Source: Pyropia yezoensis (Eukaryota; Rhodophyta; Bangiophyceae; Bangiales; Bangiaceae). Taken from it: 64,000 nt of DNA. The notes beneath the pieces were generated by a model that saw only the letters and a list, made by a program, of their open reading frames with translations, was not told where the DNA came from and ran no database searches. The DNA is taken from NCBI GenBank assembly GCA_009829735.1, contig CM020619.1, positions 27,802,063 through 27,866,062 on the forward strand. The letters are read 5' to 3'. A program made the translations under genes and the position numbers. Shown here in pieces: positions 1 to 64,000 of the stretch (positions are counted from its first letter, which is position 1; each line of letters starts with the position of its first letter).

Positions 1-2
1 GC

Positions 3-716
3 ACCGCCTACGTCCACCGCGTCGGCCGCACCGCCCGTGCGGGGCGGGGCGGCGTGGCGGTGACGCTCCTCGACACGGCCGTGGCGGGCGAGCGCCGCCT
101 CCTCACCGCCCTCGCCAAGAGCACCACCACCCCCGCGCCGCCCGTCGCGGCGCGGACGGTGCCCCCCCGGGTGGTGGCGTCGTGGGCAGTGCGGATCGCG
201 TCGCTGGCACCCGCCGTCGCGGCGGTGCGGGTGGAGGAGCGGGCCGAGGCGGCGACGCGCGTGGCGGCGCGGGAGATTGCGGCGGCGGAAAACGCGCTCC
301 TCCACGCCGCCGAGATTGGCGCCCGCCCCGCCCGCTCGTGGTTCCAGACGGGCAAGGAGAAGGCGGCGGTCAAGGCGGCGACGCTCGCCGCGTCGGGCTT
401 TGTCAAGCCCGGCGGCGGCGCGGGCGGCGCGGCGCCGGCCACCCGCGCGGAGCGGGCGGCGGCCAAGCGGGCGGAGCGGGACCGCGCCGCCCGGCAGGCC
501 GAGCGGGCGGGGCTGGCGCGGGACTATGGCGCGCAGCGCAGCGCCAAGCGCAAGGGAGGGGGGGGGGATCCGCGGGGGGGGGGGGGGGGGGGAAGCGGCC
601 CCGCACCTGACCGGCGGCCGCGCGCGGGGCGGGTGTGGAAGTGCCGGGGGCGCCCTCCCATCGAAAAAAGCATCACAAGCGACCAAAAACAGCAAAAAGG
701 GACCTCCCACCGGTGA
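3..716 (+). CDS. DEAD-box RNA helicase, DRS1/DDX27-like, C-terminal part (5' cut by window edge)
   Basis: The open frame enters from the left edge and begins with helicase motif VI (YVHRVGRTARAG), the ATP/RNA-binding arginine motif of the second RecA domain, so only the C-terminal portion is here. Downstream, about residues 95-120, EIGARPARSWFQTGKE matches the post-helicase signature of the DRS1/DDX27 branch, which acts in nucleolar large-subunit ribosome biogenesis. A basic Lys/Arg/Ala tail follows, as expected for a nucleolar protein. The last 50 or so codons cross poly-G runs at 558-567 and 574-592, so the true C-terminus and frame are uncertain; the stop at 714-716 is simply the first in this frame. 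Its neighbour ISCA1 is convergent. The family call rests on motif VI plus the RPxRxWFQ motif. Confidence 0.8.
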   Translation, partial: TAYVHRVGRTARAGRGGVAVTLLDTAVAGERRLLTALAKSTTTPAPPVAARTVPPRVVASWAVRIASLAPAVAAVRVEERAEAATRVAAREIAAAENALLHAAEIGARPARSWFQTGKEKAAVKAATLAASGFVKPGGGAGGAAPATRAERAAAKRAERDRAARQAERAGLARDYGAQRSAKRKGGGGDPRGGGGGGSGPAPDRRPRAGRVWKCRGRPPIEKSITSDQKQQKGTSHR

Positions 717-1695
717 GCCACCCACTTGGCACGTGGACGCGGTCACCGCCTTCTCTCCCCATTCCCCCGTACCTCGCCCCCTGCGCTCTCTCCCACGCCC
801 CGCCGTGCCCTCAACGAGGTGAGGCGGCGCCCAGTACAGTGCGCGTGCCCCTGCCCTCCGTCCCCCCTTCACTCTACACTCCTTCCACTCCCCGCTCCCC
901 CGCCCCAGTCGCCCCCAAAGCCCAGCTGCCGTCAAACCCGCTCCCCCCACTGCGCCCAGCAGTCCATCCCGGTCCCCCTTGCAGCGGAGGGCCGTCCAGC
1001 CAACCAGAGTTTCCCGGTCGCGGCGACCGAGGCGGCCGCAACCGTGCGCGTCCTCGCCTTCCCCCACGTCGCCGCCACGCGCTGCCAAACCCGGTCGGCG
1101 CACGGCAGCCGCTACCAAGTCCACCCGCCGCCGCCGCCTGCCACCGCGAGCCGCCGCCGCGAGCCGCAGGCGACCGCCGCCGCCGCCCGCCGCCGCCGCC
1201 CGCCGCCGCCGCCCGCAGCCGTCGCCCGCCGCCGCCGCCTGCAGAGGCAACGGACTGGCGACCCATCCCAGGGGTCGCCACAGGCCGGCCGCCACAGCGG
1301 CTGCCACCGCCAGCAGCACCATCCCCCGTCCAGAAAACGTCAGAGAGGAAGCGGGCGCATCGTGGTAGCAAAGGTGGCTGGGGGGTCGACCAGCACAGCT
1401 ACACCTCCCCTCCTCCCTGCCCTCCCCCCAGGCACACCTCCCCACCACGACGGAATGGGTCGCTTCGGCGCGACCGCCAGTCCGCCCGGAGGGGGCACAG
1501 CCTCCGCGGGTCGCCGTCGCAGGCTGACTACTCACCCTGCAGCTCCCCCTCATCCCGAACACCCGTCCTCGCCGTCCCCCCCCCCATAATCCGACCTGCA
1601 GCCGCCCCTCCCCACCCCCCCCCCCAGACCTCCACCCCCCCCCCCCCATTGCTTCCCCCCACCCCTCCCCCGGGGCGACGGCACCGCCGCCCCGC
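717..1695. other. Intergenic, convergent 3' regions
   Basis: This is the space between the helicase stop and the ISCA1 stop. It is pyrimidine-rich on the plus strand with C runs and CCG/CCT repeats, and several long frames stay open only because of the composition (Pro/Ser/Arg-rich, no recognisable motif). I see no supported gene; it probably holds the two 3' UTRs. Confidence 0.5.
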
Positions 1696-2397
1696 TCAAA
1701 CGTTGAAGCTCTCCCCACACCCGCACGTGCCAACCGCCGCCGGGTTTTCAAACACAAACTCAGACGCCAGCCGCCCGTCCACCCAGTCCACCCGTGTGCC
1801 GAGGACGTGCATCAGGCAGCGGCCGTCGACAATCAGGCGACCGCCCCCTCCTCCCTCCCCCACGCTACCAGACGGTGGTGGTGGTGGCGACAGGTCGCCG
1901 CCGCCGCCGCCGCCGCCGCCGCCGTCAATGCCGTCCAGCTCCACCACCTCATCCCCCAACGCAGGGGCGTCAGCATAGTCCATCACGTACGCGAGGCCGT
2001 TGCACCCGCGGGTCTTGACGCCCAGCCGCACGCCGCCGGTAGGCGGCAGCCGCTGGCGGGAGAGGAGGTGGCGGAGCCGTGCCGCCGCGGCGGGCGTGAC
2101 CGTCACGGGGGGGGCCGACAGGGCGGCCCGCCGGCGGAGCGCCGCTGACGCGGCCGACCGGGGGGCGGCAGCGGCCGCGGGGGTGGCGGCGGCGGCGGCG
2201 GCCGCGGTAGGGGTGGCGGTGGTGGCGGTGGCGGCGGTGGCGGTGGCGGGGGGGTGGATGGTGGCGGCGGCGGCGGCGGCGGCGGTCGCCGCCGCGGCCG
2301 CCGATGCCGACTCGGCGGGCGCCGCCGCCGCCGCTGCGGTCGCTGCCGCGACCGCTGCGGGCGCGCGCGAAAGGATGACGCGGCCAGCGGCCGACAT
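1696..2397 (-). CDS. ISCA1: Mitochondrial iron-sulfur assembly protein ISCA1 (A-type carrier)
   Basis: A-type Fe-S scaffold/carrier acting late in the mitochondrial ISC pathway to supply [4Fe-4S] clusters. From the ATG at 2397 the protein is 233 aa. Residues 1 to about 100 are Ala/Arg-rich with few acidic residues, as in a mitochondrial presequence. The HesB/IscA fold follows, with GVKTRGCNGLAY (Cys132), LASEFVFENP and the C-terminal CGCGESFNV (Cys225, Cys227): all three cluster-binding cysteines are present. The wording TRGCNGLAY and GTCGCGESFN favours ISCA1 over ISCA2. A Gly/Pro-rich insert of about 30 residues (roughly 157-186) sits between the first Cys and the LIVDG strand and is absent from typical family members. 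The frame runs upstream to 4926, but that is GC-driven openness through the neighbouring gene; MSAAGRVILSRAP is the natural start. It is divergent from NAR1. Confidence 0.9.
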   Translation of the reverse strand: MSAAGRVILSRAPAAVAAATAAAAAAPAESASAAAAATAAAAAAATIHPPATATAATATTATPTAAAAAAATPAAAAAPRSAASAALRRRAALSAPPVTVTPAAAARLRHLLSRQRLPPTGGVRLGVKTRGCNGLAYVMDYADAPALGDEVVELDGIDGGGGGGGGGDLSPPPPPSGSVGEGGGGGRLIVDGRCLMHVLGTRVDWVDGRLASEFVFENPAAVGTCGCGESFNV

Positions 2398-2941
2398 GGG
2401 AGCAACGGCGGTGGGGAAGAAGCGGGGAGGGGGCCAGTCGGGGGCTGGGAGAGAGGGAGGGGGCGGTGGAGGGCAGGTGGAGGTGCCACGGTCGAGGCGG
2501 CCAGTGCAGCGAGGCCGGTCTTGGCGAAGGCGAAAAAAACGTCTCCTCGTGTGAAGGTCGAGGGGTGAACGCGTTTTTGCGGTGTCTCGCGGCCAATCCC
2601 TGGTCGCCACGTGACTCATGACGCATAACCTGAGCCATAGAGGGGCGACGGCTTCCATCCCAAAGTGGCCCAATTTTTCACGGTTTTCGTTCATTCTCCA
2701 ACAATTGACTTCGTCGTTGCTTTCCGTCGGCTCCGTCTGCTGGCCAAGTCGTCGTCGACCCGACCCTGCCCAGCTCTGCCCCCCTACCCCCCCCGGCCCC
2801 CCCGGGCACGTCCAGCACGCCACCATCTTCCCCTCTACCCCCTCGCTGCTCCGTAGCAGCTTTCTTGGTCCCCTTATCCCACCCATCCCCCCCCTCTTTC
2901 CCCCGAGCTCCCGCGTCAAGGCCACCTGGGGCGCCTTTGCC
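2398..2941. promoter_or_regulatory. Shared 544-bp divergent promoter region of ISCA1 and NAR1
   Basis: The start codons of ISCA1 (minus) and NAR1 (plus) face away from each other across 544 bp. The middle (about 2570-2720) is clearly less GC-rich than the flanking coding DNA and includes stretches such as CAATTTTTCACGG and CAACAATTGACTTCG. No canonical TATA box is evident. That both genes serve Fe-S cluster biogenesis makes a common promoter plausible; this is inferred from arrangement only. Confidence 0.45.
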
Positions 2942-4877
2942 ATGGACGTGGGCGCCCCCCCCCCCTCGAGGCGCCCCCCCCCCAGCAGCGGAGGCGGAGG
3001 CGGCGGTGGCGGCGGTGGCGGTGGCGGTGGCGGTGGCGTGCGCCTGACCGACCTCAACGACCTCCTCCGCCCCGCCGCCGAGTGTGTGCTGCCGCTGCCG
3101 GCGCTGCTGCCGCCGGGGTCGGTGGCGGCGCCCATGGCGCCGGTGCGCCTGCCCGCCGCGCCGGCCGACGGGCTGGCCGCCGCGGCCGCGGCGGCCACGG
3201 CGGCGGCGGTGGCCAACGGTCCGTCGCCCGTGGCCGCGGCTGTGCCCCCCGCGCCTGCCCCCGTCGCGCGGGTCAGCCTATCCGACTGCCTCGTCTGCTC
3301 GGGGTGCGTCTCGTCTGCAGACGCGACGCTCCTCGGCGGCGCCGGCGACACGGCCACCGCACGGCTGCTGGCGGCGGTCGCCGACCCGGCCACGCGGGTG
3401 CTCGTCCTCCTCTCCGCCGCGTCCCTCGCGTCGGTCACCGCGGCGGTCGCCACCGCCACCGCCACCGCCACCGCCACCGCCACCGCCACCGCCACCGCGC
3501 CTGCCACCGCCACCGCAACCCCAGGCGCGGCGGCCGCCGCCAAGGCCGCCTCTGCTGCGCCACCGCTCCCCCGCCTGGACGACATCCCCGGGCGGGTGGC
3601 GGCCGCCCTCCGCTCCCGCGGCGTCGACGCGGTGGGCCACGGGGGCGCCGCGCGGGAGGTGGCCGCCGCCGCCGCTGCGGCCGACTTTCTCCGCCGCCAC
3701 GCCGCGGGGGAGGCGGGCCCGGTGGTTGCGTCCGAGTGCCCGGCGGTGGTGCTGCTGGCGACCAAGCGGTACGGGGCGAGCGTGACGGCCGCCCTGGGCA
3801 GGGGCCGCTCCGTCCAGGCCGCCGGCGCGGGCCTCGCGCGCGCGGGCATTGGCCCGCTGGGGGACGCTGCCGCCGCCGCCGTCGCCACCGCCACCGCCGC
3901 TGCCGCTCGTGGTGGGGGTAGCGGCGGGGGGGGGGGAGGGGGGGAGGAGCGCCTCTTTGTGGCGGCCGTCGCGCCGTGCGCGGACAAGAAGCTCGAGGCG
4001 GCGGCGCCGCAGTTTGGCACCCCCGCCGCCGACGGCACCCCCACCGCTGATACGGATGTGGTGTTGACGACCGTCGAGCTGGTGGCGCTGCTCACCTCCC
4101 CGCCAGCCGGTGGTGGCCCTAACCCCGCCACGCGGGCCGCCGCCGCCGCCGTGAAGGACGGCGCGGTGGCGGCAGAGGCGGCGGCAGCGGCAGCGGCGGC
4201 GGCAGCCGCAGCGGCGGCAGAGGCGGCGGCGTCGGCGGCGGCACCACCCCCCGAGGCGTTGGCGGCCGACCTCGTGGCGGCGCTGGCGGCGCACGCGCCC
4301 GTCCCCCTCGACACCCCCCCCCCCCCCCCCCGGCCGACCGCGGCGGCGGGGGCTACCTGGAGCACGTCCTCCGCGTGGCGGCGGCGGCGCTCCTGGACGT
4401 GCACCTCCCCCCCGACCACGCCTTTGCGTACACCCCCGTGCGGGGGCGGTCGGCCCGCGGCGGCGGCACCTACTACCGGGAAACGACCGTCACCGCCGCC
4501 GACGGTCGGCGGTCCCTGCGCTTTGCCTACGCCTATGGCTACCGGCACGTGCAGAATGTGGCGCGGCGGATTGGCCGGCCGGGCGCCCCGCCGTACGATT
4601 ACGTGGAGCTGCTGGCGTGTGGGGGGGGGTGCCTCAATGGGGGGGGGCAGCTCGGGGGGGGGGGGGGGGGGAGCCCGCCCTCGACGCCGTCCGCGCCGCG
4701 TACGCGGGCGCCGGGGGGGGGGCACCCGCCGCGGCGGCCGCGGCGGCCGCGGCCCCGCCGCCGCTGCCGCCGCCACCGCTGCTGCCACTGGTGGCCGCCG
4801 CGGCCGTCCCCGCGTCGACAGTCCCCCCGGTGGGCGGCACGGATGCTGTCGCCGCCGCCGCCGCCAACGGGGTGGCG

Positions 4878-4910
<33 letters not shown>

Positions 4911-5129
4911 GCCGTTGCCACCACAACCACCGCCGCCACCGCCGAGGACAACAAAGACGGCGGGGAGGCGGCGGTCACCGCTGCGGTGACGGCCGGCCTC
5001 ACCCCCGACGGGCGCGCCATCTACACCCGCGCCGCACAGGACGCGCCGGCCCTGCTGCGCGCCGCGTACACGCCGCTGGAGCGGGAGCGGGACCCGATGT
5101 TTGTTACCCCCGCCGCGCTGAGCTGGTGA
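2942..5129 (+). CDS. NAR1: Cytosolic Fe-S assembly factor NAR1/CIAO3 (iron-only-hydrogenase-like); frame broken twice at homopolymers
   Basis: Nar1/CIAO3 bridges the early scaffold and the late targeting complex of the cytosolic iron-sulfur assembly (CIA) pathway. The start at 2942 gives MDVGAPPPSRR, a Gly run, then VRLTDLNDLL. All eight cluster cysteines of the family are seen: AAEC (codon 3083), DCLVCSGC (3287, 3296, 3305), ASECP, APCADKK, and the pair in LACGGGCLNGGGQL near 4618-4650. YLEHVLRVAA and FAYAYGYRHVQN are further hydrogenase-like signatures. The reading frame changes at an 18-nt poly-C (4314-4331) and again at an 18-nt poly-G (4654-4671); the protein reads on sensibly in the new frame each time, so assembly length errors are more likely than inactivation. 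Long Ala/Thr low-complexity inserts lie between conserved blocks. It ends in Leu-Ser-Trp at the stop 5127-5129. Confidence 0.88.
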
Positions 5130-5754
5130 GCGCGCGGCGCGGCGCGCCTGCCCCCCGCCCACCAACCCCCCCCCCCAACGGCACCCGTCTTCTCCGCGCT
5201 GGCAGCAGGCCACGCTGCTCTCGCGCGGCTGCGGCCCGGCGAGGCCGAGGGGGGGCAGGTGTGGCTGCCAAACGCCGCGTGGAGACCGTGTGGGGTGTGG
5301 GGTGCTGGCCTGTCGGGTGAGCCCCATTCGGAGCGGCGCAGCGCCGCGGGGGGGGGGGAAGGCGCGCCTTCTGCTGTTGAATGTTTTCTTCATTGGTGCG
5401 CTCCCGACGGGGGGCCCAGCGGGGGTGGGTGGGAAGGGTGTGCGGCCGTGGGGCGGGCGGCGCGGCGTTTGCCATGGTCGGGGGCGCACTCACCTGCGGG
5501 GGTGACGGGACGGCCCTGGGCGTCTCGTCGGTCGGCACCCACCCACGTCCGCCCCTGCCCGAAGTCAGCCTTGCTAACCGCGAACAGCGTCGCTGCCGCT
5601 GTTGGGGCGTCGCGTCCTGCAATGCCATGGCAGGAGGCTGCACGCACGCCGCCATGCCGCCGCCGAGTAGGGTTCTCGTCTGAGGCAGAACGGGAAAAGA
5701 GATGTGTAGGCATGGCCGTCAGTCCTAGCAACCCCTCCCCCTCTCCCCCCAAAC
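5130..5754. other. Intergenic, convergent 3' regions of NAR1 and V-ATPase a
   Basis: Between two convergent stops. It is GC-rich with a G run near 5350 and no frame with a recognisable domain. I see nothing beyond probable 3' UTRs. Confidence 0.5.
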
Positions 5755-8700
5755 CTATTTCGAAGATGCCGCGGCCGCCTCCGCCTCCTCCTCCGCCTCG
5801 GCGAGGGCGGCAAAGGAAAAGGGCACAAACTTGGTCGAGTCAATGTGTCGCATCGAGTAGAATTTGGACATGAACTCGACCCACACCAACCGGAGGGCGT
5901 GGAGAAAGGCGGAGAGCCCCTCCATGCACATGAGCACGCCGACGGTGCAGCTCGCCCAACTGAGGAAGCCGATCGCAATCGCCAGCGGGTTGCCAGACGC
6001 GATCGCCGAGTACAGTACCTTTTCCAGGAACACGTCACTCAGCTGCGCGTGCGCGAGCGACAGTGCCCACAGGCGGAGGTAGCTGGCCGTGTTGCTCACC
6101 GCGCCGAGCACAAACTCAATTGTGTGGATCATTTGGCCGACAAACACCTCCCCAAAGTCAAATGCCTCGACCGCGTTGGCGGAAGCGGCGCTCGCGCCAC
6201 TGCCGACGCCGCCGCTGCCGCCGACGCTGCCGCCGCCGCCGTTCCCATTAGCCAAAGTGCCGCTGCCAGACGCCCCATTGGCGCGGCCGCCCGCCACGCC
6301 GCCGACCTCCACGTCTTCTTCCCCGCCAGGCGCACCGCCCGGCGCCAGAGGGTAGCCAAATCGCCGGCTGGCTCGCCGAGCTGCCAGGTGGCGGGAGCGG
6401 AGGATGAGCGGCTTAGGCAGCAGCATCCACGGCACCGACACAAGCGCCACCGCCAGCAGCACCTTTTGGACGGTCGCTTGCCCGGCATACAGTTGTGCGT
6501 TGGCGGGCACCACGCCCGGCGACATGAAAATGCCAATTAGGGTAGACTTGAGGTCGGGGGGCATGCAGTTGGGGTCCGCCACACAGGCGGGCGCGTTGTA
6601 GTCGGTAGACCACTTGAGCAGGATCAACAGCACGAGGTAGCCAAAGAGGCACGACATGAAGAGAAACTGTGGGATGAACTCAAACAGCACGTTGACCCGG
6701 TTGCGGAAGAACGAGGCATTGCGGTAGGACAACACAATCCCAAACAGCATCTGTGTTACACCCAATATGATGGCAAACTTCATCTTGTAGCTGTTGAAAA
6801 AGGCGAGGCCAGTGCCGCTGCCCTTCCACACGGGGTCGAAGCCGAATGGGTAGGGCGACAGCGGTGGCATCACGGCCGCCGCGTCGAGGCAGTTGTCGAG
6901 GCCACAAGCCATCTTGCTCTTGGTCGTGAACATCCAACGTGAGCCAAACAGGTCCACCGGCAGCGCAAACAGCTCATTGTAAATAGCACCCGTGTAGATG
7001 GAGAAGAGGCCCATCAGAAGCAAAATGTAGCGCCCGTCAAAGGCGGCGCGTAGGAACTCGTTGAGTGCAGTCCGCTGCGCTCCGTAGCGCACCTCGTTGC
7101 GCACGAGGTAGAGCGCGCCGAGAGTCATGAGCAGGCCGTGGCCAATGTCACCAAACATGACTGCGAATAGGAAGGGAAACATCACCACCGCGTAGGGAGC
7201 TGGGTTGACCTCTTGGTACTCAGCGACCCCGTACGCCTCCACAATGGACTGGAAGATGGCGGTGAACTTGTTCACCCGAAAGTGTGTGGGCGGCCACTCC
7301 CCAGGTGCAGGCTCGTGCTCCTCCACAACCGACGGCACCTGCGCGCCGGAGCGTCTCCTCCCCACCGACAGCGCCCGTTGCACATCCGGAAGCGCCGAGG
7401 CGGGGCACCAGCCCTCCGCAATGAACAACTTGGAGCTAGTGTCATAGTTGAAGCTGTTCAACGTGAGAAGGATGGCCTTTTCCCTCCGCACCCGGGAAGT
7501 CCATTGCGGCAGCGACGCAGCCGCGGCGGTCAGGGTAGCAACCCGGTCCGCGTGACTCGTCGCGAGCACCGTTTCAAGGTCGCGAAGGCGCGCTGCAAAA
7601 CCCGCGGCCGCCTCCCGCTGGGCCACCAGCCCTTCAGGCAGTGCGTAGCGGTTGGCGCCAAACGCATCGCAAATCTTGGCCACCTTGGACCGCACCTCCG
7701 CACCGGAGAAGAATACCACAAACACTGACTTCTCCGCTGCGTTGCCGGCGCTGTCCACCAGTGGCTCCTTAATGGGTGTTAGCCGCACCACGCAGTTCCC
7801 ACGGGTGGCCCGGAAGAGGACCCGCTCAAAGGGAAAAGCCGACTCCTGCGGCAACGTGCCGGTGAAGAAGGAAAGCATGGAGGACGTGTGGGCCTCCTCC
7901 GAGCCCCCCCACATGCTCCCGCCCTTGGAGCCTCCTGGGGTGGAGGCAAACCAGTCGGCACTGGCGCCGCCGGCGCCCCCAATGCTGCCACCACGAGCGT
8001 CGCTCATGGGGATCTCTGTGTGCGCCGCACCGCTGCCTCCAAGGCTGTCGTTCGCCAGCAGACCCGCCTGCTCCTCCGCTACAACGCCGCCTCCACCCCC
8101 GCCAGTTAATTGTATTGAGGAGTCGGTAAGGGGCGACAGGATGGAAAGCAAGGACGAAGACTCGCGCGACGCGACCGACGCGCTTGCCGCCAGCTGGGAG
8201 GAAGTGTGAAAGGTGTCTGCCGCACGCGCCAGCACATGCTTCACCTCAATCAGCTGTGATCGCTGCTCCCGCAACACGTCCCAATGGGCCTTGCTCTCCA
8301 GGAGGGACCCCTCCAGGCCGGCCAGATGGGTGTCAAGGTCGTCCAGCCGCAGCAGCGCAATCGCAGCAGCCGACATGGAGAGCGGCAGCCCCGAGAAGCT
8401 GTTGGCCGAGCCTGACCGGCTCAGTTGCCCTCCCCCGCCGCTTACACCGGCCGCCCCACCCGACAGCACATCCAAAGAGGCGGAGGAGACGCCCGCTGCG
8501 TCAGACGCGTAAAAGGCGCCCGCCGCCGCTCGACGGCCGCCCACTTCATCGTCCCGGCCACCCTCGGGAGGAACCGCCAAGGACACCCCATCGGTGGTTG
8601 CAATTTGGTCGCACAGGAAGCGCATGACGCGCTGCATGTTCTCGCACCGCTTGATAGAGTCGGAAAAGGAGCGGGAAAAGGCCGACTGAGCCTCATTCAG

Positions 8701-9243
8701 GTCCTTGAACTGGACCAAGCCAAGGTAGCCCAGCTCCTCCACCGTATCATGGGCGGCGGCGCGCTCAAAATACATGCGCACCAGACGCATCTCCTCTGAA
8801 CGGAACAGCGATGACGGGCGCGCGTGGACGGGCATGTACCCGCTGCCGCGGCGGCGGCCATCACCAATGCCCTGAAGCGCATCCAGAGACGCCCGCGACC
8901 GCCGGCGCGGCAGCGCCATGTCACTTGCCATCCCGCCACCGCCACCGCTGACGCCGCCGCCGCCGCCGCTGCCGCCGTCGCCGCTGCTGTAGCCGCCGCC
9001 GCCACCGCCCGTTCGCCGACGGGCAGTCGTCACCGACGCGGTGGGTTGGCGCGCGGGCGCCGCAGGAACGTACGTGGATGACAGGGCAGCGGCGGTGGGA
9101 CCTGCTGACGGCTGCATGGGGCCCCCGCCGGCGACGCGGGCGCGCAGTGCCTCCGCGGAGAGGGGCACAGGGCCGCGGGGGCCCCGCCGGCTGGCCGGCC
9201 GTCCAAGCAAGGGCGCCCGTGCCTGCCGTGGCCAACCCACCAC
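5755..9243 (-). CDS. V-type proton ATPase subunit a (Vo, about 100-116 kDa)
   Basis: Membrane-embedded stator subunit a of the V-ATPase Vo sector; it lines the two proton half-channels against the c-ring on vacuolar/endomembranes. The single open frame is 1162 aa with no intron. The cytosolic N-domain starts at SSLFRSEEMRLV (about residue 145) followed by DTVEELGYLGLVQFKDLN. The C-terminal half has six to eight hydrophobic segments: FPFLFAVMFGDIGHG, GLFSIYTGAIYNE, AIILGVTQMLFG and others. The two arginines essential for proton transport are present in SYLRLWALSLAHAQLS (about R1057) and in LHALRLVWVEFMSKF (about R1118). Family members are usually 800-860 aa; the excess is a roughly 145-aa Gly/Arg-rich N-terminal extension and Ser/Gly inserts. 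Met105 (codon at 8931) is an alternative start just after the Gly run. Several isoforms exist in most eukaryotes; which one this is cannot be told. Confidence 0.95.
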   Translation of the reverse strand: MVGWPRQARAPLLGRPASRRGPRGPVPLSAEALRARVAGGGPMQPSAGPTAAALSSTYVPAAPARQPTASVTTARRRTGGGGGGYSSGDGGSGGGGGVSGGGGGMASDMALPRRRSRASLDALQGIGDGRRRGSGYMPVHARPSSLFRSEEMRLVRMYFERAAAHDTVEELGYLGLVQFKDLNEAQSAFSRSFSDSIKRCENMQRVMRFLCDQIATTDGVSLAVPPEGGRDDEVGGRRAAAGAFYASDAAGVSSASLDVLSGGAAGVSGGGGQLSRSGSANSFSGLPLSMSAAAIALLRLDDLDTHLAGLEGSLLESKAHWDVLREQRSQLIEVKHVLARAADTFHTSSQLAASASVASRESSSLLSILSPLTDSSIQLTGGGGGGVVAEEQAGLLANDSLGGSGAAHTEIPMSDARGGSIGGAGGASADWFASTPGGSKGGSMWGGSEEAHTSSMLSFFTGTLPQESAFPFERVLFRATRGNCVVRLTPIKEPLVDSAGNAAEKSVFVVFFSGAEVRSKVAKICDAFGANRYALPEGLVAQREAAAGFAARLRDLETVLATSHADRVATLTAAAASLPQWTSRVRREKAILLTLNSFNYDTSSKLFIAEGWCPASALPDVQRALSVGRRRSGAQVPSVVEEHEPAPGEWPPTHFRVNKFTAIFQSIVEAYGVAEYQEVNPAPYAVVMFPFLFAVMFGDIGHGLLMTLGALYLVRNEVRYGAQRTALNEFLRAAFDGRYILLLMGLFSIYTGAIYNELFALPVDLFGSRWMFTTKSKMACGLDNCLDAAAVMPPLSPYPFGFDPVWKGSGTGLAFFNSYKMKFAIILGVTQMLFGIVLSYRNASFFRNRVNVLFEFIPQFLFMSCLFGYLVLLILLKWSTDYNAPACVADPNCMPPDLKSTLIGIFMSPGVVPANAQLYAGQATVQKVLLAVALVSVPWMLLPKPLILRSRHLAARRASRRFGYPLAPGGAPGGEEDVEVGGVAGGRANGASGSGTLANGNGGGGSVGGSGGVGSGASAASANAVEAFDFGEVFVGQMIHTIEFVLGAVSNTASYLRLWALSLAHAQLSDVFLEKVLYSAIASGNPLAIAIGFLSWASCTVGVLMCMEGLSAFLHALRLVWVEFMSKFYSMRHIDSTKFVPFSFAALAEAEEEAEAAAASSK

Positions 9244-10872
9244 CGCGACGAGTCACAACACCCGTCGCCCTCCCCCCCCCCCCCCCCCCCCCCCCCCCGC
9301 CTCCCCGCCTCCCCCCCTTCCTCCTCTCACCCCGTGTTCACACCAGTCCCCCCAACCTCCACCAGGCCAACCCTCTGCCAGAAGGCCGTCAACGCCCACG
9401 ACCCGCCGAGAGGGACCGCGCGGTGCGGCTGTGGCACGCCCGCAGCCGGGGCGTCCGTGGCGGCGTGCCGCCGAACCGCACCGGCCGAGCAGCGGATACG
9501 GCGGCGGCAGCCGCACCGCGGTGGTGTGGCCGCGGTGGTGCCGGTGGTGGCGGCGGCGGCGGTGGCGGCCTCGCTACAGCCACCTGGTCGCGTGCGCCAA
9601 CGTCCAGGCCCGCTCTCACGCGTCTCGCTCCCACAGCCTACCCCACCCGCCCAACGCGGCGTTGCGGGTGTGTGGCGGGGCCGACGCCCTCGGAGTCGGG
9701 CAGCGGCAAAGGCGCAAGGCTGCCACCGCCACCCGCTCCGTCTGTAAATTCGTTGGTGCCTTCACGGCTTCATCAGCCGGGATGGGAGGGGCGACCTGCG
9801 GTGCTGCTGACGGCGGGCTGCTGGATGCGATGGCAGTCCACTGCTCGACGTCGCCGTAGCTGACAGTCTTGAATTCGGTTCAAGACCACGAAAGAAATCA
9901 AACTACACCGCCATCGATTTTAAGTACCAGGAGTGCACTCACAGGGTGCGACCGCCCCTTCACGCAGAGGCCGCGCGATGGCTAATTGTTGCTCGTAGTT
10001 CGCGAGGTTCCGCTCCCCCGTCTTGGCACGGCATGTTCACAACCATGCCGCATGGCCAAGGAAGTCTGCCCTCTCGCACGTTGCGCGGCGGCGCTTGCTC
10101 TATCCCAGGCCAACGAATCAGATTATACTCTTCGAACGGCGTATAATACCCCATCTAATGGAACAACCTGCTCCTCTTTCGACCCGTTTTCGACTCCTGA
10201 GCGGGCCCAACATCTGCTCGCTGCCGGGACCTGAGAGCGTATTCCGCAAAGCAGAGCAAAGACGTTGACAATTCTGTTCTAGGCGACATTGCCTGCAGTG
10301 GTGTTACTGATGTGGGTGTGCGACGTCCCCCTCTCACACTGGCCAGTTCGACCTCACTCGCTTTCGCAGCGGCCTCAATCCTGTCGGCGCCGCCCGTTCA
10401 CATCTTTCCTGCAAGTCGCATGTACTCCACGCCTAGACTCGCTGCCGGGCCCGGCCCTTCCGGACAGCCTTGCCTGCTGCTGCCATTGGGTTCCTCGATG
10501 CTGGATCGGCGTCATGGCGCGTGTTCTTCAGGTGATGCGCTCCCTTGCCCTGGACCTGGAGCTCCATCGGGGGGACCGCAAGGAGCCGTACTACTGTCTT
10601 CCTGTCTGTCATCCTTCTTCCAGTCCGGGTGGAGCCCTCTCTGGAGGGCGAATGGAGGTGACGCTGCCCAACCATCCCATCACCGCCATCAACGAGTTAT
10701 CGAATGCAAGGAGAGGAGCCATGCACCTGCCAAAGTGCTTGGACCGCCATTTGGGTGGAGTTTGCACTGCAAGGTCTTCCATTCGCGATGATCCAGCACG
10801 GCAATCAAGTACTCATGTCGGCCTGGATGGCGTACCGGGTGGAAAGTGCCGGCTGTTCGGCGAATGTGCATG
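9244..10872. other. Upstream region of V-ATPase a and gene-poor DNA, with a 27-nt poly-C
   Basis: Starts with the 5' region of the V-ATPase gene, which includes a poly-C at 9272-9298, then drops in GC from about 9860. Open frames (for example plus strand 10289-10882) have no recognisable motif. I see no gene I can support. Confidence 0.4.
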
Positions 10873-11482
10873 GTGTGTATAGCATCCCTGGCCCTGACTT
10901 GGCGCCAACCCGGGATGGCAACCAGGGGACACCAGGTGCCAGGACACGCCCGCCGTGTGGGGATGGCTGGCGGCCGTGGTCCGTGCCCGGCACTGGGATG
11001 CGGTGGACTACGCTACCCTCACGTGAGAGAGGGACTTCTGATGGGTTTTCGCATGTTTGTGAGAGACTTGATTTGAGATAAATTGAGTGTGAGATTAGTG
11101 ACTCTAAATTGAGTATGAGATTACAGAGGGAGAACAGAATTAGTAAGGATAGTGGCCCCCAGCCTGTCGAGGTTAGACTCGGGTCGGGGCCACTCGGGGG
11201 TAGGGGGGGCGCTACCTGGCCAACGTGCCGAGGCTCCCCCAGATGCACGTTATGAAGGATAGCGAGGCGCCCTTGGCCCGCGCCCTCAGGGAAAACGACA
11301 ACTGCGCGCTTGCTTTCCTCTTCCCCGTGTGCATTACCGTGCGTATCTGACGGCCCTGCCGACAGGCACGTGAGGCAACAGGCATACCATCCTCGTATTT
11401 TCCCTTTCTGTGTTACCTGTCCATTTTCCCCCGAGGGATACTGACGCGTGTTCGAAGGGATCGAGAGTTATACCACAGTGTG
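10873..11482 (+). mobile_element. Solo LTR of the family-2 Ty3 element, with target duplication GTGTG
   Basis: Positions 10878-11477 align along their length with the LTR at 49551-50123: the same succession of blocks (AGCATCCCTGGCCC..., AGACTCGGGTCGGGGCC, CCCCGTGTGCA, TTATACCACA). It starts TATAGC where the intact LTR starts TGTAGC, so the terminal TG has mutated, and it carries an internal duplication of the GAGTRTGAGATTA segment that makes it about 600 bp instead of 573. GTGTG lies on both sides (10873-10877 and 11478-11482). No gag-pol follows. It is therefore the footprint of an old insertion reduced by LTR-LTR recombination. Confidence 0.85.
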
Positions 11483-11559
11483 CGCAAGAGGACGACATCG
11501 GCTCCCTCTCTTTGGCGGAACTAACCTTTTCCTCGTTACGATGTCCTTGCTGTACACCT

Positions 11560-12331
11560 AGCACGTCTGCTGCTGTTCCAACTGCCATTGCTGGGCTTGC
11601 AGTGTGGAAGCTGGTGTGCGCCCAGGTCATGGCTCGTGACCCCTGTGAGCCACCCGACCCCCACGTCCTGCTCGGCTCGCATCTCGCCCGGCTTCTGTCC
11701 AGCCTGTTAGCCGGAGTCACCGCCCTCGTCGTCTCCATTTTCAAGACTATGGCCGAGCATTTTAATGCCTCGCTTGGTCCTGGACGCCCTCCCTCCTCTG
11801 AGCGGCAGACGGGCAACTACATTCGGGCGGCACCGGGTATCGGCAAGACCTTCACCCTCTATGAGGCGTGGCAGTGGTGGCGGACGCAACGCCCAAAGGG
11901 CATCCACTGGGGGCCGGAGGATGTCAACGCGCGGCTGGAGGAGAAAGGGCGAACAGCGCATTTTCTGGGACACGCCATGGAGCTCTTCTGCTTCACCTTC
12001 AACGGGCCCAGACCTCCTTCGAGGAAGTAAACGTCGTGGAGAGTGAATGGTGTTACCAGCATTTTTTGTGGACCTGCGGCTGATCTATGCGGAGCTCATC
12101 AACCCCAACGTACATGCTCCCGTGTTCGTCGACGCCGTGTGGAACGCCATCGAAGGCAAACAGCTCTACGAGAGGGACGTGGCCGCTGCCGCGAAGAGCC
12201 GCCTCAAGTTTTGTCGCGGGCGCGAAGCTGCAGCGCCCCTGGTTCTACACCAGCACCACGGTGGTCATCCGCCGCACAGCGGGGCCAGGATCGCCACCAC
12301 GGGTCACAGCGGTCAGCTGCTGCACCAGGGA
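11560..12331 (+). pseudogene. Decayed P-loop NTPase remnant
   Basis: From the ATG at 11749 the frame contains NYIRAAPGIGKTFTLYEAW, a good Walker A motif (GxGKT), then stops at 12028-12030. A second frame resumes at 12047 with FFVDLRLIYAELINP and FVDAVWNAI. The order Walker A, CFTFNG, F-DLRLIY resembles the P-loop modules found in protist multigene families linked to mobile elements (trypanosome RHS proteins, oomycete Crinklers), but that resemblance is from memory of motif order only. At least one frameshift near 12020-12040 separates the parts. It lies directly beside a solo LTR. No intact product can be expected. Confidence 0.4.
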
Positions 12332-12825
12332 TGAGCCCCGCTCTGCCATCGCCCCGAGCCGCACCGCCAGCGTCACGGCGGTCAACCGATTCAGCAGCGG
12401 TGTCACCGACTCTGCGGTTGCCACCAGACCTACTGCCCCTCCGGATCGATCGCCAGCGCCACTGCTCGCAGCCGCTGCCCCAGCAGCGACACCAGCGAGT
12501 CACTTCGACGCCATGCACTGCTGCCAACACTGCTACCACTACCAGCCCACGAATGAACTCGCCGCCAACGCAGCCTGCAGGCGTCCGGCAACGCGCGCCG
12601 GTCTCAGGCCCGACAGTGACTTGCGGCACCACCACTATCAGCTGGCCGGAGGCGCCTGTTGGACACCGCCAACACCGACCCGCCAGGTCCTCCGCCAGCG
12701 TCACAGCGGTCTGCACAACCCCGAAAGGCCAGCTCCTCCGGCCACAGAACGCCAGGATGAAGGAGCTGCCCAGAGCTCCACCGCATGCAGTCACGGATAA
12801 CGAGGATGATGACGGTTGAAGTGAC
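12332..12825. other. Spacer before retroelement A with irregular GTCAC(A/G)GCGGTC repeats
   Basis: The text CAGCGTCACRGCGGTC or close variants recurs near 12305, 12370 and 12700. It is not a regular tandem array. No gene seen. Confidence 0.3.
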
Positions 12826-13294
12826 TGTGGCAAAAACCACTTACACACACGGCACCCAAGTTGGGGCGGTGTACAAGGGCTGCCTCCCGTGTCGGGGGAA
12901 CCGGAAGAAGTGCAAGTCGCACACACTCTGTCCCTGTTGTGGGGCAAACCCCCCACTGACAAACAAGAGGATGGTGTGTGGTCCAACAGTTTCTTGGTCG
13001 GGACGGGGACGCAGGGCCAAGCCCCGCTGTCCCTCCCCTTATCCCCCCAGGGTTCCCTCAGAATCTCGCCACTCAGAATTTCCCACCCCAGCACCTGCCC
13101 ACCGGGCCACACGAAAATTCAAGACGATAAATGCAGAACACCCTTAAATCCAAGTTGGATTTACTACTAAGCTAACTATCCCAAACTTAGGGAATATGGA
13201 CCCAAATGCAGGGGGAGGAACGGATCAGGCTAGTGGCCTGCCGCCCCTTGCATGGCACGTGTTGCCCCCGTACCTGGGGGTCAATACTGCCACA
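12826..13294 (-). repeat. 3' LTR of copy A
   Basis: 469 bp, bounded by TGTGGC and GCCACA. It contains the 17-bp odd palindrome AAATCCAAGTTGGATTT at 13146-13162 and CCCAAGTTGGG at 12855-12865. Confidence 0.9.
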
Positions 13295-13307
13295 CTCCCC
13301 TCTCCTC
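13295..13307 (-). promoter_or_regulatory. Polypurine tract of copy A
   Basis: On the minus strand the bases abutting the 3' LTR read GAGGAGAGGGGAG, a 13-nt all-purine run in the position where plus-strand DNA synthesis is primed. The same tract adjoins the LTR of copy B at 41884-41896. Confidence 0.8.
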
Positions 13308-13632
13308 AGTTCCGACCGACCCGGTCGGCCCTGTGAGGGGGTGCGTAAACGCATGTCTCGGCGTTGGGGGCGCGACTTGCTGTCCCCCCTTGAGTACGTA
13401 ACGCGGATGTGGAGGCGGTCACGTTGACCGCCCCTCTCCTCAAGCTTGCCCACTCAGCAGCTTGCTCTCCCCGGTTCGCACTTCACCATCACCACCACCT
13501 CCCCTTCACCTTCCACTGGGCCGCCCCACGCTGGGGAGGCCACCCGTCTACCCACGATCCGAGTCCCCCTCAACTCGAGGCGGGTCTCGTGCCGCTGTAG
13601 CCAGGGCGTCTCTCCCCAACTTTGGGAGAGCC

Positions 13633-15573
13633 ATGGCGACCCCGGGGGTGGAGACTAACTCTCTCGACGAACGTATGGAGGACACCTCCTACGGTGCAGC
13701 GCCCGCCGGGACTTCCGGCGGGGGCTCCGCGATCGCTCCGGGGGATGGGACTTTCGCGTCACCCGGCTTTGGGTTGACGGCGGGATCTCCCCCGGAGGCG
13801 GGACAAGTTGTCCCGCGTGAGGCCTTGGGGCGGTGGTTTTACGCCGCTTGGCCTCTACATGAGGAGGGGTTGACTGTTCTTCGCTGCCGACTTGGCGCAG
13901 CGATGGGTCGGGTATGGGACCGCCTACGGGAGAAGTATCCCCGTAGGGTCGGGTTCCCTGCCGGCTTCAGGACGGACCAGTTTGCCTTCCTGGACGACGA
14001 GGAGGTCGAAGACGTACAGCGGGCCAAGGCCATGGTGGACCGCGGGGGATCTATCCCGGGTCCCGGCGACTTGCCGACCTTTACTTGGGACGCGGTGGCA
14101 ACTCGCCCCCCGTATCTTCACGAGGCCGACCCGCACACTCATCACTTTGATGTGTGGATGGAGAAGGACTTCCGGCGAGGTCCCTACTTGGTGACCTCGG
14201 CTCAACTTGAGTTTCCTCAGCAGTCTGCTGCCAGCAAGGAGCAGTACTATCCGAAGAAGCCCGAGTGGTGGCCTCAAGTTGAGGTCCCCTATGGGTTCCC
14301 GGCGTTGCTGCCACGGTTGCTTGACCACTTCGGTTCCGTCATGTTGACGGCTGGCCCTGATCACCTGGTGTGGGCCATGTTGGCCACCCAGTGGCTCCTC
14401 GAGGTCATGTCGACCTGGGTGTCTTGTGTTCAGCGGCGGGGAATGCTCTGGCATCTCCCCCTCCGGCTTATCCAAGGTTTGGAACAGCTCACCCCTCAGC
14501 TAGTTGCTGAGGGGTGAGCATCAGGACAATTCACTCTACTTGAGGAGATGCTCCGCCTCCAGAAGTTTATCGAGTGGGAGAGCATCCAGCACAAGTTGTG
14601 CCGCCCCACTCGTGGGCCCAAGAACGATGGCGCACTTCGCCAGTTCGTATGGGTCGCTCGTGAACTTCACGACGGCCGTGTGGTCCTACGAGAGGGGTTG
14701 GGCATCGGGGACTACCCGTATGCCCCGGGGGTGGATCGCCACACTGCGCCACCCCCGGACAAGGCCATAGTTATGGCCGTGCCCTCACATGATGACCATA
14801 TGACTCAACCCACTGCGGGGGCCCCAAGTCAGGGTCGCAGTTACATCCGGCCACCGCCACCTCGGCGTGCCCCTCCGCTTCCTCCTGTCCCCTACCAGCC
14901 GCACGGGGACATCCCGATTAGCGTGGCCGTTGTGTCGTCCACCCCGGTGTCCCCCCACTTGGGGGCCACCCTCCTGACGGTATACCCCAAGTTGGTGTTA
15001 CCGCCCACGCCTCCAACCTCAGAGATGATGATCACCACGTTGGTGCGCACCATTTCCTGGTTGGCCGCGTCGACCGCAACCCTCCAAAGTTCCGAGACTC
15101 CTCAACTTGAGGAGCGCGTTCGTACTGCAGTGGCGACCGCGAGTTGCGAGTCGGTGGCGGAGTTTATGACAGCCGAGTTGGCTCGCATTGGGGCTATTAT
15201 GCCCCAGCCAGCCCCACTTGGGCGTGGCAAACGTCGTTCGAGCCGGGCATACTCGCCTCCTCGCCGTCGTCGCCGACACTCGCGGCGCTCTCCCTCCGTG
15301 TCGGAAGACGAGATGTCTTACTCCGTCTCGGAGTCCTCGACTCCGTCAGAGTCGGAGTCGGTCCGGCGTCTGCGTCGCCAACTTGCGCGCAAGACTAAGC
15401 AGAAGAGCAGCCGCGGTCGTCGCCACTTGCGCGACCGTGAGGGGCGCGACGGGTCCGACTTGGAGCCGCCGGCCCCTCCGACTGGTGGGGAGCGTTATCG
15501 CCGGGGGTCTCGCCGCTCGCCTCCACGTGAGGGCGAGGGCCGTGGGGTTGGAGAGTCTAGCATGCATGCCTAG
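13633..15573 (+). pseudogene. Antisense ORF of family-1 element, copy A (one nonsense codon)
   Basis: Encoded on the strand opposite to gag-pol, between pol and the 3' LTR, and convergent with pol (111 bp between the stops). Same protein as the intact copy at 42228-44171. The ATG at 13633 lies in a good context (GCCATGG). The frame is open to a TGA at 14515-14517, where copy B has TGC, then continues in the same frame to 15573; no other break is seen. A one-codon in-frame indel separates A and B (RCRLG versus RCGRLG). Over the first 280 codons I count by eye about 27 synonymous against about 8 amino-acid-changing differences from copy B. Confidence 0.75.
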
Positions 15574-15684
15574 TTGGCAGCTGCCTTTGTTGTGAGAGTG
15601 TGAGGGTTAGAGCTGTAGTTAAAAGCCACTCTGCGTACCACTTCGACTTGAAGCACTCTCTTGACACTGTTGTTCGGCCTTCCT

Positions 15685-18600
15685 TCACGTTGAGGGAGGG
15701 CTGTTAGGGTCTACCTCATTCCGGGCACAGTAGGCCCGGACCGTCTCAGCGGAAAGGTCCTCCTCATACTCCCACGTATCATCCTTGGCTTTGTAGCCGA
15801 ACCAATGCACCCTCAACATGAGGCGGTCAGTGTCCTCATCCCAGCCGTGGTCGATGAACTTATCGAACACGTACTCCTGCGGGCCCTGTTTGGCCGCAGG
15901 CAGTGAGGGGAGGCGCCACGCTTCCAACGCACGCGCCCAAGCTGGGTCGCCTGCAGGCGGTGGTGCAACTTTGACCACGTCCTGTCCGTTCACTGTGCGG
16001 ACCCCATCGTCACTTTCGATGGTGAAGCGCCGCCCATCAGTACGAAGGACCTGGTATGGCCCCTTCGTCTGGAATACCAACTTACCCCCAGTTGGGTTGT
16101 GTGAGCGGACCAATACCCAGTCACCCTGCTCTGGGACATGCTTGGCGTTGCGCACCTTTTTGTCAAAGGTACGCTTGTAGCGCTTTTGTGCTTTGTCCAT
16201 CTCAGCCCTGACTTTAGGGATGAGGTTTTCAAGCCTAGCAGCGAACTCCGCCTTACTCCCAGTAGGAGTAGGCGTTCTGCCACCATCCTCCCTAGTTGGG
16301 AGCGGCCGCCGCACGGCAATAGACCGCACGCGACGGGGGGTCACAAAAGCGAGGGGTACTTCCCCGGTAGATGAGTGAACCTGCGAATTGTAGGCAGTAG
16401 TAAGGATAGTAATGTATTGGTCCCACGTCTTCACGTGCTCACTCACATAGTGGCGCAGCTGCCTAACAATAGTTTTGTTGAAGCGCTCCACCTGCCCATT
16501 AGTTTGTGGGTGGTAGGGGGTGGCATAGTTTGCCTTAACCCCCAACATATCCAGCACTCCCTGAAACAGTACAGACGCAAATTGCGGTCCATTGTCCGAT
16601 AGTGTACTATCCGGAATGCCGTACGCGGCAACCCAGTGATCTAGGAAGGCTGACACGACCGACATGGCCGTGATCTCTGCCAGTGGGATCGCTCGCGTAA
16701 GTTTCGTGAAGCGGTCACAGATGACCAGGAGGTACTGGTTGCCCTCCTCGGTCACTGGCAGTGGCCCAAGGATGTCCATCGCCAACGCGGCAAAGGGCTC
16801 CTTGGCCGGGAACAATAGCATAGCCGTAGTAGGCCGCCGTTCCATCAGACGGTTCTGTGCACAACTTGTGCAGGCAGCCACCCAACTGTAGATGTCCACC
16901 ACCATGGACGGCCAGTAGTACCTGGTCCTCAGGGTCTGGTACAGTTTACTAGACCCCAGGTGTCCACCTGTGGGAGCGTTATGCTCCCTCTCAAGGATAC
17001 TGTCCTTGAGAGATGCGGGGACGACAAGTTGTTCGGTCCCCTGGAATACCCCCCTCCTCATGAGGAGGCCATCGTCTCCCAGAAAGAACCGCGTCTCCGC
17101 CACTGTATCCAGTGTATCCCTCTGCGACTTGCAGAAGGGATCCTCGGCTTGGGCCTTCACCACCTCGTCCAGGGACAGGGGCAAGTACTTCTTGTTCCCT
17201 GGCGCCTCGGGGTTCAACGCCTTACCCGAGCGCGTGACTACCCCCACGATGGGGATGTCCTCATCGACTGGGTTAGTGTCCAGCCCCTCGGTTGGTACCC
17301 GCGAGAGGCCGTCGGCAAGGGCATGTTGCCTGCCAGGTCGGTACTCAATATCAAAGTTGAAGGGTGCCAGTCGCACCCTCCACCGGTTGAGACGAGTGTT
17401 CGTACAGTCCGTCTTGAAGATGAACTGCAACGCGCGGTGGTCACAGCGGATGAGGAACTTCTCACCCTCTAAGTAGTGACGAAGTGACGTCACCGCCCAC
17501 ACCACTGCGAGTCCTTCCAACTCGGTGACTCCGTAGTTCTTCTCGGCCGAGTTCAGCCCCTTGCTGAAGTATCCCACCGGCAAGTACTCCTTGTCCGGCT
17601 GCTGCTGAAGCAACACACAACCAAGTTGGTCGTAGCTAGCGTCCACATCCAGGATGTAGTGGCCTCCCAACCTGGGAATAGCCAGGATAGGGGGCTTCAG
17701 CAGAAGGTCCCGAAGAGTCTTAAAGGATTCCTGCTCCACCCGACTTGGGGGAGGCAGCTTCTTCGGCAGCGTTGAGCTCACTAGCTCATTCAACGGTTTC
17801 GCCACCTTGGCGAAGCCCTTGGTGAAACATCGGTACACGTTACACATCCCGAGGAAGCTCCTCATCTGGGTCTGGGTCCGGGGGTACTGAGCCTTACGGA
17901 TGGCCCTCAAGTTTTTCTCGTTGACACTGAGACGCCCCGGACGGACAACATGTCCCAAGTATTCCACCTCTTGAGTGAAGAGGTGGCACTTACTCGCCTT
18001 CAGTGACACACCGGCGTCAGCAAGTAGCTTGAACACCTGGCCAAGATGGCCAATGTGTTCCTCCGGACTTCGGGAGAACACAATGATATTGTCTCGGTAC
18101 ACGAGACAGATCTGCCACCGTACTCCGGCCAGAATCATGTCCATAGCGCGCTGGAAAGTTGCCGGCGCGTTACACAGGCCAAACGGTAGACGCTTGCACT
18201 GGTAGGTACCACAGTGACAGGTAAAGGTAGTTTTATGCCTGTCCTCCGGGGCAATGGGAATTTGCCAGTACCCCGCGTTACAGTCCAGGGTAGAGAACAC
18301 GTTCGCCTCCCCCAGGGAGTCCAGACAGTCGTCCATCCTAGGTAGGGGATAACTGTCCTTCACCGTGCTCTCGTTGAGCTCACGGTAGTCGATACAGAAC
18401 CGGGGGGTCCCATCAACTTTGGGGACGATAACCACCGGACTCGCCCACTCGGCGTTGCTGGCCTCGATCACATCGAGGGCCTCCATGCGAGCAACTTGCT
18501 CCTTAACGAGGGCCCTTGAACGGGGTCCTCCCCTATACGGTTGTTGGCGTATAGGGGGTGCACCGGGCTTCAACTCTATCCGGTGTTGGGTGCCTCTCAT

Positions 18601-19668
18601 GAGTCCCAATTGGCCATCCCACAACTTGTGATATTGGTCCAAGAGGCGTTCAACTTGAACCCTCAACCTGGGTGGGACACCCTCCATGTTCACGTGGGGC
18701 CGAGGAGAGGCGGCCGACTTGGCTTGATGCTTTTCCTTTCCGGACTTCGGGTCGCTACTTGCGCCCGCGTTGAGGGTGACCGCTACTACCGGTCCCTCGT
18801 GTTGGTCGATATAGCCGAACTTGGCTCCCGACTTGAAGTACTGGGGCGACGAGCTCAGGTTCATCACCTGTATCCTCCACGGGACTCCGGCTTTGGAGTC
18901 CATCGTGCCAAGGGCAACATGCACTTGGTGCTTGCGAGCAAGACGGGGGTAAGGGTGCACCAACCCGTTCCCCGTATAATCAGTTACAACGTCAAAGTGC
19001 GCCACCGAGTTGGGGGGCAACGTGACTTTACGGGCTAAACGCAGGGTAGCAGTAAACCCTTCCCTCACAGAGCAAACAGGCTTCGACTGTGAGACTGTCA
19101 CAGGAGCCACAGACTTTCCCTTACCAAGGATGGGGATAGTCTCCCCATTCATCAACTTGACCCAGTACTCAGGGCCACAAATCAAAGGCACTTGTGTAAC
19201 AACATAAGGGGTACCCAGAAGCACGGGTACCGATATATTCTCAACTACGCCATAGGTCACGTCGACCTCATGGGTCCCCAACCTAGTTGGTAGGGTCACG
19301 GCACCAACGATGGGAAGTACCCCACCATTGATATCGATCAGATGGTCAGCTTTAGACCTCCAGCGTTGGAGCTTCATCTCCTTTGGTAATAGCGACTTGC
19401 GTATCAAGGAGGCTCCTGACCCGGTATCAAGTACGAAACGGGCACAACAGGCACGGCCGGGGGCAAGTTGCACCCGTCCAGCCACCTGGAAGCTCTCACC
19501 CGTCAGCACCGCGATGACCCGACGTGGGTTTACGTTCTTGGGGAGTCCTACCCGAGATGGGCGGACTCCCTTAGGTCGCCGCAGTATCCGGCACGGTTGG
19601 TTCGTCCTCCTGGCCCACTTGGCCGAGGCTGCCGTTGTGAGCTTCGGACGGCCAGCTCCAACGGTCAT
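15685..19668 (-). pseudogene. pol: Pol polyprotein, copy A: open frame but mutated RT catalytic motif
   Basis: 1327-codon open frame. Order: aspartic protease (DTGSGAS, D81), reverse transcriptase, RNase H (ILDVDASYDQLG), integrase with HHCC zinc finger (from about H896) and catalytic triad D965, D1025, E1061 (DD35E), and a C-terminal chromodomain (about 1266-1312: WFGYKAKDDTWEYEEDL). That order, protease-RT-RNaseH-integrase-chromodomain, defines a Ty3/chromovirus. The RT box reads YRDN (codons at 18088-18099) where copies B and C have YLDD, so the second catalytic aspartate is lost and this copy should be unable to reverse transcribe. The ATG at 19668 overlaps the gag stop as ATGA; GGGAAAC lies just upstream. 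Confidence 0.92.
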
Positions 19669-21231
19669 TCGTTTCCCGCCGACTTGGCGTCCGAATCTGA
19701 GGACGAAGGGGAAGACGACGAGTCCGAGGACGACGTGTCCGCCCCCTCCGCCGAGGGTGTGGCGACCGCCACCACCGGTCGAGACCCACCCTCGCGGCGT
19801 GAACGTACTTCGTTCGTAGCCGACTTCTTACTCGCATTCCTAACAAGTTGTTGGATGCGTTTACTCAACTTGGGGCAATCATATGCCCAGTGTCCATCGG
19901 AGTTGCAGTTCCAACACCGATTATCAGTTCCCGGAGGGGTCTTCCCAACTGGGGAAGACGAAGAGATACCCTGGGAAGTTCCCACGGCAGCTACCACCCT
20001 CTCCTTGCGGATTCGGCGTGCCTCTCTCAACTCTCTGGCCTGGCGCGCCTCAACTTGAGGAGCTGGGCATGACGGACATAAGTTCTGTCCGCAGGTCTCC
20101 CTTCGTAAACTCCTGTAGCATGTAAAAAGCCATGCCTTCACTTATGGCATTGTCGTCACAGGCTTTTGTGAAACGACGTAGGAACTCAAAGACACGGAGG
20201 GGGGGAGTTCCATCCCACTCCGCTTTGTGCCCAAAAGAATGAAGTGCATTCTTCTTGGCACGGCCCATGGCTCGGGCCTGGTCAGGACTATACGCCACCG
20301 ACTTGTTGTGGAGGGCGTAGGTCTCACAATCAAAGATCCTCTGGTAGACCGGGTTGGCTACCTGGATCTTGGGCGGCACCTCACGTTGAGGGAACAGCCG
20401 CTGTGGCACTGGGGTAAGTTCACCCTCAGTGCCTGTAGTCCGGCGCGGCGTGCTTGGTGTAGCCGCCGGCGTTTCCGGGGGAAACTCCCCCATCAAGGGC
20501 GTACGCCCCACCGAGTATGGTGTGGCTCCCTCGTTGGGAGTCACAGGTGTCGCCCCCTGTTCGGGGCGACCCGAGGTAGGCGTGAGGAGGGATTCTCCCT
20601 GCGCCTGCGGGCTCGAAAGCCCCAATCCGGTCTGGACATTAAGGCCATCTGGCAAACTCGCCACAATCTGATTCAGAATAGTATTCGTCATCGTGACCAC
20701 CAGGTCCGGCAAAGTCTGCCGCAACACATCGGTCGCCTCCCGACGGACAGTTTCCGCGAGGTGTGGATTGACGACTCCAGTTGAGTCTCGGTCCGCCTCC
20801 GGGAGTCCACCTGAGGGGTAACCACGTTCCTCAGGGGTCTCAACCGGGGGCATGGGCGCGAGCCCATCGCCGACCAACGGAGGTCCGCCGTCCTCCGAAA
20901 GCCTAGTTGGCGACGGCTCCAAGCCAAAGTTGGTTCCAACCCGAGTGGAACCCGCGGGGACAGTCCTCACCCCTTGGGACGCTCCCGTTGAGTGTACCAC
21001 ACGTTGGCCAGACTTCGGCCCACCCACATCAGAAGTGTCACCCGAGTGAACTCCCGACTGAGTCGGGGTGGCCTGTTGCCCGCCCGTACTTCCAGTCCTG
21101 CTGGCTTGAGGGACCTCTAGTCCCTCTGCGACCCCAGGTAAACCCACCTGTGTCTCACCAGTATTCAAAGGCACTGAAGTACGTGCGTCACCCGTGTACT
21201 CCCCGGACGACAGGGGGTCCGAACTAGCCAT
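19665..21231 (-). pseudogene. gag: Gag, copy A (380-bp internal deletion, premature stop)
   Basis: The N-terminal 393 codons (21231 down to 20050) match the intact Gag at 39135-41081, then a TGA follows and the reading frame changes. Compared with copy C, 380 bp are missing between two copies of GGAGGCGC (40314-40321 and 40694-40701 in copy C). The C-terminal piece keeps the zinc knuckle CWNCNSDGHWAYDC and the acidic Ser-rich tail. Both the stop and the out-of-frame deletion inactivate it. Confidence 0.88.
19671..19677 (-). promoter_or_regulatory. Putative -1 frameshift heptamer, copy A
   Basis: Minus strand GGGAAAC, in gag phase G GGA AAC, followed by GAA TGA. Same position and phase as in copy C and in family 2. 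Confidence 0.6.
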
Positions 21232-21331
21232 GTTGGCTGACGATCCGTATGAAACGGTCCAAGTCCACCGTTCCTCTGAGACAGAGGGCCCCCTACACCC
21301 GGGTGCACCCGGAGGTAAAGTTTACCTCTGT

Positions 21332-21348
21332 CCCCTGCTGCTCCACCA
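21332..21348 (-). promoter_or_regulatory. Primer-binding site, copy A
   Basis: Two bases inside the 5' LTR the minus strand reads TGGTGGAGCAGCAGGGG. Its complement ends in CCA after a discriminator A and a 7-nt acceptor strand CTGCTCC, preceded by a plausible T-stem strand CCCTG, i.e. a tRNA 3' end. Family 2 has the same 17 bases. Confidence 0.65.
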
Positions 21349-21350
21349 AA

Positions 21351-21820
21351 TGGTGGCAATAACCACATGCACACACGGCACCCAAGTTGGGGCGGTGTGC
21401 AAGGGCTGCCTCCCGTGTCGGGGGAAGCGGAAGAAGTGCAAGTCGCACACACTCTGTCCCTGTTGTGGGGCAATCCCCCCACGGACAAACAAGAGGATAG
21501 TGTGTGGTCCAACAGTTTCTTGGTCGGGACGGGGACGCAGGGCCAAGCCCCGCTGTCCCTCCCCTTATCCACCCAGGGTCCCCTCAGAATCTCGCCACTC
21601 AGAATCTCCCACCCCAGCACCTGCCCACCGGGCCACACGAATATTCAAGACGATAAATGCAGAAAACCCTCAAATCCAAGTTGGATTTACTACTAAGCGA
21701 ACAATCCCAAACTTAGGGAATATGGACCCAAATGCAGGGGGAGGAACGGACCAGGCTAGTGGCCTGCCGCCCCTTGCATGGCACGTGTTGCCCCCCTACC
21801 TGGGGGTCAATACTGCCACA
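21351..21820 (-). repeat. 5' LTR of copy A
   Basis: 470 bp; the inner end is slightly altered (GCCACCA instead of GCCACA). It carries the same CCCAAGTTGGG and 17-bp palindromes as the partner LTR. Confidence 0.88.
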
Positions 21821-23273
21821 GGTGCGTGTGTGGGTGTGCGCTGGGTGCGGGGGACTGCTGGGGGGGGACGACGACGCGGGCCTCCCCCCCCCCCCCTGCC
21901 GCCGCCAGCTGCAGGCAGCCAGCGTGTCGCGTCACGGCCACCCCCCCCCCCCGCTTCCAGCCCCTCCTGCCGCATGACACGTTCACGCCGCCGCCGGCAG
22001 CGTGCGCTGACGTACGCCCGCCCGCCGCCGCTGGCCTGACGTGAGGCTGAGAGGTGGCGCCGCCGGTCGGCGCGGGCGGGGCGGGGGGAGCGGGACGACG
22101 GCCGCGGCCGCGCCGCTGCCGCCGCCCCCCCCCCCCCCCCCCCCCCCCCCTTTGCTTACAGACACAAGGCGTCGGCGAGCTGTTGACCCCCTCCCCCCCC
22201 CCGCTCTTCCACCTCTAACCCCCGAGGCCGCCACACCGCCTGCGGTGGGCATACACGTATCTGTTGCCGCCGCCGTGTGCCTATTTGCTTATCCAAGGCC
22301 GCGCCGCTGGCGGCGCGTGGCGGGCGCCCCGGCGGCGGCGTGGGCGTGGGCAGCGCCGTCACTGGCAGCGGCCGCCGCCGCCCAAGGCGAGCTGCTTGGT
22401 TGGTGGTGATGGCCGCCGCGGCCGCCGCCTGCGGCGGCGTAAGGCAGGGGGGGAGGGGGAGAGACACCCGGCGTGAGGCGCCGACGCCGCGTGCGTTTCT
22501 CGCGCCGCCCGCCGCGGGCGGCTGCGGCCCACCCCCACGCCGCCGCCGGGCGGCTCATCCGGCGGGCGATCGCGGCCGCGGGCCTACCGGTGGGGGTCAC
22601 ACCCCCCACCCCCGTCGGTGGCCACCCGTCGGCAGCGGCATCGTGTGGGGAGGAGGCGTGGGGGGGGGGGGGGGGGGGGTGAACGCCGTCGCCGCCGCCC
22701 CCCCCGCCGGTTCATCGCCCTACAGGTGAGGGGGAGCGCGGCCGCCCGCAGATTTTTCCCCGCCCGACCCGCATCCCCCGCCGCTGCGGGCGCGCGGCCG
22801 CCGCTCCGGGGGGGGGGGCGGGGGTAGAACCCGCGCCGGCGGCCGCTGCCCACCACACACGCACGCTGCTGGCGCCGGCGGGGTGGACGGTCGCGGGCCG
22901 GGCCGGCTGCGGTGGGGGGGGGTGCCGAGCCCGCGGGCGCCGGCGGAGGGGCAACGGCAGGGGGTGGGCGGGGATACCGGCTGGGCGGGGGTGGGGAGGG
23001 CTGGGACAAGGGGGATGGCGCCGCCGCTGGGTGTGTATAGGCGGCCGCGGGTGGGCGGCGGGGGGGAGCTGGGAACCATCGGCCTTCGACGTCTCCACCA
23101 CGCAAGACCCGAGCTGCCGCTCGCCGTCCGTCGTCGTCGGTGTTGGCCAAGCACCTGCAAAGTCATCCCTGCCCACCACCACCACCGTCACCGCTCGGTA
23201 CCACCACCGCCCATGCCAGCCGACGGTCAAGACACCCCACACCCTCACCCACACCCCACTCCCGGCTGCTGCC
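21821..23273. other. Extremely GC-rich spacer
   Basis: Contains a poly-C at 22125-22150, a poly-G near 22660-22679 and many CCG/GGC repeats. Many frames are open on both strands because stops are rare at this composition. I see no motif that supports a gene. Confidence 0.4.
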
Positions 23274-24074
23274 ATGGACACGCGCGGCGCCCCCCCCGCC
23301 ACCGCCCCCCCACACACCACCGCCAAGGCCATCCCCCCCCCGCCGCCGCCGCCGCCACCCCTGCCAAGCCCCTCAAGACCTTCTACCCCGCCATCCCCGC
23401 CACGCCCAGGACCGTCGCCCTCGACGAGTCCGCCTCGTCGGGCGGGGGGGACGCGACGCCACGGACGCCGCCGTCGCCGGCCGCCGCCACCACGCCAGCC
23501 CCGCCGGCCACTCCGCCGGCGCCCGCGGCGGCGGCGGCGGCCGCCACGCCCACTAGCCGGCCGCCGCCGCCGCCGCGCAAGCGGCGGCGCACCCGCGGCG
23601 GCGTCAGCGGCGTTGGGGGGGGTGTTGCCGCCGCCTGCGGCGGGGCGGTGACCAAGGCGGGGGCAGCGGCGGCGACAGCGGTGGCCGGCTGCCGCCGCCG
23701 CCGCCGCGCCGCCCCCCCCGCCGCGGGCGGGCTCGGCCCGGACGACGCGACGGCGGCGGCCGCCTTCCCGGCGGCGGCGGCACCAGCGGCAGCGGCCTCG
23801 GCGGCGGCGCCGCCGCGGCTCGTCGCGCGGCGCCTCGCCGACGCATTTGCCACGGCGGCGGCGTGGGGTCGGCCAACGGGGCGGGCGGGTGGGTGGTGGG
23901 TGGGCGGCGGCGGCGGTGGCGGCGGCGGCGGAGGCGCGCCGCTGGGCGGCGGAGTGGGGGTGGGACCTGCGGCGGGGGGCGCCCGTCGTGGAGGGGGGGG
24001 GGGCCGCGCCCTGGCGGTGGGCGTATGTGGGCGAGGTGGGGGGGGGGGCGGCTGCAGCGGCGGGCGGCTGCTGA
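23274..24074 (+). CDS. Possible unidentified Ala/Pro-rich protein, frame changes at homopolymers
   Basis: Starting from ATG 23274 (MDTRGAPPATAPP), the frame changes at a C run near 23332-23341 and continues as KPLKTFYPAIPATPRTVA, an Ala/Pro-rich region with the basic cluster RKRRRTR (nuclear-signal-like), then VARRLADAFATAAAWG. A second change at G runs near 23990-24010 would give WRWAYVGEVGG and a stop at 24072-24074. The mix of aromatic and charged residues in these pieces looks more protein-like than the shadow frames. No family recognised; the model depends on two assumed homopolymer errors. Confidence 0.25.
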
Positions 24075-24285
24075 ACGAGTCTTCGGGAGGTCGGGGGGGG
24101 GGGGCGCCACCGCTAGGCGTATTGCTGGTGTCGCGTCGTGTTGCATTGGTCTTGCATGGGTGTTTTGCGTGCTTATTTCTTTATATTCCATCCATACTGT
24201 TACTGCCACTGCCGTTGTACGTCCATGGCCTCGCGCGCGCCCTCCCCCTCCCTCAACCCCCACCTCCCCATCCCCCCCCCTCACC

Positions 24286-25210
24286 ATGGCCACCACCGGT
24301 GCGGCAAGCGCCGGCCGCCGCGCTGCCCAGCCGGCCACCCCCCCCCTCCCCCCATCCATCGCGGCCAGTACCCCGCCGCCGCCGCATCAGCCGCGGCGGC
24401 CGCCGCTGCCGCCACCGCCGCTGTGCCGGCCGCCCCCGCCGCGGCGGTGGCCGCCGCCGCGGCGGATAGAGAGGAGGTGCCGCCGGGGCTGGAGGGGGGG
24501 AGGAGCCGCCGCCGACGGCGGAGCAGCGTCGCGCGTGGCTCGGCCGGCTCGTCACGGCGCTTGACGCGCTCACCACGGCGGGCGGCGCGCCGCCGGCGGG
24601 GACCCGGGGCGGCCTCCGCCTCCGCGCCCGCGCGCTGTCGGCGGCCGTCGCTTGACGGGACGACGACGCCGCCGCCGGTGGCGCCGCGGCGGCGGCCTGG
24701 CTCCCCCTCGCCCACGCGGAAAAGGGGGACGACGACGCTGACGGTGCGGCGGTCGCCGCCGCCGCCACGGATGCCGACGCGGTGGTCGCGGTCGTTGCGA
24801 CATGGCCGCACCGGGCGGTCGCGGCGCGCCTCGTCGCGCTGCGGCTGTTGAGCCGCGTGCCAGCCGCGGGCGCTGCGGCGGCGGCGGCCGAGGCGGCGGT
24901 GGCGCCGTCGGCCGACGGCGCCGACGGTGGCGACGGCGGTAGCGGCGGCGGCGGTGGCCTCTCCCACCGGTCGCCGCCCGACGCTGTGGCGCCGCACGCG
25001 GCGGTCCTTGCCGAGCCACCCGCCCGCCTGCCATGCGTCCCCCGCGACACCATCGCCGCGGCAGCGGACGCGGCGCTGGCGCCCGTCGCCGCCGCCGCCG
25101 CCGCCGCCGCCGCCTTCGCGTCGGCGGCAGCCCCGTCGTTGCCCGCCGCCACCATGGACCGGCCGGTGGTGGCCCCCCGCCGCCGCCACCCGCGGGCCCG
25201 CCGCGGCGGC
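24286..25210 (+). CDS. Possible unidentified Ala-rich protein, broken by homopolymers or a stop
   Basis: ATG 24286 (MATTGAASAGRRAAQPA). After C and G runs the most protein-like frame reads TAEQRRAWLGRLVTALDAL, meets a TGA at 24653-24655, and continues in the same frame as WLPLAHAEKGDDDADG and then VAARLVALRLLSRVP. Amphipathic helical character is evident, but I recognise no family. The opposite strand is also open over this stretch. Low confidence. Confidence 0.22.
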
Positions 25211-25850
25211 CGCATCCGCTGCCGCCGCCACCGCTGCCGCCTCCGCCGCCATCGCCTCGGCCGCCGCCGCCGCCGCCGCGGCGTAGACGCCCAGCCCCGT
25301 CGCGAGGTGCGCCTTGCGGCCGTCGCCGCAGCCACCCCCGCCGACGCCGCCGCCGGCCGCCGTGGCCGCTACGCGCAAGGAGGCGAGCGCCGCGGCGGCC
25401 GCCGCCGCTGCCGCCGCCGCCTCTGTCGGCGGTGCAGGGCGCGTCGGGGGTGGGGGAGGGGGGGGGCATCGCCACCAGCTGCCGCAGCACAGCCGCGGCG
25501 GGCGGCCAGCCGCCGTCAAACGCCGCGGGGGGGGGGACCGCGGCGCCCGCGGCGGCCGCCGCCCCCCACCCGTGGCCGTCGTCGCTGTCGCTGTCGCTAC
25601 TGCCGCTGCCGGGCCCCGCGCCGCCCCACCGGCGGCCGGCGCGCAGCAGCGCTATCGCGCGGCACAGGTCGACCGCGTCCACAATTGCCGTCGCCCAGAC
25701 GGTCCACGCAGCCCATTCCCCCCCTTCCCCCCCCCCCCCGCCGCTACCACCTAATCTGCGGAGGCGCCCAGCGCCCCCAGCACCCCCCCCCCCCCCCCCC
25801 CACCCCCCCCCCCCGCCGGCCACGGCGTTACCCCTCCACCCCCCCTCCAC
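25120..25850 (-). CDS. Possible unidentified protein exon, minus strand
   Basis: The minus-strand segment TAIVDAVDLCRAIALLRAG (about 25640-25700) followed by PAAAVLRQLVAMP and, after a frame change, KAHLATGLGVYAAAAAA has a convincing helical pattern. Start, end and possible splicing cannot be set. It is convergent with the candidate at 24286. No family recognised. Confidence 0.2.
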
Positions 25851-28488
25851 CGTCGCCGCGACGAGAAGCGGGCGCCCCCGCCACAGCCACCCCTCCCCCA
25901 GCCACCCCGCGCGCGCGGAGAGCCGCCCCGACCCTCATGCCGCGGCGGCGGCGTCGGTGGCGGCCGCTACAGCCGGCGTGGCGGCTGGGGGGGAAGGGGG
26001 GGGGGGGGGCGGCGGTTTTCACCGGTGTGGGGGCGGGGGGGGGGGACGGCGCTGTGCCGACTGGCTACATGGGAGGGAGGGGGGGTGGTGGGGGGTGGCG
26101 TCCCACCCCTCGCCTCCCCCGCTCGGTAGGTACACCCCCCTCACCCTTCCCCTTTCTGCCACGCCCACCCCGCGGCCTCTCGTCGTCTCGTCTGGATCCT
26201 CCGTTTCCTTCTTCCGTGTCCGACCGCCACGGTCGCTGCGACAGACCCCGCCGCCGTGCCCGCAGGCGCGTCGGCGGGGGTGGCGGCGGCGGCAGTGGGG
26301 GCGGTGTCGGCGGCAGTAGCTGTCGCACCTGTTGCGTGGACGACGGCAGCGACGACGGCTGCGGCGGTGTCCCGGGGCACGTGCGCGCCGCGGCGGCGAG
26401 GGCGGCGACCGCGGCGGGTAACCAGGGAGGGGTGGCGGGGGGGCGCAGGCGCAGCGCCGCGGCGAGCGCGTTGGGGGGGGGGGGGGGAGGCCACTTGCGG
26501 CCGTGGGTTTGAACGGCACGGGGGGGGGGGGCGTGTCGACGCAGCTGCCGTCGTTGCCGGTGTCGCCGCCGTCGCTGTTGCCGTCACCGCCGTCGCCGCC
26601 GTGCCGTCCACCGCCCGCGCCAACCGCCGGCGCCCCCCCCCACCACCCCCGGGGCGTGGCGCCGACGGCGGCCTGGAGCGCCAGCCGGGCGGCGGCGTGC
26701 CCTTTCGGCCCCGACCCCGCCGGCGGCGGCCGCAGCGCGTGCGACGCGATGAGCAGGAGCGTGTAGCCCGCCCAGGCAGGCGCCGCCCGCGGGGGGGGGG
26801 CGGCAGGGTGCCACCGCCGGGCGCGGTGGCGGCGACAGCGGCGGTAGGAGTGGCGGGGGTGGCGGCGGCGGCGGCGGTCACCGCGGCGGCGGACGTGTCG
26901 AGCGCGCGGCGGAGGCGCACTTGTAGTTGCGGCTGCGCGTCGGGGTGGGTGAGGATGATGACCGTCTCGGAGGCGGCGGCGGCCGCGGCGGCGGCGGCGT
27001 CCGGCGGCGGCGGCGGCGGCGGCGACGGCGGCGGCGGGAGTGGCGGGGAAGGCGGCGGCGGCGGCGGTCACCGCGGCGGCGGCCGTGTCGAGCGCGCGGC
27101 GGAGGCGCACTTGTAGTTGCGGCTGCGTGTCGGTGTGGGTGAGGATGGTGACCGTCTCGGGGGCGGCGGCGGCGTCCGGCGGCGGCGGCGACGGCGGCTC
27201 GGCGAGAAAGGCCGGCGGAGTCACCGCGCCCCCCCTCCCCCCCCCCCCGCCCGTAAACCGCCCCCCCCCCCCCCCCCGCCCCCTGTCCGCCCCAGCGCCG
27301 CCGCGTCCTTCCTCAGCCCGTCCACCTGGATGACTCGCGGCGGTGCGCCCCCCCCCCCCCCCCCCCCACCCTCCAGCACGCAACGCGGGCGACAATTGCG
27401 GCGAGGCCGCCGCCGCCCGCAAGGACCGCCTCGCACGATGCGTCCCGGCCGCGGCGGGCGTGGAGCCAGGCGCAGAGGGCGGCGGGGTCGGCGGGGCCGG
27501 CGGCGCCATGGCGGTGCCACGCAGCGCCGCGACGGTGGCGGCCTCGGTGGCGGCGTCGGCGTCGGCGGGGGTGACGGCCACCGAGGAAGGGGGGGTTTCG
27601 GGGGGGGGGGGGGGTGCCGCCGCCGCCGCCCCCACCTTAGTCGTCGCCGCCGCCGTCGTTGCCACCCGCGTGGCCGCACCCGCCCCCGGCGGCCGCGTCG
27701 CCGCCGCCGCCGCCTTCGCGGGCGGCGAGCGGGACTGGCGCGGCGGCGCGGTGCGGGCGCGCTTGCTGCCCCGGACCGCCGCCGCCGCGGCGGCAACGGC
27801 CGGGCCCTTGCGCCCCCGCTCCCCGGCCGCCGCGGCAGGCCGCCGCGGGGGCGGCGCGCCATCCAACTGCGCAGCGTCCCCCCCCCCCCCCCCCCCCCCG
27901 CCGCCTCCCCTGCCGCCGGCACCCCCCCCCCGCGAGCCACGGCAGCCGTGGCAGCGGCAGCAGCTTGTGCGCGACCGGGCCATGCGCGGGGGCGACAAAG
28001 TAGAGCAGAGACGGCAGGTGCGCCGCAGCCGCGACACGCCACGCCGCGGGGCGGGCCGCCGGCGGCGGCGGGGGGTCGGCGCCCGCCGCGGCACCGCCCG
28101 CGCCGGCCGCGCGGCCCCTGCTGTCGCCGCCACCCCCACCGTCGCCGCCGCCGCCGCTGCCGCCGCAGCCGCCGCGGCTACCCCGCGCCGGCGCCTTGCC
28201 GCCGCGGCGGGCAGCAGCCGCGGCGGCGGCGGCGGCGGCTAGCCACGCCGCCGCCGCCGCCGCGCGGTATGCGGCGGGCGCGACTAGCGTGGCCTTGACG
28301 ATAATCGCGGCGGCCGGCTGCCGCCGGTCCACTTGGTCGCCGCTGCCAGCGTCGGCCCCGTCGCCGCCGCCGCCACCACCACCGGCGCCGCCCCTGCCCG
28401 CATCAGCGATGCCACCGCCACTGCGTAAAGAACAAGAAAAGCTTTAACCTCAAGTCACACAACACGGACAGAAAAAAAAAAAAGAAGG
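25851..28488. other. GC-rich region with weak minus-strand coding signal
   Basis: The minus strand reads PETVTILTHTDTQPQLQVR and RRALDTAAAAV around 27060-27170 and a near copy of it around 26870-26960 (see the tandem repeat). Further up, LPSLLYFVAPAHGPVAHKL (about 27970-28025) and AAAIIVKATLVAPAAYRAA (about 28260-28320) also look coded. Frames shift at every G or C run, so no gene model is supportable. Confidence 0.25.
26863..27200. repeat. Direct tandem duplication, period about 190 bp
   Basis: The block GTGTCGAGCGCGCGGCGGAG begins at 26895 and again at 27085; the shared text extends through GAGGATGRTGACCGTCTCGG with only a few changes. The units run about 26863-27030 and 27053-27200. The period is not a multiple of 3. 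Confidence 0.8.
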
Positions 28489-29991
28489 TCAGCTCGACGG
28501 CGCACGCAACATACGAATCCAGTCGCCGCAGCTTGCGATGTAGCTGGACCGCGCAAGATCAGTTGCATCTATACCCGATAACAGCTGCTCTGTAACTGTG
28601 TTAACGTCCGCAGACCCACCCAACGTGGATCCGCGAATGCCGTACTTGTTGGCAGCGTCCGTGACAAGCCCAAGAAAAGCCTCCCGCTGCTCACCCGTCT
28701 CATCTTGAAAGATGAACTCTGCCAGATCCATGGCCGCCTCGCTCGGCGACAGCCGCAGACGCCGTGGAGATCTCGCCCGGGGAGGCAAAACAGGCTCAGG
28801 CCCCGCGGCATGACGAGCCCGTCGCTCGTTCCTGTCGCCTCAAAACGCGCAACAGACACGATCATGACAACAATCAGAAAGCAATAGAAACAGCAATCAA
28901 ACGCGACCTCCACGAGAACAGTTAGACGAAGGTCGTTGCAGGCAAAGTCAAGAAACATACAAGACGGCGTTGCAGACGCCCATTGAATTCGTCCACTCAT
29001 AACGTACATGCGATCCGATCCGGATGGAGCCGATAGGCCAATGGCCGCGTCCCTGAGGCGCTTGGCACCCACTCGTTCGGTAGCCTGCTGTCGCCCACTC
29101 AGTGTGGCTAATGCCGCCGCAGGAGCATCGTCGGAGGTGATCCCGCTAGGCCGACCCGTTGATGCGGTGATGGCGCCGCTCAACGCGCTTGCCACCGCCG
29201 ACAGTCCCAGATCAGCACATTCCGCCTGCTCTCGCGTGGCCGCCACATTCTGTGGCGCCAGAGCCGCCGCAGACGATTCGGCTGCCACCAAAGCAGACAC
29301 TGTCGACGACACAGGAGCCACAGCTTCTGCAATGTTGGCCACGAGATCGGTGCGACGTGCCGCTGCGGCATTCAGTGCCTCGTCTGCGGCAGCATACTCG
29401 GCCCGAGCACGGCTGACCTCCTGAGAGAAAAACTCCGCCGTGGACGCCTGGCAGATGTAGTTCTTAAAGGACAAAAACTTGTGGGGCTTCTTCGTAAAGG
29501 ACACCCCAGCGGCGGTGACGTTCCGTTTGAACAAACTAGTGTCCAGAGCGATCGTCTGCTGATCATGCCCAAGACGGCGGCACTTGCGGCAGCTACGAAG
29601 ATAAACAGTCAACCACCCCAAAGAACGTAGCAAAGATCAGAAATATATTCACAGGAAAGTAAGTAAGCGGCATGATGACGCACAGCAAGCATCTGAGGGA
29701 CAAAAAAAAAAAGAGACAGTCAATCAATAAAGAGATCCTCCGTAACGTACGCCTTCTTGCACAGGCAGTCCCGATTGCCGCAGGGTGCACCAGTGTAAAA
29801 CGCATGGCTTGGTGGTAGCGACGCGGGGCACTGAACCCTACCGTCCACGAGTACACAGTTCCCAAAATAATGCGTCTTGCCATGTTGGCCAACTTTCTGG
29901 TGTCCACAGGCACCGCAAGTGGGAAGAGATGGGGTGCGAATGGCGCGCTGACGTCGCGCAGCTGATGGGTTCGTGGTTTGGGGTGTATTGT
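28489..29991 (-). CDS. Cys-rich protein of unknown function, last three exons (5' end not resolved)
   Basis: Exons on the minus strand: 29991-29751, 29592-29008, 28831-28489. Introns of 158 and 176 bp start GTACGT and end TTCGTAG and GCGACAG; the exon phases close exactly (2+239, 1+584, 1+342 nt), which supports the model. Exon 1 is preceded by TTTTTGCTACTCAG, a good acceptor, so at least one more exon lies upstream. The product (about 388 aa here) has a Cys/His cluster spanning the first splice: CGACGHQ, YFGNC, RVQC, GAPCGNRDCLC, then KACRKCRRLGHDQQ, suggesting zinc binding. A long Ala/Glu-rich coiled-coil-like stretch follows, and a globular tail (FIFQDETGEQREAFLG). I do not recognise the family. 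Lower GC than the 1-28 kb genes. Confidence 0.6.
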
Positions 29992-32900
29992 CTGAGTAGC
30001 AAAAATCACCATGTTACTCAAAAAAAAAAATAGAGAAGGCGAGGAGCATCCTATTTGTTAGTGTGGAGCCCCGTGTGATCAGCAGATGTCATAAACAAGT
30101 CACATGTAAGTTATTGGAAGGGATCAGGCATACTTGCGGGGGGGATGTCGGGTGTCCCCGGCGGCAGGGCTGCACCGCCAGCCATCGCTGCTGACGAATC
30201 AGCTGCGAGTGCGGGTGTGATGTCACGGTGAGTGTCGCGAGGGGGCCCTGGGGTCGTGCACGCTTCGATAAGGTGTCCTCGACAGGGACGGACCGCGGGA
30301 AGAAGATGGTGCTCTCCACGGTGGTGGGCACCGCGCGCCCGCTGTCGACGCCATCAGATTTGGGCAGCTGATCTGAATATTGTTCCACATCAGGCGGCCG
30401 ACGAAGGTACAATTGCCAGGTTGGTGTACGGTCGCGATGAACACTCGGTTGGTGTATATAAACTATGCTGTACGTTTGATTGTTGGAGAGATGTACAAAA
30501 CTGTTCCATACCAAGAGCACTTGTTTGACATTCGTGCCGCAATCGTTCAAAGTCATGAGGACATCGTGAAGTACTTCATGACATGTTCACGACTCGACAC
30601 CATCCACTTTTTACTGGAAGCACAATAAGTCCGCAGGACCAGCCCAAATCCAGACGGCCTCAGAGGCCACCTGTGGCCGGTTTTTTTAGACTTCTCATTT
30701 CGAGGCACTTGAAGTTTGTCGAGGGCAGTAGTCGATGCAGCTCGCCGAGCTCTCTCTTCTCGAGCTATTTCTTTTCTCCCTTCTCCGCTTGTCTCTGTGT
30801 TGTACCCCTCTTTCTCTTTCTGAGAATGTCATGTATCTTCCAACGGACTGTCGGAGAATGTCAAATACTTTGGAAGCTAGGCGAGCTACCTTCCCGGAAC
30901 TGGCTCGGTTCGCACCTGTTTCGCGCCTCCGAGCCAACGGGGAGGCGTTCCAGAAGGCAAGTACAGTCAATCCCCGACCTTGTACCACCTCCGTATTAGC
31001 CCATGTGGGCCTATAACGAGTTGGCCGACAGTCTTCCACAGTCATTCAGAGCAGCGGGAGAGGCGCGGGCGGCTTTGCTGGAGCGATTGATTGGCGAGCA
31101 CGCACCTGGCGTCGCGGTGCCGGCAGCTGTAGTGCTCGCCATAGGGGTGGGTCATCATCGGGGAATGACTGTAGTCCAGCGAGCGCACGCGGACAACTGC
31201 TGTGGGCGGCTACTTTGCGAATGAAGTGTGGCGCTGGAGACGATAGAATTATCATTTTTCTTGAGCAGGTCCGAGCCGAGCAAACCTGCATCAAAGATTG
31301 TGCATCCTAAAGTCGCCTTTGATCCCGCCGCGTACTGGTATCGAGCACTGCGATATTGTGGGCCTAGCAAGTTGGCCGCCGCCTGCGCCCATGGCTGCGC
31401 AGTGGGTCAAAAACCTTGTAGCTTACAAACAAATAATTTGGGCCCGAATCGGCGATGCGCGGCCGTGCACGGCGCCCCCTGAGGCCCGTGAAGGCCGATT
31501 TCGCCGCAGAGAACTTACTCAGGCGTGCCTACGAACTGGGGATATAGTTGTTTGTCGCTTTTTCGCATCCATAACGACGAGCTCGTCATGGTCGTTCTCC
31601 TCATGTAAAAAGTGTAGCTCTCGGTGACGTCCCCAGGGAAAACAAAACTTCTCAACAGCGTTTTGCATTTCTTTTATGAAACACAAAACGTGCGAGTCAA
31701 ATCATCTTCCGCCGGCCTCATCGATACGTTGTTCAACACTCTTTTACATTCCATTGCTGTAACGGTGTCTTCTGGCACATAATCTGCTTTCAATTTTATT
31801 TCCGAACACCTCTTCTGTGGCAGTCAACACTGTCCGTACTCATTCCAACACCGCGTCATGCGCATGTTCGGTGCCGAGCCGTTGCAGGTGCGCGCGCGCG
31901 GTGGCACGCAGAGTGTGCAGAGACGGTGAACGCCACGCGACACAATCCGTTTCCCTTCGTCTTAGCAAAGCGCACTCCAGGGGACGCAAGATTGAACATC
32001 AGGCAACAGACCACGTGGAAACACCTGTTTCCAAGACCACCCCAAAACAGGTTTTCGTCTGGCATTGGGACGCGTCTCTGTTTCTACACGCATAATTGCT
32101 GTTGAGACGCACATTTCGTTGTGCGAGGCAGCACGAGCTGTCCTGCAGCAGGCAAATTTGGTGCCGTTTGGGATCGAAAATGTGCTCCTCCGAGAAAGCC
32201 CGCTGCCATATGGGCGCCTGGGAACATCTGAATGCGACCACGAGCAAGGAAAAGCAGCTGCGTGCAGCCCGATTCCGAGTTTGTAAGCTACAAGGTTTTA
32301 GACCCACTGCGCTGCTGGGATGGCCACACTGGACCACCCCAAATCATAGTTCCTAAGTAGCCCCCTGCAGAAGTCCGTTGTCTGCCTAATTATTCTCCTG
32401 TTATAAAGTAAGCAGAAGTGCCAAAGTATGCTGACACTGGAGAATGTTTGTCAGTTTCACTGCACTTAGAAATAATCAGCTCGATAGCTTGCTCTGCTGG
32501 AGCCCGGTCCAGTGGTGGTGCTATCTCAGAAAAAAAACCAACAATAATTAGAATTCTATCGTCACCCGCCACGAATACTTTTGAAGACGCAATCTTCAGG
32601 CCCCTCTATCTGCGTTCGACTGACCTCAAGTAGAATGAGAGTTCTATAGTAAGCCGCCACACCTGGTCTCACTGGGCAGAGCGTGCTCTCGCGCAACGCC
32701 AGCTCCAGCTAGCCCCACGAGCTGCCCCAGCTTGCTGTGTCGAATCAAAGCTGGCAAAGAGGGTGAAGTCTCCACATTCCCGACATTCATCCTACAGTCG
32801 CCAAATGCTTTAAAATATTAATGTCATGGTCCGCAAGGTGCATTGTGAAGCTCTGAGACAAAAAACCACACCATTCGACAGATCTCGGGGCCTTCTTTCC

Positions 32901-33175
32901 AGCGGTGTGCGCAACTCAGAAATGTTCACTGTGACATATAGTGGGATTTCTATTGTCGCAAGCCACAAATATTCAACAGTCCGTGCCTCTTTGCGCGTGT
33001 GACTCGTCTCACTGTCCACGAACACCAACCCGCGCGCGCCCATCAGCGTGGCCTGCCGGGCGCGTGCCCAAAACCTTGCTGAACGGCATCGGCCCCCACG
33101 CACGGATTTCCCTCTCCCCCCAGCACCGGCTTGTCGCACCCCACTCTTAGTCTTGAGCAGTGCCCATCTGGCACG
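29992..33175. other. Low-density region, no supported gene
   Basis: Short frames only. The stretch 30145-30450 (minus) could hold the missing first exon of the Cys-rich gene: a donor-like CAAGTATGC lies at about 30135-30143, but no frame is clearly coding. An inverted repeat lies at 31397/32279. Otherwise nothing recognised. Confidence 0.4.
31397..32312. repeat. Inverted repeat pair, 34-bp arms, about 850 bp apart
   Basis: Arm 31397-31430 and arm 32279-32312 are reverse complements with one mismatch, both containing CCTTGTAGCTTACAAAC or its complement. No transposase frame lies between them and I see no clear target duplication. It could be the terminal repeat of a small non-autonomous DNA element, or two unrelated copies of a dispersed repeat. 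Confidence 0.5.
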
Positions 33176-34045
33176 ATGTCCCCCTCTGTTGGCGGTTTTG
33201 ATCGTCCCCAACACCGACGCCCTCCCCGTGAAACCCACGGTACTCGTAGAGCAGGTGGTGAATCCGCTTCCACACCTGGTCGCACTACGAATCCCCTCTC
33301 TGGGCGTGCACCCCCCAGCACGACTACCGGTGGTTCCACCAATTTTCTCCCCTGTGCCCCATCCGATGCGCCTCTTCCACCCAGACCTGCAGGCGCTTCC
33401 CGTGAATCTTCTGCCGGTCGCCCTGTTGGTGGTCCCTTCACTGCCTCCGCTTCACATAGGGCCTCCGGAGGTCGCCCTGCCGCTCGCGCATCGCCTGCTC
33501 TCGCTTCCACAGGAGCCTCCGCAGGTGCCCATGCCGACTGCCCCATCCCTGCCTCGGCTGGTCGGCCCGCTGCCTCCCACCCTCCCACCCCATCCGCGCA
33601 AGCCCCTGGTGGTCGACGCGCTAACGAGCGACAGCCTGCTGATCGCCGCCGGAAGCGGCGCCGGGACGAGGCAGACACCGAGGATGGCCCTACAGTGGGA
33701 AGCAAGAAGGTTAAAATGACTTTTGGGGCAATCCGCTCGTTGTTGGACTACCTGAGCTCTTCCTCCGAGCTGCACCAGGCCCTTAAGAGCGCCAACAAAC
33801 ACAAGAAGATTGGACGAGTCGACGCCCGCTTTGCCGCTCGGCTCAACGAAACGCACCCTGTCGTTCCCTTCACCGGACCCAAGATTGCAGCAAAGATCAA
33901 GAGCTTGTGCAGCGCATGGAGGTCAGTGGACGCTGAGGTCGCGAAGCTGTGGAACTGGGGTGCGGCGACCGATAACGTCGAAAACAAGAAAGCTTCAGTC
34001 TGCATCCGGTTGTATGCGGCTTGCTTATGTGTGATCCGCACATAA
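33176..34045 (+). CDS. Myb/SANT-like DNA-binding protein, probably transposon-related
   Basis: ATG 33176 opens a Ser/Pro/Arg-rich, disordered N-terminal half (about 170 aa) with a basic cluster RRKRRRDEAD, then, at about residues 178-265, a helical domain: MTFGAIRSLLDYLSSSSELH, ARLNETHPVVPFTGPKIAAK, and SLCSAWRSVDAEVAKLWNW. The spaced tryptophans and the K-x3-K-x2-L-x3-W pattern resemble the Myb/SANT-like trihelix domains that accompany some DNA transposons. The frame then degrades and stops at 34043-34045. A GT at about 33957 after CTGTGGAACTGGG could be a splice donor leading to the exon-like frame at 34223. Assignment by pattern only. Confidence 0.45.
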   Translation: MSPSVGGFDRPQHRRPPRETHGTRRAGGESASTPGRTTNPLSGRAPPSTTTGGSTNFLPCAPSDAPLPPRPAGASRESSAGRPVGGPFTASASHRASGGRPAARASPALASTGASAGAHADCPIPASAGRPAASHPPTPSAQAPGGRRANERQPADRRRKRRRDEADTEDGPTVGSKKVKMTFGAIRSLLDYLSSSSELHQALKSANKHKKIGRVDARFAARLNETHPVVPFTGPKIAAKIKSLCSAWRSVDAEVAKLWNWGAATDNVENKKASVCIRLYAACLCVIRT

Positions 34046-34222
34046 CCAAGCCAGATATCTCGAGATCAACTCCTCGACAGCTAACTGTCCCCATGCCCGG
34101 TTGACATTTAAATTCCTGGTTGCGCATTTCGAACCATACGACGCTGATATTCGTGTCAAGTGCAAAGAGTGATTAGTATTGACCTGGACCGCCGTTCAGC
34201 ACGGATTGTCGTGCAGAAGTGA

Positions 34223-34549
34223 GACGCCATCTCAGCGGAGGACATTGCTCGCTGCTGGCTACCCGCCGATGTCCTGCCTCCAGGAGCGCAGGCAGAGCTG
34301 CTCAACTCCGTTGCCGGGGTGCAACTCTCCACGGACACGGAACAGGCAGATATCGGAGAGATAGTGGCCCTGATGGCTTGCACTGCTATATCTGATGAGT
34401 GTGAGAGACTTTGGCGGGAGCAGAGAAAGCAGGTTGCCCGGAGCTGGCTGGCGGCTGAGAACGACTCCGAGGCCATTCACGAGCGGTGGACGTGGTTGTG
34501 GCGGGTGAGGAAGACAACGTTTGACGATAAACAGGAAAGTTCTGCTTGA
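34223..34549 (+). CDS. Probable downstream exon of the Myb/SANT-like gene
   Basis: Open frame with protein-like composition: EDIARCWLPADVLPPGAQA, ADIGEIVALMACTAISDEC, ERLWREQRKQVARSWLA. The bases upstream are in-frame closed (TGA at 34220), and AG dinucleotides near 34222 and 34235 could be acceptors. It follows the Myb/SANT-like frame by about 180 bp. Family unknown. Confidence 0.35.
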   Translation, partial: DAISAEDIARCWLPADVLPPGAQAELLNSVAGVQLSTDTEQADIGEIVALMACTAISDECERLWREQRKQVARSWLAAENDSEAIHERWTWLWRVRKTTFDDKQESSA

Positions 34550-37500
34550 GAAGCGCAGACGCTCTGGCGGCGCTTGAGGACTCAAAACAGCAGCAGTTAG
34601 GCCTAGTACTACTGTCAGTCTCCGTGAGGTTGACCCGTGTCCGCACGCGGTCGCGCGGGGGGTCAAGGTCGAGAAACCCGTGGCACAGCCTCACACGCCT
34701 ATCCCCGCGTTGGACTTGCTCGACATCAATACGTACTGGCTGACACTTAATATTCAGATTCTAAGTTCTCTCAAGAATTTCAGTCGACGTACTCACAAGT
34801 CACCAGGAAAAGTAAAAATGGGCATGGGCTACATCTTCACCACATTGCCACGGATAACCGCATGCAAACTGCTCTTCAAGCGTGCTCTCTGCTGATTGGT
34901 GCGTGAGGAGTACAATTTGATTCGTCTTTGTCTGCAACTTAACGATACCTGACCCGCACACTGTCGTTTTTGTGTGCACGTCCATTGTCCATACATTCGC
35001 TGAATTTTCGTTGCATCTATATCGGGCAGGGGAGGTTTGGAACACAACCTGGGGAGCTCCAATAAGCACGCCTAGCTAAGAGGGCGCTTCTTGTGCAGCC
35101 TGGGTTTCGCGGGCTTCCTCGTCTCCTCATTGGCCGACGAAGATCCATTCGATCGCTGTGAGAGACACTTCTTTCTCCGCATTCGCTCAAGAGCGAGGTG
35201 TCAGAGCATTTTATTCCTTTGGGCCTAAAAATGTCGAAGAATGCACACGTCTTCACTATCACCCGTTGTCGCGGCAGTGTGGGGCAGGTGAGAATAGAAA
35301 AGAGTGGAAAAAAACGCAAAGCAAATAGTCAACTGGTTCTCAAAGAACGGATGCTGGAACCACGCACCACACCATGAAGGCCACCCTCCCCTCCTCATCC
35401 ACTCTCACAGCATCCAACGCCCCCGACCCTCGTCCGGCGCACCCCCTAAAGCCTCACTACCCGTCACACGCTCGAGGTTGGCGCGGTCAAACAGGGGTGG
35501 GCCCGGCGCAGGGGGCGTCTTTCACGTCTCGGGGGAGGTGCGGTCCCCCAATGACTGTGACTCTACCACCTGTGGCGGATGTACGGTCCTGTACATCTCG
35601 GAGGCTTTTCGACCCTCATACGACACCTGCAGACGCTTCCCCGGGGCATCTCAGAGATGTCTGAGAATTCCCGGGGTAGCAGCGACAGGAATGTGGTTAT
35701 TGATGGGGGAAGGGCTGTCACCTTCGGACCCCGGCGGGGGGGGTGTTGAAGGGGAAGGCGTCAAGGCGACGGGAGGAGGGGGGGGAAGAGTGGAAATGTC
35801 GTGCACGGGGTGGGGTAGATTCAAACGCGGGGACACACTCATGCGCAAGATTCAGGTGGCCGCGTCACCGGGGCTGCGCCCGACCGTCCCTCACGGTCTC
35901 TGTGGCGTGGAGTGAAAGTTGGGGTCATGAAGAAGCCCGAATTTTCTTCTCAGCCACTCACAGGGCTGCACGTTTCTTTGAAAAGGCTGGTGTAAAGAAA
36001 CCCAGGCTGCACACCTGAACTAGGCGTGTATGAGGGCCACAGCCGAGGTGGAGCGCGAAATCGAGCTGAAGCCGTCGGACCCCCCACCGGCAGCTCTTCC
36101 CCGTCTAAGCGTGGCTGGTCTTTCGCGTGGGGCGAGCGTAACCCCTCCACGGACGGAAGACTCCTCCTCTTGGCGCACGACGAGCGCCCATTCCTGGCGT
36201 ACACCGGCGCTTTCGGCCGCTAAAGACGATGAAGACAACGAGCGGGCCATTGAGGCCGACATTGCGGTCCCTTCCCAGCCGATAGCTTCGACGAGCTCAG
36301 TGGACGTCAGCGCGACAGACTCTGCCGGTAGCGGGTCACCCACAAACGCACTGTCGTCCTACGCCCCGAGCCCCCAATCCACCCTCTTCCCGGAGGGCAG
36401 CCAGCATTCGCCGTGCCGGGCCCTCTACGCCGGTTCCGACGGACTGAGCTGGAGAGCAGCGTCCGCCTGTGTCCAATCAAGCAGCCTTTCGCTTTGTCAC
36501 ACGAGGCCCACTCGAGCGGAAGCAACCGAGCAGCGCAAAGAAGGTTGCTGTTTTGGGGCGCATGGCGAGCTCTCTGGAGGAACGGACCGACCTCGAGGCT
36601 CGAGAGCAGGTGGCGAAGGACCAGGCCACGTGGAACCGCGAGTATCAGGTCAAGCTGTAGGGACCCTAAGGGCCCGCCACGTGGGGGGACCACGAAGAGA
36701 TCACATTGTACCCCTGTGCCCACCCTCCTAGTGAGGAGGAAGGGGCCGACTCGGCCCCTCGGGATTTTAAGGGCTTCCGATTGGCTCCCTCCTATGGAGA
36801 TGGGACCGGGTCGTCACTGGTTCTGGGGCCCATAGTGGGATTCCCAGTGTATGGCATTTTCCCCTGACCGGAATGGGCCTTTGGTCAATAACCCGGGATG
36901 GGATGCAATTGGGGCTTGGATTGTGATCGCGTATTTTGCGTGATGGTGAGATTGGGGAGATATTGAGTGTTGGCACTGTATCCGGCGGGGTTCGTCTCCC
37001 CCGTAGACTGGAGATTCCTGCCCCGCTAGCAGGAATGATCCGTGGGGGAGGGGGCCCTCCTAAATTGTTGGAAGGTTTTGGTTGGCCCGCACGTGGCCTT
37101 GTTGGAGGGTTGCTGAATGCGGGTGAGAGAGGGTAAGAGTGTGCGTGGGGGTGCGCGTTGCTTCCCCTTCAAAGAAAACAGACTTGCGTGTGCTTGAGCA
37201 CTGTCGTCCTAGTCGCGGATCCCCGCGTGAACCATCCAGGCGGTCGGCAGTTCAGTGTCTCTTCGGTCTTCCCGCGTTCTTTGTAGGTTGTTTCTCAGTG
37301 TGCTCTGGGTGCTACGCGCCTAAGGTAAGTAAAATCATTACACAATCGCTTGGCGCTGGCGGAGCGCATGGTGACAGTCCGCGTGCGGGAGGTCAAGATT
37401 GAGGAGGACAGCAAGGCCGTGGAGCTGGAGCGGCGAAGGGTGGAGAGTTTGACCACCCAGATTCTGCCCATTGCCCAGGCGGGCATCTCTGTGGCGGAAG

Positions 37501-38546
37501 TGATGCGGCTTCGTAGCGAGTTTGATGCTTTCTCCGGGAGTGGCGGTGCACCGGCTGCTAGCGGAATGGGGTCCCATGGCGTCCCGACTATGCAGGGCAG
37601 CATGCCACACGCGCCTGCCGGAGCATCTGAGGAAGGTAGAGCGAGTGGGGGGGGTCGGCGCGCATCGCAGAGAGGGGGAGCATGGGAGAGTGGTGGCACG
37701 ACGAGGGGGCGGGGCGATTATCGCCTGATGCATCGAACGGGTCGGAGGATGAGGCCAGCGGTGATTGACCGTGTGCGAAAGGGACTGCGAGTGTCTGTCG
37801 TAAGTAGGATTGAGGCGGAATGCAAGTGTGCGCTCAGTTTGTACATCAGTCATTTGACGAGCTTCCGACAACATTATTATATGCGCTGTTCCGAAAAGTG
37901 GCCCACCCCGGCGCGCACCGGCGCAAACCGCAACCCTGGTCGCAACCCGCAAAGGCCCTGTACGGGTCCACCGAGGCCTGTCACGCGTCGGGAGGACTTT
38001 TGACCAAGGTCTCTACCCATCTTTGTTTTGCGGGTTGCGGCTGTCTTGCCAGAACGAAATCAGCGCCACCTGGGGCCCCGCGGGCAGACGGTGCCCAGGT
38101 TTGCCCAGGTTTGCCCAGGGTTGAGGAGGACCGGTGCAATGGAGGCCACGCTTCCACCCGGCGTTGTTGAACCACCACCAGCTTTGTACCCTCACGGCCC
38201 CTCAGCCAACCAGGGCTGGTAGTGAAGTGAAATTCCCCTCCCGACCCGCCCGGTGTCCTGAAACGAGGCGAGTCCTTCCAGGCAGGTTTGCGACCTTCGA
38301 TCCCTTCTTGAGCCGCGTTGTGTGCGATCCCACCAACCACGGAAAACGTGTCGTGCGCATGATTGACTAGAACTTAAGATCACGAGCCTCATTCAGAAAC
38401 GTGGGCAGATATGATTGCGCGACGTGGTTGGCGAGAACCCGGCGAGGCGCGCCTCGTGTGCTTCACGCAGCTTCAAGGCAGGCCGGGCGTGGGCGCTCAG
38501 GATATGACTGGGCGCTGTGCGTCACGCACTGTACCAGTTTCCTCAC
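34550..38546. other. Low-density region with two coiled-coil-like gene fragments
   Basis: Frames at 36469-36660 (VLGRMASSLEERTDLEAREQ, ending EYQVKL) and 37329-38003 (AERMVTVRVREVKIEEDSKA, VELERRRVESLTTQILPI) look like the C-terminal coiled coil of a transposon-associated protein, possibly split by an intron of about 670 bp. A short tandem GCCCAGGTTT occurs near 38093-38120. The rest shows nothing I can name. Confidence 0.35.
37329..38003 (+). CDS. Possible exon coding a Glu/Arg-rich helical segment
   Basis: The frame is open from 37329, after TAA at 37326, and reads HNRLALAERMVTVRVREVKI with strong heptad character for about 60 residues, then Gly/Ser/Arg-rich sequence that may be non-coding. 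The upstream AG-rich TAAGGTAAGTAAAATC could hold the acceptor. Function unknown; the context suggests a transposon remnant. Confidence 0.3.
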   Translation, partial: VKSLHNRLALAERMVTVRVREVKIEEDSKAVELERRRVESLTTQILPIAQAGISVAEVMRLRSEFDAFSGSGGAPAASGMGSHGVPTMQGSMPHAPAGASEEGRASGGGRRASQRGGAWESGGTTRGRGDYRLMHRTGRRMRPAVIDRVRKGLRVSVVSRIEAECKCALSLYISHLTSFRQHYYMRCSEKWPTPARTGANRNPGRNPQRPCTGPPRPVTRREDF

Positions 38547-39015
38547 TGTGACAGTATTGACCCCCAGGTACGGGGGCAACACGTGCCATGCAAGGGGCGG
38601 CAGGCCACTAGCCTGATCCGTTCCTCCCCCTGCATTTGGGTCCGTATTCCCTAAGTTTGGGATAGTTAGCTTAGTAGTAAATCCAACTTGGATTTGAGGG
38701 TTTTCTGCATTTATCGTCTTGAATTTTCGTGTGGCCCGGTGGGCAGGTGCTGGGGTGGGAGATTCTGAGTAACGAGATTCTGAGGGGACCCTGGGGGGAT
38801 AAGGGGAGGGACAGCGGGGCTTGGCCCTGCGTCCCCGTCCCGACCAAGAAACTGTTGGACCACACACTATCCTCTTGTTTGTCCGTGGGGGGTTTGCCCC
38901 ACAACAGGGACAGAGTGTGTGCGACTTGCACTTCTTGCGGTTCCCCCGACACGGGAGGCAGCCCTTGTACACCGCCCCAACTGGGGTGCCGTGTGTGTAA
39001 GTGGTTTTTGCCACA
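38547..39015 (+). repeat. 5' LTR of copy C
   Basis: 469 bp, TGTGAC...GCCACA; homologous over its full length to the LTRs of copies A and B. Starts TGTGACAG where the others have TGTGGCAG. Confidence 0.9.
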
Positions 39016-39017
39016 TT

Positions 39018-39034
39018 TGGTGGAGCAGCGGGGG
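39018..39034 (+). promoter_or_regulatory. Primer-binding site, copy C
   Basis: TGGTGGAGCAGCGGGGG, two bases after the LTR. One base differs from the site in copy A and family 2 (AGCAGC then A). Confidence 0.62.
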
Positions 39035-39134
39035 TCAGAGGTAAAATTTACCACCGGGTGCACCCGGGTGTAGGGGGCCCTCTGTCTCAGAGGAACGGTG
39101 GACTTGGACCGTTTCATACGGATCGTCAGCCAAC

Positions 39135-41081
39135 ATGGCTAGTTCAGACCCCCCGTCGTCCGGGGAGTACACGGGTGACGCACGTACTTCAGTGCCTTTG
39201 AATACTGGTGAGACACAGGTGGGTTTACCTGGGGTCGCAGAGGGACTAGAGGTCCCTCAAGCCAGCAGGACTGGAAGTACGGGCGGGCAACAGGCCACCC
39301 CTACTCAGTCGGGAGTTCACTCGGGTGACACTTCTGATGTGGGTGGGCCGAAGTCTGGCCACCGCGTGGTATACTCAACGGGAACGTCCCAAGGGGTGAG
39401 GACTGTCCCCGCGGGTTCCACTCGGGTTGGAGCCAACTTTGGCTTGGAGCCGTCGCCAACTAGGCTTTCGGAGGACGGCGGACCTCCGTTGGTCGGCGAT
39501 GGGCTCGCGCCCATGCCCCCGGTTGAGACCCCTGAGGAACGTGGTTACCCCTTAGGTGGACTCCCGGAGGCGGACCGAGACTCAACTGGAGTCGTCAATC
39601 CACTCCTCGCGGAAACTGTCCGTCGGGAGGCGACCGATGTGTTGCGGCAGACTTTGCCGGACCTGGTGGTCACGATGACGAATACTATTCTGAATCAGAT
39701 TGTGGCGAGTTTGCCAGATGGCCTTAATGTCCAGACCGGATTGGGGCTTTCGAGCCCGCAGGCGCAGGGGGAATTTCTCCTCACGCCTATCTCGGGTCGC
39801 CCCGAACTGGGGGCGACACCTGTGACTCCCAACGAGGGAGCCACACCATACTCGGTGGGGCGTACGCCCTTGATGGGGGAGTTCCCCCCGGAAACGCCGG
39901 CGGCTACACCAAGCACGCCGCGCCGGACTACAGGCACTGTGGGTGAACTTACCCCAGTGCCACAGCGGCTGTTCCCTCAACGTGAGGTGCCGCCCAAGAT
40001 CCAGGTAGCCAACCCGGTCTACCAGAGGATCTTTGACTGTGAGACCTACGCCCTCCACAACAAGTCGGTGGCGTATGGTCCTGACCAGGCCCGAGCCATG
40101 GGCCGTGCCAAGAAGAATGCACTTCATTCTTTTGGGCACAAAGCGGAGTGGGATGGAACTCCCTCCCTCCGTGTCTTTGAGTTCCTACGTCGTTTCACAA
40201 AAGCCTGTGACGACAATGCCATAAGTGAAGGCATGGCTTTTTACATGCTACAGGAGTTTACGAAGGGCGACCTGCGGACAGAACTTATGTCCGTCATGCC
40301 CAGCTCCTCAAGTGGAGGCGCTGGGGAGGTGACGTCCTATTTGGAGCTCGTCAACTGGTTGTTGAGAGCCATGGTTGATGAGGCAGCGTTGGCTTCTCAA
40401 GTCGAGAAGTTTACGCAAGCCCATCAGGAAGAGGCGGAGGACGGGTTGTCCTTTGCGGAGCGAGTCCGTAAGCTCAACAATCCTTGTGGGTTTCTTCATC
40501 CACAAGCTGTGGTGAAGAGTCGGTTTGTGGAGGGACTCCATTGGTCAGTCCAGATGGAGACCCGGGAGCATAACACTGCCCGGGCGACCCTGGCCGAGTT
40601 GGCCAGGTTCGCCTATCGCAGAGGCGAGGCCTACCGCAAGTTGCGGGAGGAACAACGCCAGGAGCGTCAGGCCGAGTTGGCCAAGGAACGGGAGGAGGCG
40701 CGCCAGGCCAGAGAGTTGAGAGAGGCACGCCGAATCCGCAAGGAGAGGGTGGTAGCTGCCGTGGGAACTTCCCAGGGTATCTCTTCGTCTTCCCCAGTTG
40801 GGAAGACCCCTCCGGGAACTGATAATCGGTGTTGGAACTGCAACTCCGATGGACACTGGGCATATGATTGCCCCAAGTTGAGTAAACGCATCCAACAACT
40901 TGTTAGGAATGCGAGTAAGAAGTCGGCTACGAACGAAGTACGTTCACGCCGCGAGGGTGGGTCTCGACCGGTCGTCGCGGTCGCCACACCCTCGGCGGAG
41001 GAGGCAGACACGTCGTCTTCGGACTCGTCGTCTTCCTCCCCGCCCTCAGATTCGGACGCCAAGTCGGCGGGAAACGAATGA
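39135..41081 (+). CDS. gag: Gag, family 1 (intact, 648 aa)
   Basis: Structural protein that assembles the virus-like particle and binds element RNA. It starts MASSDPPSSGEYTG. The N-terminal 280 residues are Pro/Gly/Ser-rich; the capsid-like helical part runs from about 300 to 500 (RIFDCETYALHNKSVAYGPD, EFLRRFTKACDDNAISEG). A Glu/Arg-rich helix (about 500-545, QRQERQAELAKEREEARQAR) precedes one CCHC zinc knuckle, CWNCNSDGHWAYDC at 566-579, and an acidic Ser tail. The last sense codons G-N-E overlap the frameshift heptamer. Its stop TGA overlaps the ATG of pol. This is the only intact family-1 gag in the window. Confidence 0.93.
   Translation: MASSDPPSSGEYTGDARTSVPLNTGETQVGLPGVAEGLEVPQASRTGSTGGQQATPTQSGVHSGDTSDVGGPKSGHRVVYSTGTSQGVRTVPAGSTRVGANFGLEPSPTRLSEDGGPPLVGDGLAPMPPVETPEERGYPLGGLPEADRDSTGVVNPLLAETVRREATDVLRQTLPDLVVTMTNTILNQIVASLPDGLNVQTGLGLSSPQAQGEFLLTPISGRPELGATPVTPNEGATPYSVGRTPLMGEFPPETPAATPSTPRRTTGTVGELTPVPQRLFPQREVPPKIQVANPVYQRIFDCETYALHNKSVAYGPDQARAMGRAKKNALHSFGHKAEWDGTPSLRVFEFLRRFTKACDDNAISEGMAFYMLQEFTKGDLRTELMSVMPSSSSGGAGEVTSYLELVNWLLRAMVDEAALASQVEKFTQAHQEEAEDGLSFAERVRKLNNPCGFLHPQAVVKSRFVEGLHWSVQMETREHNTARATLAELARFAYRRGEAYRKLREEQRQERQAELAKEREEARQARELREARRIRKERVVAAVGTSQGISSSSPVGKTPPGTDNRCWNCNSDGHWAYDCPKLSKRIQQLVRNASKKSATNEVRSRREGGSRPVVAVATPSAEEADTSSSDSSSSSPPSDSDAKSAGNE
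41069..41075 (+). promoter_or_regulatory. Putative -1 ribosomal frameshift heptamer, copy C
   Basis: GGGAAAC read in gag phase as G GGA AAC, then GAA TGA. A -1 slip gives GGG AAA CGA ATG, which is the pol frame. Twelve bases downstream GAGCT (41088) can pair with AGCTC (41103), with an inner GG/CC pair, a possible stimulatory hairpin; copy A keeps the pairing. The X XXY YYZ type is the canonical retroviral slippery class. Confidence 0.6.
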
Positions 41082-41415
41082 CCATTGGAGCTGGTCGTCC
41101 GAAGCTCACAACGGCAGCCTCGGCCAAGTGGGCCAAGAGGACGAACCAACCGTGTCGGATACTGCGGCGACCTAAGGGAGTCCGCCCACCTCGGGTAGGA
41201 CTCCCCAAGAACGTAAACCTACGTCGGGTCATCGCGGTGCTGACGGGTGAGAACTTCCAGGTGGCTGGACGGGTGCAACTTGCCCCCGGCCGCGCCTGTT
41301 GTGCCCGTATCGTACTTGATACCGGGTCAGGAGCCTCCTTGATACGCAAGTCGCTATTACCAAAGGAGATGAAGCTCCAACGCTGGAGGTCTAAAGCTGA
41401 CCATCTGATCGATAT
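41078..41415 (+). pseudogene. pol: Pol N-terminus, copy C (protease part), truncated by copy B
   Basis: About 112 codons, ATG at 41078, with the protease motif VLDTGSGASLIRKS, ending at DHLIDI where the LTR of copy B begins. Downstream pol resumes at 48174. Confidence 0.88.
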
Positions 41416-41883
41416 TGTGGCAAAAACCACTCGCACACACAGTACCCAAGTTGGGGCGGTGTGCGAGGGCTGCCTCCCGTGTCGGGGGAACCGGAAGAAG
41501 TGCAAGTCGCACACACTCTATCCCTGTTGTGGGGCAATCCCCCCACGGACACACAAGAAGATGGTGTGTGGTCCAACAGTTTCTTGGTCGGGACGGGGAC
41601 GCAGGGCCAAGCCCCGCTGTCCCTCCCCTTATCCCCCCAGGGTCCCCTCAGAATCTCGCCACTCAGAATCTCCCACCCCAGCACCTGCCCACCGGGCCAC
41701 ACGAAAATTCAAGACGATAAATGCAGAAAACCCTCAAATCCAAGTTGGATTTACTACTAAGCTAACTATCCCGAACTTAGGGAATACGGACCCAAATGCA
41801 GGGGGAGGAACGGATCAGGCTAGAGGCCTGCCGCCCCTTGCATGGCACGTGTTGCCCCCTACCTGGGGGTCAATACTGCCACA
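41416..41883 (-). repeat. 3' LTR of copy B
   Basis: 468 bp, TGTGGC...GCCACA in plus-strand reading of the reversed LTR; carries the same palindromes as the LTRs of A. The host sequence to its left ends GATCGATAT; the matching right flank was lost in the deletion. Confidence 0.9.
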
Positions 41884-42227
41884 CTCCCCTCTCCTCAGTT
41901 CCGACCGACCCGGTCGGCCCTGTGAGGGGGTGCGTAAACGCACGTCTCGGCGTTGGGGGGGGGGACGCGACTTGCTGTCCCCCCTTGAGTACGTAACGCG
42001 GATGTGGAGGCGGTCACGTTGGCCGCCCCTCTCCTCAAGCTTGCCCACTTGGCAGCTTGCTCTCCTCGGTTCACACCTCACCACCACCACCACTTCTCCT
42101 TCACCTTACACGGGGCCACCCCACGCTGGGGAGGCCACCCGTTTACCCACGATCCGAGTCCCCCTCAACTCGAGGCGGGTCTCGTGCCGCGATAGCCAGG
42201 ACGTCTCTCCCCAACTTGGGGAGAGCC

Positions 42228-44171
42228 ATGGCGACTCCGGGAGTGGAGACGGACTCTCTCGATGAGCGTATGGAGGACACCTCCTACGGTGCAGCGCCTG
42301 CCGGGACTTCCGGCGGGGGCTCCGCGATCGCTCCGGGGGGTGGGACTCCCGCGTCACCCGGCTTTGGGTTGACGGCAGGATCTCCCCCGGAGGCGGGACA
42401 AGTTGTCCCGCGTGAGGCCTTGGGGCGGTGGTTTTACCCCGCTTGGCCTCTGTATGAGGAGGGGTTGACTGTTCTTCGCTGTGGCCGACTCGGCGCAGCG
42501 ATGGGTCGGGTATGGGACCGCCTACGGGAGAAGTATCCCCGTAGGGTCGGGTTCCCTGCCGGCTTCAGGACGGACCAGTTTGCCTTCCTGGACGATGAGG
42601 AGGTCGAGGACGTGCAGCGGGCCAAGGCCATGGTGGACCGCGGGGGAACTATCCCGGGTCCCGGCGACTTGCCGACCTTCACTTGGGACGCGGTGGCAAC
42701 TCGCCCTCCGTACCTTCACGAGGCCGATCCGCACACTCATCACTTTGATGTGCGGATGGAGAAGGACTTCCGGCGAGGTCCCTACTTGGTGACCTCGGCT
42801 CAACTTGAGTTTCCTCAGCAGTCTGCTGCCAGTAAGGAGCAATACTACCCGAAGAAGCCCGAGTGGTGGCCTCAAGTTGAGGTCCCCTACGGGTTCCCGG
42901 CATTGTTGCCACGGTTGCTTGACCACTTCGGCTCCGTCATGTTGACGGCTGGCCCTGATCATCTGGTGTGGGCCATGTTGGCCACCCAGTGGCTCCTCGA
43001 GGTCATGTCGACCTGGGTGTCATGTGTTCAGCGGCGGGGGATGCTCTGGCATCTCCCCCTCCGGCTCATCCAGGGTTTGGAACAGCTCACCCCTCAGCTA
43101 GTTGCTGAGGGGTGCTCGTCAGGACAACTCACTCTACTTGAGGAGATGCTCCGCCTCCACAAGTTTATCGAGTGGGAGAGCATTGAGCACAAGTTGCGCC
43201 GCCCCACTCGGGGGCCCAAGGACGATGGCGCACTTCGCCAGTTCAAATGGGTCGCTCGTGAACTTCACGACGGCCGTGTGGTCCTACGAGAGGGGTTGGG
43301 CATCGGGGACTACCCGTATGCCCCGGGGGTGGATCGTCACACTGCGCCACCCCCGGACAAGCCCATAGTTATGGCTGTGCCCTCATATGATGACCATATG
43401 ACTCAACCTACTGCGGGGGCCCCAAGTCGGGGTCGCAGTTACACCCGGGTACCGCCACCTCGGCGTGCCCCTCCGCTTCCTCCTGTTCCTTTCCAGCCTC
43501 ACGGGAACATCCCGATCAGCGTGGCCGTGGAGTCATCCACACCGGTGTCTCCCAACTTGGGGGCCACCCTCCTGACGGTATACCCCAAGTTGGTGTTACC
43601 GCCCACGCCTCTAACCTCAGAGATGATGATCACCACGTTGGTGCGCACCATTTCCTGGTTGGCCGCGTCGACCGCAACCCTCCAAAGTTCCGAGACTCCT
43701 CAACTTGAGGAGCGCGTTCGTACTGCAGTGGCGACCGCGAGTTGCGAGTCGGTGGCGGAGTTTATGACGGCCGAGTTGGCTCGCATTGGGGCTATTATGC
43801 CCCAGCCAACCCCACTTGGGCGTGGCAAGCGTCGTGCGAGCCGGGCATACTCGCCTCCTCGCCGTCGTCGCCGTCACTCGCGGCGCTCTCCCTCCGTGTC
43901 GGAAGACGAGTTGTCTTACTCCGTCTCGGAGTCCTCTACCCCATCGGAGACGGAGTCTGTCCAGCGTCTGCGTCGCAAACTTGCGCGCAAGACCAGGCAG
44001 AAGAGCAGCCACGGTCGGCGCCACTTGCGCGACCGTGAGGGGCGCGACGGTTCCGACTTGGAGCCGCCGCCCCTTCCAACGAGTGGAGACCGTTATTGGC
44101 GTGGGTCTCGCCGCTCGCCTCCACGTGAGGGCGAGGGCCGTGGAGTGGGAGAGTCTAGCATGCGTGCCTAG
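42228..44171 (+). CDS. Antisense ORF of family-1 element, copy B (intact, 647 aa), unknown function
   Basis: Lies opposite to gag-pol, convergent with pol (111 bp apart), with its 5' end toward the 3' LTR, whose antisense side may supply the promoter. The ATG in GAGAGCCATGG follows a perfect 21-bp odd palindrome (42205-42225). Residues 1-75 are Gly/Ser/Pro-rich; a globular part spans about 75-400 (RWFYPAWPLYEEGLTVLR, GPYLVTSAQLEF, EQYYPKKPEWWPQVEVP, LATQWLLEVMSTWV); then a Pro-rich linker and a very basic Arg/Ser tail (YSPPRRRRRHSRRSPS) that could bind nucleic acid. The core aligns with the family-2 antisense protein. No known domain recognised. It is not an envelope: no signal peptide or clear membrane anchor is seen. 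Confidence 0.8.
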   Translation: MATPGVETDSLDERMEDTSYGAAPAGTSGGGSAIAPGGGTPASPGFGLTAGSPPEAGQVVPREALGRWFYPAWPLYEEGLTVLRCGRLGAAMGRVWDRLREKYPRRVGFPAGFRTDQFAFLDDEEVEDVQRAKAMVDRGGTIPGPGDLPTFTWDAVATRPPYLHEADPHTHHFDVRMEKDFRRGPYLVTSAQLEFPQQSAASKEQYYPKKPEWWPQVEVPYGFPALLPRLLDHFGSVMLTAGPDHLVWAMLATQWLLEVMSTWVSCVQRRGMLWHLPLRLIQGLEQLTPQLVAEGCSSGQLTLLEEMLRLHKFIEWESIEHKLRRPTRGPKDDGALRQFKWVARELHDGRVVLREGLGIGDYPYAPGVDRHTAPPPDKPIVMAVPSYDDHMTQPTAGAPSRGRSYTRVPPPRRAPPLPPVPFQPHGNIPISVAVESSTPVSPNLGATLLTVYPKLVLPPTPLTSEMMITTLVRTISWLAASTATLQSSETPQLEERVRTAVATASCESVAEFMTAELARIGAIMPQPTPLGRGKRRASRAYSPPRRRRRHSRRSPSVSEDELSYSVSESSTPSETESVQRLRRKLARKTRQKSSHGRRHLRDREGRDGSDLEPPPLPTSGDRYWRGSRRSPPREGEGRGVGESSMRA

Positions 44172-44282
44172 TTGGCAGCTGCCTTTGTTGTGAGAGTGTG
44201 AGGGTTAGGGCTGTAGTTTAAAGCCACTCTGCGTACCACTTCGACTTGAAGCACTCTCTTGGCACTGTTGCTCGGCTTTCCC

Positions 44283-47200
44283 TCACGTTGAGGGAGGGCT
44301 GTTAGGGTCTATCTCGTTCCGGGCACAGTACGCCCGGACCTTCTCAGCAGGAAGGTCCTCCACATACTCCCACGTATCATCCTTGGCTTTGTAGCCAAAC
44401 CAACGCACCCTCAACATGAGGCGGTCAGTATCCTCATCCCAGCCGTGGTCGATGAACTTGTCGAACACGTACTCCTGCGGGCCCTGTTTGGCTGCAGGCA
44501 GCGAGGGCAGGCGCCACGTTTTCAAAGCACGCGCCCAAGCTGGGTCGCCTGCAGGCGGTGGTGCAACTTTGACCACGTCCTGTCCGTTCACTGTGCGGAC
44601 CCCATCGTCACTTTCGATGGTGAAGCGCCGCCCATCAGTACGAAGGACCTGGTACGGCCCCTTCGTCTGGAACACCAACTTACCCCCAGTTGGGGTGTGT
44701 GAGTGGACCAATACCCAGTCACCCTGCTCGGGGACATGCTTGGCGTTGCGCACCTTTTTGTCAAAGGTACGCTTGTAGCGCTTTTGTGCTTTGTCCATCT
44801 CAGCCCTGACTTTAGGGATGAGGTTTTCAAGCCTAGCAGCGAACTCCGCCTTACTCTCAGTAGGAGTGGGCGTACTGCCACCATCCTCCCTAGTTGGGAG
44901 CGGCCGCCGCACGGCAATAGACCGCACGCGACGGGGGGTCACAAAAGCGAGGGGTACTTCCCCGGTAGATGAGTGAACCTGCGAATTGTAGGCAGTGGTC
45001 AGAATAGAAATGTATTGGTCCCACGTCTTCACGTGCTCACTCACATAATGGCGCAGCTGCCTAACAATAGTTTTGTTGAAGCGCTCCACCTGCCCATTAG
45101 TTTGTGGGTGGTAGGGGGTGGCATAGTTTGCCTTAACCCCCAACATATCCAGCACTCCTTGAAACAGTACAGACGCAAATTGCGGTCCATTGTCCGATAG
45201 TGTACTATCCGGAATGCCATACGCGGCAACCCAGTGATCTAGGAAGGCTGACACGACCGACATGGCCGTGATCTCTGCCAGTGGGATCGCTCGCGTAAGT
45301 TTCGTGAAGCGGTCACAGATGACCAGGAGGTACTGGTTGCCCTCCTCGGTCACTGGCAGTGGCCCAAGGATGTCCATCGCCAACGCGGCGAAGGGCTCCT
45401 TGGCCGGGAACAATAGCATAGCCGTAGTAGGCCGCCGTTCCATCAGACGGTTCTGTGCACAACTTGTGCAGGCAGCCACCCAACTGTAGATGTCCACCAC
45501 CATGGACGGCCAGTAGTACCTGGTCCTCAGGGTCTGGTACAGTTTACTAGACCCCAGGTGTCCACCCGTGGGAGCGTTATGCTCCCTCTCAAGGATACTG
45601 TCCTTGAGGGATGCGGGGACGACAAGTTGTTCGGTCCCCTGGAATACCCCCCTCCTCATGAGGAGGCCATCGTCTCCCAGGAAGAACCGCGTCTCCGCCA
45701 CTGTATCCAGGGTATCCCTCTGCGACTTGCAGAAGGGATCCTCGGCCTGGGCCTTCACTACTTCGTCCAGGGACAGGGGCAAGTACTTCTTGTTCCCTGG
45801 CGCCTCGGGATTCAACGCCTGACCCGAGCGCGTGACTACCCCCACGATGGGGATGTCCTCATCGACTGGGGTGGTGTCCAGTCCCTCGGTAGGTACCCGA
45901 GAGAGGCCGTCGGCAAGGGCATGTTGCCTGCCAGGTCGGTACTCAATATCAAAGTTGAAGGGTGCAAGTCGCACCCTCCACCGGTTGAGACGAGTGTTCG
46001 TACAGTCCGTCTTGAAGATGAACTGCAACGCGCGGTGGTCACAGCGGATGAGGAACTTCTCACCCTCTAGGTAGTGACGAAGTGACGTCACCGCCCATAC
46101 CACTGCGAGTCCTTCCAACTCGGTGACTCCGTAGTTCTTCTCGGCCGAGTTTAGCCCCTTGCTGAAGTATCCCACCGGCAAGTACTCCTTGTCCGGCTGT
46201 TGCTGAAGCAACACACAACCAAGTTGGTCGTAGCTAGCGTCCACATCCAGGATGTAGTGGCCTCCCAACCTGGGAATAGCCAGGATAGGGGGCTTCAGCA
46301 GAAGGTCCCGAAGAGTCTCAAAGGATTCCTGCTCCACCCGACTTGGGGGAGGCAGGTTCTTCGGTAGCGTTGAGCTCACTAACTCATTCAACGGCTTCGC
46401 CACTTTGGCGAAGCCCTTAGTGAAACGTCGGTACACGTTACACATCCCGAGGAAGCTCCTCATCTGGGTCTGGGTCCGGGGATACTGAGCCTTGCGGATG
46501 GCCCTCAAGTTTTTCTCGTTGACACTGAGACGCCCCGGACGGACAACATGTCCCAAGTACTCCACCTCTTGAGTGAAGAGGTGGCACTTACTCGCCTTCA
46601 GTGACACTCCGCCGTCAGCAAGTAGCTTGAACACCTGGCCAAGATGGCCAATGTGTTCCTCCGGACTTCGGGAGAACACAATGATATCGTCTAGGTACAC
46701 GAGACAGATCTGCCACCGTACTCCGGCCAGAATCATGTCCATAGCGCGCTGGAAAGTTGCCGGCGCGTTACACAGGCCAAACGGTAGACGCTTGCACTGG
46801 TAGGTACCACAGTGACAGGTAAAGGTAGTTTTATGCCTGTCCTCCGGGGCAATGGGAATTTGCCAGTACCCCGCGTTACAGTCCAGGGTAGAGAACACGT
46901 TTGCCTTCCCCAGAGAGTCCAGACAGTCATCCATCCGAGGTAGGGGATAACTATCCTTCACCGTGCTCTCGTTGAGCTTACGGTAGTCGATACAGAACCG
47001 GGGGGTCCCATCAACTTTGGGGACGATCACCACCGGACTCGCCCACTCGGCGTTGCTGGCCTCGATCACATCGAGGGCCTCCATGCGAGCAACTTGCTCC
47101 TTAACGAGGGCCCTTGAACGGGGTCCCCCCCTATACGGTTGTTGGCGTATAGGGGGCGCACCGGGTTTCAACTCGATCCGGTGTTGGGTAGCTCTCATGA

Positions 47201-48173
47201 GTCCCAATTGACCATCCCACAACTTGTGATATTGGTCCAAGAGGCGTTCAACTTGAACCCTCAACCTGGGTGGAACACCCTCCATGTTTACCTGGGGCCG
47301 AGGAGAGGCGGCCGACTTGGCTTGATGCTTCTCCTTTCCGGACTTCGGGTCGCTACTTGCGCCCGCGCTGAGGGTGACCGCTACTACCGGTCCCTCGTGT
47401 TGGTCGATATAGCCGAACTTGGCCCCCGACTTGAAGAACTTGGGCGACGAGCTCAGGTTCATCACCTGGATCCTCCACGGGACTCCGGCTTTGGAGTCCA
47501 TCGTGCCAAGGGCAACATGCACTTGGTGCTTGCGAGCAAGACGGGGGTTAGGGTGCACCAACCCGTTCCCCGCATAATCAGTTACAACATCCACGTGCGC
47601 CACCGAGTTGGGGGGCAACATGACTTTACGGGCTAAACGCAGAGTAGCAGTAAACCCTTCCCTCACAGAACAAACAGGCTTCGACTGTGAAACTGTCACA
47701 GGAGCCACAGACTTTCCCTTACCCAGGATGGGGATAGTCTCCCCATTCATCAACTTGACCCAGTACTCAGGGCCACAAATCAAAGGCACTTGTGTTACGA
47801 CATAAGGGGTACCCAGAAGCAGGGGTACCGATATATTCTCAACTACACCATAGGTCACGTCGACCTCATGGGTCCCCAACCTAGTTGGTAGGGTCACGGC
47901 ACCAACGATGGGAAGTACCCCACCATTGATATCGATCAGATGGTCAGCTTTAGACTTCCAGCGTTGGAGCCTCATCTCCTTTGGTAATAGCGACTTGCGT
48001 ATCAAGGAGGCTCCTGACCCGGTATCAAGTACGAAACGGGCACAACAGGCACGGCCGGGGGCAAGTTGCACCCGTCCAGCCACCTGGAAGCTCTCACCCG
48101 TCAGCACCGCGATGACCCGACGTGGGTTTACGTTCTTGGGGAGTCCTACCCGAGATGGGCGGACTCCCTTAGG
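44283..48173 (-). CDS. pol: Pol polyprotein, copy B (5'-truncated, otherwise intact motifs)
   Basis: Open from the junction at 48173 to the stop at 44283; the first internal ATG is at 48107. Protease DTGSGAS, RT with [11 protein letters not shown] (YLDD codons 46686-46697), RNase H DVDASYDQLG, integrase HHCC, MDILGPLP, LSDNGPQFAS and GQVERFNKT, and chromodomain WFGYKAKDDTWEYVEDL. Unlike copy A, the catalytic residues are all present, but without gag, PBS and 5' LTR the copy is not autonomous. It aligns with A throughout and differs mainly at scattered single bases. Confidence 0.92.
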   Translation of the reverse strand, partial: PKGVRPSRVGLPKNVNPRRVIAVLTGESFQVAGRVQLAPGRACCARFVLDTGSGASLIRKSLLPKEMRLQRWKSKADHLIDINGGVLPIVGAVTLPTRLGTHEVDVTYGVVENISVPLLLGTPYVVTQVPLICGPEYWVKLMNGETIPILGKGKSVAPVTVSQSKPVCSVREGFTATLRLARKVMLPPNSVAHVDVVTDYAGNGLVHPNPRLARKHQVHVALGTMDSKAGVPWRIQVMNLSSSPKFFKSGAKFGYIDQHEGPVVAVTLSAGASSDPKSGKEKHQAKSAASPRPQVNMEGVPPRLRVQVERLLDQYHKLWDGQLGLMRATQHRIELKPGAPPIRQQPYRGGPRSRALVKEQVARMEALDVIEASNAEWASPVVIVPKVDGTPRFCIDYRKLNESTVKDSYPLPRMDDCLDSLGKANVFSTLDCNAGYWQIPIAPEDRHKTTFTCHCGTYQCKRLPFGLCNAPATFQRAMDMILAGVRWQICLVYLDDIIVFSRSPEEHIGHLGQVFKLLADGGVSLKASKCHLFTQEVEYLGHVVRPGRLSVNEKNLRAIRKAQYPRTQTQMRSFLGMCNVYRRFTKGFAKVAKPLNELVSSTLPKNLPPPSRVEQESFETLRDLLLKPPILAIPRLGGHYILDVDASYDQLGCVLLQQQPDKEYLPVGYFSKGLNSAEKNYGVTELEGLAVVWAVTSLRHYLEGEKFLIRCDHRALQFIFKTDCTNTRLNRWRVRLAPFNFDIEYRPGRQHALADGLSRVPTEGLDTTPVDEDIPIVGVVTRSGQALNPEAPGNKKYLPLSLDEVVKAQAEDPFCKSQRDTLDTVAETRFFLGDDGLLMRRGVFQGTEQLVVPASLKDSILEREHNAPTGGHLGSSKLYQTLRTRYYWPSMVVDIYSWVAACTSCAQNRLMERRPTTAMLLFPAKEPFAALAMDILGPLPVTEEGNQYLLVICDRFTKLTRAIPLAEITAMSVVSAFLDHWVAAYGIPDSTLSDNGPQFASVLFQGVLDMLGVKANYATPYHPQTNGQVERFNKTIVRQLRHYVSEHVKTWDQYISILTTAYNSQVHSSTGEVPLAFVTPRRVRSIAVRRPLPTREDGGSTPTPTESKAEFAARLENLIPKVRAEMDKAQKRYKRTFDKKVRNAKHVPEQGDWVLVHSHTPTGGKLVFQTKGPYQVLRTDGRRFTIESDDGVRTVNGQDVVKVAPPPAGDPAWARALKTWRLPSLPAAKQGPQEYVFDKFIDHGWDEDTDRLMLRVRWFGYKAKDDTWEYVEDLPAEKVRAYCARNEIDPNSPPST

Positions 48174-49550
48174 CCGGAGTCCCGTGGAGGATACAGGTGA
48201 TGAACCTGAGCTCGTCGCCCCAGTACTTCAAGTCGGGAGCCAAGTTCGGCTATATCGACCAACACGAGGGACCGGTAGTAGCGGTCACCCTCAACGCGGG
48301 CGCAAGTAGCGACCCGAAGTTCGGGAAGGAGAAGCATCAAGCCAGGTCGGCCGCCTCTCCTCGGCCCCACGTGAACATGGAGGGTGTCCCACCCAGGTTG
48401 AGGGTTCAAGTTGAACGCCTCTTGGACCAATATCACAAGTTGTGGGATGGCCAATTGGGACTCATGAGAGCCACCCAACACCGGATCGAGTTGAAGCCCG
48501 GTGCACCCCCTATACGCCAACAACCGTATAGGGGTGGACCTCGTTCAAGGGCCCTCGTTAAGGAGCAAGTTGCTCGCATGGAGGCCCTCGATGTGATCGA
48601 GGCCAGCAACGCCGAGTGGGCGAGTCCGGTGGTTATCGTCCCCAAAGTTGATGGGACCCCCCGGTTTTGTATCGACTACCGTAAGCTCAACGAGAGCACG
48701 GTGAAGGACAGTTATCCCCTACCTAGGATGGACGACTGTCTGGACTCCCTGGGGGAGGCGAACGTGTTCTCTACCCTGGACTGTAACGCGGGGTACTGGC
48801 AAATTCCCATTGCCCCGGAGGACAGGCATAAAACTACCTTTACCTGTCACTGTGGTACCTACCAGTGCAAGCGCCTACCGTTTGGTCTGTGTAACGCGCC
48901 GGCAACTTTCCAGCGCGCTATGGACATGATTCTGGCCGGAGTACGGTGGCAGATCTGTCTTGTGTACCTAGACGATATCATTGTGTTCTCCCGAAGTCCG
49001 GAGGAACACATTGGCCATCTTGGCCAGGTGTTCAAGCTACTTGCTGACGCCGGTGTGTCACTGAAGGCGAGTAAGTGCCACCTCTTCACTCAAGAGGTGG
49101 AATACTTGGGACATGTTGTCCGTCCGGGGCGTCTCAGTGTTAACGAGAAGAACTTGAGGGCCATTCGTAAGGCTCAGTACCCCCGGACCCAGACCCAGAT
49201 GAGGAGCTTCCTCGGGATGTGTAACGTGAACCGACGTTTCACCAAGGGCTTCGCCAAGGTGGCGAAGCCGTTGAATGAGCTAGTGAGCTCAACGCTGCCG
49301 AAGAACCTGCCTCCCCCAAGTCGGGTGGAGCAGGAATCCTTTGAGACTCTTCGGGACCTTCTGCTGAAGCCCCCTATCCTGGCTATTCCCAGGTTGGGAG
49401 GCCACTACATCCTGGATGTGGACGCTAGCTACGACCAACTTGGTTGTGTGTTGCTTCAGCAGCAGCCGGACAAGGAGTACTTGCCGGTGGGATACTTCAG
49501 CAAGGGGCTAAACTCGGCCGAGAAGAACTACGGAGTCACCGAGTTGGAAG
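48174..49550 (+). pseudogene. pol: Pol fragment of copy C (protease end, RT, start of RNase H), interrupted
   Basis: Plus-strand frame from about RIQVMNLSSSPQYF through RT with [11 protein letters not shown] to TELE, where the family-2 LTR begins. It continues after that element at 59207. One RT residue differs (VNRRFTKG versus VYRRFTKG). Confidence 0.9.
49546..49550 (+). repeat. Target site duplication GGAAG, left copy
   Basis: GGAAG abuts the family-2 5' LTR here and recurs at 59202-59206 right after the 3' LTR; the uninterrupted pol sequence has a single GGAAG at this point. Confidence 0.92.
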
Positions 49551-50123
49551 TGTAGCATCCCTGGCCCCGACTTGGCGCCGACCCGGGACTGCAACCAGAG
49601 GGCACCAGGTGCCAGAACACGCCCGCCGTGTGGCGATGGTTGGCGGCCGTGGCCCGTGCCCGGCACTGGGATGCGGTGGACTACGCTATCCACACGCGAG
49701 AGAGGGATTTCTGATGTGTTTTTGCATATTTGTGAGGGACTTGATTTGAGAGAATTTGAGTGTGAGATTAGTGAGTGGGAATAGAATTAGTAGTGATAGT
49801 GGCCCCCGACCTGACGAGGTTAGACTCGGGTCGGGGCCACTCGGGGTTATGGGGGGGGCTACCGGGCCAACGTGCCGGGGTTCCCCCAGATGCACGTTAA
49901 GAGGGACAGCGAGGCGCCCTCGGCCCGCGCCCTCAGGGAAAAAGACAACTGCGCGTTTGCTTTCCTCTTCCCCGTGTGCACTACCGTGCGTATCTGTTTG
50001 CCATGCGAGCAGGCACGTGAGGCAACAGGCATACCATTCTCGTAGTTCCCCTTTCTGCGTTACCTGTCCCTTTCCCCCGAGGGATATTGACACGTGTCTG
50101 AGAGGATCGAGTTTTATACCACA
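49551..50123 (+). repeat. 5' LTR, family 2 copy 1
   Basis: 573 bp from TGTAGCATCC to TATACCACA. Unrelated in sequence to the family-1 LTR apart from the ends. Confidence 0.95.
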
Positions 50124-50127
50124 TATT

Positions 50128-50144
50128 TGGTGGAGCAGCAGGGG
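50128..50144 (+). promoter_or_regulatory. Primer-binding site, family 2
   Basis: TGGTGGAGCAGCAGGGG four bases after the LTR, identical for 17 nt to copy A of family 1, although the flanks are unrelated. Confidence 0.65.
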
Positions 50145-50332
50145 ATTGGAGTGTTTGAGAAGAGACATTTGGGAGCAGCGGTTGCGTTGTTCCTATTCTG
50201 TCTTTTTCTGTGGTTTGGGAATTATTTGCACCCGTTCACGGGAACCCCATTCCTGGCTCCCCAACCCCTCTCTTGTGGTCTTGCGATCTTTGGACACGCA
50301 GGTAACTGGACTGTGGCTGTCAAGAGACCAAC

Positions 50333-52093
50333 ATGGCTACCCTCCCTGGCACGACGGTGCCCGAAGGGGTAGACCCCGCGTCCCTTGACGCATCCCTGGT
50401 CACCGCGGGGGACGGTGCCCAACCCGGCGTTCTCCCTACGGGTGAAGCAGACCTGGGCGGGACATCCGGTAGTGGACTGGAGTCTACAGGCGGCCAAGTA
50501 CCCCCTGCTCCCGTTCCTCCGGCTGTTCCTCCTGTGGGAGCCACCCCGGGGTCAACGGCGTTTGAGTCCGCTCGCAGCAGACGTCTCCCTCCTGTCGGTT
50601 CTACTCTTCAACCTCCAGGGATAGCCCCTGGTGTGTTTACTCCTGGACCCACACATGGCAGCTGGGTGTATACACCTCTTCCTGTGGGCACTAGCAGTGC
50701 CAGAGGCACCGCTATGACTGGTTCTACGGGTCTTCCTGAGACTTCAACTCCTGGGACCGGCCAAGCTTTTCCTCCCCTTGCGTCCTATGGGGCGGGGAGC
50801 TCCAAGACCGGTGACCGGAGCAGCCGTAGGCGTCGGCGTCGTCGCCGCCGCTCTAGCACCAGCGAGACCAGTTCCTCCAGCTCTGAGGAGGGATATGACT
50901 GGGATGCATCTCCCGGTCCTACCCGGCGCAGGCTAGTCGAGTTCGACTTTCCTGCCCACCAAGTGGGAGATGCCACCCTGAACAAGGTCACGTATTGGGG
51001 TAACTACCGGCTGGAGAACCAAGACCAAGGTTACACCCGGAAGATGGCCAAGAAGATGGCATCCCTGAACCGGCGAATGCAGCCGAGCTTTGGGGGGCAT
51101 CCTAAGTTTTCCGGGAAGAGACCGGCGCTTATCTTTGCCTTCCTGCGCCGGTTTGTCAAGGCATGCAATGACAACGATGTGTCCGAGGGCAAGGCTCTCT
51201 ATCTCCTGGTTAACTTCATGACCGGAGAAGCGGAACAGCGGTTTGCACAGGTTCTACCAGACTCTGCCGGGCACATTGTTGGACGTACCGTCGCGAGTTA
51301 TCCGGAGGCGGTCAACTGGCTCCTGTCCAACTACGCAGACGCGGACTCCCTGCGTAAGGCAGTCGGTAGGCTGAACCGGGCAACCATGGAGAGACAAGAG
51401 ACTCCAGAGGCGTTCGCCCGTCGTTTCCGGGAGATGAGCGATGCTTGTGGCAACGTTTACCCTGAGGACAGGCTCAAGATGATCTTCTCGGAGGGGCTTC
51501 CTGAATATCTTCAAGTGGATGCGGAGAACTACAACCAGGAACATCAAGAACATACCTTCCAGCAGTTGATGGCCTACACCCAGGGCAAGCACCGGCAAGC
51601 CAAGGCCCTCCAGGCTCCTATGGTATCAACCCCCAAGCCGTTGTCGCGAGTTCGTCCCGGACCCGACAAGTATAAGGGAGGTGATAACCCTGTACCGGTA
51701 CTCGCAGTTGGCGAGGCCTCACCCATGGAGTCAAGGGACAAGTGGGGCGGCTTCGTTTCTAAGGAGCAACCTTCCCTGGTCGCCCCCAAGCAGATCAGGA
51801 ACCAGCGGTTCCGGTCTTGCTGGCTGTGCCAGAAGGAGGATCATATGTCCTACCAGTGCCCGACCATTCCCGAGGATCTCCAGGAGAAACTCAAGCGTCA
51901 AGGACTGGTGTTTGCAAAGGCGGTCAACTGGGCTGACCGGCGGGCACCCTCCAAGATGGACAAGGCACAGGTACATGCCATCCGAGTGGCAACCTTACAG
52001 AGCATCACGGAGGCTCTGGCAAGGGAAGCTCCTACGGACTTTGACCTGGAGACCGAAACCTCTAAGGACTCCTCGGAGCCGGGAAACGAGTAG
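50333..52093 (+). CDS. gag: Gag, family 2 (586 aa)
   Basis: Starts MATLPGTTVPEGVD; Pro/Ser/Gly-rich first 170 residues with an Arg cluster (RSSRRRRRRRRRSS, near 160-175), then a helical capsid-like part (about 230-440: LIFAFLRRFVKACNDNDVSE, EGLPEYLQVDAENYNQEH), a CCHC zinc knuckle CWLCQKEDHMSYQC at 496-509, and an acidic tail ending PGNE. The layout and the phrase LRRFVKACNDN parallel family-1 Gag (LRRFTKACDDN), so the two families are related. Stop TAG at 52091. Confidence 0.94.
   Translation: MATLPGTTVPEGVDPASLDASLVTAGDGAQPGVLPTGEADLGGTSGSGLESTGGQVPPAPVPPAVPPVGATPGSTAFESARSRRLPPVGSTLQPPGIAPGVFTPGPTHGSWVYTPLPVGTSSARGTAMTGSTGLPETSTPGTGQAFPPLASYGAGSSKTGDRSSRRRRRRRRRSSTSETSSSSSEEGYDWDASPGPTRRRLVEFDFPAHQVGDATLNKVTYWGNYRLENQDQGYTRKMAKKMASLNRRMQPSFGGHPKFSGKRPALIFAFLRRFVKACNDNDVSEGKALYLLVNFMTGEAEQRFAQVLPDSAGHIVGRTVASYPEAVNWLLSNYADADSLRKAVGRLNRATMERQETPEAFARRFREMSDACGNVYPEDRLKMIFSEGLPEYLQVDAENYNQEHQEHTFQQLMAYTQGKHRQAKALQAPMVSTPKPLSRVRPGPDKYKGGDNPVPVLAVGEASPMESRDKWGGFVSKEQPSLVAPKQIRNQRFRSCWLCQKEDHMSYQCPTIPEDLQEKLKRQGLVFAKAVNWADRRAPSKMDKAQVHAIRVATLQSITEALAREAPTDFDLETETSKDSSEPGNE
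52081..52087 (+). promoter_or_regulatory. Putative -1 ribosomal frameshift heptamer, family 2
   Basis: G GGA AAC in gag phase followed by GAG TAG. The pol frame is closed upstream at TAA 52060-52062 and has no ATG before 52222, so a -1 slip here (GGG AAA CGA GTA) is the simplest way to make Gag-Pol. In family 1 the same spot has ATGA, here GTAG. Confidence 0.68.
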
Positions 52094-55000
52094 GGCAGGC
52101 GCTCTCCCCAAGTGTCTTCCCGAATCTCCAACGGCAGGGTACTTCTACCTGTTCTCCCCTTGCGTGCCGGGAGAAAGGACGGCAGTTACCTGCTCAACCG
52201 GTAGCCGCCTGGACACCCTGTTTGTTCAAGGGGACCTTGCTCGTCCTGCGTAAGGAAAACCTCAAGATTAATGCTCGTATGCGTGTGGGGGATAGCCTCC
52301 CCCAAGCTGTTACGCCGGTGGTCGACACGGGAGCCGGACCAAGCGTCATCACTGAGAACCTGTTACCTCCGGGCTGGCGTCGACATGCCTGGAGAGCGCC
52401 TACCAAGACCCGGATTGTAGACGCATCAGGTCAAACCCTACGACCGCTTGGCCGTCTTCCCGTCGCCATCTATGTCAACAATGAACCAATGCTTTTTCCC
52501 TTTCTAGTAGTCAAGACCTTATCAGTCCCCCTCATCCTAGGCTGGGACTTCCAGAAGCAGCATGTCAAGAGCATCCTACCCGGAGAAGGAAAGGTGCAGT
52601 TCAACCATGGGGTTGTGTCACCAGTGCTGGAGCACCTGGACACCAAGGTTCGTGTGGCCAAGAACCAGAAGGAACGCATCCCACCCTCCACCTTGACCCT
52701 CATCAAACCGGTGCTCCTACCTCCTCGCTCGGAGACCAAGGTTCAAGTCACGACCCGGACTGCAGGTCAATGCCTGATCTACGGACGCAAGGAATTTCTG
52801 GCGAAACACCGATTATACCTAGCCCACGGACACCACAAGAAGGTGGAGAGGCACACCCCGTTCTCGGTGCTGATCGTCAACGTGAGCCGGAAGCCAATAA
52901 CCCTCGCCAAGGGCACTCGAGTTGGTACAGCAGAGCCTTACCGGGGGTCCGCCCGCGCTATGAGCAAGGAAGACCTCTTCAACCTGCAACAAGAGCTGGC
53001 ATCCAACTTGACGGCCTTAGACGTATCTCCGGAACAAGAGCAGGCTGGCCGTACTACTCCGAAGCCGGAACAAGCACCGCCCGGGATGCCGAAGGTCAAC
53101 CAAGAAAACGTCCCTCCCGACTTGAAGGAGGCACTGGAGAAGCTTCTCCAGGAATATCGGCACCTGTGGTCCGGAGAGCTGGGCAAGATGGACGCCACCC
53201 TACACCGGATTCAACTCAAGCCAGATGCCAAACCAGTGCACATGCAACCATACCGGGCTGGACCTCATCGCCGGGATGAGATTGAGAAGCAGGTTAACAA
53301 GATGCTCAAGATGGATGTTATCGAGCCGTCTGATGGCGAGTGGGCTTTCCCGGTGGTAGTCGTCCCGAAACCTGGCGGTCACTTCCGTTTCTGCGTTGAC
53401 TACAGACGCCTGAACGAGATGACAGTCAAGGATGTATACCCGATACCCCGGATGGATGATTGCCTCGACTTTCTTGGTGATGCCACCCTCTTCTCGACGC
53501 TGGATTGTAATGCCGGTTACTGGCAGATCCCTCTGGCTGACGAGGACAAGGACAAGACTACCTTCACGTGCCACATGGGACTGTTCCGGTGCAAGCGTCT
53601 CCCTTTTGGTCTCACTAATGCTCCGGCAACCTTCCAGAGAGCCATCGACATCATCCTGTCGGGGCTAAGGTGGAGAACATGTTTGGTCTACCTGGACGAC
53701 ATCATTGTTTTCTCCAAGACCCCAGCGGAACACCTGGAGCACCTTCGAGAGGTCCTGGCCCTCCTGTCCAAGGCTGGAGTTACCCTCAAGGCCGAGAAGT
53801 GCCACCTGTTTGAGACTGAGGTGGAGTACCTGGGGCACGTGCTGAGTCCGGGGGAGCTCCGAGTCAACGAGAAGAACATCAAGGCCCTCCGGCATGCACG
53901 GCAACCTAAAACCCAGACGGAACTCAAGAGCTTCCTGGGTATGTGCAACGTCTACCGCCGGTTCGTACGGGACTACGCTCTGATTGCCCGGCCCTTGACC
54001 AAGCTTACTAGCAAGAAGCTTCCAGCACAACTCCCGGTGTTCGACGAGAAGCAGACAGCAGCCTTCGAAGAGCTCAAGAAGCGCCTGACCACCACTCCAG
54101 TACTGGCGTTACCCAAGCGGGAGGGTCAGGTTGTTCTGGAGACTGACGCCTGTGGCGTCCAGGTGGGGTGCTCACTACTCCAGCAACAACCTGATGGGCA
54201 CTTCCTCCCGATAGGCTACTACAGTCGCGTCTTGACTCCAGCCGAGAAGAACTATTCCACGACCGAGCGCGAGTGCTTGGCGGTCGTCTGGGCTTGCTTC
54301 CTGTTACGTCCATATCTTGAAGGACAAGAGTTCCTCATCCGGACGGACCACGCCAGTCTAAGGTGGCTGCTATGCATGGACAGCAGTCAAGGAAGGGTCG
54401 CCCGGTGGCGCCTACGCCTTTCGGAGTTCAAGTACAAGGTGTGCACCAGAGCAGGGAGGGAGCACCACTGCGCCGACACCATGTCCAGGCTGGAGACTCC
54501 TGCAGCCGATACCGGTCCTATCCCGGAGGAAATACCTTGCTTCATCCTCCCGAATGTCGGACGTGGCTGGCACGCTCCCCTGTACGAGACACCTGACGCT
54601 CATCAACCGGTAACCATTCACCGGATGCTGGAGGCACAATTGACGGACCCTCAATGCTTGGAGCTTCGCCACCAAATGGACCTGAACCGGAACAGTCGCT
54701 TCTCCGAGTCTACAGACGGACTCCTGGTACGGGTGTCACCCTTCGATGGGGCAACTCAAGTCTACGTACCCCGGAGCCTACGGACTGACATCCTACGCCT
54801 GGAGCACTTGTCTCCCCAGGCCGGGCATCCTGGTATCAATCGGATGTATGCTTCCATGAGACGACATTATTACTGGGAAACCATGGCCAGTGACGTCCAT
54901 AAGTGCCTGGAGGCTTGTATTTCTTGTGCAAGGAACCGGTTGTCCCAGAGGAAGAAGACTTCTAAGCTACGCCTATTCCCTGCGGCGGAGCCCTTTGCAA

Positions 55001-56181
55001 GCTTAAGCATGGACATCCTGGGGCCCCTACCTGAGACCTCCAGTGGCAACATATACCTGCTCATCATTTGTGACCGGTTCTCCAAGTTCACTCGAGCAAT
55101 CCCGTTGAGAACCATCACGGCTCTGGATGTCACGTCGGCCTTCTGCGAGTACTGGATAGCTGCCTACGGCCCTCCAGACTCCGTCTTAACCGACAACGGT
55201 CCCCAGTTTGCATCCCTGTTCTTCCAAGGAGTCTGTGACCTGATGGGCATCAAGAACTTGTACACCACGACGTACCACCCTCAAACGAACGGTCAGGTGG
55301 AACGATTCAACCGGACCCTAGTGGACATGCTACGGCACTACGTGGAGGAGCACCAAGAAGACTGGGACGAGCTCCTGGCTGTCCTCACTCTAGCCTACAA
55401 CTCCCGAGTTCACCGGACAACGGGAGTCGCTCCACTCGACTTTGTCACCCCAAGGCGGCTGACCAACTTCTCCCTGGAAAGAATACCGGATGGTCTCCAG
55501 CCTGCACTGAAGTCAGGTCCCAAGGCAAAGGATGAGTTCCTGGAACAACTAAAGCTCCTGCTCCCAAGAGTCAAGGAGTCAATCTCAAAGACCCAGGAGC
55601 GATACAAGCGGGACTATGACAAGGGTGTCCGGGAAAAGAACAAGGAACTGGGTGGTGGCGACTGGGTTTTTGTGGACAACCATAGCAAGACCCGGGGGAA
55701 GCTGGACTCTAAGACGGATGGACCTTATGAGATTCTCAATACGGATGGCTGGACCTTCCTTCTAGACGTGGATGGCTCTCCGTACCGGGTGAGCAGCGAC
55801 CATGTCACCCGAGCTCCACCGCCAAGCCAACGGGACTTGACCCGGCGTAAGCGGACTGCGATACCCTGGCTATCCCAAGAAGAAGGTCGGGAATTTGTCT
55901 ACGTCAAGTTTGTCGACCATGCCTGGAGAGATGGACGCCTGTACCTGCGAGTACGCTGGTTCGGCTTTAACCCAGCAGATGATACATGGGAACCCTCAAA
56001 CCGGCTACCCATCGCGGACGTCTGTGCCTACACGCGACGGAACGGGATTGAGGGCACTCCCGTGGCCAGAGCCGGCAAGATTCTGGAGTCGGACACGGAG
56101 GAGGACCAAGAGGACGGGGCCAACCAAGACCCTGGGGACGAGACGAGCTCACCCGCAACGGATGCGGAACAAGAGGATTGA
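52087..56181 (+). CDS. pol: Pol polyprotein, family 2 (expressed as Gag-Pol by -1 frameshift, inferred)
   Basis: Open from the heptamer to TGA 56179-56181, about 1364 codons. Numbering from the M at 52222: protease VVDTGAGPSV near 33, RT with [11 protein letters not shown] (YLDD 490-493), RNase H ETDACGVQVGCSLLQQQ, integrase zinc finger HLSPQAGHPG...CISCARNR, catalytic triad in MDILGPLP, LTDNGPQF (D991) and GQVERFNRT (E1027, spacing DD35E), and a C-terminal chromodomain VKFVDHAWRDGRLYLRVRWF, GFNPADDTWEPSNRLP. All catalytic residues are present. The chromodomain places it in the chromovirus branch, which targets insertion to chromatin marks. No in-frame initiator ATG near the start. Confidence 0.95.
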   Translation, partial: RVGQALSPSVFPNLQRQGTSTCSPLACREKGRQLPAQPVAAWTPCLFKGTLLVLRKENLKINARMRVGDSLPQAVTPVVDTGAGPSVITENLLPPGWRRHAWRAPTKTRIVDASGQTLRPLGRLPVAIYVNNEPMLFPFLVVKTLSVPLILGWDFQKQHVKSILPGEGKVQFNHGVVSPVLEHLDTKVRVAKNQKERIPPSTLTLIKPVLLPPRSETKVQVTTRTAGQCLIYGRKEFLAKHRLYLAHGHHKKVERHTPFSVLIVNVSRKPITLAKGTRVGTAEPYRGSARAMSKEDLFNLQQELASNLTALDVSPEQEQAGRTTPKPEQAPPGMPKVNQENVPPDLKEALEKLLQEYRHLWSGELGKMDATLHRIQLKPDAKPVHMQPYRAGPHRRDEIEKQVNKMLKMDVIEPSDGEWAFPVVVVPKPGGHFRFCVDYRRLNEMTVKDVYPIPRMDDCLDFLGDATLFSTLDCNAGYWQIPLADEDKDKTTFTCHMGLFRCKRLPFGLTNAPATFQRAIDIILSGLRWRTCLVYLDDIIVFSKTPAEHLEHLREVLALLSKAGVTLKAEKCHLFETEVEYLGHVLSPGELRVNEKNIKALRHARQPKTQTELKSFLGMCNVYRRFVRDYALIARPLTKLTSKKLPAQLPVFDEKQTAAFEELKKRLTTTPVLALPKREGQVVLETDACGVQVGCSLLQQQPDGHFLPIGYYSRVLTPAEKNYSTTERECLAVVWACFLLRPYLEGQEFLIRTDHASLRWLLCMDSSQGRVARWRLRLSEFKYKVCTRAGREHHCADTMSRLETPAADTGPIPEEIPCFILPNVGRGWHAPLYETPDAHQPVTIHRMLEAQLTDPQCLELRHQMDLNRNSRFSESTDGLLVRVSPFDGATQVYVPRSLRTDILRLEHLSPQAGHPGINRMYASMRRHYYWETMASDVHKCLEACISCARNRLSQRKKTSKLRLFPAAEPFASLSMDILGPLPETSSGNIYLLIICDRFSKFTRAIPLRTITALDVTSAFCEYWIAAYGPPDSVLTDNGPQFASLFFQGVCDLMGIKNLYTTTYHPQTNGQVERFNRTLVDMLRHYVEEHQEDWDELLAVLTLAYNSRVHRTTGVAPLDFVTPRRLTNFSLERIPDGLQPALKSGPKAKDEFLEQLKLLLPRVKESISKTQERYKRDYDKGVREKNKELGGGDWVFVDNHSKTRGKLDSKTDGPYEILNTDGWTFLLDVDGSPYRVSSDHVTRAPPPSQRDLTRRKRTAIPWLSQEEGREFVYVKFVDHAWRDGRLYLRVRWFGFNPADDTWEPSNRLPIADVCAYTRRNGIEGTPVARAGKILESDTEEDQEDGANQDPGDETSSPATDAEQED

Positions 56182-56326
56182 GAAGAAGGGAACGGGTATA
56201 TCAAGGAGAACACGCAATGCAAGCATGGAACAATCAAGGAAACCAAGCACCCGCTCGAGCAACCCTTCTCTCCGCCTCTTCCCTCCTCGCTTCTCCCAAG
56301 ACCCTCACCCTCCTTGCCTCCAACTA

Positions 56327-58444
56327 CTACTCTCGGCGCGGACGCTGAGCCGCGGGAGTGTCCTCCGGCGCTACCTCCGCGGTACGACGGGAACCGGAGG
56401 AAGACGGGATGACGTAGTGCGGTGGACGCGGCGCATCCCGGTATGACGCCATCGGAGTAGTACCAGTAGTTGCCGGTGGCTCCCGCTCATCCAGATATGT
56501 CCGTCGGCGCCGCTGGAAGCCCGTGAAGGTCTCTGACCACTGCTGGGCCAGGCCATGCCGCGTCAAAGTCGCCAGAAGTTCGCCAACCACCGGGTTGTTC
56601 GACATCTGGCCGCTGTCCGCGCAAGCAAACACCCGGTCGACCACGTCGTTCAAGACGCTGGCGTAAGTACCCAGCACCAGAGAGGACCCGACGCCTTCAA
56701 CCTGCACCGGAAGACGACCCAGCTGGTCTTCAATCATGCCGACGTCGTACTGGTCGCATGTTGGACCACCTTGGTTCAGGTACCAGTCAGGCACCCGGAA
56801 GCGGGTGAGGCGCAGAGTCGGCGCCGGAATCTCGAACCGGCCCGAGGATGACACTACCGGACGGTCCACAACGGCCCCCGAGACCGGAGTACCCAACTCC
56901 AGCGGAGGCACAGCGCCGCCGGCGTTGGAAGAAGGCGTCCGGGGTAGAGCGGCCGGAGTAATCGGCGACCGCACGGCCACTCCCAGACTCGCCGCAGACA
57001 AGCGCGGTGCCGGAGGAGCTTGAAGTACTGGCACAGCCGGAACAGGGCGCGGACGTGCCGGTGACGGTTCAGGCGAGGCGACCGGGGCGACAGGGGCAAC
57101 CGGAGGAAGTGGAGCCGCCGCAGACGCCCGACCGACCGCCGCGGCCCATCCCGACTCCTGCACCGGCGGTCCAACTGGCAGAAGATCAAGGGCGGCCGGA
57201 GCAGGAAAGCTACCTAGCTGCGGCCACGCCGGAAGCGGCGTCGCCAGCTGCACCTTGGCCGGAGAAGACTGGTAGACCACCTGCGCCCAACCGAAGCCAT
57301 CCCGACGCGGGCGGTTCTGGTCGGCAATCGCGTTCAAGAAGTTCCGGTCATGCACCGGCACCAGACGCCGGAAGTCGATCATCGCCTGGAAGAGCTCCTT
57401 GTACTCCTCGTCCTGGCTGCACAGGAAGTCGACGGTCAACTTGTCGACAATCCAGACCATCAGGAGGTCAGGGAGAAACCAAAGCCGGTTGGACACCAAG
57501 ACCTCATGAAGCCAGTGGTTGGCCGCCAAGACTGTCATCTCGGACGTGTACATCATGTACGGGATTGAGTGGAAGAAGCCCTTGATCGACGCCTGAGTCA
57601 AGGCGTCCAAGAAGTACCAGGTGCAAGGGATGCTGGAAGGAGCAAACCCGACCGGGATCTCGACTTCCTGCTGCTGCGGGATGACCTTGGGGTAGTACGC
57701 CGCCCGGTTAGCCTTGTCCAGCTTCCAGAACTCCTGGTGGTTGCAGCTCACGAGGAAGTCACGCTGACGCCCGCGTCGCTCACCCTGCTCCCGTGCCGGC
57801 GACAACTTGGAGTATTTCCGGGTCAAGAAAGGCGGCTCCAGAGCGACCATGCTCGGACGGGGGTCGCAGTTCAAGCTTCCCGACCCCTTGAGCGCCTCGT
57901 CCCAGACCTTGAGCGCCCGGTGGACGTACCCTTCCTCCTCCGGCCACCGGAGAACGGACGCGGACACGCGACGCTCGGTCAGGGGTAGATCCAGTACCAG
58001 CGCGAAGGGGAGATCCTCCAGACGAGCAGCCCAAGAGGAACCCGAGAAGCTCTGGGAGCGGTCTTGTGCCAGGCGCATCTGGTCCGCCGTATGAAGACGT
58101 GCCTTGTCCATCTCGGTCAAGACCCCGCGCTGGAGTTCCTTGCGCCAGAGGTCCATGCAATCCTGCTGGCACTGGGCCGCGCCGGCGTTGCCGACCACCG
58201 TGGAGTAACGCCGGGCCGCCAGAGGGTCCTGCCCAAGGAGCATCTCCGGGAGACCCTCCGGGGGGGCCTCGACCGGGTGCATCGCGGAAGCCGGGGGAAC
58301 TCGATCCGTCCCCGCCGTGGCGACCGGCGCCGGCACCGACATCCGAGGAACCGGAGGCAGGAGAGGGGCACGACGACCCGAGTTCTCCTCCGCAACACTC
58401 GCCGCCGGAACCACGGGCCCAGCTTGGATCTCGGAACTGGACAT
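56327..58444 (-). CDS. Antisense ORF of family-2 element (705 aa), unknown function
   Basis: Runs opposite to gag-pol, stop 145 bp from the pol stop, 5' end toward the 3' LTR. ATG 58444 (MSSSEIQAGPVVPA); the frame stays open further back into the LTR, but that part is not conserved. The core at about 195-330 contains WPEEEGYVHRALKVWDEALK, MVALEPPFLTR, RDFLVSCNHQEF, AAYYPKVIPQQQEVEIPVGF and LAANHWLHEVL, which line up in order with EEVEDVQRAK, ATRPPYLHE, GPYLVTSAQLEF, YYPKKPEWWPQVEVPYGF and LATQWLLEV of family 1. A long Pro/Ala-rich linker and a C-terminal part (TLRLTRFRVPDWYLNQ) follow. No known domain recognised. Confidence 0.78.
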   Translation of the reverse strand: MSSSEIQAGPVVPAASVAEENSGRRAPLLPPVPRMSVPAPVATAGTDRVPPASAMHPVEAPPEGLPEMLLGQDPLAARRYSTVVGNAGAAQCQQDCMDLWRKELQRGVLTEMDKARLHTADQMRLAQDRSQSFSGSSWAARLEDLPFALVLDLPLTERRVSASVLRWPEEEGYVHRALKVWDEALKGSGSLNCDPRPSMVALEPPFLTRKYSKLSPAREQGERRGRQRDFLVSCNHQEFWKLDKANRAAYYPKVIPQQQEVEIPVGFAPSSIPCTWYFLDALTQASIKGFFHSIPYMMYTSEMTVLAANHWLHEVLVSNRLWFLPDLLMVWIVDKLTVDFLCSQDEEYKELFQAMIDFRRLVPVHDRNFLNAIADQNRPRRDGFGWAQVVYQSSPAKVQLATPLPAWPQLGSFPAPAALDLLPVGPPVQESGWAAAVGRASAAAPLPPVAPVAPVASPEPSPARPRPVPAVPVLQAPPAPRLSAASLGVAVRSPITPAALPRTPSSNAGGAVPPLELGTPVSGAVVDRPVVSSSGRFEIPAPTLRLTRFRVPDWYLNQGGPTCDQYDVGMIEDQLGRLPVQVEGVGSSLVLGTYASVLNDVVDRVFACADSGQMSNNPVVGELLATLTRHGLAQQWSETFTGFQRRRRTYLDEREPPATTGTTPMASYRDAPRPPHYVIPSSSGSRRTAEVAPEDTPAAQRPRRE

Positions 58445-58615
58445 ACCGTCCAGACTCCGGGGAACGAGAGGGCCAAGGTGAAGGAGCGGAGGGGGGGGGC
58501 AGAATCGGGGCAGGTGATCGTGACCGGGGTGAAGACGCTCGACCTCGGCACCGGTGTGGACGTGCTCGAGGCTGTGCACGGTGGCACCTGGTTCGGCCCG
58601 AGGACGTGCCGGACT

Positions 58616-58628
58616 AGGGAGGGAGCTA
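58616..58628 (+). promoter_or_regulatory. Polypurine tract, family 2
   Basis: AGGGAGGGAG followed by CTA and the 3' LTR: purine-rich, in the position that primes plus-strand synthesis. Confidence 0.65.
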
Positions 58629-59201
58629 TGTAGCATCCCTGGCCCCGACTTGGCGCCGACCCGGGACTGCAACCAGAGGGCACCAGGTGCCAGAACACGC
58701 CCGCCGTGTGGCGATGGTTGGCGGCCGTGGCCCGTGCCCGGCACTGGGATGCGGTGGACTACGCTATCCACACGCGAGAGAGGGATTTCTGATGTGTTTT
58801 TGCATATTTGTGAGGGACTTGATTTGAGAGAATTTGAGTGTGAGATTAGTGAGTGGGAATAGAATTAGTAGTGATAGTGGCCCCCGACCTGACGAGGTTA
58901 GACTCGGGTCGGGGCCACTCGGGGTTATGGGGGGGGCTACCGGGCCAACGTGCCGGGGTTCCCCCAGATGCACGTTAAGAGGGACAGCGAGGCGCCCCTC
59001 GGCCCGCGCCCTCAGGGAAAAGACAACTGCGCGTTTGCTTTCCTCTTCCCCGTGTGCACTACCGTGCGTATCTGTTTGCCCTGCGAGCAGGCACGTGAGG
59101 CAACAGGCATACCATTCTCGTAGTTCCCCTTTCTGCGTTACCTGTCCCTTTCCCCCGAGGGATATTGACACGTGTCTGAGAGGATCGAGTTTTATACCAC
59201 A
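58629..59201 (+). repeat. 3' LTR, family 2 copy 1
   Basis: 573 bp; differs from the 5' LTR by one inserted C, one missing A and one A/C substitution by eye. Followed by GGAAG. Confidence 0.95.
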
Positions 59202-59206
59202 GGAAG
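59202..59206 (+). repeat. Target site duplication GGAAG, right copy
   Basis: Matches 49546-49550. Confidence 0.92.
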
Positions 59207-59338
59207 GACTCGCAGTGGTGTGGGCGGTGACGTCACTTCGTCACTACTTAGAGGGTGAGAAGTTCCTCATCCGCTGTGACCACCGCGCGCGTTGCAGTTC
59301 ATCTTCAAGACGGACTATACGAACACTCGTCTCAACCG
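59207..59338 (+). pseudogene. pol: Pol fragment of copy C (RNase H), right of the insertion, cut by gap
   Basis: Continues VVWAVTSLRHYLEGEKFLIR. A 2-nt GC insertion in GCGCGCGTTG (GCGCGTTG in copies A and B) shifts the frame just before the gap. Confidence 0.88.
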
Positions 59339-59793
59339 NNNNNNNNNNNNNNNNNNNNNNNNNNNNNNNNNNNNNNNNNNNNNNNNNNNNNNNNNNNNNN
59401 NNNNNNNNNNNNNNNNNNNNNNNNNNNNNNNNNNNNNNNNNNNNNNNNNNNNNNNNNNNNNNNNNNNNNNNNNNNNNNNNNNNNNNNNNNNNNNNNNNNN
59501 NNNNNNNNNNNNNNNNNNNNNNNNNNNNNNNNNNNNNNNNNNNNNNNNNNNNNNNNNNNNNNNNNNNNNNNNNNNNNNNNNNNNNNNNNNNNNNNNNNNN
59601 NNNNNNNNNNNNNNNNNNNNNNNNNNNNNNNNNNNNNNNNNNNNNNNNNNNNNNNNNNNNNNNNNNNNNNNNNNNNNNNNNNNNNNNNNNNNNNNNNNNN
59701 NNNNNNNNNNNNNNNNNNNNNNNNNNNNNNNNNNNNNNNNNNNNNNNNNNNNNNNNNNNNNNNNNNNNNNNNNNNNNNNNNNNNNNNNNNNNN
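59339..59793. other. Assembly gap (455 N)
   Basis: Run of N. The base directly after it is the first base of a family-2 LTR. Confidence 1.
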
Positions 59794-60365
59794 TGTAGCA
59801 TCCCTGGCCCCGACTTGGCGCCGACCCGGGACTGCAACCAGAGGGCACCAGGTGCCAGAACACGCCCGCCGTGTGGCGATGGTTGGCGGCCGTGGCCCGT
59901 GCCCGGCACTGGGATGCGGTGGACTACGCTATCCACACGCGAGAGAGGGATTTCTGATGTGTTTTTGCATATTTGTGAGGGACTTGATTTGAGAGAATTT
60001 GAGTGTGAGATTAGTGAGTGGGAATAGAATTAGTAGTGATAGTGGCCCCCGACCTGACGAGGTTAGACTCGGGTCGGGGCCACTCGGGGTTATGGGGGGG
60101 CTACCGGGCCAACGTGCCGGGGTTCCCCCAGATGCACGTTAAGAGGGACAGCGAGGCGCCTCGGCCCGCGCCCTCAGGGAAAAAGACAACTGCGCGTTTG
60201 CTTTCCTCTTCCCCGTGTGCACTACCGTGCGTATCTGTTTGCCATGCGAGCAGGCACGTGAGGCAACAGGCATACCATTCTCGTAGTTCCCCTTTCTGCG
60301 TTACCTGTCCCTTTCCCCCGAGGGATATTGACACGTGTCTGAGAGGATCGAGTTTTTATACCACA
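59794..60365 (+). repeat. 5' LTR, family 2 copy 2
   Basis: 572 bp, identical to copy 1 except for run-length changes (7 versus 8 G near 60093, one C fewer near 60158, one T more near 60355). Confidence 0.93.
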
Positions 60366-60574
60366 TATTTGGTGGAGCAGCAGGGGATTGGAGTGTTTGA
60401 GAAGAGACATTTGGGAGCAGCGGTTGCGTTGTTCCTATTCTGTCTTTTTCTGTGGTTTGGGAATTATTTGCACCCGTTCACGGGAACCCCATTCCTGGCT
60501 CCCCAACCCCTCTCTTGTGGTCTTGCGATCTTTGGACACGCAGGTAACTGGACTGTGGCTGTCAAGAGACCAAC

Positions 60575-62337
60575 ATGGCTACCCTCCCTGGCACGACGGT
60601 GCCCGAAGGGGTAGACCCCGCGTCCCTTGACGCATCCCTGGTCACCGCGGGGGACGGTGCCCAACCCGGCGTTCTCCCTACGGGTGAAGGCAGACCTGGG
60701 CGGGACATCCGGTAGTGGACTGGAGTCTACAGGCGGCCAAGTACCCCCTGCTCCCGTTCCTCCGGCTGTTCCTCCTGTGGGAGCCACCCCGGGGTCAACG
60801 GCGTTTGAGTCCGCTCGCAGCAGACGTCTCCCTCCTGTCGGTTCTACTCTTCAACCTCCAGGGATAGCCCCTGGTGTGTTTACTCCTGGACCCACACATG
60901 GCAGCTGGGTGTATACACCTCTTCCTGTGGGCACTAGCAGTGCCAGAGGCACCGCTATGACTGGTTCTACGGGTCTTCCTGAGACTTCAACTCCTGGGAC
61001 CGGCCAAGCTTTTCCTCCCCTTGCGTCCTATGGGGCGGGGAGCTCCAAGACCGGTGACCGGAGCAGCCGTAGGCGTCGGCGTCGTCGCCGCCCGCTCTAG
61101 CACCAGCGAGACCAGTTCCTCCAGCTCTGAGGAGGGATATGACTGGGATGCATCTCCCGGTCCTACCCGGCGCAGGCTAGTCGAGTTCGACTTTCCTGCC
61201 CACCAAGTGGGAGATGCCACCCTGAACAAGGTCACGTATTGGGGTAACTACCGCTGGAGAACCAAGACCAAGGTTACACCCGGAAGATGGCCAAGAAGAT
61301 GGCATCCCTGAACCGGCGAATGCAGCCGAGCTTTGGGGGGCATCCTAAGTTTTCCGGGAAGAGACCGGCGCTTATCTTTGCCTTCCTGCGCCGGTTTGTC
61401 AAGGCATGCAATGACAACGATGTGTCCGAGGGCAAGGCTCTCTATCTCCTGGTTAACTTCATGACCGGAGAAGCGGAACAGCGGTTTGCACAGGTTCTAC
61501 CAGACTCTGCCGGGCACATTGTTGGACGTACCGTCGCGAGTTATCCGGAGGCGGTCAACTGGCTCCTGTCCAACTACGCAGACGCGGACTCCCTGCGTAA
61601 GGCAGTCCGGTAGGCTGAACCGGGCAACCATGGAGAGACAAGAGACTCCAGAGGCGTTCGCCCGTCGTTTCCGGGAGATGAGCGATGCTTGTGGCAACGT
61701 TTACCCTGAGGACAGGCTCAAGATGATCTTCTCGGAGGGGCTTCCTGAATATCTTCAAGTGGATGCGGAGAACTACAACCAGGAACATCAAGAACATACC
61801 TTCCAGCAGTTGATGGCCTACACCCAGGGCAAGCACCGGCAAGCCAAGGCCCTCCAGGCTCCTATGGTATCAACCCCCAAGCCGTTGTCGCGAGTTCGTC
61901 CCGGACCCGACAAGTATAAGGGAGGTGATAACCCTGTACCGGTACTCGCAGTTGGCGAGGCCTCACCCATGGAGTCAAGGGACAAGTGGGGCGGCTTCGT
62001 TTCTAAGGAGCAACCTTCCCTGGTCGCCCCCAAGCAGATCAGGAACCAGCGGTTCCGGTCTTGCTGGCTGTGCCAGAAGGAGGATCATATGTCCTACCAG
62101 TGCCCGACCATTCCCGAGGATCTCCAGGAGAAACTCAAGCGTCAAGGACTGGTGTTTGCAAAGGCGGTCAACTGGGCTGACCGGCGGGCACCCTCCAAGA
62201 TGGACAAGGCACAGGTACATGCCATCCGAGTGGCAACCTTACAGAGCATCACGGAGGCTCTGGCAAGGGAAGCTCCTACGGACTTTGACCTGGAGACCGA
62301 AACCTCTAAGGACTCCTCGGAGCCGGGAAACGAGTAG
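60575..62337 (+). pseudogene. gag: Gag, family 2 copy 2 (frameshifted by single-base indels)
   Basis: Same protein as 50333-52093, with frame changes near 60689 (extra G), 61092 (extra C), 61253 (missing G) and 61608 (extra C). Zinc knuckle and the terminal G GGA AAC GAG TAG (62325-62337) are unchanged. Scored as pseudogene on the sequence as given, but base-calling error is at least as likely. Confidence 0.8.
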
Positions 62338-64000
62338 GGCAGGCGCTCTCCCCAAGTGTCTTCCCGAATCTCCAACGGCAGGGTACTTCTACCTGTTCTC
62401 CCCTTGCGTGCCGGGAGAAAGGACGGCAGTTACCTGCTCAACCGGTAGCCGCCTGGACACCCTGTTTGTTCAAGGGGACCTTGCTCGTCCTGCGTAAGGA
62501 AAACCTCAAGATTAATGCTCGTATGCGTGTGGGGGATAGCCTCCCCCAAGCTGTTACGGCCGGTGGTCGACACGGGAGCCGGACCAAGCGTCATCACTGA
62601 GAACCTGTTACCTCCGGGCTGGCGTCGACATGCCTGGAGAGCGCCTACCAAGACCCGGATTGTAGACGCATCAGGTCAAACCCTACGACCGCTTGGCCGT
62701 CTTCCCGTCGCCATCTATGTCAACAATGAACCAATGCTTTTTCCCTTTCTAGTAGTCAAGACCTTATCAGTCCCCCTCATCCTAGGCTGGGACTTCCAGA
62801 AGCAGCATGTCAAGAGCATCCTACCCGGAGAAGGAAAGGTGCAGTTCAACCATGGGGTTGTGTCACCAGTGCTGGAGCACCTGGACACCAAGGTTCGTGT
62901 GGCCAAGAACCAGAAGGAACGCATCCCACCCTCCACCTTGACCCTCATCAAACCGGTGCTCCTACCTCCTCGCTCGGAGACCAAGGTTCAAGTCACGACC
63001 CGGACTGCAGGTCAATGCCTGATCTACGGACGCAAGGAATTTCTGGCGAAACACCGATTATACCTAGCCCACGGACACCACAAGAAGGTGGAGAGGCACA
63101 CCCCGTTCTCGGTGCTGATCGTCAACGTGAGCCGGAAGCCAATAACCCTCGCCAAGGGCACTCGAGTTGGTACAGCAGAGCCTTACCGGGGGTCCGCCCG
63201 CGCTATGAGCAAGGAAGACCTCTTCAACCTGCAACAAGAGCTGGCATCCAACTTGACGGCCTTAGACGTATCTCCGGAACAAGAGCAGGCTGGCCGTACT
63301 ACTCCCGAAGCCGGAACAAGCACCGCCCGGGATGCCGAAGGTCAACCAAGAAAACGTCCCTCCCGACTTGAAGGAGGCACTGGAGAAGCTTCTCCAGGAA
63401 TATCGGCACCTGTGGTCCGGAGAGCTGGGCAAGATGGACGCCACCCTACACCGGATTCAACTCAAGCCAGATGCCAAACCAGTGCACATGCAACCATACC
63501 GGGCTGGACCTCATCGCCGGGATGAGATTGAGAAGCAGGTTAACAAGATGCTCAAGATGGATGTTATCGAGCCGTCTGATGGCGAGTGGGCTTTCCCGGT
63601 GGTAGTCGTCCCGAAACCTGGCGGTCACTTCCGTTTCTGCGTTGACTACAGACGCCTGAACGAGATGACAGTCAAGGATGTATACCCGATACCCCGGATG
63701 GATGATTGCCTCGACTTTCTTGGTGATGCCACCCTCTTCTCGACGCTGGATTGTAATGCCGGTTACTGGCAGATCCCTCTGGCTGACGAGGACAAGGACA
63801 AGACTACCTTCACGTGCCACATGGGACTGTTCCGGTGCAAGCGTCTCCCTTTTGGTCTCACTAATGCTCCGGCAACCTTCCAGAGAGCCATCGACATCAT
63901 CCTGTCGGGGCTAAGGTGGAGAACATGTTTGGTCTACCTGGACGACATCATTGTTTTCTCCAAGACCCCAGCGGAACACCTGGAGCACCTTCGAGAGGTC
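62331..64000 (+). pseudogene. pol: Pol, family 2 copy 2, partial (frameshifted, runs off the window)
   Basis: Protease and RT to YLDDIIVFS, matching copy 1, with single-base insertions near 62557 and 63304. The window ends within RT. Confidence 0.85.

Follow-up and report, generated by a model that had tools for sequence, protein, structure and literature searches.

A selected antisense gene between pol and the 3' LTR in Ty3-group retrotransposons of the red alga Pyropia yezoensis

In a 64,000-nucleotide stretch of the genome of the red alga Pyropia yezoensis (hereafter, the window, to which all positions refer unless noted otherwise), two families of Ty3-group retrotransposons each carry a long ORF on the strand opposite gag-pol, located between the pol stop and the 3' LTR. 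This arrangement raises the question of whether these frames constitute a gene and, if so, what its product might do for the element. The role of the antisense genes of LTR retrotransposons is itself an open question (reviewed in PMC7264820).

Family 1 is represented by copies A, B, and C. Copy A, on the reverse strand, has a 5' LTR (21353-21821), pol (15685-19668), and a 3' LTR (12826-13294). Copy C, on the same strand, has a 3' LTR (41416-41883) and a pol (44283-48107) with matches to RT, RNase H, and integrase and weak matches to protease and chromodomain; its homology to copy A stops at 48176, with neither gag nor a 5' LTR beyond. Copy B (38547-41415, forward strand) comprises a 5' LTR (38547-39015), gag (39135-41081) encoding a CCHC knuckle, and the start of pol. 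Family 2 is represented by a complete forward-strand element (49551-59201, TSD GGAAG) with a 5' LTR (49551-50123), gag (50333-52093), pol (52222-56181), and a 3' LTR (58629-59201), and by a second forward-strand copy (59794-64000) that is truncated by the window end and has a full-length antisense ORF past it (G000:C2:27868638-27870752). The preliminary description of this DNA regarded the LTRs of the two families as unrelated and pol as clearly diverged, and this holds: LTR similarity is confined to short runs of about 15-18 bp, and the families are 46% identical in pol and 28% identical in gag.

The family 1 antisense ORF of copy C, as1 (42228-44171, forward strand), starts with ATG and is intact at 647 aa, and that of copy A (13633-15573, forward strand) is, as had been stated, a sister copy with a single in-frame stop, at 94% aa identity. 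The family 2 ORF, as2 (56327-58444, reverse strand), is intact at 705 aa. The description of 650-705 codon frames occupying the same place in both families and convergent with pol was thus verified, with both frames open and lying tail-to-tail with pol, the convergent stops being 111 bp (family 1) and 145 bp (family 2) apart.

The two antisense proteins are homologous. BLASTP between as1 and as2 returned 44.7 bits (E 9e-9) in one comparison and 43.9 bits in the one with shuffled controls, for which the maxima were 26.9 bits (1000 full shuffles) and 28.9 bits (1000 windowed shuffles). Among the 242 long reading frames of the window, the antisense ones alone stood out, with next-best scores of 23.5 bits for as1 and 26.9 bits for as2. 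Profile-profile comparison, where a lack of significance would have spoken against the proposed relationship, gave a significant match (hhalign E 3.5e-5, probability 72). At the DNA level, no match of at least 80 bp at E 1e-10 was found between the antisense genes of the two families. Six ordered blocks had been proposed as common to both proteins; five are present and in order, while EE..V.RA is one residue off in family 1. The conserved core spans aa 140-345 of as1 (42645-43262, forward strand), including PPYL, YLVT..EF, YYPK, VEVPYGF, and LWHLP, and aa 195-405 of as2 (57230-57862, reverse strand).

Further homologues, another expectation of the preliminary description, were found in other Ty3 copies, namely in a third family and at a fourth locus. 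Family 3 is multi-copy, and in the one copy checked the antisense gene has the same position and orientation, separated from the pol stop by 128 bp and from one of the 541-bp LTRs by 1005 bp; the corresponding LTR-to-ATG regions of families 1 and 2 are 344 and 184 bp, and the matches among the sequences upstream of the three ATGs are all short (best 12 bp, E 0.03-0.06). At the fourth locus, where the neighbourhood was examined as far as pol, a decayed relative of the antisense gene adjoins pol. The family 3 protein, as3, is 30% identical to as1 over 456 aa (E 9e-45) and 25% identical to as2 (E 3e-8), with as1 and as2 at 23% (E 4e-8), and the pol identities (63% for families 1 and 3, 46% for 1 and 2, and 45% for 2 and 3) follow the same order of divergence as the antisense proteins. 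Among the pols of families 1 and 2, three end in a chromodomain-like match (PF00385, E 9e-4, 4.5e-4, and 4.8e-5) that, at 19.5-23.6 bits, is under the gathering score of 25.1, and the term chromovirus used in the preliminary description would depend on these matches; chromodomain elements of brown algae have been reported not to be chromoviruses (PMC12477816). A motif search of the genome returned 40 matches, most of which resemble variants of families 1 and 2 on visual inspection. Six of these loci were fetched: one led to family 3 (L062), three are decayed family 1 relatives (L064-L066), and two had no match to as1 or as2 (L061 and L063).

Families 1 and 2 are each present in at least 150 copies, and among the matches listed and scored the core is free of stops in 149/150 (family 1) and 148/150 (family 2). 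The stop-to-stop frame is shorter than the whole ORF in 16/150 and 22/150 of the matches listed, respectively, indicating that in some copies the ORF is disrupted elsewhere than in the core. Between copies A and C, dN/dS is 0.22 in the antisense frame, whereas the two remaining frames of the same strand give 1.41 and 2.68; for comparison, it is 0.14 for pol (copies A and C) and 0.45 for gag (copies A and B). Relative to the window copy, 27 intact copies of the 30 fetched for family 1 gave a ratio of 0.18 (91 variants synonymous, 47 nonsynonymous), and the 30 fetched for family 2, all intact, gave one of 0.13 (70 and 25), compared to ratios of 1.9-3.1 in other frames. Copies were fetched by best score, a choice that reduces the number of nonsynonymous variants within the query, and the query covered all of as2 but only part of as1; in family 1 beyond the query, the ratio is 0.12 for the N part and 0.28 for the C part. 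In family 3, one pair gave a weaker constraint (0.37). One pol-strand frame also has a low ratio (0.28 for copies A and C, 0.22-0.23 in another comparison), as expected from the alignment of its third codon positions with those of the antisense gene, yet it contains 25 and 24 stops. As a negative control, the family 1 LTR, in which an antisense frame is also open, gave 0.61-1.73 across the six frames. These data show purifying selection on the antisense protein. Given the homology, the stop-free cores, the synonymous bias, and the third family and fourth locus, the antisense ORF is a real gene under selection, and probably an old one. The claim that it has been kept since the lineages split is likewise supported, within the families compared, by the homologues, the pol-like order of divergence, and selection.

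Searches for relatives of this protein support, as far as they reach, the earlier statement that no described family matches it. No convincing relative was found in Pfam, NCBIfam, PHROGs, or PDB for the members scanned, and there was no similarity to gag or pol. No relative was recovered from viral contigs, with as1, as2, the core alignment, a five-protein alignment, and pol as queries against viruses and prokaryotes, nor from prokaryotic and viral genome contigs with the core alignment. Weak matches were set aside: a Rieske presequence in PDB (E 0.005-0.41), falling in a Pro/Ala-rich part of as2; a single-strand binding protein (E 0.44) and bL17c (E 0.057), also in PDB; and, under the cut-off, the Pfam family DUF641 (E 0.078), matched by the C part of as1. 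The possibility that a Cys-rich antisense frame of the family 1 LTR serves as an additional exon was rejected, as the frame displays no protein-level constraint and is not found in translations of the family 2 LTR. AlphaFold models of two antisense proteins were unusable (mean pLDDT 33.5 and 40.2). By hydropathy, no transmembrane segment is present in as1, as2, or as3 (best 19-residue values 1.23, 1.54, and 1.38). An Arg-rich cluster lies close to the C terminus in as1 and as2 but is absent from as3, and a common nuclear signal is therefore not established.

We favor, with moderate confidence, the explanation that this is a third gene of a Ty3 group: convergent and antisense, inherited together with pol, expressed from an mRNA that starts on the LTR side, and encoding an intracellular accessory protein. 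The gene would have been present before the families split and have passed down with pol thereafter. Its mRNA would start inside the 3' LTR or in the stretch leading from it to the ATG, and run towards pol. The protein may be a non-membrane factor that intervenes in the cycle of its own element from within the cell, most likely in the nucleus, where it could regulate expression, silencing, or integration; a comparable regulatory role has been suggested for the Grande gene23 and Retand TRP28 proteins. Its function is probably that of an intracellular regulator of the element. Elements losing the gene would presumably cease spreading, and the frame would stay open for that reason.

Other explanations were weighed. 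Chance open frames might be expected in DNA with a GC content of 62-64%, and the family 1 LTR does contain a long antisense frame without constraint. However, the longest ATG ORFs of the pol-LTR regions (647 and 705 aa) exceed those of 500 dinucleotide shuffles of each region (at most 461 and 448 aa), and this, along with homology, selection, and the third family and fourth locus, refutes chance, the probability of which we consider negligible. Another possibility is that the antisense RNA, rather than a protein, is what matters, pairing with genomic RNA and tuning silencing while the open frame is incidental. The transcripts would indeed converge, and Vicient and Casacuberta consider this in plant elements (PMC7264820), but the variation is biased to synonymous changes in one frame, and protein homology persists between families whose antisense genes lack a DNA match at the threshold given above. 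Protein-level constraint largely refutes RNA as the sole function, making this improbable, although RNA and protein roles could coexist.

In retroviruses, env follows pol, and the ORF might accordingly be an antisense gene for an envelope-like or particle-surface protein. Against this stand the lack of transmembrane segments in all three proteins and the description of env-like genes as lying in sense (PMC7264820), unlike the Pyropia ORF, which is not on the pol strand; we view this as very improbable. Somewhat less unlikely, though still doubtful, is that a host or mobile gene was captured once by an ancestral element, its product serving the element through a former cellular activity. Antisense orientation and the lack of similarity to gag or pol would fit the insertion of a foreign unit; conversely, the database searches offered no convincing relative for the members scanned, and no non-element copy was recognised among the minority of genome matches inspected. 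As capture concerns origin, it is compatible with the third-gene explanation.

If antisense genes of LTR retrotransposons are to be assigned a role, P. yezoensis offers a system in which this is testable, given that the gene is present in high copy in at least three families of a 107-Mb, three-chromosome genome, that its protein is constrained, and that the families have diverged enough to reveal important residues. Full-length cDNA sequenced with PacBio is reported in the paper on this genome (PMC7423979). It also places the antisense-gene architecture in red algae; among the titles and abstract starts of the open-licence literature, we found no earlier red algal case, nor an antisense gene in any algal Ty3 element, in a survey of papers other than those describing Chlamydomonas REM1.

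The genes of families 1-3 occupy the position that defines an aORF-3R, on the strand opposing gag-pol and flanked by pol and the 3' LTR, and among the best-scoring copies (at least 150 per family for families 1 and 2) the ORF is conserved in most, with constraint like that of other element proteins. The closest parallel in architecture is the antisense aORF of Retand-lineage Ty3 elements of flowering plants (Grande gene23, RIRE2, and Retand ORF4; TRP28/Transposase_28, PF04195), which likewise runs antisense in the interval from pol to the 3' LTR, is retained by most copies, and is described without an assigned function (PMC11963269, PMC7264820); for Grande, antisense transcription from its own promoter has been reported. 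In contrast, those elements are described as angiosperm non-chromoviruses, while the present ones belong to a red alga and have chromodomain-like pol ends, albeit below the cut-off. The proteins also differ, as PF04195 matched neither the Pyropia antisense proteins nor the host genome in a search run without a positive-control genome, and a TRP28-like spacing (L34..P46-N47 compared to L231..P243-D244 of as1) was discarded, not being kept in as2. PvRetro13 ORF2 of Phaseolus vulgaris, an aORF that lies antisense past pol and ahead of the 3' LTR (PMC7264820), is alike in position and orientation but has an SMC domain, whereas neither SMC nor any other Pfam domain was found in the Pyropia proteins. 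Two further parallels are drawn by description rather than by sequence: brtn, the additional antisense gene of the fungal retrotransposon Boty of Botrytis cinerea (PMC8365987, PMC7264820), which belongs to another kingdom, and HBZ and related antisense genes of HTLV, an animal retrovirus, which are expressed from the side of the 3' LTR and yield a nuclear product (PMC11963269, PMC7264820). It is conceivable, at slightly less than even chances in our estimation, that these elements represent a red algal Ty3 lineage in which three genes are obligatory: gag, pol, and one for an antisense protein with a novel fold that is needed for spread, this gene arising independently of the plant and fungal antisense genes or sharing very deep common descent with them, and hence reflecting a recurrent or an ancient Ty3 solution. 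In architecture, the Pyropia gene is similar to the accessory genes that Grande/Retand and Boty carry in antisense, and its protein family is its own.

The window contains two families of Ty3-type elements, and each carries a long ORF that runs antisense to the gag-pol of its element and meets pol tail-to-tail: one of 647 aa in family 1 (as1; 42228-44171, plus strand) and one of 705 aa in family 2 (as2; 56327-58444, minus strand), confirming the convergent arrangement that the preliminary description had proposed for both. Neither length was attained in any of 500 dinucleotide shuffles of the respective region. The sister ORF in another family 1 copy, element A, is interrupted by one stop, as had been claimed. 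Comparison of as1 with as2 gave 43.9 bits (44.7 in a separate BLASTP comparison), while the maximum over 2000 shuffled versions was 28.9, and among the 242 long reading frames of the window the antisense ORFs alone stood out. Profile alignment of as2 aa 170-362 with as1 aa 125-314 (E 3.5e-5) further upheld the claimed relatedness. Between the two families the antisense proteins are 23% identical, gag is 28% and pol 46% identical, and the LTRs have common stretches of only about 15-18 bp, in agreement with the earlier view of unrelated LTRs and diverged pol.

Family 1 is represented by copies A, B and C. Copy A lies on the minus strand, and its LTRs (12826-13294 and 21353-21821) share 96% identity. 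Copy B (plus strand, 38547-41415) covers the 5' LTR through to the beginning of pol, and copy C (minus strand, 41416-48176) covers the 3' LTR through to the beginning of pol. Another pol fragment (48161-49550 and 59202-59338) is interrupted by a complete family 2 element, spanning 49551-59201, with LTRs 99.5% identical and a flanking GGAAG duplication. In each of the three pols scanned, Pfam detected reverse transcriptase, RNase H and integrase, followed at the end by a chromodomain-like match below the Pfam gathering score. At the junction of copies B and C (41415/41416), the start of pol is doubled and inverted (41168-41415, 47929-48176), a pattern that points to rearrangement more than to clean insertion. 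Two near-identical family 2 copies (99.8% identity across 4.2 kb) are separated by a gap of 455 N (59339-59793), which may conceal the remainder of the split family 1 element. Host ORFs are also present in the window (5755-9243, minus; 2618-5320, plus; 1696-4926, minus); the V-ATPase 116-kDa subunit is encoded by a single uninterrupted ORF, and others partially match iron hydrogenase C-terminal and Fe-S biosynthesis domains. At 22000-28000 the GC content rises to 0.81-0.82.

Between copies A and C, synonymous differences in the as1 frame number 59.5 and nonsynonymous ones 41.5 (dN/dS 0.22, vs 1.41 and 2.68 in the other two frames of that strand); by codon position 1/2/3, of 646 each, the differences number 26/14/62. 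For comparison, dN/dS is 0.14 for pol of the same pair and 0.45 for gag of copies A and B. In the Pyropia yezoensis genome, queries with the conserved core of the protein scored at least 150 places for each family, and the core was free of stops in 149 of the 150 scored for family 1 and 148 of the 150 scored for family 2. Broken copies do exist, since the stop-to-stop frame was shorter than the full ORF in 16 (family 1) and 22 (family 2) of the 150 matches listed for each. We fetched 30 loci per family, from at least 150 scored family 1 matches and 63 family 2 matches, each set including the window's own copy (L031 and L003), and found the full antisense ORF in 27 of the family 1 loci and in all 30 of the family 2 loci. 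Variants relative to the window copy comprised 91 synonymous and 47 nonsynonymous changes in family 1 (ratio 0.18) and 70 and 25 in family 2 (0.13), compared to 1.9-3.1 in the other two frames, with the limitation that the fetched loci, being the best matches, are biased to few nonsynonymous changes inside the query (aa 140-345 only for family 1, the whole protein for family 2). Outside the query part, the family 1 ratio was 0.12 and 0.28, indicating that constraint in this family is independent of the bias. The family 1 LTR, itself largely open in an antisense frame (38463-39014, minus; 41416-41883, plus; a single stop, in one copy out of four), served as a control, and its six-frame ratios of 0.61-1.73 included none with comparable constraint. 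A Cys-rich, zinc-cluster-like stretch lies in this LTR frame, for which these ratios likewise gave no sign of protein-level constraint.

Additional homologues were found in other Ty3 copies. A VE[VI]PxGF pattern, designed to leave out the window copies, had 40 matches in the genome vs 4 for the reversed control, most of the 40 resembling family 1 or 2 variants. Six of these loci were fetched: one revealed a third family (L062; E 6e-21 against as1), three were decayed family 1 relatives and two gave no sign of relatedness. A genome search with L062 returned 141 match rows, which include pieces of single copies and a few rows from other families. In one family 3 copy (C3:13263563-13273802), the antisense ORF has 638 aa, and 128 bp separate its end from the stop of pol. 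Its start is 1005 bp away from an LTR of 541 bp, present in two pieces that match the 5' LTR at 99.8 and 100% identity. A fourth locus, L068, has a partial antisense ORF, 53% identical to the family 3 protein, adjoining a pol end 51% identical to family 1 pol over 85 aa; in a genome search no other match to this locus exceeded 61%. Residues 1-37 of the family 3 antisense query also matched (97%) within a 4080-codon open frame (G000:C1:1250194-1250304). Among families 1-3, the antisense gene and pol diverge in an identical order, families 1 and 3 being closest and family 2 most distant. Inheritance of both from a common ancestor is the simplest reading.

The antisense protein begins with a low-complexity N-terminal part. 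Next comes the conserved core, about 200 aa long, and then a linker rich in Pro and a C-terminal part with weaker conservation. Most members share the core motifs RPYL/PPYL, EF, YP..WW..VEVP.GFPA..P and LWHLP. No convincing match was obtained for any of the five antisense proteins in Pfam, for as1 and as2 in PHROGs and NCBIfam, or for as1, as2 and two profiles in the PDB, consistent with the preliminary description, which knew of no matching family. No transmembrane segment was found in as1, as2 or the family 3 protein; an Arg-rich cluster near the C-terminal end is present in as1 and as2 but not in family 3. The two structure predictions were unusable beyond a suggestion of helices.

Judged from substitution patterns, the protein-level constraint indicates that the antisense protein is used. 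Given that copies must transpose to leave descendants, the simplest account of a frame kept open in most scored copies is that its product benefits the element encoding it. The position of the ORF calls for a transcript from the element's minus strand, whose start would lie within the 3' LTR or in the interval from there to the ATG. A TATAAA on the antisense strand near the outer end of the family 2 LTR (59191-59196) is a possible antisense TATA box. We infer that the protein is a regulator acting inside the cell, most likely in the nucleus; its role may be activation, counter-silencing or help with integration, which the data do not tell apart.

The otherwise unrelated LTRs of all three families have in common a short sense-strand motif, TAAG..GAGGGACAGC (GTTAAGAGGGACAGC in family 2), at 13021-13041, 21547-21567, 38800-38820, 41611-41631, 49902-49915, 58980-58993 and 60144-60157, and in the LTR of fetched locus L071. 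Its exact matches in the window are confined to LTRs, and it is possibly a core promoter element. Despite the differing LTRs, the primer-binding sites (39018-39034, 50128-50144, and directly after 2704 in L071) are near-identical, reading TGGTGGAGCAGC then A or G and GGGG, with TGGTGGATCAGCGGGGG as the family 3 form. An ARAGORN scan of the window found no tRNA.

Antisense genes have precedents in other elements, including those of the Retand lineage in flowering plants (PMC11963269), brtn in Botrytis (PMC8365987) and that of maize Grande, which is reported to have its own promoter and a nuclear protein (PMC7264820). In a survey of plant elements, extra-ORF proteins are highly heterogeneous and concluded to be independently acquired from several sources, and none of its algae yielded non-chromoviruses (PMC6317226). 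Between antisense gene and LTR, family 3 has imperfect repeats (L067 3658-4662; about 72% identical over 217 bp), and Retand elements likewise often have tandem repeats there. The Pyropia gene shares its architecture with known antisense genes bearing a TRP28 domain, but searches of the Pyropia proteins and of the host genome gave no match to this domain, and no red algal occurrence of such a gene was found in the literature searched.
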